Assembly: GCF_041381155.1 (NCBI RefSeq)
Contig: NC_091143.1
Location: forward strand, 26,129,695 to 26,193,694
Source of the DNA: Argopecten irradians
Taxonomy: Eukaryota; Mollusca; Bivalvia; Pectinida; Pectinidae
Direction: 5' to 3'
Length of the DNA stretch: 64,000 nt
Shown: piece by piece, positions 1 to 64,000 of the stretch
Numbering within the stretch: position 1 is the stretch's first letter
How the letters are laid out: the number at the start of each line of letters is the position of its first letter
Made by a program: the position numbers and the translations under genes
Notes under the pieces: model-generated
Databases searched by the model: none
Seen by the model: the letters and a program-made list of their open reading frames with translations, nothing else
Told to the model about the DNA's origin: nothing

Positions 1-1234
1 TGCTCCACCACTGACAATGGTATTTTTTCACTATCTAAAACAAGAGCAGACGATTTAGGTATTTTTCTTCAGTTACAAAAGTTACTTACTTAACACCATT
101 ACCACCATTGGATAGTTTGAGCTTCTAATTTTAATTCAAGTTAAAAGTATGAAAAATAATTAATTGCATCCCGAAAAAATTCCGTCGCACTATATCCTAT
201 ATGGAATGAAGTACTGGTTGCGCATGCACCAGCGGCAAAATAAATTATTTTACATTATTTTCTGTGTTAATTAAACATATATATACACGATTGAACACCA
301 ATTATTGTTCATTTATTCTCTGTAAGCGGTGGGCATCTTTAAGAAAAAACAATTTGAGGCATAAAACATTATGTATTTGCATTGATTGTGTTATGGTACA
401 ACATTATAATGTATGCTATGATATAACATGCACAAAATGCTAGAGGGTACCTGCTATGTGTTTTTACTCCAACATATGGAGAAATAATTAACTAATATAA
501 AGCAATGTTTTAAAGAGACCCTTTCTAACTTTATAACCTGTCAAAACCAAACGAATTGTTTGTTTGACATTTTCATTTTCCAGACAGGTGTTTAATAAAA
601 GATTTGTAGACTATGTCTTCCAATAATTTCTAGTGAAAAGATCAGTCTTTAAAAATACTAATACATATTAAAATCAGTTATATTTCTTGAGTAGTCTGGT
701 AATGTCTGAAATAACACTCTTTTGAACATCTGCAGTCATAGTATTTAAAAATAACTCAAAATCAGTTGTAAGATACTTGTTTCCATCTTTACTGGCTCAG
801 ATATTACACCATTATACAATACTGATCTTTATAAGTTCATGTAACAGGGTGAGCAGAAAGCTACAATGCGAATGTATCACTATGTACATTCAAAACCTGT
901 TATTATATCTCAATGGCAACGCTGTTGCTTATTTTTTGCAGTCCGACAAATATAGCAATGTTCTTGGGAAACATGCATCTTTATAAGTTCTTTAACCAGA
1001 CAAATACCAAATTATGAATTCACTTGAATAGAGTTCGGTATCATAAAACAATTATGTCCCTCTGTGTCGGGATAAATCTTCGCCCTCGGGAAAATAACTC
1101 TTTCCAGGCAGACAATTATAGATGTATCCCTCCACATAGGGCCTTACTTGTTTAATACACTACTCCCCATTTCAAACGTATTCGCCCCGACACATGTTCT
1201 CTCCCAAGGAAGACTACAAATACTGCCACTTGGA
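1..1234. other. AT-rich stretch, no gene recognised
   Basis: No coding exon with family resemblance and no splice-bounded frame was found on either strand. The short open frames are isolated and of low complexity. Confidence 0.5.
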
Positions 1235-1375
1235 GTTGTCTACGGCACCAAATGTAACAGAGCGAGAGTAGTGTGCCGCCAGCTGGGCTCGAACCGACGA
1301 CCCCGGGCTTTCTGGTCCGCCACTCTATCGTCTGTGCTTAAGGGTAATCACCCCTAGCGCGAAGCTAGTAGGCGA
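1235..1375 (-). repeat. tRNA-like repeat, possibly part of a short retroelement
   Basis: Read on the minus strand there is a pol III B-box-like GGTTCGAGCCC (1285-1295) preceded by a tRNA-like A-box region. About 27 bases after the B box comes GTTACA followed by a TGGTGCC motif (1244-1258). The same order recurs near 46.7 kb. It could be a tRNA-derived SINE, or the end of a small LTR-type fossil followed by a primer-binding-like site; I cannot decide. It is too imperfect to be a functional tRNA gene. Confidence 0.45.
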
Positions 1376-2040
1376 CCGTACAACTATGTATAATGAATAC
1401 CTGCTAATGCGTATACATGGACCTTCAAATGTTCTATAACTTCCCTGTAAGACCAATATCGTATAATTTACAAATATTCCATTTATGCTAATATCGTATG
1501 ACTAATAACATTCCATTTATGCATGTAACGGTTCAATGAACTCTGAATAGTTAAAAATTTGAGTAAACTTATTTAAAAGACGATAGAATGATGTTCAGAC
1601 AAATTACTATACTTACACTGTATCATCTTACAATATTGAATTAAATCCACACATTTTGATTCGATCAATATAAGGTCAATTGCTGTGTAAAGACCTGTTA
1701 CAGTTACTATAATGATATAATTTTTGAACCAATAGCCAAGTGGTTTTGTAGTACTATAACAGAGAATATCTAAGACACAGATTTAAAAAAATCAAAAAGC
1801 CTCAGGGACCTGTGCGAGGGATTATTTAATGTTGCCCTTCCGAAATATCACATTTTAAAAATTATGCGTTTCTGCATATTTTGATTTGTAAATTTAAATT
1901 ATTTTTTCTAGAGTCTTTAAATGGAGGCTTATTTTTAGTAACATCAACATTTTCTCCGAATTAGTACACCCACTTCCGGTTCTTGTACACCAAAACTACA
2001 TGTATTTTGTAACTACTTTGACAATAATATCAACAAAAGA
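1376..2040. other. No gene recognised
   Basis: AT-rich sequence with no supported exon, RNA gene or clear repeat. Confidence 0.5.
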
Positions 2041-2136
2041 TCATGAAAATTTAAGAAATTCTGAAATTGGTGAAGTTGTCATATAGATGATGGAAATTTA
2101 AGAAAATCTGAAACTGGTGAAGTTGTCATATTAAGG
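2041..2136. repeat. Short tandem duplication, two units of about 48 bp
   Basis: Two adjacent similar units, each holding GAAATTTAAGAAA/TTTAAGAAA and GGTGAAGTTGTCATAT. The second unit lies at the left edge of the block duplicated at 19.34 kb. Confidence 0.65.
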
Positions 2137-2703
2137 TAAAACTCTTCGAGGGTCTATTTTTAGACACGTTCCAGCAAATACTACAATTTTGCTAGCAATT
2201 TATATTTGATTAGGAAAACAATATTATTTATTTCAACCACATTCATGATTACATCTCCGAAGTGTAGTCTAATATTTAAAACAATTTATATTGATAGATA
2301 AAGTGAAATGGAAGCTTTGGGGTGCCTCAATTAGAAAATGTAAGGAAATTCTATTGTAGATGTTTTACTTCTTTCGAATTTTTATTCCAATGGTTCAGAA
2401 ACCTGATATGATATTCCCTTATCCAGTGCTCCGACAGGCTACCTACATCAATATCGAGAAGATACAATGTGTGCTGTCCATGATTCCCTCATAGTTCCAG
2501 CATTACATGTAACTATCAGAATATTTCTTGGGAGCTATTGTCTTGCAGGAATACCTGACATTCAGCTGGGTGGAAGCAGTTTTGAAGCGTTTCTCGAAGT
2601 AGCGGAGAAACGTAACTTTAACTCAATTATCTTCTAAGAAGTGCCTCATGCACTTTCAGAACATATCAGCGTGCCTGTCATGGTATTCATATAATAATAT
2701 CAC

Positions 2704-4509
2704 TTATTCATCGATAACAAAATCAGAAAGATATAACGGTACATCAAAGAGAGAAGTATGTATTCCTAAGTCATCACATATGTGAAGAAGTGCCGTTTTC
2801 GCGTCTTGCAAGCTCTCCTTCACAACCGAAACATTGCACACGGTTTTTATCGTCGTCATACTTTCGTTGTTGTCAATAGACTTTGAGCCGTAGAATCTAA
2901 TTCCTTTCGATTTGATAAGTTCTTCAATTTTGTTTCCAAATTCGGCACCGCAGAGTAGATGTTTGTGGACAGGCCAGTGACACGTGATGCCTATTACATG
3001 TCCCTGTGGTTGGAGCTCCGGGACAGGTGGTCGAATCCCTACAGAAATAATTATTACATACCAAACAAGATCGAATCCGTAGCAGGAGTACATATAATCT
3101 CGTATATAATTCCCACCCATCCTCCCATTTATTTCCAGCAATTTTGATCCTTTTGTTGTCATCTTCATTTCTACGTTAAAAACGCCATTGCGGAGACCAA
3201 TTTCGATACAACAGTCAGATGCTGCTCTCTGTAGTTGGGTGATCTTGTATGAAGGCAGGCATGACGGCATGGACATGGATGTTTCTAAGAAAGATCCTGG
3301 CCTTGTAGGACCGTTATCTGAAACAACTGCCGCGATGACCTCCCCTTGATAGAGGATGACTTCGATATCGTGTTCAGTACCATCAAAATACTCCATTATC
3401 ATCATTGGCTCTCCGGTTGAGAAACCAATTGTGCGCTTCATGATCAAATTCAAACATTCTTTTTCATTCCGAACCAGCTTTACTCCATCTGCATGAGCTC
3501 CATGTTCTGGCTTACAGACTGCAGGGAGTCCGACAACACCAATGGCATGTTTCAGTGTTTCTTCGCACATGACTCTGGCAGACCTTCCGGTGTATCCGAA
3601 TGTACGAGGATAGTAGGGAACACCAGCAGTTTCTTGTCGAAGGAAACTGTTGATCAAATTTTTGCCTCTAGCAATGATAGCCCCTTTTACTCCAACGCCT
3701 CCTGCCAGTTGAAGTTTGTCGCAGATATATGCAGTCAGTGGTGCACATTCATCTTTAAACGTACAACATCCATCAATATTCAGACGAAGATCTGTTAATA
3801 TCTGAACTATTTCGCTTGCGTATGTGTGATCAAGCTGGTGGTTGGTAAAATCGTACTGAATGTATTTATATACATTACCAGGTGGAGAGATTTCAGTTGA
3901 AACAAGAATAACCTGGGGACAAAAACAAGATACATTACTGAAATTCTCATGTTAATTATAAATAAATAAAGATTTTGGTTTAATAAATAGCACTCAGAAA
4001 AATGAGCATTTCAATCGGATAAATCATTTGAACTTGCTATAAGGGACTCTTTCTACGCCAATGTATTAGTATACAATATGACTGTAGCTCATTGATATTT
4101 CCTATAAACCCCACACTGACTCTAAATGTTATTGAAACATATTGAAACAGAAATCCATTGGAAGTTGAACAGAGCATCATTTCACTACGTTAAATGTATG
4201 AACCGTTTTCCTCTTCTTTTTACCATCTTTATCGTTGTGTTTCATAAACAATTCACAGTAAACGTTTTAAGTAAATCTTAACTATTAATGATAAAGAAAT
4301 TTCGATCAACGTATTATTTGAAGTATCTTGCGTCCATCTAAAACCTCGACTATAAGCAGATATACATCGAATTACTTTAACTCCATAACTTGTAATGGAA
4401 GCTCGAATAAATCTTTGGCGATCATCTCGTCACCGATGATTAATATGGTTTTGTTTTCTAACATCTTCATCTCTTTTTCCGTCAAACTGTGTCTCCCGAT
4501 TTCTTCCAT
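2704..4509 (-). pseudogene. Carnosine-synthase-like ATP-grasp gene, copy 1 (first exon frameshifted)
   Basis: Two exons on the minus strand. Exon 1 is 4509-4376 (134 nt) with donor GTAATT. Exon 2 is 3912-2704 after acceptor CCCCAG and is fully open for 402 codons. It encodes the ATP-grasp fold typical of carnosine synthase (CARNS1), which ligates beta-alanine and L-histidine using ATP. Visible motifs are the nucleotide-binding lysine in AVCKPEHGAHADG, the MIMEYFDG segment and the metal-binding E-x-N of LLEINGRMGG. It is about 92% identical in protein to copy 2 over the last 317 residues. Compared with the 135-nt exon 1 of copy 2, this exon lacks one base near the GCCAAAGATTTATTC segment, so the start codon no longer reads into exon 2. 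It may be a recent pseudogene, an allele with an alternative start, or a sequence error. Exon 2 shows no stop, so any decay is young. The substrate is inferred from the family only. Confidence 0.75.
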
Positions 4510-5480
4510 GGTCTCTATGTTAAAGATGAATCTGGTCTATCTACAATATAACAACACAGCAACCATATCTAATTATCGCTTAATAATGTAACAACTGCAA
4601 TTATTTATATCTTCAACAATCCCAGCACGGAATATTAATAACGGTCTCAACGATCTTAAAACTATTTTATTGCAATTCCTATGAAGTATAGTTCTGGATC
4701 GCGTCGATCCACAGTGATAGCTCAATTTGACGAGCATCCGGCTAGTTATTTTGTCTTGTTTAAGCGTGTTTTTTAATCATTACCGAAGTAATTGGATGAA
4801 GATTTCCAGAGTGTCATTTAGGAGGTACGAACCATATCCTGTTTATCAGGACCGATCTGAAGTCTATTTTAACGTGAAAAATGTCCCCAAAAATCCTATG
4901 TTCGGAAAGTCGTGTTTTCAACACCCGAAAAATCAGAAAACGTAAAGAAATCAGACTTTTGACCATATTTAAAGTACAATATCGGCTATTTTTGCAATAC
5001 TTGAAATATGAAATCGAGTATATAGTAAGACAATCTTTAGTTTAGTACAAATAAGTTGACACTATACAGTTATTTCAGCTAATTCAAGAAAGAGTTTAGT
5101 TAGCATTACCATTTTTGCTATTTTTTGATGCAAACATTTATAAAATCTTACCCTGAACAATATCAGTTTATTTAATTTTTCTTTGATATGAATGCATGAC
5201 CGATAATACATAAGCCAGAACAAAAAATCGATATCAACCTGTCAAGTTGACTGATCTTGCAATTTGAAGTGTTTTTATATCTAGATTTCCGACAAAACAC
5301 ACATTTTGGTAGCTAATATTTCGGAAAATAGTAAAGCAAATACTTCCAAAGTTGTTTTATCCTTTTTTGTATATTTTGTTCTTGTTATTTTGATCATTTG
5401 TTATAAAAATGGTATAAATATGCACATGTTACTAGTGGGGCGACAACTGAAGGTGTATCGCTGATCAAATGAAGAGACTT
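4510..5480. other. Upstream flank of copy 1; right edge of duplicated block near 4865
   Basis: Sequence to about 4865 matches the flank of copy 2 (to about 22435), for example around GGAGGTACGAACCAT at 4820. Beyond that the two loci diverge. No gene is seen in the remaining AT-rich sequence. Confidence 0.6.
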
Positions 5481-5487
5481 GCGAAAG

Positions 5488-5620
5488 GGAAATAGCTCTT
5501 AGAGCTATTTCATTATGTTAGGAAATCATTTCACAGATTGAAGTAAATTGAAGTAGATCTGATAAAAGACAAGAGGCCTATGGGCCTTAACGGTCATCTG
5601 AGTTCGGATAAAGAATGAAA
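5488..5620. repeat. Hairpin plus interspersed-repeat segment
   Basis: GAAATAGCTC, a 3-base spacer and GAGCTATTTC form a perfect small hairpin near 5489-5511. It is followed by CCTATGGGCCTTAACGGTC (around 5578), which I associate with a common bivalve interspersed repeat. That association comes from memory, not from a search. Confidence 0.4.
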
Positions 5621-5854
5621 CAAAGACATATAAACACAATTCAAATGCTCATCAGGCTCTTGAAATCAGTAAATGTTTAAAGAGTTTTTGATTCCTTTAC
5701 ATCTGTAGCATTTACTAGGAAAACTGAGCAAAATAATACTCATACATGTGTTTTCCCTATATAAACTAAAGTAAATTTGACCCCCTCCCCAGGGAAAAAT
5801 CTGAGATCCCAGGGTCACTAATATATGAAGAGTATTTGGTTCCAACATATCTTT

Positions 5855-6260
5855 GAATCCAGAAGATGATTTTTCACGGCTTCGGTGCTCGCAAATTCAT
5901 CAAAGTACATCGTAAAACTCATTTTAGCCATTCTAAATCGTAAAATTTTTCCAAGGGGGAGACCGCCGGACCCCCCAAACACCAAAGTTTGGCGCCTTCA
6001 GCGCTCGCAAATTCAACAAAATGTATCGTAAAACTCTTCTCTGCCACTCTAAATCGTATATTTTTTCCCCGGGGAGACCCCCGGATCCCTCAAACACCAA
6101 AATCTCGCGCCTTCGGCGCTCAAAAAATCATCAAAATACATTGTAAAGCTCACCTCAGTCATTCTAAATTCTAATATTTTTCCAGGGGATACCTCGGACC
6201 CCCCATACTCGCATGCTAATTTGCGTATTCATTAATTTCCTGTTAGCGACGCCACTGTGT
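5855..6260. repeat. Tandem array of about 120-bp units (three imperfect copies)
   Basis: Each unit carries CATCGTAAAACTCAT, an AGCCATTCTAAATCGTA stretch, GGGGAGACC.CCGGACCCC, CACCAAA and GCGCCTTC.GCGCTC. The array ends at GCGACGCCACTG (around 6245), matching the end of the element at 57.7-58.8 kb. It looks like a truncated copy of the same non-autonomous element. A short frame crosses the array but is an artefact of the repeat. Confidence 0.7.
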
Positions 6261-6390
6261 GTACGAGGATTATATGTAATACGTATATCAAGTATCTCCT
6301 GTGGGGGGGTTACAAAATATTGAGGATCGTTGCCGATGATGGACGACGGACAAAAGGCGATTAGACTTGCTATACCTTGCATAGTAAATA

Positions 6391-6606
6391 CTTATAAGGC
6401 CAAAAATAGGGTTGGTAGGTCGGTTTCTTTTCTTCATTTCTTTCTTTCTTTTTTTGTTTCTTTCACTCTAAGAAATGGCCGGAACCAAAGTCTGAAATCG
6501 AAATTACGACTTTTAATTTTTCTGTAGGAAAGTGGAAAAAAATAGGGTCGAAGGTAAAACATCAGGGTCGGTCGAGTTACCCTAAACAGGCATTTTTTGG
6601 CCTAAT
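6391..6606. mobile_element. Small inverted-repeat element (MITE)
   Basis: The left end TAAGGCCAAAAATAGGGTT mirrors the right end CAGGCATTTTTTGGCCTAAT as terminal inverted repeats. The interior has no coding capacity. The target-site duplication is probably TA or TTA; the edges are uncertain. Confidence 0.55.
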
Positions 6607-7586
6607 ACATAGAAGAAAATCATGACCGAGGTAATATCAGGTGTTTAGGCATCTAGGTTCTGGATAAAAAGTTTAAAAAGGCTTAAAGATTTTAGCCTAT
6701 TTGAATTCTGTGTCCTTGAATGAAGGTCAGGGTCATTTATTTGAACAAACTTAAAGCCCTTCATCCTTGATCCTAGCATATCATATACATATAGTTATCA
6801 GATGACATCATCAGTATATATGGACAGTATCTATGATGTAATAAATACTCAATGACATCACTAATATTAGCATTAATCCTACTGATACTGTTGTTCTGCC
6901 AAATATAAACTGATTCTGATATATTAATAATGACATGATATCAAGTGGAAGTATCAAACATATGACATCACAAGTTTTGAATTCTTACCCTGGAAATATG
7001 CATTTTCATGCATAACATTTAAAAGTCTCCGTTACCAACATTTCATCAAAAGGAATCTGTTGTATAAATAAGAAATTGATAATAATAGATAATTTGGTCT
7101 GACCGGACACTCAATCTCTTAAAAATACATAAGTTGTTCAAAGAACAAGAAAAATCAAATAGTGTTTTACATAAAAATCACAAAACAACTTAATTGCTAT
7201 AAGTTTATATGTATATCAGGCAATTGATTAATTAATCAAGTTGAAATAACAAAAAAATTATGCTATATAGATTGTATGACAGCAGACACCCAATAAGTTA
7301 TTATCGCATGAGTAAGTTTTTCGAATAAAACAAGAAATTGAAGTTCACTTGAAATATTGAACATTTACCTTGCATACTTACCATGAAAGTGAGCAATTAA
7401 GCCAACTACCTCCTCTTATCCATTTCACATCCTTCCAAAATTTGTTTTCTATCTCTTGTTAGAATTGTGTTTACAGTACTGGTCTTTGATGTCTTGTGTA
7501 ATGTTACAGCATTGTAAGTCTATTTTTATTTAGTTCAGTAAAACTGCAGTAAAACATTAAAATGGCGTTATGATGAAATCATGTCA
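6607..7586. other. No gene recognised
   Basis: AT-rich non-coding sequence. No supported exon, RNA gene or well-bounded repeat. Confidence 0.5.
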
Positions 7587-7590
7587 TTAA

Positions 7591-8475
7591 GGTAGGTCCA
7601 TACTTTTAAAAACCGCGCCAATTTATATGACGCTAAACCGGTAGCTGTCGAGGTTGTTTTAATTCCAGAATGGTTTCCGATACGTTACGACCAAGGACGT
7701 ATATGAATCTTATAAATCCTTGGTTACGACATTCCACTTGGATATTTTTTCAATAGGTGAAAATTGTCAACATAAAATCATTAGATACATCAAATAAAAG
7801 CAACGAAGTAAATATATGATGCTATCTCTGAGGTTTTTGCGTCTCTGTCGTAAATGGGAATGGATTTTCAAACACTGGAAGTAAGTTCAGTCGCAATAAA
7901 TAATAAGAGGGGACCCGTCCCGACTGAAATTCCGGAATTCTAAAAAAACCCGACTACTTTTTGGAGAAAATCATAAAAATAAAGAAACATAAAACAGATA
8001 TGATATGACAAAAACATATGAACTGATGTAGAATGCTTTTTTGTGGCATGAGTTTAAAAAAAAGAGAGAAATATGACCCATCTTAGCCCTGGATGAAATC
8101 GGGGTAGGGTTGTGAGTAACAAACTTTAAGCTTATACAATTGTGAAAATTTAATCGAGGACTCAATTTTTTTTATATGATATTTGAAAACTATATTACCT
8201 TAGGCATATCATATACAAATGTTGTGAAATTGACATAGGTTTTCATTTCCTTTTTTGCCTATTCATTGATTTTTTTAGTGGCAAAAATATGGCAAAACAT
8301 GATAATTACGTATAGAAACGGTCCTCGAAAATAAATTTCAAGCTCAAATATCTCGAAAAGTAATTTGAGAACACCCATTTTTCTATACAGATTTGAAATT
8401 TGCAGGAAAAATGCAAGAAAATAAGACCAGTTGAAAAAAAATGACACGGGGTTTTTCCATAAGTATGGAGCTACC
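7591..8475. mobile_element. Non-autonomous TTAA-flanked DNA transposon, 885 bp
   Basis: TTAA (7587-7590) is followed by GGTAGGTCCATACTT. The right end AAGTATGGAGCTACC is followed by TTAA (8476-8479). Inverted ends plus a TTAA target duplication are the hallmark of piggyBac- or Kolobok-type elements. No transposase is recognisable inside; the minus-strand frames look random. The superfamily is inferred from the target site alone. Confidence 0.7.
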
Positions 8476-8479
8476 TTAA

Positions 8480-11225
8480 TATCAAACTTACAGTATTCAA
8501 AGAGTTGCATCTGCAATGTATGTTTGTATAGCGGTGATCTACTTGTGGCTTTATATATAGAGAGAGATATCAATGTAAATAATTTACATTTCAACATTTG
8601 GTCTTAGGCTATAGCTATACATGGCTTACTATGTAAGTTTGTACAATAATTCTATGAAATGCTAGTTCAGGTTCTAGAATCAGAAACATATAACATTTTT
8701 GATATCTTATATTGATGATTTTTTTTTCAAAGTACCTATTGTTCATTTTTTTATAAATGAAAAAGATTTAAAAAATATGTTTATTGAAGAAATTCTCTCA
8801 AAGAAAAGGAAATCAAATTCTTCAGTAGCCGTGTTTATTCTTTATAGACATTTCACATAATGGAAGTGGTGTTTTTTTTAGTGCATATCCAACATAATTA
8901 TGTTCTTAAATGTTGATCATATACATTGTCAAACAAGATCTGCCAGATTTTTTTCAGGTTTGTCTTCTTTAGTAGTCACTTATATTTAGTGTACGGCTAT
9001 CCGTCGCATGGACGTGTCTCTTTGCATTTGATCTACTATACTAGAAGGTAGCATTTTAATCATACAATGATATGATAATTAAGCAACATATTAGGAGAAA
9101 CATATTCATACGGCATCTGTCTCAGAGTCAGTACAATAGACTGTCAGTTGTTACGAGTTGGTTTTAGTCCATGCAGTATAACCTACTGTAGCCTAACGCT
9201 AGATTCAGTCGCTGTCATGATCAGACTTGGTTCTGCAGTAGGCAGAGTACGAAAAACAATCATAATAAACAACAGCAACCTCAAATATCAGATAGCGAAT
9301 TATATCAACATCCGCCGATAGTGATAGGCCTAGCTTAAACAAGTAAAATACATAACTAGGCCAACATACCTGATATTGCCGATTGTAACTTGAAAAGCGA
9401 GGCGGCTTTCAACATCAATCTGAACCGGTTCAAACCGGATACACAAGTGACACAACGTTACCATGCACATTCCTTCTACTAGGTATATAGTCGTATAGCA
9501 ATCCTTTGTGCGGTTGAACGCCCCAAACAGCACCCATTTCCACAACACACGCAATCCCAAACAAGTATTTGGATATCATTGCAAGACTTATAAAACGTTT
9601 TTTTTTATAAATTCAAGTAGTTATATAATAAAATAAACAGTATTTTCATAAATACGACTAATTTATGGATGGTCCACTCTTCGATCCAATCGGTCAGAAT
9701 AGCTTTGAATGAAGGCGGCCCACAAGTCCTGATATTTCGTCTGCCATGTAAATTTACTGGGAACCTGCGAAATACCTACAATTTCCAAGACCGTCTTGTG
9801 GTCGTTCTTCATAATATTTTCAAAGACCAAAGATACCGTTTTGCTCAGAATTATTAAAATTTTTATTGTGTGGAATCTCAGTTTGTCAACTTTTAGCGTT
9901 TGTTCGCTAGGTCGAATTAAACAATGAAAATGTTGATTTTTGCATGTTTAACCAAAAAATTCTCCCTCGAATGACTTTTCGTAATTATGAAAATCATGTC
10001 AAATGATAGATCACGCCAAGATTTATCAGCATACAAAATTTCAACAAATTCGTACCTACCGTTTCCTTAGGTTAAATTAGCCGTGTAAACATTTCGTTCA
10101 AGAATGATTACTCCGTTTTCGCTCTTTCTCTTCATTTAATATTTATCCCTATCACAAAAATTTGGCTGAATATCAAAATGTGTCTACGTCCATAAATTAT
10201 AAATTGAAATTGAACTTTTCTTTTATTCCGTTATCTTATTGAAAATTATGTAATTCCCATCAAGCTCCATGGTGGAAAATGAAAAACTGACCTATTCAAA
10301 TATTTGATCAAAAAGGAACTTCAATCTCACTTTATAAAGAACGCTCCATTATGGTGGTAATACCCCCGAAGGATTTTGCAATCTGATTAGTCACAGAATA
10401 GATATTCACATTTATGATATTTCAACGTAGGGACTAAGCCAATTTGAAAAATTTAGTCAATTGGCACTAAATGAGGATTTGATCGACCTCACGTCTTTTA
10501 TATTTGAGGATATCTTGATACAGTTGTCTCTTTTAGGTGGGAATAGCATACATAGAAAATTAATTAATAACTATCTAAACACTTGAGACGGTAATAACTG
10601 AATAATTCTTGAATAAAAAGAGACATATTATTCAATTTGGACTTCAAAACAGCCTTGAAAACGGCCAGTATACCAACTTTGATCAACCATGTTATCTCAG
10701 CTTGTGAAAGTAAAATGCTTTACTTTCAAAGCCTTTTATTTACAAATTTCATTTCAAAAGATTCCATCCAAATGAGTATCAATTGTATTGTTGATATCAA
10801 TTTCTTATCTTAGCAATCAAACAAGGACATAATTATGCAATGTGCATGTTGTCATACTTTTCCCTGTGTTGATTTCAACTAATGTTTTAGGTAATCTGTG
10901 CTGTCCTTAAAATGTTCTTGCCATACAGTAATTTTATCTCATTATCTCATGATAACCATTTAAGTTTACATTTGGCTTCAAAGTTTAAATTGGATTTCAA
11001 ATTCAAGCAAATATCCATATTTTTCTAATTTTTAAAGGATCAAGAAAAACACTTTCCAAATTTTTATTTGTGGCGACTTTTTTTCTTGTATAAAACAAAG
11101 TCAGATCTGTATGAAAACAATAATGTTGCAATTATTTTGGGGTAACACCCTATCTTTACTGGACTATACAAGGAAATCTCTCCAAAGAGGATTCTGCATC
11201 CACATAGTTTTAACCCTGGCTGCGC
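8480..11225. other. Long gene-less stretch
   Basis: No exon, RNA gene or mobile element with supportable ends. The open frames here, including the longest near 9330-9560 on the minus strand, have no recognisable motif or splice context. Confidence 0.45.
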
Positions 11226-11229
11226 CCTT

Positions 11230-12200
11230 GGAAGATATGTTTCATATTATTAGTATCTGATTACCCTAATTTTGAAGATTGTTTTGCTAAAGAAGATGCT
11301 TTGAATTTTAATTCTGTCGAATATGCATCTTTAATTTATGTGAACTTCGATTAGGTTGGTCGGTATGTGTGGTATAGTTGACCTGGTTTGGTTGACATTT
11401 CAGCGACATGATGGTTGGATGATATCGACTCAACTGTATCACTATACAAAACTTGTTTAGTGCATGCATCCAACACTAATAATGGTGTCAAGATTACAAG
11501 TGTATGATTTGGTATCGGATTCAGTACAGAAATTCCCATTTACTATAAGACGATCTCGTACCAGTCTGACATTTCCCCTTGCTCGGGTTGTTGATTCATC
11601 TCCAGATAAAGTGCTCGACTTGTATGTTTAATTTCTGTAAGAAATCGTTCATTTATATAGTATGGTGTGCCACTGAGGTGAGACTGTTGGCCCAGGCTCC
11701 GGATGAAAAGTGAACCTTGTTATGATAGGCCAAGACTTAACATGCATGTGCTTACTAAACACAATGACAGTTAAATGGAGCTATTTTGACATTGTCTATG
11801 AACTTATCTAGTTTTTCATGAAGGAAACACGAACCTAAGTTTAGCATCGGTGTTCTCGATGGGGTCTTCGTGCAGGTCACTTATACAAGATTGTCTTTTT
11901 AAGTTAAGTTGCATTTGTTTATATTAAGTTCCTGAAGGATCCTCTCTGCTGAAAATTAAACTTTTTCTATGGTTAGTTTTTTTTCTAAAATAAAATTTTG
12001 GAAGTTAATACACCAAAGTTGTAAAATGGAATAAACATAATGTGGTGGTAAGCCTGATTTTGAGCTATCTGTTTGACGCAAATTATGATTTTACAGGGAC
12101 TTCACTGTTTTGACATTACAAACGAAAAACTATTCAAAGCCATATTTGGTTGTCTGATAAGCGTGAATATTTACATAATTGACAAAACCAGTGCTGCTTT
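11230..12200. repeat. Block duplicated at 22.45-23.65 kb
   Basis: Sequence from GTATCTGATTACC onward (11250) through GTTGGTCGGTATGTGTGG (11353) and beyond 11900 matches 22470-23640 with scattered substitutions and small indels. It contains a frame that is open for about 95 codons in the other copy but interrupted here. No family is recognised, so it may be non-coding. Confidence 0.65.
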
Positions 12201-12332
12201 AAGAAAAAGATAATAATAATCCATCAAACCATTTTTTGCTCAGAATAGCAATATATGGTACCCCTATCCCCTAAATTAGGAAGATGAAAAATAACATTTC
12301 CTTAAGCATGATTAAACATTATCGAGTATAAC

Positions 12333-12930
12333 TTATAATATTATGTTTAATATTAACTCATCTACAACTGGCCAAGTTGATTTGTGGCTTTTCTCACTTA
12401 GGTCTCGGACGAAATTGGAGCCTTCCTTAGTGAAGTCTTTGTGGGCCACACGATCTCGTACAAGACTACGATCTTTCGCCAAAAACTCTAGCTCGTTGTG
12501 CAGTAAGAGTCTCATTTAAGAAGATACGAGGATTGTCAGTATTATGGTGCAAGATTTCAGCTGGAATAGCACGTCATAGACTTGGGCTCTAGTCCTATAC
12601 GAGTTGAATCTAATAATGATGTCTCTAGGACGATAGAAGGATGACCGGAAGCTATCGACACGGTGGGACCATGAGATGTCATGGTAGGAGAGAGAGATGC
12701 TCAATATATCTTTGAATAATGTTATAAGTATATCATCTGTATTTTCATCTCTTTGTTCCGGATTGCCTGCAACGTTAAGACAAGTGCGCCTACTGTATTG
12801 GTTCAAGTCGTCAATAAGACGGTTAGTAGAGATAGCTGTCCAAGGATCGGTTTTATTCCTTCCTTCACAGTATTTGGAATATCTAGTTAGCGCGGATGCC
12901 TTTTGCAGAATAAGGAATTGTTAAGCAGTT
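12333..12930 (-). pseudogene. LINE ORF1-like (L1 transposase_22-type) remnant
   Basis: The minus-strand frame 12806-12516 has the order typical of L1-like ORF1 proteins: a CLNVAGNPEQRDENTDD segment, then SHRVDSF, then RPRDIIIRFNSYRTRAQVY. The following frame (12515-12333) carries LAKDRSLVRDRVAHKDFT and STWPVVDELI, resembling the C-terminal basic part. The break between the frames near 12515 indicates decay. ORF1 proteins bind element RNA; no reverse transcriptase is adjacent. A domesticated host gene with such a domain is a less likely alternative. Confidence 0.6.
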
Positions 12931-13017
12931 TCTATGAGTTTATACATAATTTCACTATTGTTAATAGAAGATACCGTGTCAATGATTTCACTAACCTGCT
13001 CATCATCCTAGCGTTGC
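12840..13017. repeat. Block duplicated at 19.14-19.335 kb
   Basis: CAAGGATCGG to CATCATCCTAGCGTTGCCG matches 19143-19338 with small insertions. The match stops abruptly at GTTGCCG, after which the distal copy continues with sequence homologous to 2110 onward. Confidence 0.7.
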
Positions 13018-13117
13018 CGTTTAGCTTGTTGATTTCCATACTTGTCCCGACGAGAATGACTTGAGATTGCTTTAACATGTTGACAGAATTTAACAGAATT
13101 AGACACAGACAAATATA

Positions 13118-15211
13118 CACGGTGACGCAAGGTGAGTCCAAGGTTAGTCCAAGGTGAGACACAAGCCAAGAGTGAGTGGTTCTCACAGCAAAAGTTATTT
13201 TAATATTTCAAGATTTTAATTGTTTCACTCAGACACATTGAAATGTGTTACATGATGACACAATAACATACACAATATATAGACATATACATGACGAGAT
13301 GGGTACACAATCTACATGTACAAGATAAAGAAAGTTATAATTGTATAGTGTTTAATTTAAAGTAATATCATTACCTTTATTCGAAAAATAACAAATTTGT
13401 TTATAAGTTGGATACTGCAAATGTTCAATAGACGCTCTTATTTTTTAAGTAGGACATTTGGTGTAGTACTGAGCAATTTCTTTTCCTTACAGCTTTAATT
13501 ACCCTGATTTCACATCTGAAAAAAAAATGAAATTAATTTCCGATATTAACATGATATAAATTATATGATCTATTCTCTTTTGGGATACCAATCCATCACC
13601 CAGTTTCAATAGGGAACTTTATATTAGAAGTACGGAATTTGGTAACATTAATTCTGTTTTGTTCCGATAACTTTGTTTAATAACTTCCGAAAATAAATTC
13701 TTTTTTAAATTTTGAATAAAACCGACCTTTGGACAAGGATTCTTTGTCTTCGACCCAATATTGTATAAAAGCTTCACGTAGACGATGTGCAACTTCGTGC
13801 ATATAAAAGTTTGCATTCATAGGTAATTCACTGTCAAATATTTATATGACCACTGTGCAGTACCTATATGTTGCTACTTAGCCCAAGGTATGATATTTTC
13901 CAGTACTTACATTGGCAGGTAGGCTCTGGCGTACTAATACAACAATCAGAGTTCAAAAGGTCAAGAAATGACTGGGTTTTACGTCAGTATGATAATTCAC
14001 TGAAGAACATAACTTATTCTGAAAATTGATCAATATCTATTATTATGAAAATATTTGAAATGGATTGAAATGTCTAGCATATCTATCAACACCCAATGTA
14101 TGTTACACACCAATGCATTTCAAAAATATGACAACCAATGCTTAAATATATATAATGTGAATCCAGTATCATTAAAGATATGTTTAACATAAACTAACCA
14201 TTTAAACCGTATTTGTCCATTGCGACTAAACTCGCAATTAGTCTATAAAAGATATTGCTTAATTTATTTTCATTTGACAAAAAAAAGTTGTTCCACAAAT
14301 TTCACATTCCCAGCTTAACCTTTATCTAACGGATATCTTCCCAATTCACCATAGATCATATACCCAGGCGTACTAGCCCTAACATTAAGAATTCTTTTGC
14401 AAAAGGAGGAGTGTCAATTTTGGGCCCTCTGCTGGCCATTACCGATAAGCATTATTTTTTGTTTACAGATACCCAGGAGTTATGACATCATGATATGACA
14501 TGTATATAAAGTCAGGTCGGAGTCCCTTGTGAGTTATGGGGGGTTAAACAGAAGGGGCAATTTTCTGTTTTATCCAGTTTTGTTTTAACGAAATGATATT
14601 TTTGAATGATTTTTTTATGAATTATAATCCATTTACTTTAATAAAACATTTTGGAAAGTATAATATAGTGTCAAAAATAGGTCACAGTGACCTAATTTTG
14701 TTAAATGTCAATTATTCAAGAATATGATACATCTCATATTTTTGTCTTTATCACCATTGTCACAGCCATGTAGTAGATTTTTTATGTTAAAATGCGAGTG
14801 GGGAATATTAGAGTTATTTACTTTGGTTCTGAGTGATGATCTTTGCTCATTAAATAATGTTTTTAATCACCAAGACCACAAGAACAAATTGGAGAATCTT
14901 TCAAATGATGGCGAAATGAGTCAGAATTTAGATTGCTGGAGGAATTTCTGAGCTGGCACAGAGTAATATTCATGATTCGAAAACCTTTGCTTATAAAGGT
15001 ATTTGTTATATTAGGTTCCATTTTATTAATGTTAAAAATGAGTGTTTTAAATTTTGCAACAGTCTTAACATTCGATAAGTCAATGTTTAAAGCGAAAGAA
15101 ATTAATTCCCTAAAGGTACTGTTTTTCTAAACCATCGATGATGTGAAAACCATTCACTCCTGGCTTGTGTCTCACCTTGGACTCACCTTGGATTCACCTT
15201 GTTTCACCGTG
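13118..15211. mobile_element. Non-autonomous DNA transposon with about 75-bp terminal inverted repeats, 2.09 kb
   Basis: The left end CACGGTGACGCAAGGTGAGT, with repeated CCAAGGT blocks and a GAGTGGTT edge (13118-13180), is the inverted counterpart of the right end (about 15142-15211, ending CTTGTTTCACCGTG). TA lies outside both ends (13116-13117 and 15212-15213), consistent with a TA target duplication. The interior is AT-rich with only short frames and no transposase motif. Confidence 0.6.
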
Positions 15212-15224
15212 TATTTTACCGTAC

Positions 15225-15845
15225 TGTATACAGGGTATCCCAAAAAACATGTCCCGAGTTTGACGCTTTATACAAAATATTTTGATAGACGGAGGAATTT
15301 GATCTATTTACCATGAGAAAGGTAGTGATCTGCTCTGTACAACGATATATAACAACCCGGACAAATACCTTTTTGTTAATACCTATATTGAAAATTGAGC
15401 GAAAGTCATATTTTGCTAATTTTGCGATTTGTTCAGAAAATCAATAACTTTCATTTTAAGATTGGGCGCAAGGTGTCCGCCCTTCTTTTCGATGATATGA
15501 TGAATTCTGTCTTTAAAATTCCTCACCACCTCACAATTCTGTTATTCTACTTCCTGGAATGGACTGCATACAAGGGTATGCAGGGGATTTTCCAACCGCA
15601 TTGTAGAGTTCAATATATTCAGCCTGAATCTTCATGGTGCTAGAAAGTCACCAAAATGTGACATCATCGATGATGTCATCATTTCTATTATGACGTAATC
15701 ACACAAAATTATGATGTAATATGTACATTTGTACCCAATTAAGTTAAATTTGGATACTCCAGCTTTCCAAATCATTTTGAATTTCCATAAAAAGTTCAGT
15801 ATTGTGAAAGTTATTACCTATCAAAGTTGGGACATGTTATAACTA
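15225..15845. mobile_element. Possible DNA-transposon remnant (CAGGGTATCCCAAAA end)
   Basis: The left side carries ACAGGGTATCCCAAAAAACA and ACATGTCCCGAGTTTGA. The right side holds TCAAAGTTGGGACATGT, an inverted partner of that segment. CAGGGTGTCCC-type ends occur in several Tc1/mariner-like and related elements. The boundaries and superfamily are unsure. Confidence 0.35.
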
Positions 15846-16460
15846 ACCTGTAAAATCTACTCTTGTGTAGTCCGTGTCTAATTCGTGTCTAATTCCTTAC
15901 CTTATTTAACAAAACCAATCGGTGTCATGAATTTAAACGAAATAACAAAAATACAATTGTAATCTCACAAATTAGATATTGAAATGGGAAGGTATAACAA
16001 TTTAGAAAGACATAAAAGAACATGCAAGTAATGAAACAGTGAGGACTTTGAAAATGATTTTCATTTTATTTTAAAATATGAATGCTATTTAACTGTAAGA
16101 AAGCGTTTTATTAAAAATTATCATTTCATTAGACCGAGTATGTACAAATAAATTCAACTTTTAGAAACAGAGAACAAAAAAGTTATCAAATTTAGCAAAA
16201 TATATTGAATTATGTAATAAAATAAGAAATAACATGTATAACAATATAGTATGATAAAGTAGAAGTTCTAGCATTAAAATCAACTACAACGAAAATATTT
16301 TGCTTTTTCATTACAAAAAATATAAGCTCATCCTCGATTTCTTGAAATGCATCTCCGGATGAGTACTTACTATATTCGGGTGGAACCCAAACACAAACAG
16401 TTGAAATAGTATTTTGATTTTGTCCCGTCACAAAATTTATGTTTTAATTTGTTCTATGAC
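15846..16460. other. No gene recognised
   Basis: AT-rich. A minus-strand frame at 16431-16210 has no identifiable motif. Confidence 0.45.
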
Positions 16461-16474
16461 TGTGAATTTTGCCA

Positions 16475-16676
16475 TTTTCTGATTGGTCTATATCGCTCGG
16501 ACAGGTTTTGACAAAATGCAATGTCAACCTGAGACCGATGAACAACTGTTCAGAGTTTGACATTGCAAATCCGGTAACCTGGCTATTAATCCCTGTCTCA
16601 AATTTTTGTCCAATCAAAATAGAGCATTGCCAATCATCGGGCAATAGCCAAATCCAACATGGCAGACAACAGTGAG
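16475..16676 (+). promoter_or_regulatory. Candidate CCAAT promoter with a tiny first coding exon
   Basis: Inverted CCAAT (ATTGG, near 16483) and CCAATCAAAATAG (about 16610) and CCAATCATCG (about 16630) precede ATGGCAGACAACAGTGAG, which runs straight into GTAGGA, a possible splice donor. The layout resembles the verified-looking first exon of the gene at 60.6 kb. No downstream exon was found in this window, so the reading is speculative; it could be a decayed or duplicated promoter. Confidence 0.25.
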
Positions 16677-16749
16677 GTAGGATTAAGAAATATGTTTTTA
16701 CACATTTTAAATGTAACTTTATGTTCGAAAGTGATATTGTGAATAAGTA

Positions 16750-16831
16750 CAATCTGATTAAAATACAGATCCCCATTATACACTACGTTATAACGTAGTG
16801 TATAATGGGGATCTGTATTTTAATCAGATTG
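16750..16831. mobile_element. Perfect 82-bp palindromic element with 9-bp target duplication
   Basis: The sequence begins CAATCTGATTAAAATACAG and its second half is the exact reverse complement of the first, centred between 16790 and 16791 (ACGTTATAACGT). GAATAAGTA flanks it on both sides (16741-16749 and 16832-16840). An exact 9-bp target duplication shows it moved as a unit, as in Mutator-type foldback MITEs. It has no coding capacity. Confidence 0.85.
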
Positions 16832-17161
16832 GAATAAGTACAGCAGAAGTACTAAAAGTACCTACTGAGGTTATGTGGATAAAGATTTTCTTTATTTTTT
16901 TTTATTAGTCATTGTGTTGTTCTTGCTTCAAAACCTTTCATTGTCTCGTTTCATATAACAAAACAATTATTGACTTTTTGTAGGTTAATACGAGAAATTG
17001 TTAAACATTTGAAAGGTGATATTTTTCTACGATAAGACAGTGGCTTTCCACAAAAACCAAGAGAATATTTATATCAGGAGACCGCATTGTTGCTTCTAGT
17101 TACAACTTGTTCATGCCGTCATTTATAACTCAAATAAATTACATTATTCATTTTCAAACAA

Positions 17162-17237
17162 ACATATTAATTGGAAAATGGTCACTACACAAAGGAGATA
17201 CATATTAATTGGAAAATGGTCACTACACAAAGGAGAT
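17162..17237. repeat. Exact tandem duplication, 2 x 38 bp
   Basis: The 38-bp unit starting ACATATTAATTGGAAAATGG occurs twice back to back without change, suggesting a recent duplication. Confidence 0.85.
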
Positions 17238-17519
17238 AATATTTCTAAACTCTGAATAATGTTAGGATTGTTTACAAAAATATATCAATGCAGGAGGCAG
17301 AAGTAAGATTTACACTGGTCGCAGAATTTATTAGACTGTGGCGCTGATATTTGGTAAGAATTCGAGTAAGATGGGAGGTAGGAAAAGGGACAGCATGTCT
17401 TGGTCAATATCACCAGTAATTATCAAGTTAGTTTTCATTAGGCAATGTATTTATTAAGTTATCAAATTGGTTCCAGTAATCAGCAGGCGAGTTGGCGGTC
17501 TATGAATACAACATAGGAA

Positions 17520-17735
17520 ATTTTTTTACAGTTGAATCTGTATTAACGACCATCTGTATTAAGCGACCCTCTGCTCTAAACGACCACTTCAATTCCCCCC
17601 AAGCATTTTCACTATATATTTTAATTCTATTTTACGACCATCTCTCTAACGCGACCAGCGATCACAAAATTTCCTTCCCGTGGTCGCAAAAATTCTCTAT
17701 AGAGCGACCGGTTTTTGACACGGCTTGGACAAAGC
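17520..17735. repeat. Possible pogo/Tigger-like transposon remnant
   Basis: ACAGTTGAATCTGTATTAAC is followed by repeated GCGACC/ACGACCA motifs and a TATAGAGCGACCGG close. I recall this kind of CAGTTGAA..CTGTATTA end from pogo-group elements. The ends are not strictly inverted here, so confidence is low. Confidence 0.3.
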
Positions 17736-17929
17736 AATTATGTCTATAGCTTGTTCAAGAAGTGTGAAACCTGAAGCCCTGTATAAGTAATGTCACACTG
17801 AGGTAATTGTATCTGACTGGTCTTTTCATACATTTATTACCGTCAGACCCGGGGCCCTTAGACGGAATGGGTTCAATGGCCGTCTCCATCCATTTGAAAG
17901 GATATTACGATTAAATAATAAAGTGTTTG

Positions 17930-18325
17930 ATACAACATGATAAACAATATTCAAAACAAGCACTAGTAGTGACTGACAATACTTTACTTACATGAATGAA
18001 ATATGAAAGGAGTCGAACAGACAACACATATTAAAAATGATATTCCCGCAGCATTCCAGAACATTGTTACGGAGTAACAGCTTCACCATCAGAACAGTAA
18101 AGATGTGGAACAGTTTACCAGAAGATGTTGTTTCAGCACCAAACATTAACTGCTTCAAAAATAGACTTGATACTAATTGGAAAAACGAAGACGTAATTTT
18201 CAACTACAGGGCTACCATAACCGGAAAATGAACAGTATATGTTAAAACATGACATTTTCGAGTCCGGTGAAGAGGAACAATAGTTCCTGTACTGGAAATT
18301 ATCTATATCTATCTATATCTACATG
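17930..18325 (+). mobile_element. CR1/L2-like LINE, 3' end only, with TATC microsatellite tail
   Basis: The plus-strand frame to 18231 ends with FTIRTVKMWNSLPEDVVSA and FKNRLDTNWK, the conserved C-terminal tail of many LINE polymerases. A short 3' UTR follows and ends in ATCTATATC repeats (about 18300-18322), a typical LINE tail. The reverse transcriptase core is absent, so this is a strongly 5'-truncated insertion. Confidence 0.7.
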
Positions 18326-18802
18326 CAGCGTTTGTTTAGGCTGCCATCTTGGATGGGTCATAGTAATAAACGGAACCGGAAATTGGTATGAAAATTCCGG
18401 ATTTTATAATAAAAAAAACTAAGTATCATAAAGTACAAATTCCCATTTATTGTGTAGCATGATATGATTGTTTTTGATACAAGGAATAATTAGGTAAACA
18501 AAAATAGTATAAAATAATTAAGATAAATAGAGAATAAATATTTACAAATAATCAACTAATGCAATACCTATGACCTTATTACCACACAAAATATGTATTT
18601 TGCTATAAACTCACTAAGAACTACATGTACATTATTATATGAATAAATTACTGAAATGATTTTTTTTAGATTTTTTAATTTGTTTTATTTATTTATTTTA
18701 TTTCAAAATATTTGATAAATTTTTATAATACACTGAATTATATTTTAATCATGAACAGTGAATGACATTATTAATATTTTAAAAACTTCAAACTACATTG
18801 TG
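18326..18802. other. No gene recognised
   Basis: Very AT-rich sequence without supported features. Confidence 0.5.
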
Positions 18803-18827
18803 CAGGGGGCGTAGGAAACGGGGGGGG

Positions 18828-18858
<31 letters not shown>

Positions 18859-19003
18859 TGACCCCTTATCAACTAAAATCTCGTAAATGCATCGTAAAAC
18901 TCATCTCTGCGATTCTAAATCGTACAATTTTTTTTCCGGGGGAGACCCCCGGACTACCCAAACACCAAAATCATCAAAATACATCATAAAACCCATCTCA
19001 GCC
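18803..19003. mobile_element. Fragment of the CAGGGGCGTAGGAA element with a G/C homopolymer pair
   Basis: It starts CAGGGGGCGTAGGAAAC, then G12 (18820-18831) directly followed by C26 (18832-18857), then one and a fraction of the roughly 120-bp units also seen at 5.9 kb and 58.2 kb. The G-then-C run can fold on itself and is also a classic place for assembly error. Confidence 0.6.
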
Positions 19004-19138
19004 ATGACGTCATGTGTTAGCGAGCGTAACGTCATACGTTTCGGAGAAAACGACGTGAATTGCGCTCACAAAAAAATGACGTAACAATCGATACCTACCC
19101 GCAAGGGAGCTAACTCTGTAATATACAAAGACGGAATA
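19004..19138. mobile_element. GGGTAGGTATCGAT-type MITE, partial copy
   Basis: It carries TGACGTCATGTG, ACGACGTGAATTGCGC, then ATCGATACCTACCCGCAAGG and an ACGGAATA end. This matches copies at 25.5, 25.7, 31.7 and 49.1 kb. The left terminal repeat is missing. Confidence 0.6.
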
Positions 19139-19344
19139 GTTGTTCAAGGATCGGCTTTGTTGCTTCGTTCATAGTATTTGGGATATGTACATGTGTATGT
19201 AGCTTAGCATGGATGCTTTTACAGAATAGGGAATTGTTGAGCAGTTTGTCTATCAGTATATCAATAATTTCACTATTGTCAATGGAAGATACCGAGTCAA
19301 CGATTTCAGTATCCTGCTCATCATCCTAGCGTTGCCGCTGGTGA

Positions 19345-19990
19345 AGTTATCTAAAGATAAAACTCATCGAGTGTATATTTTTAGAAACTTTTCAGCAAAT
19401 ACTACAAGAATTTTTACACCTACACATTTTTGTATTCGCATACTACAAATTAACCGTAGCACAGGCCCTTGGGCCTTTTGAATTTTTAAAAAGTATCTTC
19501 AAAGTTATCTGTCAAAATACTACAAAATGCACCTGGGTTTTTTTAATTTGGGCAAAGTTCAATGGTAACTGTAACAGGTCCTTTCTAGTTTCCAGGAAAA
19601 AATGTACACACTGGAATGAAAGCAGTTCTTATATTTACTGAAATCTTGCTGACTATATAAAACGTTCTTAATGTATATTTAAATCACCTTTTATAAAGAC
19701 CTTATACCTTTCTTGTAGTATACATTATACAGAGATTCCAAAATACCAATGTGTTTGAGAAAAAAAAATATCCATAGGCTGCAGGCATGTATACTAAACA
19801 CTAATATGGATATTTCCCATTGGGTGATTGTAATTGTAGACTAACATTTCTAGGACTATCAATTATCACTGTAAATTCTAATGTCTTGTACACCAAGACA
19901 ACATTTATATGATTAATAATCACACTCTAATGTTGCATCTGAAACGGAAAAGGTCTATAATCGATAAACAAAAAATGAACAAAACATGAT
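19345..19990. other. Flank of copy 2, no gene
   Basis: Partly matches 2115-2400 (for example CAGCAAATACTACAA) with an insertion of non-matching AT-rich sequence that includes GGCCCTTGGGCC near 19467. No exon was found. Confidence 0.45.
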
Positions 19991-20309
19991 ATGATATCCC
20001 CTTATCCAGTGCTCCGACAGGCTGCATACATCAATGTCCAGAAGATACAATGTGTGCTGTCCATGATTCCCTCACAGTTCCAGCATAATTTGTAACTTAA
20101 TCATTTTTATTTCTCTGTTCATTCCAGAATACTTCTTGGGAGCTATTCTTGCAGGAATATCTGACATTCAGCTGGGTGGAAGCAGTTTTGAAGCGTTTCT
20201 CGAAGTAGCGGAGAAACGTACTTTAACTCAATTATCTTCTAAGAAGTATCTCATTGCACTTTCAGAACATATCATCGTGCCTGTCATGGTATTCATATAA
20301 TCATATCAC

Positions 20310-22126
20310 TTATTCTTTGACAACAAAATCAGAAAGATACAACGGTACATCAAAGAGAGAAGTATTTATTCCTAAGTCATCACATATGTGAAGAAGTGCC
20401 GTTTTCGCGTCTTGCAAGCTCTCCTTCACAACTGAAACATTGCACACGGATTTTATCGTCGTCACACTTTCGTTGTTGTCAATGGACTTTGAGCCGTAGA
20501 ATCTAATTCCTTTCGATTTGATAAGTTCTTCAATTTTGTTTCCAAATTCGGCACCGCATAGTAGATGTTTGTGGACAGGCCAGTGACACGTGATGCCTAT
20601 TACATGTCCCTGTGGTTGGAGCTCCGGGACAGGTGGTCGGATCCCTACAGAAATAACTATAACATACCAAGCAAGATCGAATCCATAGCATGAGTACACA
20701 TAATCTCGTACATAATGACCACCCATCCTCCCATTTATTTCCAGCAATTTTGGTCCTTTTGATGTCATCTTCATTTCTACGTTAAAAACGCCATTGCGGA
20801 GACCAACGTCGATACAACAGTCAGACGCAGCTCTCTGAAGTTGGTTGATCTTGTATGAAGGCAGGCATGACGGCATGGACATGGATGTTTCTAAGAAAGA
20901 TCCTGGCCTGGTGGGACCATTATCTGAAACAACTGCGGCGATGACCTCCCCTTGATAGAGGATGACTTCGATATCGTGTTCAGTACCATCAAAATACTCC
21001 ATTATCATCATTGGCTCTCCGGTTGTGAAACTACTTGTGCGCTTCATGATCAAACTCAAACATTCTTTTTCATTCCGAACCAGCTTTACTCCATCTGCAT
21101 GAGCTCCATGTTCTGGCTTACAGACTGCAGGGAGCCCGACAAAACCTATAGCATATCTCAGTGTTTCTTCGCACGTGACTCTGGCAGACCTTCCGGTGTA
21201 TCCGAATGTACGAGGATAGTAGGGAACACCAGCAGTTTCTTGTCGAAGGAAACTGTGGATCAAATTTTTGCCTCTAGCAATGATAGCCCCTTTTACTCCA
21301 ACGCCTCCTGCCAGTTGAAGTTTGTCGCAGATATATGCAGTCAGTGGTGCACATTCATCTTTAAACGTACAACATCCATCAATATTCAGACGAAGATCTG
21401 TCAAAATCTGAACTATTTCCCTTGCGTATATGTGATCAAGCTGGGGGTTGGTAAAATCGTACTGAATGTATTTGTATACATTAACAGGTGGAGAGATTTC
21501 AGTTGAAACAAGAATAACCTGGGGACAAAAACAAGATACATTACTGAAATTCTCATGTTAATTATAAATAAATAAAGATTTTGGTTTAATCAATAGTATT
21601 CAGAAAAATGAGCATTTCAATCGGATAAATCATTTGAACTTGCAATAAGGGCCTCTTTCTAAGCCAGTATATGCCAGTATACAACATATATGACCGTAGT
21701 TCATTGATTTCCCCAATAACTCCACACTGAGTCTAAATGTTATTGAAATATGTTTAAACAGAAATCCACTGGAAGTTGAAAAGAGCGATCATTTTACTAA
21801 ATTAAATATATTAACCGCTTTACTCTTCTTTTAATTATCTTAATCATTGTGTTTCATCAGCATTTCACAGTAAAAGTTATAAGCAAAGCTTAACTGTTGA
21901 TAATATAGAAATTTTGATCAACTTAGTTATTATTTAAGGTAACTTGCGCCCATCTAAAACCTCGACTAAAAGCAGATATACATCGAATTACTTTAACTCC
22001 ATAACTTGTAATGGAAGATCGAATACAATCTTTGGTGAGCTGATCGGCACCGATGATTAATATGGTTTTGTTTTCTAACATCTTCTTCTCCTTTTCCGTT
22101 AAACTGTGTCTCCCGATTTCTTCCAT
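20310..22126 (-). CDS. Carnosine-synthase-like ATP-grasp ligase, copy 2 (intact)
   Basis: Two exons on the minus strand: 22126-21992 (45 codons) and 21518-20310 (402 codons plus stop), joined by donor AAA|GTAATT and acceptor CCCCAG|GTTATT in phase 0, giving 447 residues. Across the junction the protein reads ...SITSYGVK|VILVSTEISPP..., a continuous pre-ATP-grasp strand, which supports the splice. Family motifs are KTILIIGADQLT near residues 20-31, the ATP-binding lysine in AVCKPEHG (about 179), MIMEYFDG (about 215), the acidic NVEMK (E about 293) and the E-x-N of LLEINGRMGG (about 305-307). Carnosine synthase couples ATP hydrolysis to beta-alanyl-histidine formation in the cytosol. Vertebrate CARNS1 is roughly twice as long, so this is a compact form with only the catalytic half. 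The exact substrate is unknown; another amino-acid or dipeptide ligase is possible. There is no downstream partner gene; copy 1 lies 17.6 kb away on the same strand. Confidence 0.8.
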
Positions 22127-22569
22127 GGTCTCTATGTTAGAGATGAATCTGGTCTATCTACAATATAACAACACAGCAGCCATATCTAATTATCGCTTAA
22201 TAATGTAACAACTGCAATTCATTATATTTTCAACAATCCTAGCAAGGGATATTAAAAAGGTCACAATGATCTTTAAACTATTTTATTGTAAGTCCCATGA
22301 AGTAGTGTTCTAGATCATGTCGATCCCCAGCAATTGGACGAGTAGTCGGCTAGTCATTTTGTCTTATTTCAAGCGTTAAGATTTCAAGAATATCATATAG
22401 GAGGTACGAACCATGTCCTGTTTGTAAGGAACGATCTGAAGATGTGTTTCACATTGTTGTACGATGAGTTAAATCAAATCATGAGTATCTGATTACCTTA
22501 ATTTTGAAAATCGTTTTGGTAAAGAAGATGTTTTGAATTTCAATTCTGCCAAATATGCAACTTTGATTT

Positions 22570-22860
22570 TTGTTAACTTCGATTAGGTTGGTCAGTATGT
22601 GTGGTATAGCTGACCTGGTTTGGTTGACATTTCAGCGACATGATGGTTGGATGATGTCGACTCAACTGTATCACTATACAAAGCGTCTAAAACTAATAAT
22701 GGTGTCAATATTACCAGTGTATGATTTGGTATCAGATTCAGTACAGAGATTCCCATTTACTATAAGACAATCTCGTACCAGACTGATATCTGCCCTTGAT
22801 TGGGCATTTGATTCATCTCCGGATAAAGTACTCGACGTTTATGTTCAGTTTTTGTAGGAA
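22570..22860 (+). other. Open frame in duplicated block, function unrecognised
   Basis: A 95-codon plus-strand frame (MLTSIRLVSMCGIADLV start, ending SPDKVLDVYVQFL). An AG acceptor-like GATTAG precedes GTTGGTCAG. The paralogous sequence at 11351-11640 keeps the wording but is interrupted. It could be a decaying exon, or chance. Confidence 0.25.
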
Positions 22861-22875
22861 ATTGTTCGTTTATTT

Positions 22876-23032
22876 AAGGAATAGATTTTTATTTTGTTGA
22901 GGTTATGAGGGTATCATGATAATGGAGCACGTGTAAATTATGAAACACAGGCAAAGCCAGGTTACATAAAATTTACCCGGGCTCCATTATCATTATAACC
23001 TCATAACCTCAACAAAATAAAATCCATTCCTT
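22876..23032. mobile_element. Foldback MITE with about 50-bp arms
   Basis: The left arm AAGGAATAGATTTTTATTTT followed by GTTGAGGTTATGAGG is mirrored by CCTCATAACCTCAAC ... ATTCCTT on the right, and both arms extend inward through TCATGATAATGGAGC / GCTCCATTATCAT. It is absent from the paralogous block near 11.65 kb, so it inserted after the duplication, or was lost there. No clear target duplication. Confidence 0.65.
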
Positions 23033-23225
23033 ATATTAACTGTTTTTCACGTAAATGAAAATTATTTATTCTCGCAACAGTTGCATATATTTTAATAAAC
23101 GAATTCGATTGAACAGCTGATTGGAATCGAGTCATTTATATGTTCCCACCAAAAGTCGGGTCATGACCCAACGTTGCTACGCCAGCGACTATTCCCGTAA
23201 CAATAGAATCGCCGCGCGTGTTGTA

Positions 23226-23256
23226 CTATCATTATGCACTGATAATGATAGTAAGC
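23226..23256. repeat. Short perfect hairpin
   Basis: TACTATCATTAT, a 6-base loop, then ATAATGATAGTA. No terminator-like role is implied in a eukaryotic genome; noted as an isolated stem-loop in a locally GC-richer patch (GCCGCGCG at about 23211). Confidence 0.6.
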
Positions 23257-23660
23257 ATGGTTATTGAGTCAGTCTCAGTGCAAATTGTAAATATATAGTA
23301 AGTGTGTCACTCAGGCGAGAGTGCAGGTCCTCCCATGATGAAAATCGAACTTTGCGATGAAAGGTCAAGGCCTACCATGCATGTGCTTACTAACACGATG
23401 AGAGTCAAGCAGATATTTGGATATTGTCTATGACCTTTTTATTCATGAAAGAAACGCGAAGTTTAGCTTCGGTGTTCTCGATGGGCTCTTCATACAGGTC
23501 ACCGAATACAAGACTTTCTTCTACTTTAGTAACATTTTGTAGAGTTTTTGTTTATATTAAGTTCTCTTCCCTGATAAGTAGTCAAAATTGTCATATTGTC
23601 CTTTCTGATAAGCGAGAATAGTTACATTATTGACAAAACCAGTGTTACTTTAAGAAAATA

Positions 23661-25468
23661 ATATTAACACACGTTTCAAAAATAATAAGCTATTTTTCAA
23701 CATTTCTTACTAAAATTACTTTAACTACACAAAAATGCAAAAATAAAATCCAATATGTTATAATTTCACTTAATAGTTAAGTTTAGACAACCTTTCAAGC
23801 TAAAAATAACATGAACGGCTTTTAGTATATTTTAATTAAAAGATGTAAACATAGAACTTCAAACGTTTTATGATTTATATGTATGTTTATTAATACATAA
23901 ACTAAATATGATAACTGTGTATTTAAAGTTGTATTTCTTGTAATTTTCACTGTAACGATTTGAACATGGACATGTAACTTGATGATTAAGCTCCCCAAAA
24001 CCATATGTGCTCCCCAAAACCATATGTCAGTCTATCAGAGAGCCGAAATATAGTGATAATATTTTCCTGGTTTTGAATAAAACGCCTTAAATCTCCGCCA
24101 TACTCCGAATCGTATCACGTGACTGACGTCCACACGTCCTGCACGTGGTGATCCAGGTAACTAGCGATATCGCACATGTGCTTGTTTACGTTTTCCTTCT
24201 GGGTAATATGAGCAAATCGTGCTGGTTTATGTCCACAGAGCGAGTATTTGAAACATCTAATTCATACAATGCCGTAATTCAATATTTTTGCGTATCAAAA
24301 ATTGTAATGTGCGAGCATTATTTTCTTTATAGATCCATTCTGCTGAGGTTGACCACGTGTTTTGTTTACGAAAAATTGTTGACATTTCTCTTGGTTTCAT
24401 AACTCTCGTGTTACTTAGAGATTGTCGCGACGATGTTCGGTAAAGTTCGGAATGATTCGGCATCTTTCGAGCCTATTTTTTACGTGTACACGTTGGAAAT
24501 GTTTTTTTTTTTTAATTTTTTTTTTTTTACTTTTATAATTAAAATACTTCCAGTGCTGCAGCTTTATAAAAAGGGTTAAAATTAGAAAGTTTCAACTTCG
24601 GACAGATGGAGAAAAATGTGTATAACACCTATACAGTTTTTACTATGACAAAAAGAGCGACAGTGATAGACCATACAACTTTAAAAGCTTGAGAGATGTT
24701 TTAATAAATGGGAACTTCGAAATGTCTGTGACTTTTCACAAAAACGAAAGCAATAATGGTTCTGTTAGTTTTAACCTTTTTAACAAACTGCGTCCATCCT
24801 TTGTAAGTCCTTGATGCATGCTAAAGGAATATTGCTATCAGGAGGCCGCAATATCGCTTCTCGGCACACTAGCGTCTGTAGTACATAAAGCATCTGTCAT
24901 GAGTTTCCCTACATATTTGAATTATAACACAAGTTTAGATTTTATCAATTTTAGCAAGCCGTTCGTGCTGATTTTACGTGTTTAATATTTTTTTTGAAAT
25001 ATTACTGGTAATCTACTGCCGAAAATTCTTCTTTTTTAGTATTGAAAGTAGCTTATAATGCTAAAAATCAAATTTGCTTTTTTTTTGTTTTTTTTTTTGT
25101 TCGCTGTCCATTTTGTATTGTTCATCTTTCGTTCAAAGATATTGTTTTGGTTTCGGTGTGAAATTCGTAGTAAAAAGAATGTCGTTTACTTTGCATAGAA
25201 AACTGTTCGATCTGTATATATAAGACGTGTCTAATAAATAATATTTATGAAAGACTGTATTGAATAGAAAAACACTGAAGCCATGTGAAAAATAAATGTA
25301 CGTGTGGATGCATACACATGTACATTTAATATTCTTGTAACCAGAGATTTGCACAATCTCTGATAACCATGGGTTAGGCTTCTGAACTTCAGAGAGGCAA
25401 CTAACGCCTGTGAACAATAGACCTCGACGACATGTATATAAGTGTACTACTGCGTATATGTCTGACTA
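23661..25468. other. Gene-less stretch; small 2 x 19-bp tandem at 23991-24028
   Basis: GCTCCCCAAAACCATATGT occurs twice in tandem. CACGTG E-boxes lie near 24117 and 24143. No gene, RNA or full mobile element is recognised. Confidence 0.45.
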
Positions 25469-25657
25469 TATTCCGTCTTTGTATATTACATAGTTAGCTC
25501 CCTCGCGGGTAGGTATCGATAGTTACGTCATTGTTTTGTGAGCGCAATTCACGTCGTTTTCTCTTAAAAGTATGACCTTACGCTCGCAAACACATGACGT
25601 CACAAGCAATAACTACCCGCAAGTGGAGATAACTCTGTAATATGCAAATTCGGAATA
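25469..25657. mobile_element. GGGTAGGTATCGAT-type MITE, complete copy
   Basis: Ends ATTCCGTCTTTGTATATTAC and ...ATATGCAAATTCGGAATA are inverted. Inside each end lie GGGTAGGTATCGAT and its mirror TAACTACCCGCAAG, then GACGTCA-type motifs and GAGCGCAATTCACGTCG. No coding capacity. It is a Tc1/mariner-like MITE if TA is the duplicated target. Confidence 0.65.
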
Positions 25658-25720
25658 GGCGAAGTCATAATGATAATAAGGTAATAATTTTGAGCACACA
25701 TGCATTGACGTCACAAATTT

Positions 25721-25879
25721 GTTTCCGTCTTATTACGTATCAACTCCCTTGCGGGTAGGTATCGATTATTACGTCATTATTTTGTGAGTGTAATTCACGT
25801 CGCTTTCTTCGAAATGTATGACGTCAATCAATACCTACCCACAAGGGCAGATAATTTTGTAATATGCAAATACGGAATT
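25721..25879. mobile_element. GGGTAGGTATCGAT-type MITE, second copy
   Basis: Same family as 25469-25657, 64 bp further on in the same orientation: CTTGCGGGTAGGTATCGAT, TTACGTCAT, AATTCACGTCG, then AATACCTACCCACAAGGGC and TACGGAAT. Immediately right, a GGGTAGCCATTACGT triplet repeat (25879-25920) follows. Confidence 0.65.
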
Positions 25880-25921
25880 ACATGGGTAGCCATTACGTGG
25901 GTAGCCATTACGTGGGTATCC
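25877..25921. repeat. Minisatellite, about three 15-bp units
   Basis: TACATGGGTAGCCAT, TACGTGGGTAGCCAT, TACGTGGGTATCCCAT in tandem. Confidence 0.7.
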
Positions 25922-26369
25922 CATCGGATAAACAAGTATTTCCCCCGTATGAGAGAAATTATAGTATCGATACTACATGTGTATTTATATTATACTACAA
26001 ATGTTTGTCTATATTATCTATCTTCTAACCATCCCATGCGGGTATGTTTGATTGATTACTTTGCAATACATACGGAGATGTATACACAACAGTTTTCTTT
26101 ACTTTTTAATTTCGAATTATCATCATTTTGTTTGGCTAGGTTTAGCGTGTCGTTGGCCTTCTTAACGATAACATTCAGGCTAGTATAGTCTAAAGTTGTT
26201 ATGTTAATTGGAAGATATAGGCGTTAATCTGAGCACTGTACCTTTAAATGCTAAAATTTTTATCACAGGCAACATTGAAAAGAATTTTAGCAATAGTGAA
26301 CTTGGTATAGCTAAAAATGTCGTCCCATGGGCAATTTATGTGAAAATTTCAGCTCTTTACAAAGCGTAA

Positions 26370-28200
26370 GAAACACGATTTTTTTCTCAAAAAATGACCA
26401 CCAGTTTGATCATTTCTTAATAATTATTTTTTTCTTTATTTCGGACTCTCTGATTGCCCTATTCTTTTTTTGGCATTCCATAATGAAAAAAAGTCCGTGC
26501 AAGGCGCGGTAATCCGACGTTATCGTGACATCACAATAGAAACATTTACGTTGCGTATTGATTTAGCAAAAATAATCCCTTGGAAAATCAATAGAATCGT
26601 AAATGTAAATGTATTTCATTTTTTAAAGTAGCCTAGAAAATTAATTATAAGCATTGAAGTCACTATCTTTCCATTTCATCGGATTTGAAATAGACCTTGG
26701 AAAAATCAATTGAATTGTACATGTAAACGTATTTCATTTTCTAAGATATCCTAAAAAGATTAATTATAAGCATTGAAGTCACCATCTTTCAATTTCATCG
26801 GATTATGAAATAAAAATAAAAAATAAAAATGAAATTAAAAAATAGTGACTTCAATACATAAGTGTATTAGTGTATAAAAAGTCTGCAAACAGTAGACGTC
26901 TAATGTTTTGTCTCATTTCCTATATGGCAGCTTGCTACAAATACTTACTTTTAGTAGTTTCAATATGCTCTGGATATTTCAACTTGGAGTTTTCTGTCCG
27001 AGTCACTGCCTCCATTTGAATACAACACCTATCCGGCTATATATCCTAGATGATAATACATGTATCACAAGTCATCGACCTATCATGGCCCTAAATGACC
27101 TTAATTGTCCATGGGCCGTGAAACTCAAACAAACAAGCATCGATCTACCTGTGAATTGCAACGATGAGTGATTAATAGGCTTAGTCTTATTTGAAACCCT
27201 CACAATTTAAGGCCCACTATTTTCATAAAACGGCTTTTGATTTTTTATTTTTAATGTAAAACTAGATTAATAATTGAAAGAGTCCTAAAATTTACTAGCT
27301 TACCATTAATACTACACTTTTTATCACTATTCATTGCCAGTTTGGTCATTTCTTAATAATCAATTTTCTTTGTTTCGGCCTTTCTGATTGGTCTATTCAT
27401 TTTTTACATACCACGATGAAAAAAAAAATATGGGCATTGCATGGAAATCCGACGTTATCTTGACGTCACAATAGAAACATTTACGTTGCGTATTGAATTG
27501 GCAAAAATAATCCCTTGGAAAAATCAATAGAATTGCTCGTGAAAACGTATTTCATTTTATACGATAGCCTAGAAAATTAATTATAAGCATTGAAAGCTTA
27601 TAAGCTACGCGAATTCACACAGTTTGCAAACAAAATTTTCTATCATACCCCGATGGAATTAAAAAAAAGTGACTTCAATACTAAGGTGTATTAGTGTATA
27701 AAAATTCTGCAAACAGTAGACGTCTAATGTTTTGTCACATTTCCTATATGGCAACTTACTACAAATACTTACTTTTAGTAGTTTCAATATGCCCTGGATA
27801 TTTCAACTTGGAGTTTACTGTCCGAGTCACTGCCTCCATATATGGATATAACACCTATCCGGCTATATAGCCTAGATGAGAATATTACAAGTCATCGACC
27901 TACCATGGCCCTAAATGACCATAGTTGTCCACATGGGCCGTGAAACTCAAACAAACAAACATTTACCTACCTGCGTACGTGATGGATCAACTGCAACGAT
28001 GAGTGAGTAATAGGCTCAGGCTTATTTGAAAACATCACAACTTAAGGTCAACTACCTTTCCGAAACGGTTTTTGTTTTTTATGTGAATGTAAAACGAGAT
28101 TAATAATTGATAGAGTCCTAAAATTTAATAGCTTACTTTTAATGCTACACTTTTCATCACCTTCTGAGCAATTTAATTTAAAAAAAATCAAATTTGGGTA
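26370..28200. repeat. Direct tandem duplication, two units of about 0.9-1 kb
   Basis: 26370-27250 and about 27335-28100 share order and wording: CATTTCTTAATAAT, ACATTTACGTTGCGTATTG, CAAAAATAATCCCTTGG, ATTAATTATAAGCATTGAA, GCAAACAGTAGACGTCTAATG, then a LINE-type 3' tail with CCCTAAATGACC and TGGGCCGTGAAACTCAAACA. The first unit also has an internal duplication (about 26560-26680 and 26690-26800). No gene. Confidence 0.75.
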
Positions 28201-29720
28201 GTCTTATATTTCCCGTCGCCGTCCTAATTATCGCGCGATAGTGGACTATCACTGCACTAAACTAACAATAAAACAGCAAAATGAATCTTCATGGTAATCA
28301 TAGATTACACAGGTAATCTTACTTTGATTGGTTTCGTTGCCTCATCTTAGCGAATCGATAACTCCTTCTTAAGTTATTAATCATTTTAAGAAACTTTTCA
28401 TTTTTTGTTTCGAAAAGGTAGTGGGCCTAAAAAAAACCATCTAGAAATCAGTGGCAGAAACTCACGTACCTTCTGAACTAGTATCGTCTTTGTTCCTTTG
28501 TTGACCAATCATTAATGTTTAAAGTTGTTACACATACATTTACGAATACACCTAATGGGTATAATTAACAAAATAGGTAAATACCAATATTAGTATAAAG
28601 TCCCAAGGAAATGGAAAATCTCTTCAAAATATCCAGATTTCGATATAACAGAATTATAATTCTTTTTAAATCAAACAGTATTTCAATATAACCAATTTCA
28701 ATTTAATAGGGTTCTACAGTATATAGTACTATGTAGACTGATATTCCTGTATTTATCTAGACCTCTATGAGCACTCTGGAGTGTTTGATATATACACTGT
28801 AACCTCTCTATGGTAGGTTCGATCGTAAGTCAAGTCACCTGTGTTAAAATATAGGGCAGATAATGTTAATTACTTTAATAAGTGTACATCAATTTCAGCA
28901 CTCAATACAGTTACAATAATGCTACAGATTATTTATGGTCTAAATGCGACATGAAACTTTTTAACGAAACAAGATGTCAACAACAATAATGAGAGGAGTG
29001 TTTATATACCATGGTTTAAGATGAGGAGGCAGATAATTGGAAAGTGCAATCCTTCATTAAGTGTTTTATATCAGCCGAATTCATTAGATTTAATAACATT
29101 TGAATGTAACCAAAAATACCTATCTTTGTTCGCTACTTAGTTGAATATTGAAATTCATCACTAATGATCTGTTGACTATTGCAATGTGAACATTTTCTTT
29201 GGATAAATCAATCTGGTATCGTAAACTTGATTCAACAGTAAATGGTTGATTGTAGGGAATGTACAAAGAATGATCTTGTCTTTATCATCTGAATTATGTT
29301 AATAATTTTCAACATCACAGTTACTTTTTAAATAATAACATATAGACATAGAGTTCTGCTAGTACTAGTTATTAGGAGGGAAATATTATTTTCACGGCAA
29401 ATCAAAACTTCACTGATGGTATATACTAAGCTAAACTATATAAGAAAAGTTCGAAAACGTCATCTTTCCTTTACATCTTTGAAATTTAAATGAAATACAA
29501 GAGAACGAGCCCCATTAGAAAACACTGACATGGATTTTCCCAACTGTAAGGAACCATGCAGGATTACATTCTGAGGTAATGGCGATGATACGTGTATTAC
29601 TAAGGGTAAGCTGATAACTATGGCGACTCTACAAATTATCAATCTCGTTTTACATTACAATTTTGAAAACCGTTTCGGAAAGGTAATGGTCTATTTAGTG
29701 TAGATATATATTACATATTA
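28201..29720. other. No gene recognised
   Basis: AT-rich sequence without a supported exon, RNA gene or bounded repeat. Confidence 0.45.
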
Positions 29721-29739
29721 CGTAAATGCAGAGTACACA

Positions 29740-29875
29740 CTGCACCTACTGTATGTACAATGTACATGTAAGGTAACTCCTACTCACCACTTTGGTGAGC
29801 CGATGATCGGAGATACACACTGCACCTACTGTATGTACATGTAGAGTAACTCCTACTTTGGTGAGCCGATAATCG
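29740..29875. repeat. Imperfect tandem duplication, about 65-75 bp units
   Basis: ACACTGCACCTACTGTATGT, ACATGTA, GTAACTCCTACT and TTTGGTGAGCCGAT occur twice in order. Confidence 0.75.
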
Positions 29876-31077
29876 AAAAAAAAATTATTCATCATCCTTT
29901 TTACTGCCAATCAGGATTACATGGCCACGATAAGGACTGGCCATGGGTGCGGTGGAAATGGTGCAAGAAAAAGAAACAATCGCTACTTCAGCTTATTGTA
30001 CTGGTGATATCGGCTACTGACAAAAAAGTCAATTAAATATGATATATTTACGAGACTCTAATAATATACATGTATATTATGAGCATTAATATATCTGGAA
30101 ACATCGTTAATTGTTTTCAATTTTCCAAACCTAAAGTATATGCGCCACAACTAAGCTACACATCTTAAATGTTGTTTCTTCAATAATCCATTGAAAATGA
30201 TACGTTTTGATGAATTAAGCTGTAAAAATCATGTGCAAACATGTATGATGCTTCATAAACATTTACAGTAGTTTATTTGCTGACTAATAGGCTCTTACTT
30301 AGTCTTCGTCTGCTAATTTTAAGCATATGTGTAAAATCTGATCATCACGATAGGCAGCGACAAACTGTTCTATATTTACAAAGTAAAATTTTGTTTTGAT
30401 AAAAACATAGCTAACAATCGACTACTAACAAACAGTGCATATGAAAATATACATCTTTATTTTTGACATGGCTATAGACTTGGGAAAGATGAACTCAATT
30501 TTTTAATGTATTAATTCGGTGAAGAAAATATTTACAAAATGTCAGCTGTTTTTGTGAAATAAAATATCTCTTAAGTATAAAAAAAATAAAATTAAATAAA
30601 ACACCATTAAGCCTCGTAAACATGGTACTTAAACTAACCAGGAACAGGTACATGAAATTAGAAACAAATCAATAATCGGGCATAGGAATGGAAAGATGAG
30701 TTTCATTCGATTCATCCTTTCTTTTGAAGTTAAATAGCTCAGTCAGTTTTTACTCGATTTCTCGTCATCCAGGATGATCATTCGCGGTGAATTACACATG
30801 GGCTAGATAAGAGAGTAATGCATTACATGTTGCTTGTAAATGCTATAATATATGCTTGTTTAAATGATAAATTAATAATAGCATGTTAACGGTAGAAAAG
30901 TAACAACTTACTAGTTTGGCTTCAAATACTAATATCGTTTAAAAATATTCTGAGAAATTAAAATGTAATTTAAAGATTGCATTTCAGTAAGCTTCAACAG
31001 GTCTCCCCTTCTTATTTAGGCATTTTTTTCAAATTGTTAAAGACTTATAATTCACATATTTCCCTAGCACAAAGCTT
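29876..31077. other. No gene recognised
   Basis: AT-rich sequence. No exon or RNA gene supported. Confidence 0.45.
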
Positions 31078-31086
31078 GATAACAAT

Positions 31087-31393
31087 CATCCTCCATATTC
31101 AAAGGGTTATTGTCACTGTCGTTATATACACCACTGGACCATATCTAAGCATAACTGGAGACAATATTTGTGACAATATTGACACGGGCAGTTTTGTCCT
31201 TTTTGGTGTACATCAAAAGAATAGAATAACGGTACAACGTATGACTTCGAAGTTGGGAGTCGCTCTCATGAATATCCAAGTCTCTGTAGACCTGTGGTTG
31301 GCCCAATTTTCCACTGACATGTCTTTAGTTGTACTATGTCTCGGTCCGGTGTGGATATTACTAGTGATAGTAAACCCTGGAATATTGGGGATG
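31087..31393. mobile_element. CATCCTCG-family MITE, older copy with 9-bp target duplication
   Basis: 307 bp from CATCCTCCATATTCAAAGGG to CCCTGGAATATTGGGGATG. Flanks GATAACAAT (31078-31086) and GATAGGAAT (31394-31402) match 7 of 9. The terminal repeats and the interior AACGGTACA..CTCTCATGAATATC.. follow the 34.5-kb copy. Divergence marks it as older than the 54-61 kb copies. Confidence 0.7.
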
Positions 31394-31460
31394 GATAGGA
31401 ATTTAATTGTATTACTCACTGCATTTAATTCCAGAATTTCGTGGTACAGAATTATGTAGC

Positions 31461-31637
31461 GTACACAGCCAATATTTCCTAACCTGAATTTCAGGTCAAG
31501 AAATCTTGACCTGAAATTCACCTGAAATTGACCAGAAATTCTGGTTAATTTCAGGTGAAATTCAGGTCAAGATATCTTGACCTGAAATTCTGGTCAATTT
31601 CAGTTCAATTTCAGGTTAGGAAATATTGGCTGTGTAC
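31461..31637. mobile_element. Foldback element built from nested palindromes
   Basis: Ends GTACACAGCCAATATTTCC and GGAAATATTGGCTGTGTAC are exact mirrors. The inside repeats CAGGTCAAG..CTTGACCTG palindromes at two scales (around 31492-31518 and 31563-31586) and GAATTTCAGG/CCTGAAATT. TA directly outside CACAGCC on both sides suggests a TA target duplication. Confidence 0.7.
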
Positions 31638-31685
31638 CAAAACATGTCCTACTTTTAAAACATGAAAAACATCCTTGAGCTCGTC

Positions 31686-31873
31686 ATTCCGTATTTGCTT
31701 ATTAAAGAGTTATCTACCCTTGCGGTTAGGTATTGATTGCTTCGTTACGTGTTTGAGAGCGTAACGTTATTCTTATTGGCAAAAATGACGTGAATTTATC
31801 AAACAAAACAATGACGTTATGATTACTACCTACCCAAAAAGAAGGTAAATCTGTAATACGCAAAGACGGGATA
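31686..31873. mobile_element. GGGTAGGTATCGAT-type MITE, diverged copy
   Basis: ATTCCGTATTTG, CTTGCGGTTAGGTATTGATT, AATGACGTGAATTTA, ACGTTATGATTACTACCTACCC, AAGACGGGATA. Same order as the 25.5-kb copy. Confidence 0.6.
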
Positions 31874-32430
31874 AGGGCATGATCGATAATCAAGGGGTTA
31901 TTTTCACTATTGTTATGAAAATTAAAATAATAAATAACTACTATGGCAGTTAACCCATTGAGTAAAAGTATATCTTTATACATTTAGAATATGACATTTG
32001 TTTATATTTTGTAAAGGAATACATTTTTATGTCATTGTATATTGATCTATGTATCTTCTTTATCATCGTTCAGCACGTTCTAATAATCTGCCATGTTACC
32101 TTGAGGAAGGGGAGATCTCAAAGGAATATTGGATGTTTGTCATTGTGGCAATGGAATGGTACGTTTGACTGTTGAACACGGTTGAAAGCAGAACCAATCT
32201 ATTTTGTATAGATATCAATCTATCATTCAGATAAAATCTCGTGCACCACATGATGTGCCCTGTATTGAAAAGAACAAACAATCATTTCCAATTTTCAAGA
32301 GACAATATCAGATATCAGATTGTTAACACAACTATTTGTCTTACCGGGCGTTCATAGTGAAACGTCCTGTCTTAATTCTAGGATACAAAGTAGGATAGAC
32401 AGTTACCATTGGTACTCCTACTATAGCAGT
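31874..32430. other. Upstream region of the lectin gene
   Basis: AT-rich, no repeat with clear ends. TATA-like runs occur but none can be assigned. The promoter of the downstream lectin gene presumably lies here. Confidence 0.4.
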
Positions 32431-32435
32431 GAAAT

Positions 32436-35238
32436 ATGTTTCGTTGGTTTGCGGTTGCCCTGATATTCGTCTTTGAACACTTACTCACTGCAAAAGGTAA
32501 GGAATTGTCCTATGACTATAGTGCCAGTGGTTTCGATTGCTACATTCTGTCAATGACTATAACTTAGCTTAACGATGATTCGTTTTGAATATTGAATGGT
32601 AATACACTGTCGTATGGATGTTCGAAGGGTGTTGGCTATATAGCAGGCTAAATTTTGAATTAGAACATCGTATGACACAATATCAAGAGGATCAAATTCA
32701 TAAGTTAATTTTCACTAAAATAAGAAAGAAAGAAAGAAAGAAAGAAAGAAACTGAAAAAAATGGGTTAAAATATCTAATGTTACAATGATTTTGAGCGTT
32801 GAAAGCGAGTTCATGCAACGATAATTTATTGGATAGTAAGGTGCTTTTGAAAGAACTTTCGCTAATGACACTATCAATGCGAACCAATGAAACGATGTAA
32901 AAAAAAGTCAAAACTGTATACCCAGTTTGTGTACTTTATTTGATAGCTTAAATTCAACACCAACACAAACATTTTCTTCAGGAATTATTTTTATTGTTTG
33001 TTGATTACTGGTGTGTAAACTGCATTTTTCAGTTTACACACCAGTAAACAACAAACAATAACAATCATTTCTTATATTTACATTTTGACCGACCATTTCA
33101 TTAAAAATTAAGTGTTCAAATAAAATAAAACTCTGTTTTTTTCAATGTTATACGATTGTTGGAACAGCTGGTCAATTGATGGAATCCCGGAACAGCTGGC
33201 TTCAATTTAGCCGGAAATGTTGTCAAATTCAGAGAGTACACAAAATATAGTTCCTCATTTACTTTATCTTTTTTCATCCCATTTTTACAATATTTATTAA
33301 GAATTCTATTTTTCTGATACATATTAAACATTTACATTCATACATGCAGTATATTGAAAATTTGTCATACAGATACAATAGTCCTAATCGGATGCGTATT
33401 CACTCTACTTGCGGAAGTCAGTGTTCCGGTGGGTGTATTTTAGCGCGGCAACCACTGCGTTTACGCAAGTGTAAACGATATCGCAGTTGGTAAGGTTATA
33501 TAGCAAAGAGAAAACGGAAATGTAAATATACTAAGATATTTGTTTGATACCAAAATTTTCAAGTGATGTGCAATAAAAGCGACACCAGTATGGTTACTAT
33601 TTTTATTTTCAGATGTTTCAATCAAACGCAGTGCATGGGTAACAAGTCCACAATATGAAAGTCAGGTAGAAACACCCGCCCTAGTAAACATCCAATCATC
33701 GTCAAAACTGGAATGCGCGTCAAAATGTATGGAGGCTAAGAGGTGTGACGTCATAGCTTACACAAAAGCCTCCAATCATTGTTTGGGGTACGCGTCTGTC
33801 CAGTCAACGTTGGAAACCGCCACTAGAACAGAGCTATATCTCCTGGATCCCTCTGGATCGACGACCCCTACAACACAGACATTTACAACTAACACCACCA
33901 CCTTCATGAAACGTGAGTATAGTAAAACTCTTTCATATATAGAAGTGGAATGATATATATTCTATCTGAGCACAGGCGCACATATTTTGTTTTCACACAG
34001 ACATTATAATAGATGTCTTGGTAATATTCTCTAAGACATGCTGTTAGATTACCTTTTAGGCGTCAAATGCCCGTGATCTGAGGCCATCCTCGATAATCCG
34101 TACAAAATATAGTAAAACATGTGTTCAACATTTTGCGATTCAGAAGAATATTCCCAATAAGTGTTCATTTCCTCTTCCAGGAGTTTGTGCTGGCAAAAAC
34201 TATACATATGTATCCCATTTGAACTGGTGTCTCCAGCTTGTGGTCAGTTCTTGGAGAGATCGGTCAGCTGCCCATGGCGTCTGTAAGGACATCGGGGGAC
34301 GATTGGCTTCTCTGGATACATTTGATAAATTCACTTATGTGAATGTCAATTACTCCAGCATCTACTTCAGTACGTATTGCATGTTTATCACCAATGTAGG
34401 ACAAAATTATATACAGTAATAAAAAAATCTAACACGTATTATCAAGATGTCATAATGATAAAGAGTACTACTGGGTTTCATCCTCGATACTCTAGGGGTT
34501 ACTATCACTGACGTTATACATACCCCTGGACTAATTCATAGTAAAACTGAAGGCGACCAGAACACACAGGTAATGTGGTCATTTGATGTACAAAAAAGAA
34601 TCAAATAACGGCACACTGTAGTTGACTATGTGAATTTGAAGTAGGGTGTCGCTCTCTCTGTAATCATCAAAGAAAGTCTTTGCAGGCCTGTGGTTGGTCA
34701 TTTGTTTTCTGCCTTCAATTTTACTTGAGATAGTCTATAGGTGGATACAACGTCAGTGATAATAACCCCTGGAGTATCGAGGATGCTATGAATTAAATTC
34801 ATTAGACGTTTATATGTTTTGGTAAGGCAAAACATGGATTAAGAAGTCATTTATGTTAACACTCTTACTAACTTCATCATGCGTCACCAGTTTGCGCTCG
34901 ATAATACCGCTTAACAAATAAATCCTTTTAGACGCATCCTTTCAACCATATACATGCAATACCAAACGACAAAATGTACTTGCCTCTTACTTCAGGAATA
35001 ATGCAGTTGTGATTATGTATTTCTTGTAGGCGACCGTCTGTGGGTCGGAGGACTGCTGACGAATGGGAGCTGGCAATTTCCCAATGGCGAGGTCCTGAAT
35101 CCGTATCAAAATCACTGGCATGAAGTTCTCGAGGATCACACAGGGGTCATAGGGTCATGTCTGACCTATCACAGTTCCGTGTTCTATAGCACTAACTGTT
35201 CCAGTATTTACCCTTTTCTCTGTGAGGAAGTGTGGTGA
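32436..35238 (+). CDS. Secreted C-type lectin with N-terminal PAN/apple-like domain
   Basis: Four exons: 32436-32496, 33613-33912, 34181-34369, 35030-35238, all with GT-AG borders and phase-1 introns, summing to 759 nt (252 residues plus stop). Residues 1-20 are a hydrophobic signal peptide (MFRWFAVALIFVFEHLL). About 40-100 form a small cysteine domain (C55, C59, C65, C77) resembling PAN/apple modules. 101-118 is a Thr-rich linker, likely O-glycosylated. 123-252 is a C-type lectin domain with WCLQLV, GGRLASLD, LWVGGL, SWQFPNG and YPFLCEE; C155-C248 and C227-C240 fit the canonical disulfides. No EPN/QPD or WND sugar-binding motif is visible, so calcium-dependent sugar binding may be lost or atypical. 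Such proteins act extracellularly in recognition, immunity or shell/mucus matrices; the ligand is unknown. A MITE sits in intron 3 and an AAAG microsatellite in intron 1. Confidence 0.88.
32721..32752. repeat. AAAG microsatellite
   Basis: About seven GAAA units in intron 1 of the lectin gene. Confidence 0.9.
32991..33061. repeat. Near-perfect hairpin, 32-bp arms
   Basis: TTATTGTTTGTTGATTACTG.. and its mirror ..CCAGTAAACAACAAACAATAA enclose a 7-base loop, with one mismatched pair. It lies in lectin intron 1 and resembles a foldback MITE without a clear target duplication. Confidence 0.75.
34479..34785. mobile_element. CATCCTCG-family MITE in lectin intron 3
   Basis: 307 bp with ends CATCCTCGATACTCTAGGGG and CCCCTGGAGTATCGAGGATG, plus the shared interior (GGTCGCC/GTGTCGCTCTCTCTGTAA). 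Subterminal ACTATCACTGACGTTATA marks a subfamily shared with 31.1 kb. The flanking 9-mers ACTGGGTTT and CTATGAATT do not match, so the target duplication has been lost, for example by recombination between copies. Confidence 0.75.
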
Positions 35239-35640
35239 TTTTAACATTCATGTCATCTGACACTTTTAAAACTTAGCTTCTAATTTACTGCCAAGGCGTG
35301 TTATGTAGGGTGATAGTTCATACTGAACACTGCTATTTGATGCTGAATTGTGAGTAATCTATTGTTTCGCAAAGAAGTTCCTTGTAGATTAAAACAATAT
35401 AATTTAATTATTCACCTGTGAAAATCCTTTCAAATATATGTATTACCAGTGTAGATTTCACCTTTTTGTGAGCGGGGGATGTGTATTTTTCTGTACATTT
35501 TTCAGATAACCGGACCAATTTTATTCTTACTCCTATAGTTTACTTGTCTCACCATTAATGCACGTTCTTAAGGTTTATTTCGTTGAGTTGTATGCAGATG
35601 AAGACTATATGTATGTTGTATTAGCAGATGAAGACAAATA
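35239..35640. other. 3' flank of the lectin gene
   Basis: 3' UTR and intergenic sequence; no canonical AATAAA is seen close to the stop. No other feature. Confidence 0.35.
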
Positions 35641-35783
35641 GAATCTTGCATGGGTTTGTGAAGTGGACAGGGATATCTCAACCCGAGTGAAAGATTTTGG
35701 CCGATCAACCCTAGGGTTGACGGCCAAAATCTTTAACGAGGGTTGAGATATCCCTGTCCACTTCACAGATCCATGTTTGATTC
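35641..35783. mobile_element. Foldback element, arms about 55-70 bp
   Basis: TGTGAAGTGGACAGGGATAT.. (from 35656) pairs with ..ATATCCCTGTCCACTTCACA (to 35767), centred on ACCCTAGGGT. Pairing resumes outward as CATGG/CCATG and GAATC/GATTC separated by 3-base mismatches. No target duplication found. Confidence 0.7.
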
Positions 35784-37112
35784 TTTTTCTCCCATACTTC
35801 GTATAAAAATGATGAAATTCCACTTGGTTTCCAGCTTTTTCATCGCGCCATTATCGCAGGAACGTCGTTATGCGTCAAAAACGTCATCTACAATGCGCGC
35901 CGCAGTTACGCCGCATGTATTGATGACGACACGTGATTGTCTAGCGCGTGTGAGCTGTCTTACACCCCCTATGTAAGAGCTATCTTTTCCTTAGCAACCA
36001 CGGGATATCCCTGTGAAGTATTGGAGAATATAATTATGTTGTACGATCGACAGTAGGATAACCCCAGTAATACACTGATAAACTATGTGAAAGAAGGTTC
36101 TGTTTGTTGTTTCTGATATGGCAAAGGATTTCGTTGTCAAAGACAGAATCTCAGGAGACGGCAGCATGACCTAATTTTGATCTTCTACAGTACGGGTACT
36201 TCAATTCGTGTTATTATAAGTGAAGTAATGAGACTGAAACCGTTTAGTCGTCCGAAACCTATCGCCTTGTTCTCGTTGGTCCTCTTTTGTTGGTGTTTGA
36301 ATTCGTTCAAAGTCAATTATGTTATGTCGGTATTCAATGTTTCTAATGTTCATCTCAAATTCCTCTGTTTATAATGGTATTCTAATAATGCGTTCAGTAG
36401 ATACTATAGAAAACCTACCAGGTCGATAAAAATGTCAGTCATTCCATGGTAGAGTTTCCTCATGGGGACTTGTTCAATTCCAAATCCAAACAAGGAATCA
36501 CTTTCAGGACACCAATGTAAACACCAATATCTGCGTTTATTTATACAAAACAATTGGGCAGCAATAAGTCTTAACATTCATAATTTGTTATCGACATTTT
36601 GGTGTCTATTGTTGTAGCTGTAGCAGTTTATGACCACGTTTTATTCTGGCAGTAACTATGAATCCTTCTATTTGACGTCTGCTACCTGTCTTTATCGTGG
36701 TAGATGATGCTCCTGCATGGCGATCAATATATTCCTCACCTTGAAAAAAAAACAGAAATGAAATTTGCATAGGTATGAATATGAGGAATAAATAAATGTC
36801 CCAAATATCTTACATAGGGAACATGGTCTAGCGTAGAAATAACATATTTTTGTCACTTGGTAAAACAATACGGTTCAAATCCGGACTAGTTGTGTGCTAC
36901 TGGGAATTCTTCGTAATCATTTATTAAAAACACTCTCATGACATTTTCTATCTATGTGTAAATTAGTTTGGAAATTAAAATCCGGGAAAACAGTTTTTAG
37001 AGACTTGAAAATAGAGAGTGCATGTAGCAACGGACCACTTCTTTGTTAGTATACCTAGTTATACATTTCCAGTTTATGATTCCAGAGTCCGATGTAAGTG
37101 AAAATTAGTGAA
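35784..37112. other. No gene recognised
   Basis: A CpG-richer patch near 35840-35950 (GCGCGCCGCAG) may be an old promoter or repeat edge. No exon is supported. Confidence 0.4.
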
Positions 37113-38163
37113 ACCCTCCTAAAAACTTGATAATAAGCCGGCTTCAAAAATAAGCCGTACTCGGAAAAAAGCCTGTAACTACCTACTGGAAAACCACCTT
37201 GAAAATAAGCCTGATTCGAAAATAAGCCTTTTTAAAGTAACCGACGAAAATGGTATACATGTAGTCGAATTCCATAAATAATGTTATCTGTTACTTGTAA
37301 GTAATATTTGGAAATGCATCCGGATAGAATATGTTCGGTTGCTTGCATTATCTTTGCCATTGTTAAAGGGACAATTCACTCAGGCTAATTCTTTTATATA
37401 ACTAAGAAGCAAAATATAGCATTATTGTATTGTTCTACATTTCTTATCAAACATATAACATAAAACATTGACAAATTCCACGACATTGTTAAGTATTTTA
37501 ATTAATATCGTTGAAATATCAAATCGTTGATCAATACGATTAAGCAGGTACAATACAGACGCTGTACCCATACCCGAGCCAAAGTCACGCACGTTAAACA
37601 AATAAACTACATAACCACTGACAAGGTGATAAATGATTTTTAGGCAAGACAATTCACCTAAAAAGGTAAACACACTACTGTCATAATGATTTGAGCAGTT
37701 CTAGACAAAAGTTGCATTACTCTACGAGCAAGGGACAGGGTTCGGCATACAAGAAGTTTGACCACAATGTGTAATGGCGGACAGCGAGCGAGTTTGAACA
37801 TCTACACACATGTCACAACCATGGGCTTTTCAGGCATATCACAGTAAAACCGACTGATCTAATTTCCATAAGAACTGGGTTTTTTTCCGATATATGTACA
37901 AATTTCAATGTTCTCTTAGACTGAATTGTCCCTTTAATATAAAAAATGCAGTTTACTGTAACAACTCAATTGAAAAAGGAAAAGTAAGGGCGTTAACTCA
38001 AATAAAAAAATAAGTAAAAAACCTAAGCATTCCCATATTTGACTACCGCTAAAATACTCTCGAAAGTTAGCCCATTCGAAAATAAGCGGTTACTTGAAAA
38101 TAGGCCTGTAATCACTTACTATTAAAGAAAATAAGCCGCGTCTAATTCCAAGTTTTTAGGGTA
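37113..38163. mobile_element. DNA-transposon remnant with AATAAGCC-rich ends, split by a nested element
   Basis: The left end ACCCTCCTAAAAACTTGATA and right end (mirror) ACCCTAAAAACTTGGAATTA are inverted. Both subterminal regions repeat GAAAATAAGCC several times. About half of the interior is the 37367-37933 insertion. TIRs of the CCCTAAAAACTTG type suggest Tc1/mariner-pogo relatives (inference). Confidence 0.55.
37367..37933. mobile_element. TTAA-flanked MITE, 567 bp, nested
   Basis: TTAA (37363-37366), AGGGACAATTCACTCAG at left, CTGAATTGTCCCT at right, then TTAA (37934-37937). This is an exact TTAA target duplication with inverted ends (piggyBac/Kolobok-type). No transposase inside. Confidence 0.8.
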
Positions 38164-39190
38164 TTGTCAGATTAAAGCATATGCTAAATAACATGGCATC
38201 ATGGTATTTAAAAAGATTGGTTGGCATGGAAACAAAATGAAGGCCCCTGATTGGTTGAAATTTAGATATTTTTGGATATAAGTGGAAATTTGTACGTATG
38301 GGTTATTGGGTATGCCGAATGAGATGGGAACAGTTCAAATATTTTGTTGTCATTATAACTAAATAAAGGCCCCCTAATTGGTCAAAATTAAGATTGTAGC
38401 CTTTGTGGCGTTGGTATTCTTTTTTAGACTTAACATATTTTAATTGAAAATCAAATGTAACTGTTTCCCTCTTTAATTAGTTTTAACAGCAGTAATGGCC
38501 ATCCATCCTATGCCAGCAACGAATGTACATTTGTTCACGTTCTTCAGCTTTATTCACTAGCGTTTTAGGACCTAAATAATCTATACTTTAAGCATTTTAT
38601 TATCAATGGTATCTACCTACCCCGTTCCCAAACCCACGATGGTTTTAATAGCCAAAATATAAAACTTTCTCTATACCCTGCTAATTTCCCTTTCCGCATC
38701 ACCTTTACTTTCCCTGCACAATTACCTCCCATTTCTCACTGTTTTTGTATACAAAAGAAATGTACCATACAAACCGTACCACATAGCTGTTGATTTTATT
38801 GGTCAATCTATTCGATACCCTATCCGGTCACGAATGTCATCCCTACGAAGGTTAACCTCCGTAACTTGAATGCCTATATGTCCTAATCTTTATTGTGTTC
38901 GGATAGGTCTGTTTTATAGTAACTACTATCGGTCATGCACTTTTACATACATGACCGGGTCTATTCTTGTTGAAATTCTATACGTACTAACTGTATTATA
39001 TATATTGCATATTTTATCGAATACACGTACGTTAAAAGTCTCAGCTAAATACAAACATGACCTTGTCACGCAAATGAAGAATATATCATATAAAGCAAAA
39101 AGTGTCGTAGCCCCTTGTATTACCACGAGCTTATTTATACTACTCTTCCAATTACTGTTCATTTTTCATGAAAACTTCTAAATTAATTTT
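38164..39190. other. Region upstream of the LINE
   Basis: Short frames near 38870-39181 rich in Tyr/Leu could be a decayed 5' part of the LINE, but no ORF1 motif is recognised. Confidence 0.35.
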
Positions 39191-39194
39191 GGTC

Positions 39195-42100
39195 CACGTG
39201 TGCCGATTTTGTTTTCAGTTTTTCATTTTACATCAGCACTTGCCATATTTTCTATATCCCCTATACTATGTACATCAGCTATATCTCTATTACTTGTTCA
39301 ACTATTGCTCCTTCTTAGTGGTGATATTGAATGTAATCCTGGACTTCCAGAGTCTGAATCTGACCTTTCATCTGTTTCTTCATGTTCTTCCAATTTCTCA
39401 ACATTATTTAACGAAGCCAAATACACATTTGTTCACCTTAACGTACAAAGTATAAAGCAGAAATACGATATCCTCTACAGTGAGTTATACAATCTAGATA
39501 TTTTATCATTTACTTGACATGGCTTAGTCCTGATGATACTACTTCTGATGTTGATTTTCCTGGTTTTTCTCCCCCTTTTCGTTTCTGTAGACCAGATAGC
39601 CAAGGAGGAGGAGTGTCTGTACTTATCATGTAAACGTAGATCTGACCTCGAATAACCTTTATTCGAGTGCATTAGGCTACAGCTATATATATCTGGAAAA
39701 TCTATCTTATATGGAACCTTTTACAGACCTCCTAACACACCTGTCTAACTGATACCACATTGCACACTCCATCGAACTCGCTTTCAACACTGGAATATTA
39801 AATATGATAATCATTCATTACATCTAAAAAACATGTTAACTACTTACAACCTGACACAGTGTATATCCTATCCTACCTTTTTTACTGAAACTTCTTCCTC
39901 TCTCCTTGATATAGTTTGCGCCAGTGATCCGTCATTAATCAATATCTGTCATGTCGGTGAGAGCTTTCTTGATCAACCTTTGAGATATCATCGTCGCATT
40001 TATGGTAGTATAAATCTATATAAAGCTTCAAACGTAACATTTGGCTCTATAATCACGTTTATTACGATGACTATAGACTTCTTGCAGTTCTTGGGACACT
40101 ATTTCAGATGATAACGTTAGAAACAATTCTCATGCATGGCTAACTAACAATATAAGAAAACTGATACGCAAGAGAAAATATTTTTAACGCAAGGCTAAAC
40201 AATCTGGAAATGCAGGCGACTGGTCCAAATTTAGTCGTTTAAGAAATATGTGTGTTACTGTCATTCGAAAATCGAAATGTTATTTTAATAAACTTTGCAA
40301 TAGGTTAAACGATAATATTAATAATAATGCTAGAGAATGGTGGAAACTAATGTCAAACTCTTCCAAAAAATGTTCAATCCCTCCTATCGCTGTCGATAAT
40401 AAGATTTTGGACAATGATCTCGATAAAGCTGAAGCTTTTAACACATTCTTCTCCTCTCAATCTACTATTAATGATATTAATATTCTTCCACCCGAACTTC
40501 CCGAATCTCCTCACAAACTTTCAAACATTTTGATATCTCGACAAGACGTTCTCGATGCGATACAATCACTTAACTTCAAAAAGGCATCTGGTCCTGACAT
40601 AATAAGCCGTCGTCTTATCAAGGAAGCGGCCGAGTTAGTTATCCATTACAAAATCTATTCAATCTCTTTCTTAACTCTTTTATATTACCATCTTCCTTGA
40701 AAAAGGCAAATGGAACACCAGAGTTTAAAAAAGATGATCCATCTATTATTCAAAATTACCGTCCCGAATATCACTATTGTCCATTTTAGCCAAGTTAATG
40801 TGACGGTGTGTATATAAATACGTCTACAATTTTCTTGTTGATAAATCTCTGCTAACTCCCCATCAAACTGGCTTCAGATCAGGTGATCAATCAACTTTTA
40901 TCCATTTCTCATGATTTTTTTCCAATCTCGATAAGGGTAGCGAAGTAAGATTTGTTTTCTGTAACATAAGGAAAGCGTTTGACCGGGTTTGGCATCGGGG
41001 TCGTCTATCAAAATTAAAATCTATCGGTATCTCAGGAAATATTTTCTCTTGGTTCTCTAATTATCTGCTTAATCGTTGTCAATGTGTATTAATTAATGGT
41101 AAACGATCTCATTTAGCTTATATAACAGCGGGTGTTCCTTAAGGATCCATCCTAGATCCATTGCTATTCCTAATTTTCATTACCGATATCATAAGTAGTA
41201 TCAGCTGTTCCATCAAACTGTTTGCAGACAAAACATCATTGTCTGTTACTGATCTGAGTGCAAATCTACTAAATAATAACCTTAACGATTGGTCTAATAC
41301 ACGGCTTGTAAATTTAATCCTTCTAACACTGTAACAATGACCGTAAGCAAAAAAAAAATAGCAAACCGATTCACCCCTCCCTATTTATGAATAATATCAC
41401 ACTAACAGAAGTCACTTGTCACAAACATCTTGGCATCACCCTTTCAGCTAACGGAACATGGTCCGACCATCTACAACAGATTATTAGTAAACCTTCCAAA
41501 AAAACTAAATGTTCTCCGAAATCTCAAGTTCAGCATTGATAGAAAATCTCTTCAAACTTTATACTGTTCTTCTATAAGACCATTGATAGAATATGGAGAC
41601 ATTGTCTGGTATAATATAACAGTTGGACAAAGTAATCTTTTAGAAAACATTCAACTTGAAGCAGCAAGGATCATTACCCGTGCCACCAAACTCACTAGTC
41701 ATGGTCGTTTATATACAGAATCTGGATTAGATACACTTATGAACAGAAGGCGAAAACACAATATCATTAAATTCCATTAGATTGTTCATGGTCAGTGCCC
41801 CCCTTACCTAACTAACATGCTCCCAGCTCGTTCACTCATACAACACAAGGGGAGTCGATTCTTTCTATAAACTTCCATGCCCCACTAACCTGTACTAATT
41901 CTCCTTTCTATCTTCTTCTGTGAACCTATGGAACTCGCTTCCGGACATTATACAATTTAATCCATCTATTACCTGTCTCAAAAACTTCCTTAATACTGAT
42001 ATCCCAGCTGACCCTCTCTACTTTTATTATTGTAAAACAAGGCATGGCCAGATTCACCACTCACGTCTTAGAATGCATTGCAGTTCTCTAAACTCTCATC

Positions 42101-42740
42101 CATATCATCGTAATCTTGTAGTTAGTCCTCGCTGCTCGTGTAACCAATCTGACGAAACTTCTGAACATTTCCTTCTCCATTGTCTAAACTACCAACAAAC
42201 AAAAATGGTATGTTTTAGAGACCTATCCCATGTCTATGATTTTAACACTTTACTCTATGGTAACCCTAATATGCACAACATATCAGTACAATGTAAACAT
42301 TTTTGATACGGTTCAAGATTTTATCAGTCGCTCAAACCGTTTCAAGTAGATATAAATACATATGTATCCATAAGTACTACTTTAATGTCCATCTTAAAAC
42401 CAATCTGGTCTTTTTCGTATATTGATTATATACTCATGACCCGTGTTAGTTTTACTGATGATCAAACTATGGCCGATTTATCAACAAATCTCTGGTTATA
42501 TATTGTTGAAAAATAAACACCATTTTTCTCTACTCAATCCATGCACCCTTCCTTTTTCTTATCAAAGCACTGTATAAACAGCACTGAACATTCTTAGAAA
42601 TCAGTACTGTCCTATTGCTTATAAGTTATATATATATGGAGACGGATTAACATAAGTACACTGTACTTGTATTACTTGTATTATTGACATGTATATTGTA
42701 CTGTATCGTTATTGAATTGAATAAAATATTGTTTAACCCA
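39195..42740 (+). mobile_element. Decayed non-LTR retrotransposon (CR1/Jockey-group LINE)
   Basis: The plus-strand pieces keep the LINE order. Hydrophobic LLLLLSGDIECNPGLPESES at about 39300 and FVHLNVQSIKQKYDIL (39430) mark the endonuclease start. PDSQGGGVSVL (39590) is endonuclease. KKASGPDIISRRLIKEAA (40578) starts the reverse transcriptase, with HQTGFRSGDQST (40862), FDRVWHRGRLSKLKSIGIS (40978), GVP.GSILDPLLFLIF (41130) and KLFADKTSLS (41217). The C-terminal part has RSLQTLYCSSIRPLIEYGD (41555) and a CSCNQSDETSEHFLLHC finger (42130). The catalytic YADD-type box reads FADK, and stops and frameshifts occur throughout, so it is dead. The 3' end is near ATTGAATTGAATAAAATATT (42713). No RNase H. 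The clade is not resolved. Confidence 0.8.
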
Positions 42741-43850
42741 ATCATTTTCAATTAGATGTCTAAATTTAAAATAGTTTCGGTCTAGATAAGAGGGATGGAT
42801 AATCTGAATTTGTATCTTTTGAGTTTACTTTGAGTTGCTGACGGAAATATATTTCTTTCCAATAATTATTTGATTTCTGATATTAAAAAAAAGAAACTAT
42901 TTGTTTCACCCAAGAGCATATCTAGTTGTAAGGCTTTTTGTACTGATATGGAAAAAGCAAGAATAAAAATGCACTAATTTTATAACAGATGTATGTTAGT
43001 TTACAAATTAAATTCTATCACTAATTGTTGTTTTAAATTATGGGTTCTATGACAGATTTTGAATTAACAGCCATCTGGGGAAAATATTGATTTTTTTTTA
43101 ATTCTCCTGGCTACATTTCAGCCTATTAAATGTTTTTTTCTTGGATTTCATTTTTTTTTTTTTTTAAGTGTCTGTATCTTTAAGTAATTGTAAGGGCGCA
43201 CCCCTTCGTGCCCGAAACGAAGTGCGAAGCACTTCTAAAGTAACACACACATGAAATATAAGAAAAAACTCAATCTTCAAATTTCAATCCTACACACTGA
43301 CAGCTTCAGTTTGCGGCCGCCATTGTTTACCCACTGTAAAAAATCACATCAGCGTGAATGCGATGCTTTGAAGACAGCTCATTATTTAATCAAGCGGTTC
43401 AAACGCTTTCATGATCCGACGAATGTAATCTTCATCAGGCAGAAGCTCAGTGCTATTGCTCTTTATTTGCAAGCGTTCAAGTGACAGACTAGCTTCCAAT
43501 ATAATCAACTAACCAAGAACGGAATATCTGTTACGGAAATGAAAATTTCTTCCTTCTCTTATGTGGATTTCCTTCAAAATTTGGGGTTTAACACTGCAAA
43601 TTTGAATTTTTCTGCTTGAAAAAATCAATTTGTAGTAAAAATTATAAGTAAGTATCATTATAAACGGTATAAAAAGGAACGAAATATCTTTTATTAACAA
43701 AATATAATTAAAAAATGAAAAATATGTTCAAAAGGTGGACACAAGGGGTCCCCTTGCCACATACCCAAAGTATTATTAGAAAACATCCTTTTAGGCCCTT
43801 TATGCCTTTTTGAAAAAATACAAAATAGATAAAAAGTTATTTACCTAGAC
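42741..43850. other. No gene recognised; CpG patch near 43310
   Basis: GCGGCCGCCATTG (43311) and a 77-codon frame at 43251-43484 have no family signal. A promoter is conceivable, but no initiator or exon can be supported. Confidence 0.35.
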
Positions 43851-43859
43851 CTTTAACAC

Positions 43860-44640
43860 TGCAAATTTTGAAGAAAAAAACGGAGCGTGGGCGGATTTTG
43901 CAACCCTATCTTTGCAGACTAACCTACCTTCTAGGCCAAGGGAAAAATGTCGAAAAGAATGACGAATAGAAACTATTTTTCTAAGAGGAAGTTGAGTTTC
44001 TGTCTCCTTTCTTCCTTCCGTGGCACTTACAATTGTCTCTTCAGATCTGGACGCTCTGGGGTGTACAACATCTCCTGGTCCCAGTTTCTTGTAAGGAAGG
44101 CTCCTTACCTTAAAAGTTTCCTTTAACTCCTCTAATGCTTTCGTATGGTAATTGTTACGTTGAGAAAATTCTTAGAATTAAGGAATGTTCATGAAACTGT
44201 CCCGTGTCCCCTCCCCTTTTCACCGATCCAATTTTCTCGGGTACAAAGAAAAAGTTCTTGTCTTGAAGGAGGGTGACAGGACCATGTTCCGCAAAGGTGG
44301 GATCTGCGAAGTTCCTCTGACGGGATATAGATATATACGATTCCCTCATCATGTTCTCATGATCAGAAAATCCTTGGTGCAGCATACTCGCGCGGTCCTC
44401 AACTTCTTGCTGAAGGTAGGTAAATCAATCCCTCCAAAGAAAAGTCGGAGGTCACTCTTTCACCGAACTTTGTCATCATGAGGAACCGTTGGAATACAGT
44501 TCCTGGGATTGGTTTCCAGAGAATATATTTCAGAATGCCCTTGACTCGATTCTAATTTAATGAACATGTCTCAGGTTCAGGTGCGGTCGTTATTCATACT
44601 TCTGAGGTATCTAGGCAACTCCATGGCAGATGTGGTCCCT
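43860..44640 (-). pseudogene. Unrecognised, probably decayed coding sequence
   Basis: Minus-strand open segments follow each other in different frames: ILKYILWKPIPGTVFQRFL (about 44550-44500), then SMLHQGFSDHENMMRES with FAEHGPVTLLQDKNFFFVP (44385-44155), then HTKALEELKETFKVRSLPY and KKLGPGDVVHPRASRSEET (44150-44030). Codon-like composition and a locally higher GC level than the surroundings suggest former coding sequence. I do not recognise the family; a mobile-element gene or a host pseudogene are both possible. A plus-strand frame (44185-44481) overlaps and cannot be excluded. Confidence 0.3.
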
Positions 44641-45077
44641 TTTAAACGTTAGCAACCAAGACCTCTGCATATATACTTGTCTCGCCTTCTTTGCAATCTC
44701 AAATTTCCACAAACATGACCTTCTTTTAGACCAAAAATGTTATAAGTTCACTTGAAAATGTCCTTCCTGCTTACACACATAGGTAAGTTGTGAGGTGTCG
44801 GTTTATACTTGACATGAAAATCCTTGTATGGTCGACCTTATCTCACAACACCGCTAGAGTAAGATTGTTCTAAAGTCATTTAAAGTGAATAATGAAAAGA
44901 AATCAAGTAAATAAACAAAACAACGCCCTAAAACTATTTGTACCTGTATTACTTTATTTTAATATCTTCAATTATCTTACAGTTGACCATAGGTATCAGA
45001 ATATTCTGTTGGTGTAATTATAATGAAAAGACGAGCCTAATGCCTGTATCGTCCTCTAAACCTACCTATATGTATAT

Positions 45078-45078
<1 letters not shown>

Positions 45079-45110
<32 letters not shown>
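45079..45110. repeat. Poly-T tract, 32 bases
   Basis: Uninterrupted T run, possibly the tail of a minus-strand retrocopy; length may vary. Confidence 0.9.
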
Positions 45111-45112
<2 letters not shown>

Positions 45113-45689
45113 CAAATATCTATAATCCACCTTTAAATAAGGCCAAAAACCCTAATCATTTCTAAAGGCAGATTCAGCGGACTAATGCCTGTACAAATGA
45201 ACATGTTGTCTTCACATATACAGTATTATCAGCATAGTATACCATTTGCATAATTAATTTGCATAAAAAAATATTTGATAACGAGGTGTTTCTGCGAATT
45301 GAGCGTTCGAACGAAATGTTATTGCGTTCAAATGGTTATTTATTTCATGTCCGCTACCCAGTCAGCGTATGTTTCTTTTCATCATGCCAAAAAACTTATT
45401 TAGAAAGGAACTTTCTACTTTTGCTTGTCTGTAGAGTATATATGCTAGTCTGTAGAGAAGATAAATTATTAAATGTTTCTCCAGCTGTTCAGAACAAGAA
45501 TATATGTATGCACATTATCACTGATTATGGAATACGTGTACATGATATAAATTAGAGGTTATGTTCGGGGTCTTTATATAAATTGATATCTAATTTGAAT
45601 GCATGTACGTGAATGAAATGGAGAAAGACGCCATCTTTCGAAATGTTTTATCAAAATGAAAATAAAGGGGAAACGTGGTAATTTATAAC

Positions 45690-45806
45690 ATTTGAATGTT
45701 CGCGCGGTTTTGAACACGATTCAGGAGTAATGCGCCTGCGCAACGCTCCATCCTCCATTTCCGGAAGCTGGCCAACACGTGTGTTTGTTTTGATGCTGAC
45801 TTGCTG
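45690..45806 (+). promoter_or_regulatory. Promoter and non-coding first exon of the glutaredoxin-like gene
   Basis: TGCGCCTGCGCAAC (45731-45744) fits the NRF-1 half-site pattern and TTTCCGGAAG (45758-45767) is an ETS-family site. Both are typical of TATA-less promoters of nuclear genes for mitochondrial proteins. CACGTG follows at about 45776. A donor TTGCTG|GTAATG at 45806/45807 would end a 5' UTR exon spliced to the acceptor near 47226. The local GC level rises above the flanks. Linkage to the gene 1.4 kb downstream is inference. Confidence 0.5.
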
Positions 45807-46122
45807 GTAATGATCTTTTGTTTTCCTCTGTTTTATTATATATTTGAACTAGTTGTTGGTCTACATAATTATAACTCTACGTTATTCCGCGTTATATTAT
45901 GTTTTGCACAAGTAAATGACCACTGACAATATTTTGAAGGACGTTCTCGTAATGTCTGACATTATCATGACATCATGACAACTTTCAGTAATAAGTAGGC
46001 TCATACGCCGTATGATATGGGACGGATACATGCATATATATACATGTGTGTGTGTGTCAATCTCAAAAGCACATGATCCAAATTTCATTTTTGAACCAAA
46101 TTTCCCCAACCCTTAATTTACC

Positions 46123-46231
46123 CACAGGGCCATGTATAGTTTCTATATGAAAAAATAGCCAGAAATACATATAAAATTTGTATATGTATTTCTGGCTATT
46201 TTTTCATATAGAAACTATACACGGCCCTGTG
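46123..46231. mobile_element. 109-bp palindromic element, copy 1, with 7-bp target duplication
   Basis: CACAGGGCCATGTATAGTTT .. AAACTATACACGGCCCTGTG. The two halves are mirror images through TTTCTATATGAAAAAATAGC and AGAAATACATATA, with a tiny loop. ATTTACC flanks both sides (46116-46122 and 46232-46238). It sits in the long 5' intron of the glutaredoxin-like gene. Confidence 0.85.
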
Positions 46232-46329
46232 ATTTACCTAACATTTCTTAGGCAAGTCAAACAGAAACCTTATTTTGATAATATTCTGATTAGGACTACC
46301 GATACATTACTGTGCTTATATATAGTGCA

Positions 46330-46560
46330 CTACAATATTATAACAGCAGTTAGGAAATGTAGGGGCCAGATAGGGCACAGGGCCATGTATAGTTTCTATA
46401 TGAAAAAATAGCCAGAAATACATATAAAATTTTATATGTATTTCTGGCTATTTTTTCATATAGAAACTATACATGGCCTTGTGGATAGGGGCTCGAACTT
46501 AGGTCCTCCAAACACTAACTGGATGCTCTACCAATGGAGCTACATGTACCTACAATGTAT
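46330..46560 (-). mobile_element. tRNA-derived SINE, interrupted by palindromic element
   Basis: On the minus strand TAGCTCCATTGGTAGAGC (A box, about 46541-46524) and AAGTTCGAGCCCC (B box, about 46500-46488) have pol III promoter order and spacing. The acceptor and T arms do not pair, so it is not a tRNA gene. The body continues beyond the inserted palindrome (to about 46330). Confidence 0.6.
46376..46483. mobile_element. 108-bp palindromic element, copy 2, inserted in a SINE
   Basis: Nearly identical to 46123-46231 (loop and three or four terminal-arm bases differ). GATAGGG flanks both sides (46369-46375 and 46484-46490). The right flank is the end of a tRNA-like SINE (46484-46560, minus), so the element jumped into the SINE. 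Confidence 0.85.
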
Positions 46561-46689
46561 TTACATTGTACCTGCATGCGGTTGTCGATAATCGACCAAG
46601 CTCCGTCCTTATAGGTTTAAACAGTTCATGAGTCCCTTTTCAAAGTCTTCACACTCAAAGACATACAATATATGAGACCCTAATACCAC

Positions 46690-46835
46690 CACTGTGGGTA
46701 GTTAGTTGGGCGCCAATTCTGTAACACGAGAGCTAGGAGAAAATGTATACAGCCATCCCGAGGCTCGAAACTTGGACCTTCGAACACTAGACAGATGGTG
46801 ATCGGCGCACTACAATCCTACTACACTACTACACG
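46690..46835 (-). repeat. tRNA-like repeat with TGGCGCC motif downstream
   Basis: On the minus strand AGTTTCGAGCC (B box, about 46768-46758) is followed by GTTACAGAATTGGCGCCCAA (46726-46707). This architecture matches 1235-1375. Either a SINE family or the edge of a small LTR-type fossil with a primer-binding-like site. Confidence 0.45.
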
Positions 46836-47254
46836 CTGGTCCTGACAATCATAGCAAGAGTAACTGACTAAAAACTGATACAATGTTTAACTGTCAATTT
46901 GATAATGAAAATAATTTTCTGCTTTTGATTAACAGACTGAAATGGTATTGAATGGAATTTTCTTCTCATCCCTAGTCCTTTTAAAATGCATTTAGGTAAT
47001 TTCATCACTTGCCTAAGATGTAAATAACAAAGCAATTGTCTTGTGTAATATTAAAATGTAAAATTTTAGTCAATTTTGCCAGATAGTACATGTAGATATA
47101 TGAACCAGACACACAACACATATTTGATTTTGATACAAATTACATGCTCGTTTTTTTATGATCCTTCCTTTGATTTAACATTTGTTAATATCAGACTGTT
47201 CTATCTGCAGACTTTATTGTTTTTAGGTCTGACCTGAAACAAGTTCCCAGCATC

Positions 47255-48139
47255 ATGTTGAGAATCCACAGAGTTGTAATGTCCCTTGCCAATAGTGGAG
47301 TGAGTGGTCACCAGAGAATCTCCATGTCCCAGCGATCTAATGATATCCCGAGGCTCCCCGTACTTACTCTGTACACTAAAGATGACTGTCAGCTCTGTGA
47401 GGAAGCCAAAGATACTCTCATACCTCTCAGTCACAGGGTTAGTCTCGACTTCGTGGATTGTAGATCTTCATTAGTTAAATAAGTTTATATCAAAAATATG
47501 TGCAATATAAGTCATGTTTTAGCTATGTACATGTGTATTACGGTACCACGATATACTGAAATATACATATTTTAGAGGTACATGTTTCTTAACATCTTTA
47601 ATTAGAGTGCTCATATTCATTAAAGAAGTATCTCTATTATTACAGAAAAAGAAACTAAAACTTTAAGCTGACAATATTGGTTAAGTAGAGGCATTAAAAT
47701 TAGAACATATGTTATAAATTTCTTAAAATATTTAGTACATATACCAGGTAATGTTTTGTTTAGAACTAATAGTTTTCTGATCTATTCAAATGCAGTTATT
47801 CCCCTTGGATACTTGTTCACTCACCAGATCTAAAATTGACTTTAATTGAAAACAAAAAATTCATGACACATGCTGTACATTTTATTATTTTTCATCAAGT
47901 AAAATGTATAATGTTCAAAATTTAGTTTTTAACAAATCTTAAACTATTTTTTTTCCATTTTCTAGTTTCAGTTAGAAGAAGTGGATATCACAGCGCCCAG
48001 CAATAAGGAGTGGCTGAAGTATTGCTATGATATACCAGTATTTCATTTTAATGGGAAGTATTTGATGAAACACCGAGTCAACCTCAAAGATTTCGAACGT
48101 AAACTTACAGAGTACGAAAATGTCCATGGGAGATGCTGA
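47255..48139 (+). CDS. Glutaredoxin-like protein (C5orf63/DUF836 type)
   Basis: Two coding exons, 47255-47437 (61 codons) and 47966-48139 (57 codons plus stop), with donor AGG|GTTAGT and acceptor TTCTAG|TTTCAG in phase 0, giving 118 residues. LTLYTKDDCQLCEEAKDTL carries the C45-x-x-C48 redox pair; exon 2 gives LEEVDIT, then YDIPVFHFNGKYLMKHRVN with the cis-proline (IPV) of the thioredoxin fold. The family is the small glutaredoxin-like proteins (human C5orf63, yeast YDR286C), of unknown exact role, presumably thiol-disulfide exchange. Residues 1-30 (MLRIHRVVMSLANSG..) are basic and hydroxylated, like a mitochondrial presequence. An in-frame ATG at residue 9 is an alternative start. Acceptor TTTTTAG at about 47226 just upstream implies a 5' non-coding exon, probably 45.8 kb. 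Confidence 0.87.
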
Positions 48140-48392
48140 TTCAATTTGGTATGAAAATCCCCAAGAATAATCTTGAAGACATATAAGGTGCTGAAATGTT
48201 AAGATTACATATATTGGTGGATTACAAAACCCACAGAATGTGTTGATCACATATAAACATAATATGTTAAACACTTTACAGATCAATGTGAACATCCTTG
48301 CAGAATGTGTTGAATCCATGTACAGATTATCAAAATAGCCTGGGATGATGTCCTTATCATTCATAAGTACATTTTAATCACAGATACATTTA

Positions 48393-48655
48393 GGGGCAGG
48401 GTGATCCAGTGGTTAAAGTGTCTTAACAAGTTCTCGGTGGGCAAGTGGTTGAGAAGTCCCAAAATATTACCAAAAGCCCATTACCTCTGGGTCATGAGTT
48501 TGAATCCCATGTGGCAGTTATCAGGTACTGACTGCTATCCATGGTCGATGGTTTTTCTCCAGGTACTCCGGTTTTCCTCCACCTATATACCTGCCATATC
48601 TTTAAATGACATAGTTGTTAATAGGAATTTAAAAACAAATTAAACCAAAATGATA
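48393..48655 (+). mobile_element. tRNA-derived SINE with conserved core, plus strand
   Basis: GGTGATCCAGTGGTTAAAGT (A box) and GGTCATGAGTTTGAATCCC (B box, 48491) are followed by TGGTTTTTCTCCAGGTACTC and CGGTTTTCCTCC, a core shared by many molluscan SINEs (from memory), and an A-rich 3' end near 48640. It lies 250 bp after the glutaredoxin-like stop, so it could sit in the 3' UTR. Confidence 0.7.
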
Positions 48656-48684
48656 AGTTCAAAATCCATTTAAACTGAGGGTAG

Positions 48685-48800
48685 AAGGAAGATGACCCGG
48701 TGCCAGGTACTAACCACTGGTCAGTTGATTTTTTCTGGCTTTCTCCACCTCTTAAACCTCGCCTATCATAACTTAAAGAAAACTGGCAGTTAAAAGGACA
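48685..48800 (+). repeat. Decayed SINE core fragment
   Basis: GGTGCCAGGTACTAACCACT, TTTTTTCTGGCTTTCTCCACC and CTCGCCTATCATAAC resemble the core and 3' part of the adjacent SINE, diverged. Confidence 0.4.
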
Positions 48801-49064
48801 CTGATATACATGTACAATTATACACGGACAATTGCCCTCTGTGACTGTTATATCCTTTTTTAATCAGATATACATGTGTAATAATAGTTGTATGTACCAT
48901 TTGCTCAATTTTATGACATATGATTATACACATACCGGTATATGGTTCAGGTATTATTTAGAGTGCCTCAGATTTAAATTGATATACATGTATACCAAAC
49001 CTGATATTTGTGTGTGCACGATTCATGCAGGTCAGTTTATTTGTCATACATAGCCGTAATTTAC

Positions 49065-49236
49065 ATTGAGTTGTGAGAAGTTATCTAACCTTGTGGATAG
49101 GTCTTGATTTTTATATTATTATTTTGTGACCTGCACCTCATATCAGCGAAACTGATGTCATTTTCATTCTTAAATGAAATAATGATGTCCCGTTGATACC
49201 TACCCACAAGGGCAGATAACTTTGTAATGTATAAAA
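49065..49236. mobile_element. GGGTAGGTATCGAT-type MITE, diverged copy
   Basis: AACCTTGTGGATAGGTCTTG at left, GTTGATACCTACCCACAAGG and GCAGATAACTTTGTAATGTA at right, inverted. The ACGTCA motifs are partly lost. Confidence 0.6.
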
Positions 49237-49854
49237 TTCTTTTCATTGTATTATTTGTGAATGTTGAATCATTGAAGTGCTTTGTGGAGATTTTAGTTAC
49301 GACATCTTGCAGTTCACTGTTGCTATTTCCTTAAAAAAACCAAGAGGTTTGGTGCATGTATACTGTAGATGTCGCATAGTTTTAATATTCTAAAATCTCT
49401 CATTTAGTTCTTCTGATATTCATATTAGAGTTTAGTTAGATGATATACATATGTACATTGTATATTAAAATGTAGCTATATAATGTATATGTTGTATATT
49501 AAAATGTTGCTAGATCATATGATATACCGGTATATTAATTTTAGTGTGTTATACATAGATTTGGCCTTGGTAATTGTTGAGATGATTTCTGTGTTTTCAC
49601 AAGTAAATCTTGAATTGAATGCTAACTGAAAATATGAATTTTTTATGGCTTCTTTAATCGTTGTTTTGTAAATTATGCAAACTTTTGTGAAAGTTACAGT
49701 CTAATTTTGGTTCCCATTAAGCAACAGCTTAATTTTCTCAAATCTTTACACATGTAGTACCCTAGACTCTTATTGAGTTGAACGGTAATTAAAATTTGAT
49801 GTTAGAGTACCTGTGCATAGACACTCTGTAAATGTGATGATTAACTTTACAGTG

Positions 49855-50107
49855 AACACAGGAATCTGAGAATTAGTTCCATGCAGTTTATGTAGAGTGC
49901 CCATAGACCATTTTTAGATGTTTAAGGGGTCTAGATCAAATTTGGTAAAAATCATATTCTACTTTGAACTGTATATTATACTATGTAGAGTATGGTTTTT
50001 ACCGATTTTTTATCTAGACCCCTAAAACGCCTAAAATAGTCTTAGCACACTCTGGTCAGTCCATACTTATAGTTAAACTGTAACTAATTCTCAGACCCCT
50101 GTGTTTT
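49855..50107. mobile_element. Foldback element, about 250 bp
   Basis: AACACAGGAATCTGAGAATT .. AATTCTCAGACCCCTGTGTT at the ends and GGGGTCTAGAT..GGTAAAAA / TTTTTACC..ATCTAGACCCC inside pair over most of the length. Target duplication not clear. Confidence 0.65.
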
Positions 50108-50220
50108 GGATCAGTTGATTGAAAGTATTATTTACATGACACAAATTTCTAATCAACAGTATTTATATCGGCTTATATATATTATAGTAGAATATTATTT
50201 AATAGTATCTAATATAATAC

Positions 50221-50224
<4 letters not shown>

Positions 50225-50254
<30 letters not shown>
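50225..50254. repeat. AT microsatellite
   Basis: About 15 AT dinucleotides. Confidence 0.9.
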
Positions 50255-50259
<5 letters not shown>

Positions 50260-50619
50260 AATACTGTTGGTTAGAAATCCGTGCCAGGCCCTGTGGTATT
50301 TCCTCAAGACTATGTTTCTATTTGTATATACATCAACACGGAAGTTACGTTTGTGAAAATTCATCTTTGAACAATCACTTATACATTCATATATATACAC
50401 ATATAAATCAATGATAAATTTATTACATGTGTTTGATTATAGTTTATAGTGATTCTGGTAAAGCGAAACAAATAAAAAAAAACATAGTAAAATCTTTTTG
50501 TTGTTATGAAAATGTTAAGTTTGTTTCGTTTTGAAATAAAGGTTTTATTTGCATTTTTATGTCTTCAGTATGTTTGACATATTTTAATCTGACTACTAAG
50601 TCAAATGCATAAGAAAATG

Positions 50620-50705
50620 CATCCTCGGTAACCCAGGCGATATATACACTAACGTTGATAAGTGTAGCGTAGTGTAGTGCGATCACCCGTGGGTCTCCGA
50701 CGATG
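50620..50705. mobile_element. 86-bp mini-MITE with exact 9-bp target duplication
   Basis: CATCCTCGGTAACCCAGGCG .. CACCCGTGGGTCTCCGACGATG; short inverted ends CATCxTCGG. AAGAAAATG lies on both sides (50611-50619 and 50706-50714). A second copy is at 57222. Confidence 0.85.
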
Positions 50706-50714
50706 AAGAAAATG

Positions 50715-51520
50715 CTGATGTCTTGGAAGATGTTAACAGCTTACTATGGAGAATATTCCCTTAAATAGTTTTGGTACTTGCATATGTACAATAATTAGTT
50801 TAGTTTAAGGAAGAATAAAAAGTTGGTATATTACCAGGACTTTGACCATTTCTCAAATCATATTTAATGCAAATTAGTGAATGGTAAAATGAGCCCAGGG
50901 TCAAAATACCATTATGGTGAAAAAACATAATATGAGACCAGTCACTCAGTATGATGCAAAGTCTATGATAAATATTGTCAGTTTATTTTCCATTTTGATT
51001 CACCTACGGTGCACACACATGGTTCGTACAAAAATTGGAGAGAGAAAAGGCAAGGACTTTTTAAGGACTTTTTAAGGACTTTTCAAGAACTTTTTTGTCA
51101 TTTCAAGGCCACATTGAAATCAAATTTAGATTCAATCTATACAAAAATCAAATGTTGTATCGGCTACAACTTCTGAAACAATAGCTGAATTGATCATTTA
51201 CCATCACTGATGATTATGAATGAAGAAATAGTTCATTAAATGAAGTTCTGGGATATGTCTGAATCAGAACGAGTCGTATTCGCCCACAGGTTTGATCAAA
51301 GTTCATGTTCATTTTACACTATAAATGTCATTTTAGAACAAATGTATTTTTCAAGGACTTTTCAATGTTGTTTGGTGAATTTCAAGGACCTTTCAAGGCC
51401 AAACTTTTTATTTAAGGACCCTTCAAGGTATACACATAAATTCAAGGACTTATGAAGGCCTATGCCCACCATGATACATACATAAATACACAACAACCAT
51501 TCTGTCAATGGCAGAATTGT
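50715..51520. repeat. Gene-less stretch with AAGGACTTTT repeats
   Basis: Clusters of TTCAAGGACTTTT-like units at 51040-51110 and 51350-51460 suggest a decayed repetitive element. Otherwise featureless and AT-rich. Confidence 0.45.
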
Positions 51521-51527
51521 TTGACTG

Positions 51528-53481
51528 TTAACTGTTTGATTGTGCAGATGCCCAGTAAGCCTTGATGGCATTGTGAAAGTCGCCGAGTGTTTGGTAACAG
51601 ATCCCGAGGAGTGTGTGGACAATCCGGTACACCTGCCCTCCCTGGTGCTCATCAAACTGCACCTGTATCAATTGGTTTAACGCTTCATCACGCCCTCTGG
51701 TGTCTTTAAGCTCATTGCAGCACAGAAAAATCAAGAATATGATGAATGGAAGAGGTGGAATGTATATTGAATGTTTTACTCCTCTGTACTCTTTGGACAG
51801 CTCTAGAAAAAGATGAGAAAATTGTATACCAATTTGATCCAATCTAATGGAGGCTGTGAATACTTTTTGGAGCCTGCTTAATAAATTACATATAAAAAGA
51901 GATCGGCGCACATTTACAATTGTAATGTTTAATTGAGTGAAGCACGAAGCTAGTTTCTTTGTGGATCTACTGATCTCCAGGCATTTATGGAAATTTCCAG
52001 TCATAAAATGAAATGCTGCCAAATGCAAAATGTTTGTTCCCGTTAGAGCATTGGGAGACATCCAATATTTACATTTCCTCAGTTTCCTGTAGCCCGCCTT
52101 GTTGCCTGGAACCACCCCTTGATTATAACACCCATTGTCAAGCATCAGTTCTGAGGCAAGAGATCTGAGACAATCAATGATAAAAAATATAAGTAAACTT
52201 CTTCAAACTCTGACTTGAAAGATAACAACAAGTTAAGCAACTTTCCTTTGAGGTTTCCTTTGTCTTTGAAATGTCTATTTACTATTAAAGCGGTAACAGT
52301 TTCAACATCCTGATACATACGTTTTTCTTGTTAAGTAAATGGGCGTGCAGAAAAACTCATCGCCAGTGTGTCATTAAGATCTTCCCATATTGTGGGTCTG
52401 TAGACATTCCCTACTGAGAGACACAGCCATTTCATCTGACGGTAGCTGTCCAAAATATCCAGCAACATTAATTGATGCTGTCCGTGTACTTTCCTCTGGA
52501 ACATGTTCGTAGGGATGAAGTAATTTGGACAAAATCCTGCTCTGACCCATGCAATAATTATGGTGAAGCAAAACCAAAAACAATAAAACAAGTTTTTGTC
52601 TTGCCAGAACATTTCACTTGTGTCCTCTATTGCAAAGAACATGGTTGTTTTCAGAAAGTAGGAGCACAAAATGTCGTCATCACCTATGGCGTCTTTCAAT
52701 GTCTGCTTTATATGTTTTAGGAACTATTTTAGCAGTGTGTACACTTTGACCTGGACGTGGGTAAAACAGTGAACTAAGCACCTTTCTGCTGCTGCAAATG
52801 AGATCCGCCTTTGTAACAATGTATCCTCTGAACACTTGTCTCCAACTGGTACAAGATGGCATCCACGGTTTACAATCTTGTCTATCAAATTTGGATGAGG
52901 CCAACCACAAAGACGTGCACGCTGAATCCAATCCCTTGCTTCTATTGGCCAAGTGTAACATGGAAAACAAGTAACCAGGTCAACACCTAATCCATGTGAA
53001 TGTTGTGTTGCACTTGGTCCATTAGAATTAAATTCACCAAAATACACAGAACGTAATTTGGTAACTTGATCTCTGTATATATCACTGGAAATAAACACTG
53101 AATTTCCTTTTCTGATAAGTGAATCATAAAGACATTGGTGGAATTCGCCTTTCGGTTGACCCAAAACTAAATGAACAAAGTCATGGCGACAGTTGACAGC
53201 CTCTTGAATGTACAGAATGGTTTTGTTTGCAAGGTGTGGAGGAATACTTTGAGCAGGGTACATTACTACCACAGGCTTGACCACGATCATTTCATCTATG
53301 TCTGAGCCCCTCACCACGACTTCCAGTCATAATTCGATCAACGTTATCAGAACTCCGTATGTTGTCTTGTAAGACTACTATCCTTTTCTTGATGTGAAGG
53401 CTCTCTGCTGTGCCAACAAACTTCCTCTCCAGGTATTTAGACAGGAGAAGAGACTTGTTCACTTTTTACGGAGTTCATCAT
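51528..53481 (-). pseudogene. Mab-21-like / cGAS-like receptor family gene, broken
   Basis: Minus strand. From ATGATG at 53481 a short frame gives way to KYLERKFVGTAESLHIKKR and NVDRIMTGSRGEG; then after a local loss of about 11 nt the main frame (53317-52724) begins RGSDIDEMIVVKPV, the GS..D-E nucleotidyltransferase motif. PIEARDWIQRARLCGWPHP and FAAAERCLVHCF follow. A TAG stop replaces one codon after YTLLK (52724), and the same frame continues as FLKHIKQTLKDAIGDDD and FLKTTMFFAIEDTSEMFW to 52331. A second exon (52164-51528) gives KYWMSPNALTGTNILHLAAF, TGNFHKCLEISR and LLGICYQTLGDFHNAIKAY, the helical C-terminus. Family members are cytosolic; several bivalve relatives are nucleic-acid-sensing nucleotide cyclases, while others lack activity. 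The first metal-binding pair (D-x-E/D in SDIDE) is present, but at least three interruptions make a full product impossible without editing. A sequencing cause for all of them is unlikely. Confidence 0.78.
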
Positions 53482-54080
53482 GGTTCCTGGTATAAATGAT
53501 CTGTAAAATAATTGATTAAATTATTAAAAGTAATCTAACCATGTCACCACCCACTAAAAGATTTATAACTGTTTCTAAAGCTGACACTGTACAGTCAATT
53601 ATTTTCACGGGTATCAATTTGACCTACATAAATAGGTAGATAGATGGACCCGAAGTTTGTTCATCACGTCTTAATTAACATTTCCTTGTGAAAGATAACT
53701 TGAGTAAATATTTACTGATCTTAAATTCAGCTTAACATCAGCACGATCTTGGATGAGATAGAAAATCAAAATTAAGTCGATAAGTTGATATACAGGAAAT
53801 AGCTATTCATTTTATAAATGTACATTAATTAATATGCAATTTACCCAGTGGAGAGGTAAATTATATATACGTAAGCTGAGCCTGTCCCTCTCACCAACAT
53901 TGTTGGATTTAAGTTACGCACATGTAGGTGATGATTGTAAAACTCATTCATATGAAAGATAAAAATACTCTTCCCTATGGCTTGCCTCGGGGTTTACAAC
54001 ATTTTGTAATAAAAAGTGTAAAAATCTCTATCCTTCATTTCGTTAAGTCAAGATGTTTGTTAAAAGGTTTAGTTAATATG
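53482..54080. other. No gene recognised
   Basis: AT-rich. ACAG at about 53503 (minus) could be the acceptor for the first exon of the Mab-21-like gene. Confidence 0.35.
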
Positions 54081-54087
54081 TTTTTTC

Positions 54088-54545
54088 AACAGGACAATGA
54101 TAGACCGAATCAATATCTGTTTCCTAAAATGAACTGCATTATTTTGAGTTGTAGTTTATTGATACACTCATTTTAGAAACAGAACGGACTCTTCATAAAT
54201 GTGGTAGAAATGCAGCCATATTGGTCGTGATGGCTTTTCACGTTTGTTTTGCATGCATCGCCAACATTTTGAATTTATTTCATTGTTGAATTAAAAAATA
54301 CATTCAACTAATCTTGTCCCGTGTTGTAATTCATCCTGTCACTCTCTTCGCCTCGGTTTCCAACTCGACCGCCATTTCAAGATTGAAATGGCTAAGCTAT
54401 AGCGAATTACAACCTGGGACAAGGTTAGTTGAGTTGAAGGAGTCCGTTCTGTGTCAAAAATGAGCGTATCAAAAAACGACAACCAAAAGAAAAGCAGCAC
54501 TCATTTTAAGAGACAGGTGATTCGGTCTAAGACAATATATGACAG
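54088..54545. mobile_element. Inverted-repeat element with a second inverted repeat inside, about 450 bp
   Basis: Outer arms: GACCGAATCAATATCTGTTT .. ACTCATTTTAGAAACAGAAC GGACTC on the left and their mirrors GAGTCCGTTCTGTGTCAAAA .. GGTGATTCGGTCTAAG on the right. Inner arms: CATTCAACTAATCTTGTCCC (54302) and GGGACAAGGTTAGTTGAGTTG (54417). Arms are diverged by several mismatches, so it is older than the perfect palindromes. No protein. Confidence 0.6.
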
Positions 54546-54780
54546 CTAATAAATCCGTAGAGCTATTATTTTATTGTACAGGTTTTCGTTGGAATATGCA
54601 AATATAAAATGTAAATTGATGTATATTTTTTAAAACATCCAACGAAAACACTCATCTGGCTACGTTATAGATACTTTACTCTGCTATAGACTTGGTCATC
54701 TGTTCCAACTTGCGGTTAGACTAACCATCCTAAGTTAATGCTAAATTAGCAATTGTAGAAAACTAAGATAGGTAGTAACT

Positions 54781-55097
54781 CATCCTCGATACTCCAGGGG
54801 TTCCGATCACATACAATCTCTACACCCCTGGACTATCTCATAGTAAAACTGGAGGCAACTGGAAAGAACAGGTAATTTAGTCCTTTGATGTACATCAAAA
54901 GAACCGTATAACGGCACACTGTGGTTGACTGTGTGGCTTTGAAGTTGGGCGTCGCTCTCTCTGTAGTCTTCAAAGGAAATCTTTGCAGGCCTGTGATTGG
55001 TCAGATATTTTCTTCTGAACTGCCTTCAGTTTTACTATGAGATAGTCCAGGGGTGTAGAGATTGTATGTGATCGGAACCCCTGGAGTATCGAGGATG
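54781..55097. mobile_element. CATCCTCG-family MITE, 317 bp, exact 9-bp target duplication
   Basis: Ends CATCCTCGATACTCCAGGGG and CCCCTGGAGTATCGAGGATG; arms pair over about 80 bp (GATCACATACAATCTCTACA.. and its mirror). GTAGTAACT flanks both sides (54772-54780 and 55098-55106). Arms almost identical, so a young insertion. Confidence 0.88.
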
Positions 55098-55812
55098 GTA
55101 GTAACTGTGCTAGTTTAGTCCATTTTCATTGTTGACAGAAAAGCTGTGTTATCATTTCAAATACTGATCTCTGTATGGAGTTTAAAACCGTAGGATGATA
55201 CATGTATCTCTGTATCATGTCGTAAAGGTCAATATGTCAAATTAAACGAAGACTAGTTACTAGTGTTGTAAGAAAATATTTCCTTGGTGATATATATAAT
55301 ATTATGGAAATTGTTAGATACAAACACACAGTTATGAGGACCTGATATCAATTTATCTTTGCATGAGAGGGCAAAGTCCAGTGCATTACCCGAAGAACAC
55401 AAATCCTCCTTTCGGGAATGCATCAGGGCTTTCCCTGATCATGTTGAGATCTACACTGACGGCTCAAAAGATGGTGATAAAGTTGCGGCAGCATGCTGTA
55501 CATCTAATCACTGTTCCTCTTTCCGACTTCCAGATGTTGCCTCCATTTTCTCTGCGGAAGCTTGTGCTATCGGTCTGGCTCTTGACCACATCGAAGAACA
55601 CCGCATTGAAGAGGCAGTCATCTGTTCAGACTCTCTATCGGTTCTTCAGGCTTTGAAATCAAGAAGCCCTAGAAATACTCTTATCCAAAATCTTTTAATC
55701 CGAACATTTCGATTATCTTCTAAAACTCAAATTACTTATCTCTGGATTCCCAGTCATGTGGGTATCAAGGGGAATGAACAGGCTGATAAAGCAGCTAAGA
55801 CTGCTCTTCGCC

Positions 55813-56116
55813 CATCCTCGATACTCCAGGGGTTCCGATCACTTACGATCTCTACACCCCTGGACTATCTCATAGCAAAACTGGAGGCAACAGAACAGAA
55901 CTGGTAATTTAGTCCTTTGGTGTACATCAAAAGAGCCGTATAACGGTACACTGTGGTCGACTGTGTGGCTTTGTAGTTGGACGTCGCTCTCTCTGTAATC
56001 TTTGCTGGTCTGTGATTGGTCAAATGTTTTCCGCTGAACTGCCTTAAATTTCACTATGATATAGTCCAGGGGTGTAGAGATCGAAAGTGATCGGAACCCC
56101 TGGAGTATCGAGGATG
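55813..56116. mobile_element. CATCCTCG-family MITE inside the LINE RNase H region, exact 9-bp target duplication
   Basis: 304 bp, ends identical to the 54.8-kb copy. CTCTTCGCC lies on both sides (55804-55812 and 56117-56125). The flanking LINE frame is in the same register on both sides once the insert and one duplicate are discounted. Confidence 0.9.
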
Positions 56117-56784
56117 CTCTTCGCCTAGCACAAACATATTTGAAACTACCATACACCGACATCAAACCTTCAATACAGTCAGCCATCAAACACCATTGGC
56201 AACAAAGGTGGTCTACCGAAACAAACAATAAACTGTTTAAAATTCAACCTACACTTAATCCTAAACTGTCCAGTCGGAGAGACCGCAGAGAGGAAGTTGT
56301 TCTCTCTCGGCTCCGAACTGGACACACATATTTTACACATTCCTATCTACTGAGAGGGGAGGATCCTCCTACATGCCATGCATGTGATTCTCCTCTCACA
56401 GTGGAGCATGTTTTATTGCATTGTATTGATTTTAAACTCATACGAGATAAATACTATGATGTCTCCGACATGTACACTTTGTTTCATGCCGTGAGACAAA
56501 ATCGTATTTTTAATTATCTCAAAGAGATCGGTAAATATGAACGTTTTCTCATCATACATCGGATCAACTCAACATTTCATCGTTTCATCAACATTGTGCA
56601 TGAGTTTTCTCATGTGTTTTAGCCAAAACTATTTTATCCCATGCAAACCTTTTTTTTCAAATAAACGTTTACAATCTGTGTTTTAGTCCTTACTTGCCTT
56701 TTTCTTACCCTGATCTTTTATCCTGATATTAATGCCTGACTTATAGTTTGGCCCTAAATGACCTTAGTTGTCGATGGGCCGTAA

Positions 56785-56812
56785 AACTCAAACAAACAAA
56801 CAAACAAACAAA
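56785..56812. repeat. AAAC microsatellite (LINE tail)
   Basis: Six to seven CAAA units ending the LINE. Confidence 0.85.
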
Positions 56813-56815
56813 ATG

Positions 56816-57212
56816 AGGAAATTCATTTCTACTTCAAGTGTTTACTCTTCAAAACGTACGTGTGTGAATGACAAGAATTACAGTTGGTGATACTTCATAC
56901 AAGGTTCATACATGTTGGTTTGGTTTTTTTTTCTTATTTTACATACTGTTAATATTTTGACACAATCAATTCTAGCGCAAAATCAATCTTTGAATCCATA
57001 TATCACGATTGCCAATTTGAAAAAATAAAAAGCAGTGCAAAAAATGACTTTTTCCACAATTGCTATCTTGACGTTGCACGTTGAATTTGAATGATGTTTA
57101 ATCTCGTTTTACAGTCACGTAATAAATGTAATAAATTATCACGTCAATAATTATTTTATCTTGTTCATATTTAACGCCTTAAACTTGACAACCAATAAGA
57201 AACGTGCTTTTC
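56816..57212. other. No gene recognised
   Basis: AT-rich sequence without supportable features. Confidence 0.45.
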
Positions 57213-57221
57213 GCCTTTCCA

Positions 57222-57321
57222 CATCATCGGTAACCCAGGCAATATATACACTAACGTTAATATCCACGGGTTGATAAGTGTAGCGTAGTGTAATGCGATC
57301 ACCCGTGGGTCTCCGACGATG
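57222..57321. mobile_element. 100-bp mini-MITE, second copy, exact 9-bp target duplication
   Basis: CATCATCGGTAACCCAGGCA .. ACCCGTGGGTCTCCGACGATG, with an extra internal ATATCCACGGGT relative to the 50.6-kb copy. GCCTTTCCA flanks both sides (57213-57221 and 57322-57330). Confidence 0.85.
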
Positions 57322-57592
57322 GCCTTTCCACTAAAGTTGAAAATATATCGATGGCTTTCTCGCTTTTTGACTCCGTATGATTTATTGGCCTCGCAATTCT
57401 TTCCACACTGATAAAACCAAAATCGAATACTTCTGAAACAGAAATCAAATAGGCCTTCATATATGGAAATGTGATAGAAATTAATAATGATGAAAAAAAA
57501 ATCTAATTACAATTCAGATAATGAATATTACGGTATTAGAAAACCTCTACTGTATTTCAGGCTATAGGTACATTTAATTATATTTATATATA

Positions 57593-57674
57593 ATGGTGGC
57601 TGATTTGTGCCATTTTCGCTTTTTCGCGGTTTTTTTAATACGAAAAAGCGAAAATGGCACAAATCAGCCACCAT
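57593..57674. mobile_element. Foldback hairpin, 82 bp
   Basis: ATGGTGGCTGATTTGTGCCA.. and its exact mirror ..TGGCACAAATCAGCCACCAT, arms extending through TTTTCGCTTTTTCG with a loop of about 14 bases. The outer TA context may be the target site. Confidence 0.75.
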
Positions 57675-57706
57675 AATACATGGCATTGCGCAGATAAATA
57701 AACACA

Positions 57707-58790
57707 GGGGCGTAGGAAGCGGGGGGGGGGGGGGGCAGAGGGGGCCCCCCCTCCGTTCCCCTGGACGGGGGGCAAACATGTCTGGCCCATTTTCGCCTAC
57801 TGAAATTTTCTAAAAATGCTTATTTGAAAGAAAAAAGGGTTCTCCTGTACATTTTTCGTACTTCATTCTAGAAAATTTTCCGCTGCGCATTTCATAAAAC
57901 GTTCAAGCACATAATGTCAAACCTTAAATAGTGAAAATTCAATACACACGAACTAGACTTAAATGTTCATCAAGGGATTCTATGTACTATTTAAAAAAAT
58001 GTCTCTTAAAAGACCAATTTGTTTATATGTCTTAGCGAGACAATTAATTCATTTTTTATGTTACACAACAATGTGCCGATGGTGTGAAGCCGGTATATTC
58101 AGATCGAGTAGGGTTGCATAATGTTATGGCGACACAATTATCATTTCTAAATGCAGGTAGCTTTAAATCGAAAATTACCATGTTAAAAACGCTTTATGAT
58201 TATTAAAATACCTCGTAAAACTCATCTCAGCCATTTTAAATCGTAATTTTTTTCCCGGGGAAGACCCCCGGACCCCCCTTACACCAAATTCTCGCGCCTT
58301 TGAGCGGTCGCAAATTCATCGAAATGCATCGTAAAAACTCATCTAAGCCATTCTAAATCGTAATTTTTTTCCGTGGGAGACCCCCGGACCCCTCAAACAC
58401 CAAAATATCGCGCTTTTGGGCGCTCGCAAATTCATCAAAATACATTGTAAAACTCATCTCAGCCATTCTTATTTACAATATTTTTTCCCGGAGGTCACCC
58501 TCAGACCCCTAAAACACCAAAATCTCGCCTTCGACGCTCACACGCTAATTTAGCCAATTTGCGTATGCGTTAATTTCCTTTTAGTGACCCCACTGTTTAT
58601 AAATGTGAACAAGGATTAAATTTAATGATATATGAAAAATGTACATAAAGCATATATGGTTGGGAGTTGAATGAATCTCCTCCTGTAGATGCGGCGGCTG
58701 GGGGGGGGGGGGGGTGTACAAAATATTGCGGCCCCCTCCCCCCCCCCCCCCCCCCCCCCATTACGTTTCATCTTCCTACGCCACTGAAAC
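57707..58790. mobile_element. Non-autonomous element with CAGGGGCGTAGGAAG ends and internal 120-bp tandem units, 1.08 kb
   Basis: Left CAGGGGCGTAGGAAGC, right CTTCCTACGCCACTG, inverted. Next to each end is a long G or C tract (57721-57735, 58701-58714, 58742-58759). The middle (58195-58580) has three units of the tandem repeat also at 5.9 kb and 18.9 kb. hAT elements often begin CAGTGGCG/CAGGGGCG with 8-bp target duplications; AAACAC-like sequence on both flanks is suggestive but not exact. No transposase. Confidence 0.6.
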
Positions 58791-60390
58791 ACCTGACATG
58801 TACGTCGATCTAGACCTTCATTAATATTTATACGTATAACTTGTTGTGTTTGAAATACATTTTCTGTATATATAATAGTGAGAGGGCGTCACAGATGAAA
58901 TACAAGTTACAAAAGCATATATATATATAATGCTGATATATTTCATGATGATTACTAGTAATATGTTATATGTAAAGTAGGCCTACCGCAATGGATGCAA
59001 TATTTATAATCTATTTTAGGAAGCAAGTCAATCTTCGCATTTATATACTAAATATTGTTGTACAATGTTTATTATTTAATGGTCATTACATACGTCCACC
59101 AAGATGGCTAATTTTATTATCTGTTGTCTGTTTTTGATTCTTGGTCTGGCGAACTCATGAAACGACAACGATTTTTATAGGCTTCTCGTGGTATGGCTTT
59201 GACATTGCACTGATACGTCCTTTTCCAACATGTGCTGCAGTAGTTATTAAATGATGATGCAAACTAAATTGGCTCCTTCATATTCCTTTGTAAGAGCACC
59301 GAAAGATGCTTTTTCTAACGTTAAGAATGCCTACTTGACATTGACCTTTCATGTGGGGTCAGATTAGACCTAAAAGATATATTTCTTTTAAGGTGGTAGT
59401 ATCACATTCCCCAAAATTTTCCTGTAGTTCAATATTTTTCATATTTGATTTATGAAGTAAATATGTTGTTATGCATCTTCTGTCAAAATTTCGAAGAAAT
59501 TGAACCATCTATTTTTTCTAAATAAATATTCAAATTTGCCATTTTTGAGTAGATTCTGCACATGAAAAAACAGCATTAGTCTGTACTAAATCCGCCCTGT
59601 AAATGAAAATAATTAACAAAATGTTCTACGATATATATATTGTTTAATTGACGTGATATATATCAATCCTTTTTTTAATAAAAATGCTTTACTTCTCATC
59701 ATAATTAATTTCTAGTGATCATTTTTGGAGGAAATTAGGTAAAAAAAGACGCAAGTAAATTACCCAAAACATTCTCACCAAAATGAAAATAAATCAAAAT
59801 TGTGAAGTTCAATTTTTATAGAAAAATAACAGACTAAAAAGTGACAAAGTTGCTTTTAATTAGTCAATTTTCAAGAAAATTGAACCACAATTTGTCAAGA
59901 TAGAGCATTTTTAGCACCAAAAAACCTTCATTTTTCATTGAAAAAGATGGGATTCACAATAGAGTTATCTCCCCTATTATATATACTTTTTATACATTCA
60001 CTGCAGAATTTTCTGTTACAATATAGCCTAGATGTCAATAGTTTTAGTTTTAAAATGATTAACAATGTTTAATCAATATATATTTACCATAAAATAGCAA
60101 TTTAAGATTGATAGGATTATTTGAGTTGTTATTTTTAAAACTAATAAAATAATTTATTCATAAATTCAAACTTCAGTAAAGGGGGTATTAATCAAATCGC
60201 GGTCATTCAAATGCTTGAAGAGCTTGGGGCACTGTCATAATTCAAGCGTGTGTATGAAAAAATCATGACCTGTCTCCCTTACCATGAGACTACATTCTTA
60301 ATAATCAAAAGCATTGCTAACAGCAGTAGACCTTCTTATATGACCGGTATTTAAACAAATCATGACAAATCAGAGGACTACGTAAACCCT
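58791..60390. other. Gene-less stretch; possible single end of a TTAA-type element at 59391
   Basis: TTAAGGTGGTAGTATCACATT at 59392 resembles the left end of the 7591-8475 element type, but no mirror is found. AT-rich, no exon. Confidence 0.4.
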
Positions 60391-60399
60391 CTTCCTTTG

Positions 60400-60631
60400 C
60401 CTTCGCCGGTAATTTTGATCCATTTAGCGACGACGGCTACGCGAGGGTTGTCGGTAAAAGGGAAAGCGACCAAGCTTGTTACAGCACGCCACCTGGCGAG
60501 AAAAAAAACTTTTAATGGCGGAAAGTTTCGAAACGGAGTCTTATGCGTAAAATATTTCCAAGATAATACTGATATGCGAACATTGAGAGGCAATTATACC
60601 CACACAGTGTATTAAGCCCCAAAGATACAGC
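60400..60631 (+). promoter_or_regulatory. Putative promoter / 5' UTR of the MARCH-type gene
   Basis: The CpG level rises (GACGACGGCTACGCGAGGG, CGCCACCTGGCG palindrome at about 60487). CCAAAGATACAGC leads into the start codon context CAGCATGG. No TATA box. Confidence 0.4.
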
Positions 60632-63600
60632 ATGGCTGACGTTCAGGTGAGTCTTACATATTTTCTGTTATCGGAGAAAAGGAGATATTTCATAAGTTGG
60701 CAACATGATGGGAAACGCTGAAAATCACAACTTCAGAAATCTACGTCCCTCCTAGTCGTCGGTGTGTATTGGTACTCTCTGACATGCTGGTGTAGATTAT
60801 TTCCTATCATCTATCACTTTCAATATACACGGAGATAAAATGACAGTGATAGGAATCCCTGAAATAGCAAGAATGATACAAATGATATTCCTACCTGTGG
60901 CAACAGTACAAAACACTACACCGGAGGGCTTCAAGGCAAACATAAACAACGTACAGTCCTTGAAGCCCCCACCCCATCCTCGATACTCCAGGGGTTCCGA
61001 TCACTTACGATCTCTACACCTCTGGACTATATATCATAGTGAAATTGAAGGCAGCTCAGCGGAAAACATTTGACCAATCACAGACCAGCAAAGATTTCCT
61101 TTGAAGACTACAGAGAGAGCGACGCTCAACTTCAAAGCCACACAGTCAACCACAGTGTACCTTTATACGGCTCTTTTGATGTACATCAAAGGACTAAATT
61201 ACCTGTTCTGTTCTGTTGCCTCCAGTTTTACTATGAAATAGTCCAGGGGTGTAGAGATCATAAGTAATCGGAACCACTGGGGTATGGAGGATGCCCCCAC
61301 CCACAAATAAACACTTTTTTTTATCTATTTTATCTATTCCAGCACCCGAGAATAAAAAAAATAAATAAATAAAAATAAAAAAAAAAACACTGTATATATA
61401 ACTCCCTCCGCCACGCCACTGAGCCGTATCACCTCGCCTATAATCGTCACTATTGACGGATAGAGATAAACTAAAGCGGAAGAGAAGATCGTGTACAAAG
61501 ACAATAAAAGATAACATTTTTTCTTGACACAAACGATTTGAGTTATTTGGCTTAAGCTATTGTTAAAATTAAAAATAAGGCATTGTTGGGTTTAATTACA
61601 GCTTGAAGTTGGTAGGAGGGCACCATCAACATCCACAAGACATAGTGTACAATCATCAACCACAAGAGGGAGAAGGAATTCATCTGAATTTGACAATGTG
61701 CCAAATACACTTCCAAACTTTTCACCCATCACCAGCAGGGCATCTTCCTCACCACAAACTGAAAGATACCCTTCAAGTTTTAATAGGTACAGCAGGTCTA
61801 ATCATCCATTTGTTTGTTATGTCATAGCATAACAGTCATTTTAAATCTTTTATTTAAATAAATGAGATCTATGCCTGAAATAACCTTTGTACAGGTTTCA
61901 AGAAAAATGCAATGTAGTACTGGCAGGCGACCAGTTCTCCCCGAGTACCAATTCTGCCATCATATCTGTATCTGTATGATTTCCATGCAAATTTAGTCAA
62001 TAAAGCCTTCTTCTGATAGATTTCCACAAAAGAAATGTCACAAAATTCGTCTGTGATCATACATGTACATATGTGATGGCGAGAATTGGTACCTGGCGAG
62101 AAATGGTCGCTTGCCAGTAGTGTTGTAGTGTTTTCCCAGTTGAAAAGGTAAAGGCCCCTGAAATTAATGAGTAAGAAAATCACTGCACTATTTAATAAAA
62201 GTCAGTTTATTGACTACATTTCTTTAAAAAATTAATCTAATAATATTACAGTAAAACATCTTTATAACAAACCTTTTGAGATCAATGGAATCACTTTGTT
62301 ACGTACGTGTATATGCATAGTTTGTTAAAAAACACACGTTGCAGAAATCTTATAGGATCCTTGCGTTATAACTATTTCATAGCGAGAATTCGCTGTAAGC
62401 ATGGTCCTTACATTTTTCAATGTTGGTTTTTGTCAGACATTTTGGTCCCTGAAAAACTGACTTTGTTAGGAAAATGTGATAAATAAAATTTAATAAATTA
62501 TTGAACAAACAATTGTGAATTACTTTCCACACATATGTCTATTTTCAATATTTTTTTTTTCTGTTCAATGTACCTGGCACTTCAATGGTTTCTTGGTTTA
62601 AAATACCAATTTCTTCATGAATTTGTTTCAAAACTTTTTAATTTCAGTTCCTACAGTGAGCATGATGTCTGTCGTATTTGCCATGGAGGCAATAGCTGTG
62701 AGATGTTGTTATCCCCCTGTTATTGTACAGGGTCTGTGGGTAAAATCCATCTGTCCTGTCTACAGCGATGGCTGGGCAGCTCTAACAAAACTAAATGTGA
62801 GATATGTGACTTCCAGTTTACACTGGAAAGGAAACCTAAACCATTCAAACAGGTAATTGTATATAATAAATATCTAAGATTCTCAAGGTTGTAGGGGATA
62901 ATTAAGTACATGTACTCTAAGTTTAAGTAATAAATACAAACTCTGTACTGTTCATTTGTAGTATATCCAATTTATCATTATAGAATCACATCTGTATGTA
63001 CCCATTGCAAATTTGATGACTTCTTTCCTATGTTTCTTACCTAAGTAATTTTCTTCTAGTGATAAAATAATAGAAATTAATATAGGATATGTTTGAGTTG
63101 AAGAAAATGGACAAGAGCATGCAAGTTCAATCATTAATTACTACATTTAATATCTTGAAAATCAAATTTCAGTTTTTTTTTTTTTTTTTGTTTTTTTTGT
63201 AATTCCATTTTGGTTATCTACATATCACATAAATTCAAATTCAGTATCTTTGTTGTTTTCCCCTAGTTTATAGCTAACCCTGGATCTGCCCGTGACAAGA
63301 GAAACATCTTGTGTGATATAGTATGCGTCTCCCTGCTCACTCCTCTCACCATCATCACCGCCTGGCTCTGCATGTCCAATGCTGTCCGCCTGAATCTCAG
63401 TGTATGGGAATGTGCTGGCCTCTTCTCTCTGGCCGCATGTCTCCTCATCATCTTCTTTGTCTGGACAACTGTAAGTTTATACCCCCACAGTAACACCAAT
63501 CAAAGGTGTATTCATTCAGGTCTATTATTATTTTAATTAAGAAATTATCATAGAGGGGAATCATAGGCCATTCTTTTTCAAAAATGACATATAGCTGTAA

Positions 63601-64000
63601 GAATATTGAATAATTAGCATTAATTGCCCCTAAAAACCTTAAAAATGATCGATACATTTTGTATTTTAGCCAAAGTGATTCCATGGATATTATGAAACCA
63701 AACACAAAAGTATTTATTTTTGCAATCATTATTTGGTAACTCTGTGACTTAGATTAATGCGCAAAAATTCTTAGATAAGTTCATTCAATCTGGTTTTCTA
63801 TTTATAGATTTGCTTCAGACAAAATTACAACTTATGGAAAGATTGGAGTCAGTTTAATCAGGATGTAAAGCTGACATGTCAACCTCCACCAGCTTCTCAG
63901 CAGACAGGTCAAAGGTCAAGAGTCAGGGGTCATACACAGTTGACATCTGTGGAAATCCCAATATACAGACGTCAACATCCACATGGTCAAAGGTCACTGT
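60632..64000 (+). CDS. RING-CH E3 ubiquitin ligase, MARCHF2/3-like (3' end beyond window)
   Basis: Five exons, all GT-AG and frame-consistent: 60632-60646 (MADVQ), 61602-61786, 62648-62852, 63267-63470 and 63808 to the window end. Residues 6-66 form a Ser/Thr-rich, low-complexity N-terminus. 75-120 is the RING-CH (C4HC3) finger: C75-C78, C91-C93, H101-C104, C117-C120, in CRICHGGNS, SPCYCTGSVG, SCLQRWLGSSN and CEICDFQF. 136-203 hold two membrane spans (CDIVCVSLLTPLTIITAWLC and GLFSLAACLLIIFFVW) separated by a short loop, then a cytosolic tail (WKDWSQFNQDVKL..). This order and spacing match MARCHF2/3, tail-facing endosomal/plasma-membrane ligases that transfer ubiquitin to membrane proteins and direct their sorting. 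The C-terminal PDZ-type end is outside the window. A MITE lies in intron 1. Confidence 0.88.
60975..61293. mobile_element. CATCCTCG-family MITE in intron 1 of the MARCH-type gene, exact 9-bp target duplication
   Basis: 319 bp. CCCCCACCC lies on both sides (60966-60974 and 61294-61302). The interior is in the opposite orientation to the 54.8 and 55.8 kb copies. The right arm has three or four changes, so slightly older. Confidence 0.88.

Follow-up and report, generated by a model that had tools for sequence, protein, structure and literature searches.

A single-age, rotated local duplication carrying an ATP-grasp gene in Argopecten irradians

Two copies of an ATP-grasp gene and its flanks

The window analyzed here is a stretch of 64,000 nucleotides (contig NC_091143.1, positions 26,129,695 to 26,193,694) from the 846-Mb genome of Argopecten irradians, and neither the window nor the 100 kb of fetched flanking sequence contains a single N. 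Two copies of an ATP-grasp gene, both on the minus strand, lie within it. Three blocks were delimited in copy 1: block A (2114 to 4862), which includes both recognized exons and the 3' flank of the gene; block B (11231 to 12216), its 5' flank; and block C (12832 to 13019), part of a LINE-like element. Self-BLAST of the window placed copy 2 at 19139 to 23667, with the blocks in the order C-A-B and all in direct orientation, reproducing the order and orientation that had originally been predicted for 19.14 to 23.66 kb. Within block A, positions 2399 to 4862 match 19982 to 22441 (90% identity, E = 0.0) and the left end, 2114 to 2186, matches 19338 to 19407 (84%; referred to as A-left). Block B is matched in three pieces (11242 to 11659 with 22474 to 22876, 85%, E = 4e-138; 11654 to 11931 with 23292 to 23564, 74%; and 12153 to 12216 with 23604 to 23667, 87.5%), while block C matches 19136 to 19337 (80%, E = 2e-46).

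In copy 2, block A (19338 to 22441) is contiguous with block B (22442 to 23667), the latter holding a repeat of ~430 bp (about 22871 to 23297) that matches many other places in the genome. Positions 2187 to 2398 of copy 1 are without a counterpart in copy 2, and 19408 to 19981, which includes a repeat-like stretch, has no aligned counterpart in block A of copy 1. An inverted match of 69% between 1689 to 1827 and 19447 to 19583 was taken to be a repeat. Across the 164 kb searched, none of the three blocks was found a third time. Elsewhere in the window, an open frame on the minus strand (52724 to 53317) matches the Mab-21 nucleotidyltransferase (E = 2.8e-8), which, like the introns and the LINE-like open frames, is in keeping with animal DNA. 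A search against Rfam returned no match for any part of the window.

Exon 2 of copy 1 (2704 to 3912, minus strand) carries the ATP-grasp domain in an open frame of 415 amino acids (ATPgrasp_Ter, E = 1.3e-9; ATP-grasp_4, E = 5.2e-8), and its counterpart in copy 2 (20310 to 21518, minus strand) is also open, with both Pfam families scoring above their curated cutoffs in both copies. The best relatives of solved structure are BacD and other amino acid ligases (E about 3e-8), and the predicted product may be carnosine-synthase-like in activity and substrate. Exon 1 is conserved, with 4 of the 9 paralogous loci searched matching at E ≤ 0.01, each upstream of exon 2. In copy 2, exon 1 (21944 to 22126, minus strand) spans 61 codons and borders on a GT donor, and both exons are open and have splice signals. 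In copy 1, exon 1 (4328 to 4509, minus strand) has one base fewer, resulting in a frameshift and a match split over two frames, and the donor is changed from GT to GA; both exons are thus intact in copy 2 only. An intact gene among the products had been predicted originally, and copy 2 answers to this; in copy 1, exon 1 is damaged, and the derived copy looks healthier than the original. Weak Pfam matches to exon 1 and to open reading frames in block B (E = 0.002 to 0.003) fell below the cutoffs. Between the two copies, exon 2 shows a dN of 0.032 and a dS of 0.085, with 375 of 403 residues identical. As five amino acid changes could be polarized to each copy (18 were unpolarized), exon 2 is without sign of faster decay in copy 1. 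At locus L011 (C4), a partial second ATP-grasp exon copy is present at 3241 to 3684, beside the C4 paralogue.

The A-B join and the repeats inserted in copy 1

In copy 1, blocks A and B are split by an inserted repeat (4865 to 11230), with other repeats nested at about 5431 to 10148; the insertion sits upstream of the copy 1 gene. When 4800 to 11300 was used as a query against the whole genome, all 18 loci that matched 4865 to 5431, among the matches listed, also matched ~10200 to 11170 nearby, indicating that both ends of the A-B gap belong to one repeat (the genome-wide searches score the best candidates, and every copy number given here is therefore a lower bound). At five of the six loci read, the outer parts of the repeat lie only ~20 to 170 bp apart and the middle is missing, which shows that 5431 to 10148 entered the repeat afterwards, as a nested insertion; at the sixth locus, the right part alone is matched. 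In the same five loci the repeat reaches further left than 4865, and the copy in the window is thus truncated at its left end. The class of this repeat was judged from its shape and is presumptive.

Across the A-B join, copy 2 reads GATCTGAAG-ATGTGTTTC without interruption, and in copy 1 the motif GAAG flanks the insertion on both sides. It is thus in copy 2 that the undivided site survives, and the adjacency of A and B is ancestral. A sharp junction had been predicted near 22440, which holds from the side of copy 1 only, as it is copy 1 that is interrupted by inserted repeats and copy 2 that runs straight through. Since A-B is unsplit in copy 2, the pieces joined number two and not three. This rules out a three-way rejoining and the description of three separated blocks brought together: A and B were neighbors before the duplication and were parted later, by a repeat, in copy 1 only. 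Nor are the large deletions and reordering once proposed needed for A-B. More generally, when a repeat enters the donor after the duplication, an ordinary adjacency in the copy can come to resemble a rearrangement, a trap for the reading of such loci.

Several further repeats occur in the window. A perfect palindrome of 82 bp (16750 to 16831) has GAATAAGTA(C) on both sides, resembling a foldback element with its target duplication. Near-identical palindromic units are present at 46119 to 46231 and 46376 to 46487, sharing 96 to 97% identity with each other in direct as well as inverted orientation. A family of ~320-bp elements has members at 31087 to 31393, 34478 to 34788, 54781 to 55098, 55813 to 56116, and 60974 to 61293, four of the five also having self-complementary ends of ~77 bp. 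A local duplication at 26401 to 28160 pairs 26695 to 27327 with 27513 to 28160 (82%) and 26401 to 26658 with 27337 to 27594 (84%), and contains a 118-bp tandem repeat at 26578 to 26812. A repeat at 18033 to 18325 is 97 to 100% identical to many other places and, given this identity, was probably active recently.

Ancestry of block C and age of the blocks

Block C belongs to an 837-bp fragment of a LINE-like element (12376 to 13212, minus strand; C1), covering an ORF1-like region, of which 12832 to 13019 is present in copy 2. The copied piece (19139 to 19337, minus strand; C2) abuts on its left the end of a small repeat (19005 to 19138), one that has relatives, and because this edge coincides with the end of a repeat, the original insertion border of C2 is no longer legible. 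The element is of low copy number and encodes its ORF1-like protein on the minus strand; Pfam put no name on this ORF1 (best E = 0.018), and we take the element to be LINE-like from its shape. In C1, the element sequence extends for a further 193 bp beyond the junction point, so that the truncation is on the side of C2.

At least eight further copies of the element are present elsewhere in the genome, and C therefore needed an ancestry test of its own. Within the shared block, the eight other copies are 96 to 100% alike; they share ~79 to 81% identity with C1 and 79 to 80% with C2, compared with 87% between C1 and C2. In a rooted tree with the eight other copies and five outgroups, C1 and C2 were sisters with a support of 99.9/98 (SH-aLRT/ultrafast bootstrap) from the full alignment and 100/84 from the shared block alone, the bootstrap being the weak point of the latter. 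Polarized sites numbered six for C1 with C2, three for C2 with the other copies, and zero for C1 with the other copies. A protein search around C, in which 125 of 436 candidates were scored, gave 75% over 67 amino acids for C2 and 57% for C1, and among the candidates scored nothing exceeded 54% outside C1, C2, and pieces of the eight copies. At the level of sequence comparison, C1 and C2 are thus shown to share ancestry.

That C2 might instead be an independent insertion, or a leftover, of the same mobile element, unrelated to a gene duplication in which A-B was duplicated plainly, is suggested by the existence of the other copies and by identity alone, which does not set C1 apart from the others with respect to C2 (C2 is closer to C1 than to the other copies at a nonsignificant p of 0.125, from approximate counts). 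This origin is improbable, since C1 groups with C2 in the rooted tree, they have diverged from each other as far as the copies of A and B have, the sequence in C2 is internal to the element, and a family of ~10 copies (those found) in 846 Mb would have had to strike exactly at the edge of block A in copy 2 by chance.

Noncoding differences between the copies amount to 100 of 750 bases (13.3%) in block A away from exon 2, 9 of 70 (12.9%) in A-left, 108 of 729 (14.8%) in B, and 25 of 184 (13.6%) in C, and do not differ significantly across the blocks (chi-square p = 0.85); the 750 bases of A include ~18 exon bases, the limits of exon 1 having been estimated (4346 to 4521, ~18 bp off). A shared age, which the original prediction had proposed to judge from the identity of each block, was therefore borne out, with the exception of 259 noncoding bases beside exon 2. 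These differ by only 3.5% (p = 2e-6 versus the rest), so that, barring conversion or constraint, block A is of mixed age. Identity is ~96% across 2524 to 4022 and its counterpart near 20132 to 21628, comprising exon 2 and noncoding bases, versus ~87% elsewhere. Gene conversion is a possible cause of the raised identity around the exon, but the copies differ at 14 of 173 fourfold sites of exon 2 (8.1%), which is intermediate between the 96.5%-identical flank of 259 bases and the 86.7%-identical remainder of 750. As C1 and C2 are sisters and the noncoding divergence agrees, one event can explain all blocks. An assembly artifact, or two haplotypes placed in tandem, would also yield two similar copies side by side, but is very improbable in view of the 13 to 15% noncoding divergence, the private insertions in each copy, and a window free of N.

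Proposed mechanism and known circle-mediated duplications

The only new junction seen is that between C and A (19337 to 19338), a blunt join with zero shared bases. C1 reads GTTGCCG|TTTAGC, A1 reads CTGAAA|CTGGTG, and the junction reads GTTGCCG|CTGGTG; the sharp junction predicted after GTTGCCG at about 19338 is real and lies at 19337. The equivalents of 13019 and 2114 are joined there, so that the donor ends are fused inside the derivative. The order is rotated with the orientation kept (A-B-C to C-A-B, all direct), as in circle-mediated duplication, whereas a plain tandem duplication requires the same block order in both copies. C lies to the right of B in copy 1 but to the left of A in copy 2, and no second C was found to the right of B in copy 2, either in the window or in the 40 kb that follow it, in agreement with the earlier view that this is not a simple tandem duplication. 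Copy 2 of B ends at the equivalent of 12216 and C2 starts at the equivalent of 12832; the ends of the derivative, which at the opening point of a circle would be neighbors in the donor, are thus 615 bp apart, and the intervening 12217 to 12831 is absent from both sides of copy 2. Duplication by a larger direct unit was rejected, as next to copy 2 neither the nonrepeat spacer nor 1 to 2113 is repeated in the same direction.

We consider it somewhat probable (roughly 0.55) that, in a single event, a unit A-B-C of ~4.5 kb was copied downstream as C|A-B via a circle or an equivalent template switch. The ancestral unit would correspond to 2114 to 13019 minus the later insertion; its ends at 2114 and 13019 would have been joined bluntly to form a circle; once opened where B meets C, this would have inserted downstream in linear form, in the order C|A-B and in direct orientation. 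Equivalently, a replicative template switch that copied part of C before passing on to A-B would give the same product. Afterwards, repeats would have gathered between and inside the copies, including the nest that splits A from B in copy 1. The circle, the single event, and the role of copy 1 as donor are what we infer, and a circular intermediate is the most economical mechanism, if not a proven one. The circular or template-switching event named in the original prediction stands as the shortest account, giving the order in one step, but the missing 615 bp count against it: a clean opening of the circle should have carried 12217 to 12831, and extra loss at the ends must therefore be assumed. 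The gap may represent such a later loss, and membership among circle-mediated duplications is thus not certain.

A tandem duplication could lead to a similar arrangement if it extended rightward past 13212, ~190 bp of C were templated into the junction, the spacer filled with repeats, and a deletion took away the duplicate C that would have stood to the right of B in copy 2. The copies are close and in direct orientation, the spacer from 13.2 to 19.1 kb is largely repeats, and templated inserts of hundreds of bases with blunt junctions are known from human complex insertions, in the part of the report available (PMC5120786). Only ~6 kb, much of it repeats, separates the copies, a distance compatible with a tandem origin. 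This course of events is possible but on the unlikely side, as it takes one step more than rotation, its separate deletion must remove exactly what rotation would leave behind, and to the right of B in copy 2 there is no trace of C, of 12217 to 12831, or of nonrepeat spacer.

More doubtful is a fuller scenario for the gene, in which, via an extrachromosomal circle, the rotated copy may have replaced its parent as the functional ATP-grasp gene, the donor having lost exon 1 and mobile elements having split the region upstream of it. If the circle is true, the locus would represent an old (about 13 to 15% noncoding divergence), small rotated duplication with a complete protein-coding gene, beyond the large human and cattle cases in the literature consulted, and such events could seed lasting gene copies.

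The locus is a real, single-age, rotated local duplication of a kind already known, the complete gene carried being the twist. The cattle color-sidedness translocations, reportedly far larger than the Argopecten case, are said to have taken place between chromosomes. They share with it a rotated order, produced through a circular intermediate, as relayed in the available parts of PMC7450558 and PMC7188851. In these same parts, rotated order in direct orientation is given as a signature of circle-mediated duplication (PMC7450558; PMC7188851), and human segmental duplications arising through circular DNA convert A-B/C-D to B-A/D-C (Chicote et al. 2020, PMC7450558). Like the human cases as described there, the Argopecten duplication has a rotated order, the same orientation, donor ends fused inside the derivative, a breakpoint in an interspersed repeat, and two copies only, and its blunt C|A junction fits their joins with 0 to 2 bp or a short indel (PMC7450558). 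Unlike them, its unit is ~4.5 kb rather than 22 to 3918 kb, its copies are ~6 kb rather than 0.09 to 58 Mb apart, and its opening point is not base-to-base, with 615 bp missing (PMC7450558). The complex insertions of PMC5120786 likewise show blunt joins, with copied inserts hundreds of bases long, but are de novo human disease rearrangements, and rotation of a single unit is not among the features described in the part of that report available. The cases in PMC7188851 have the copy order efghij-abcd in the same direction, as here; unlike the Argopecten locus, where a whole two-exon gene that looks intact was carried, none of them seemed to its authors, in the part of the paper available, to have yielded a further copy of a coding gene.
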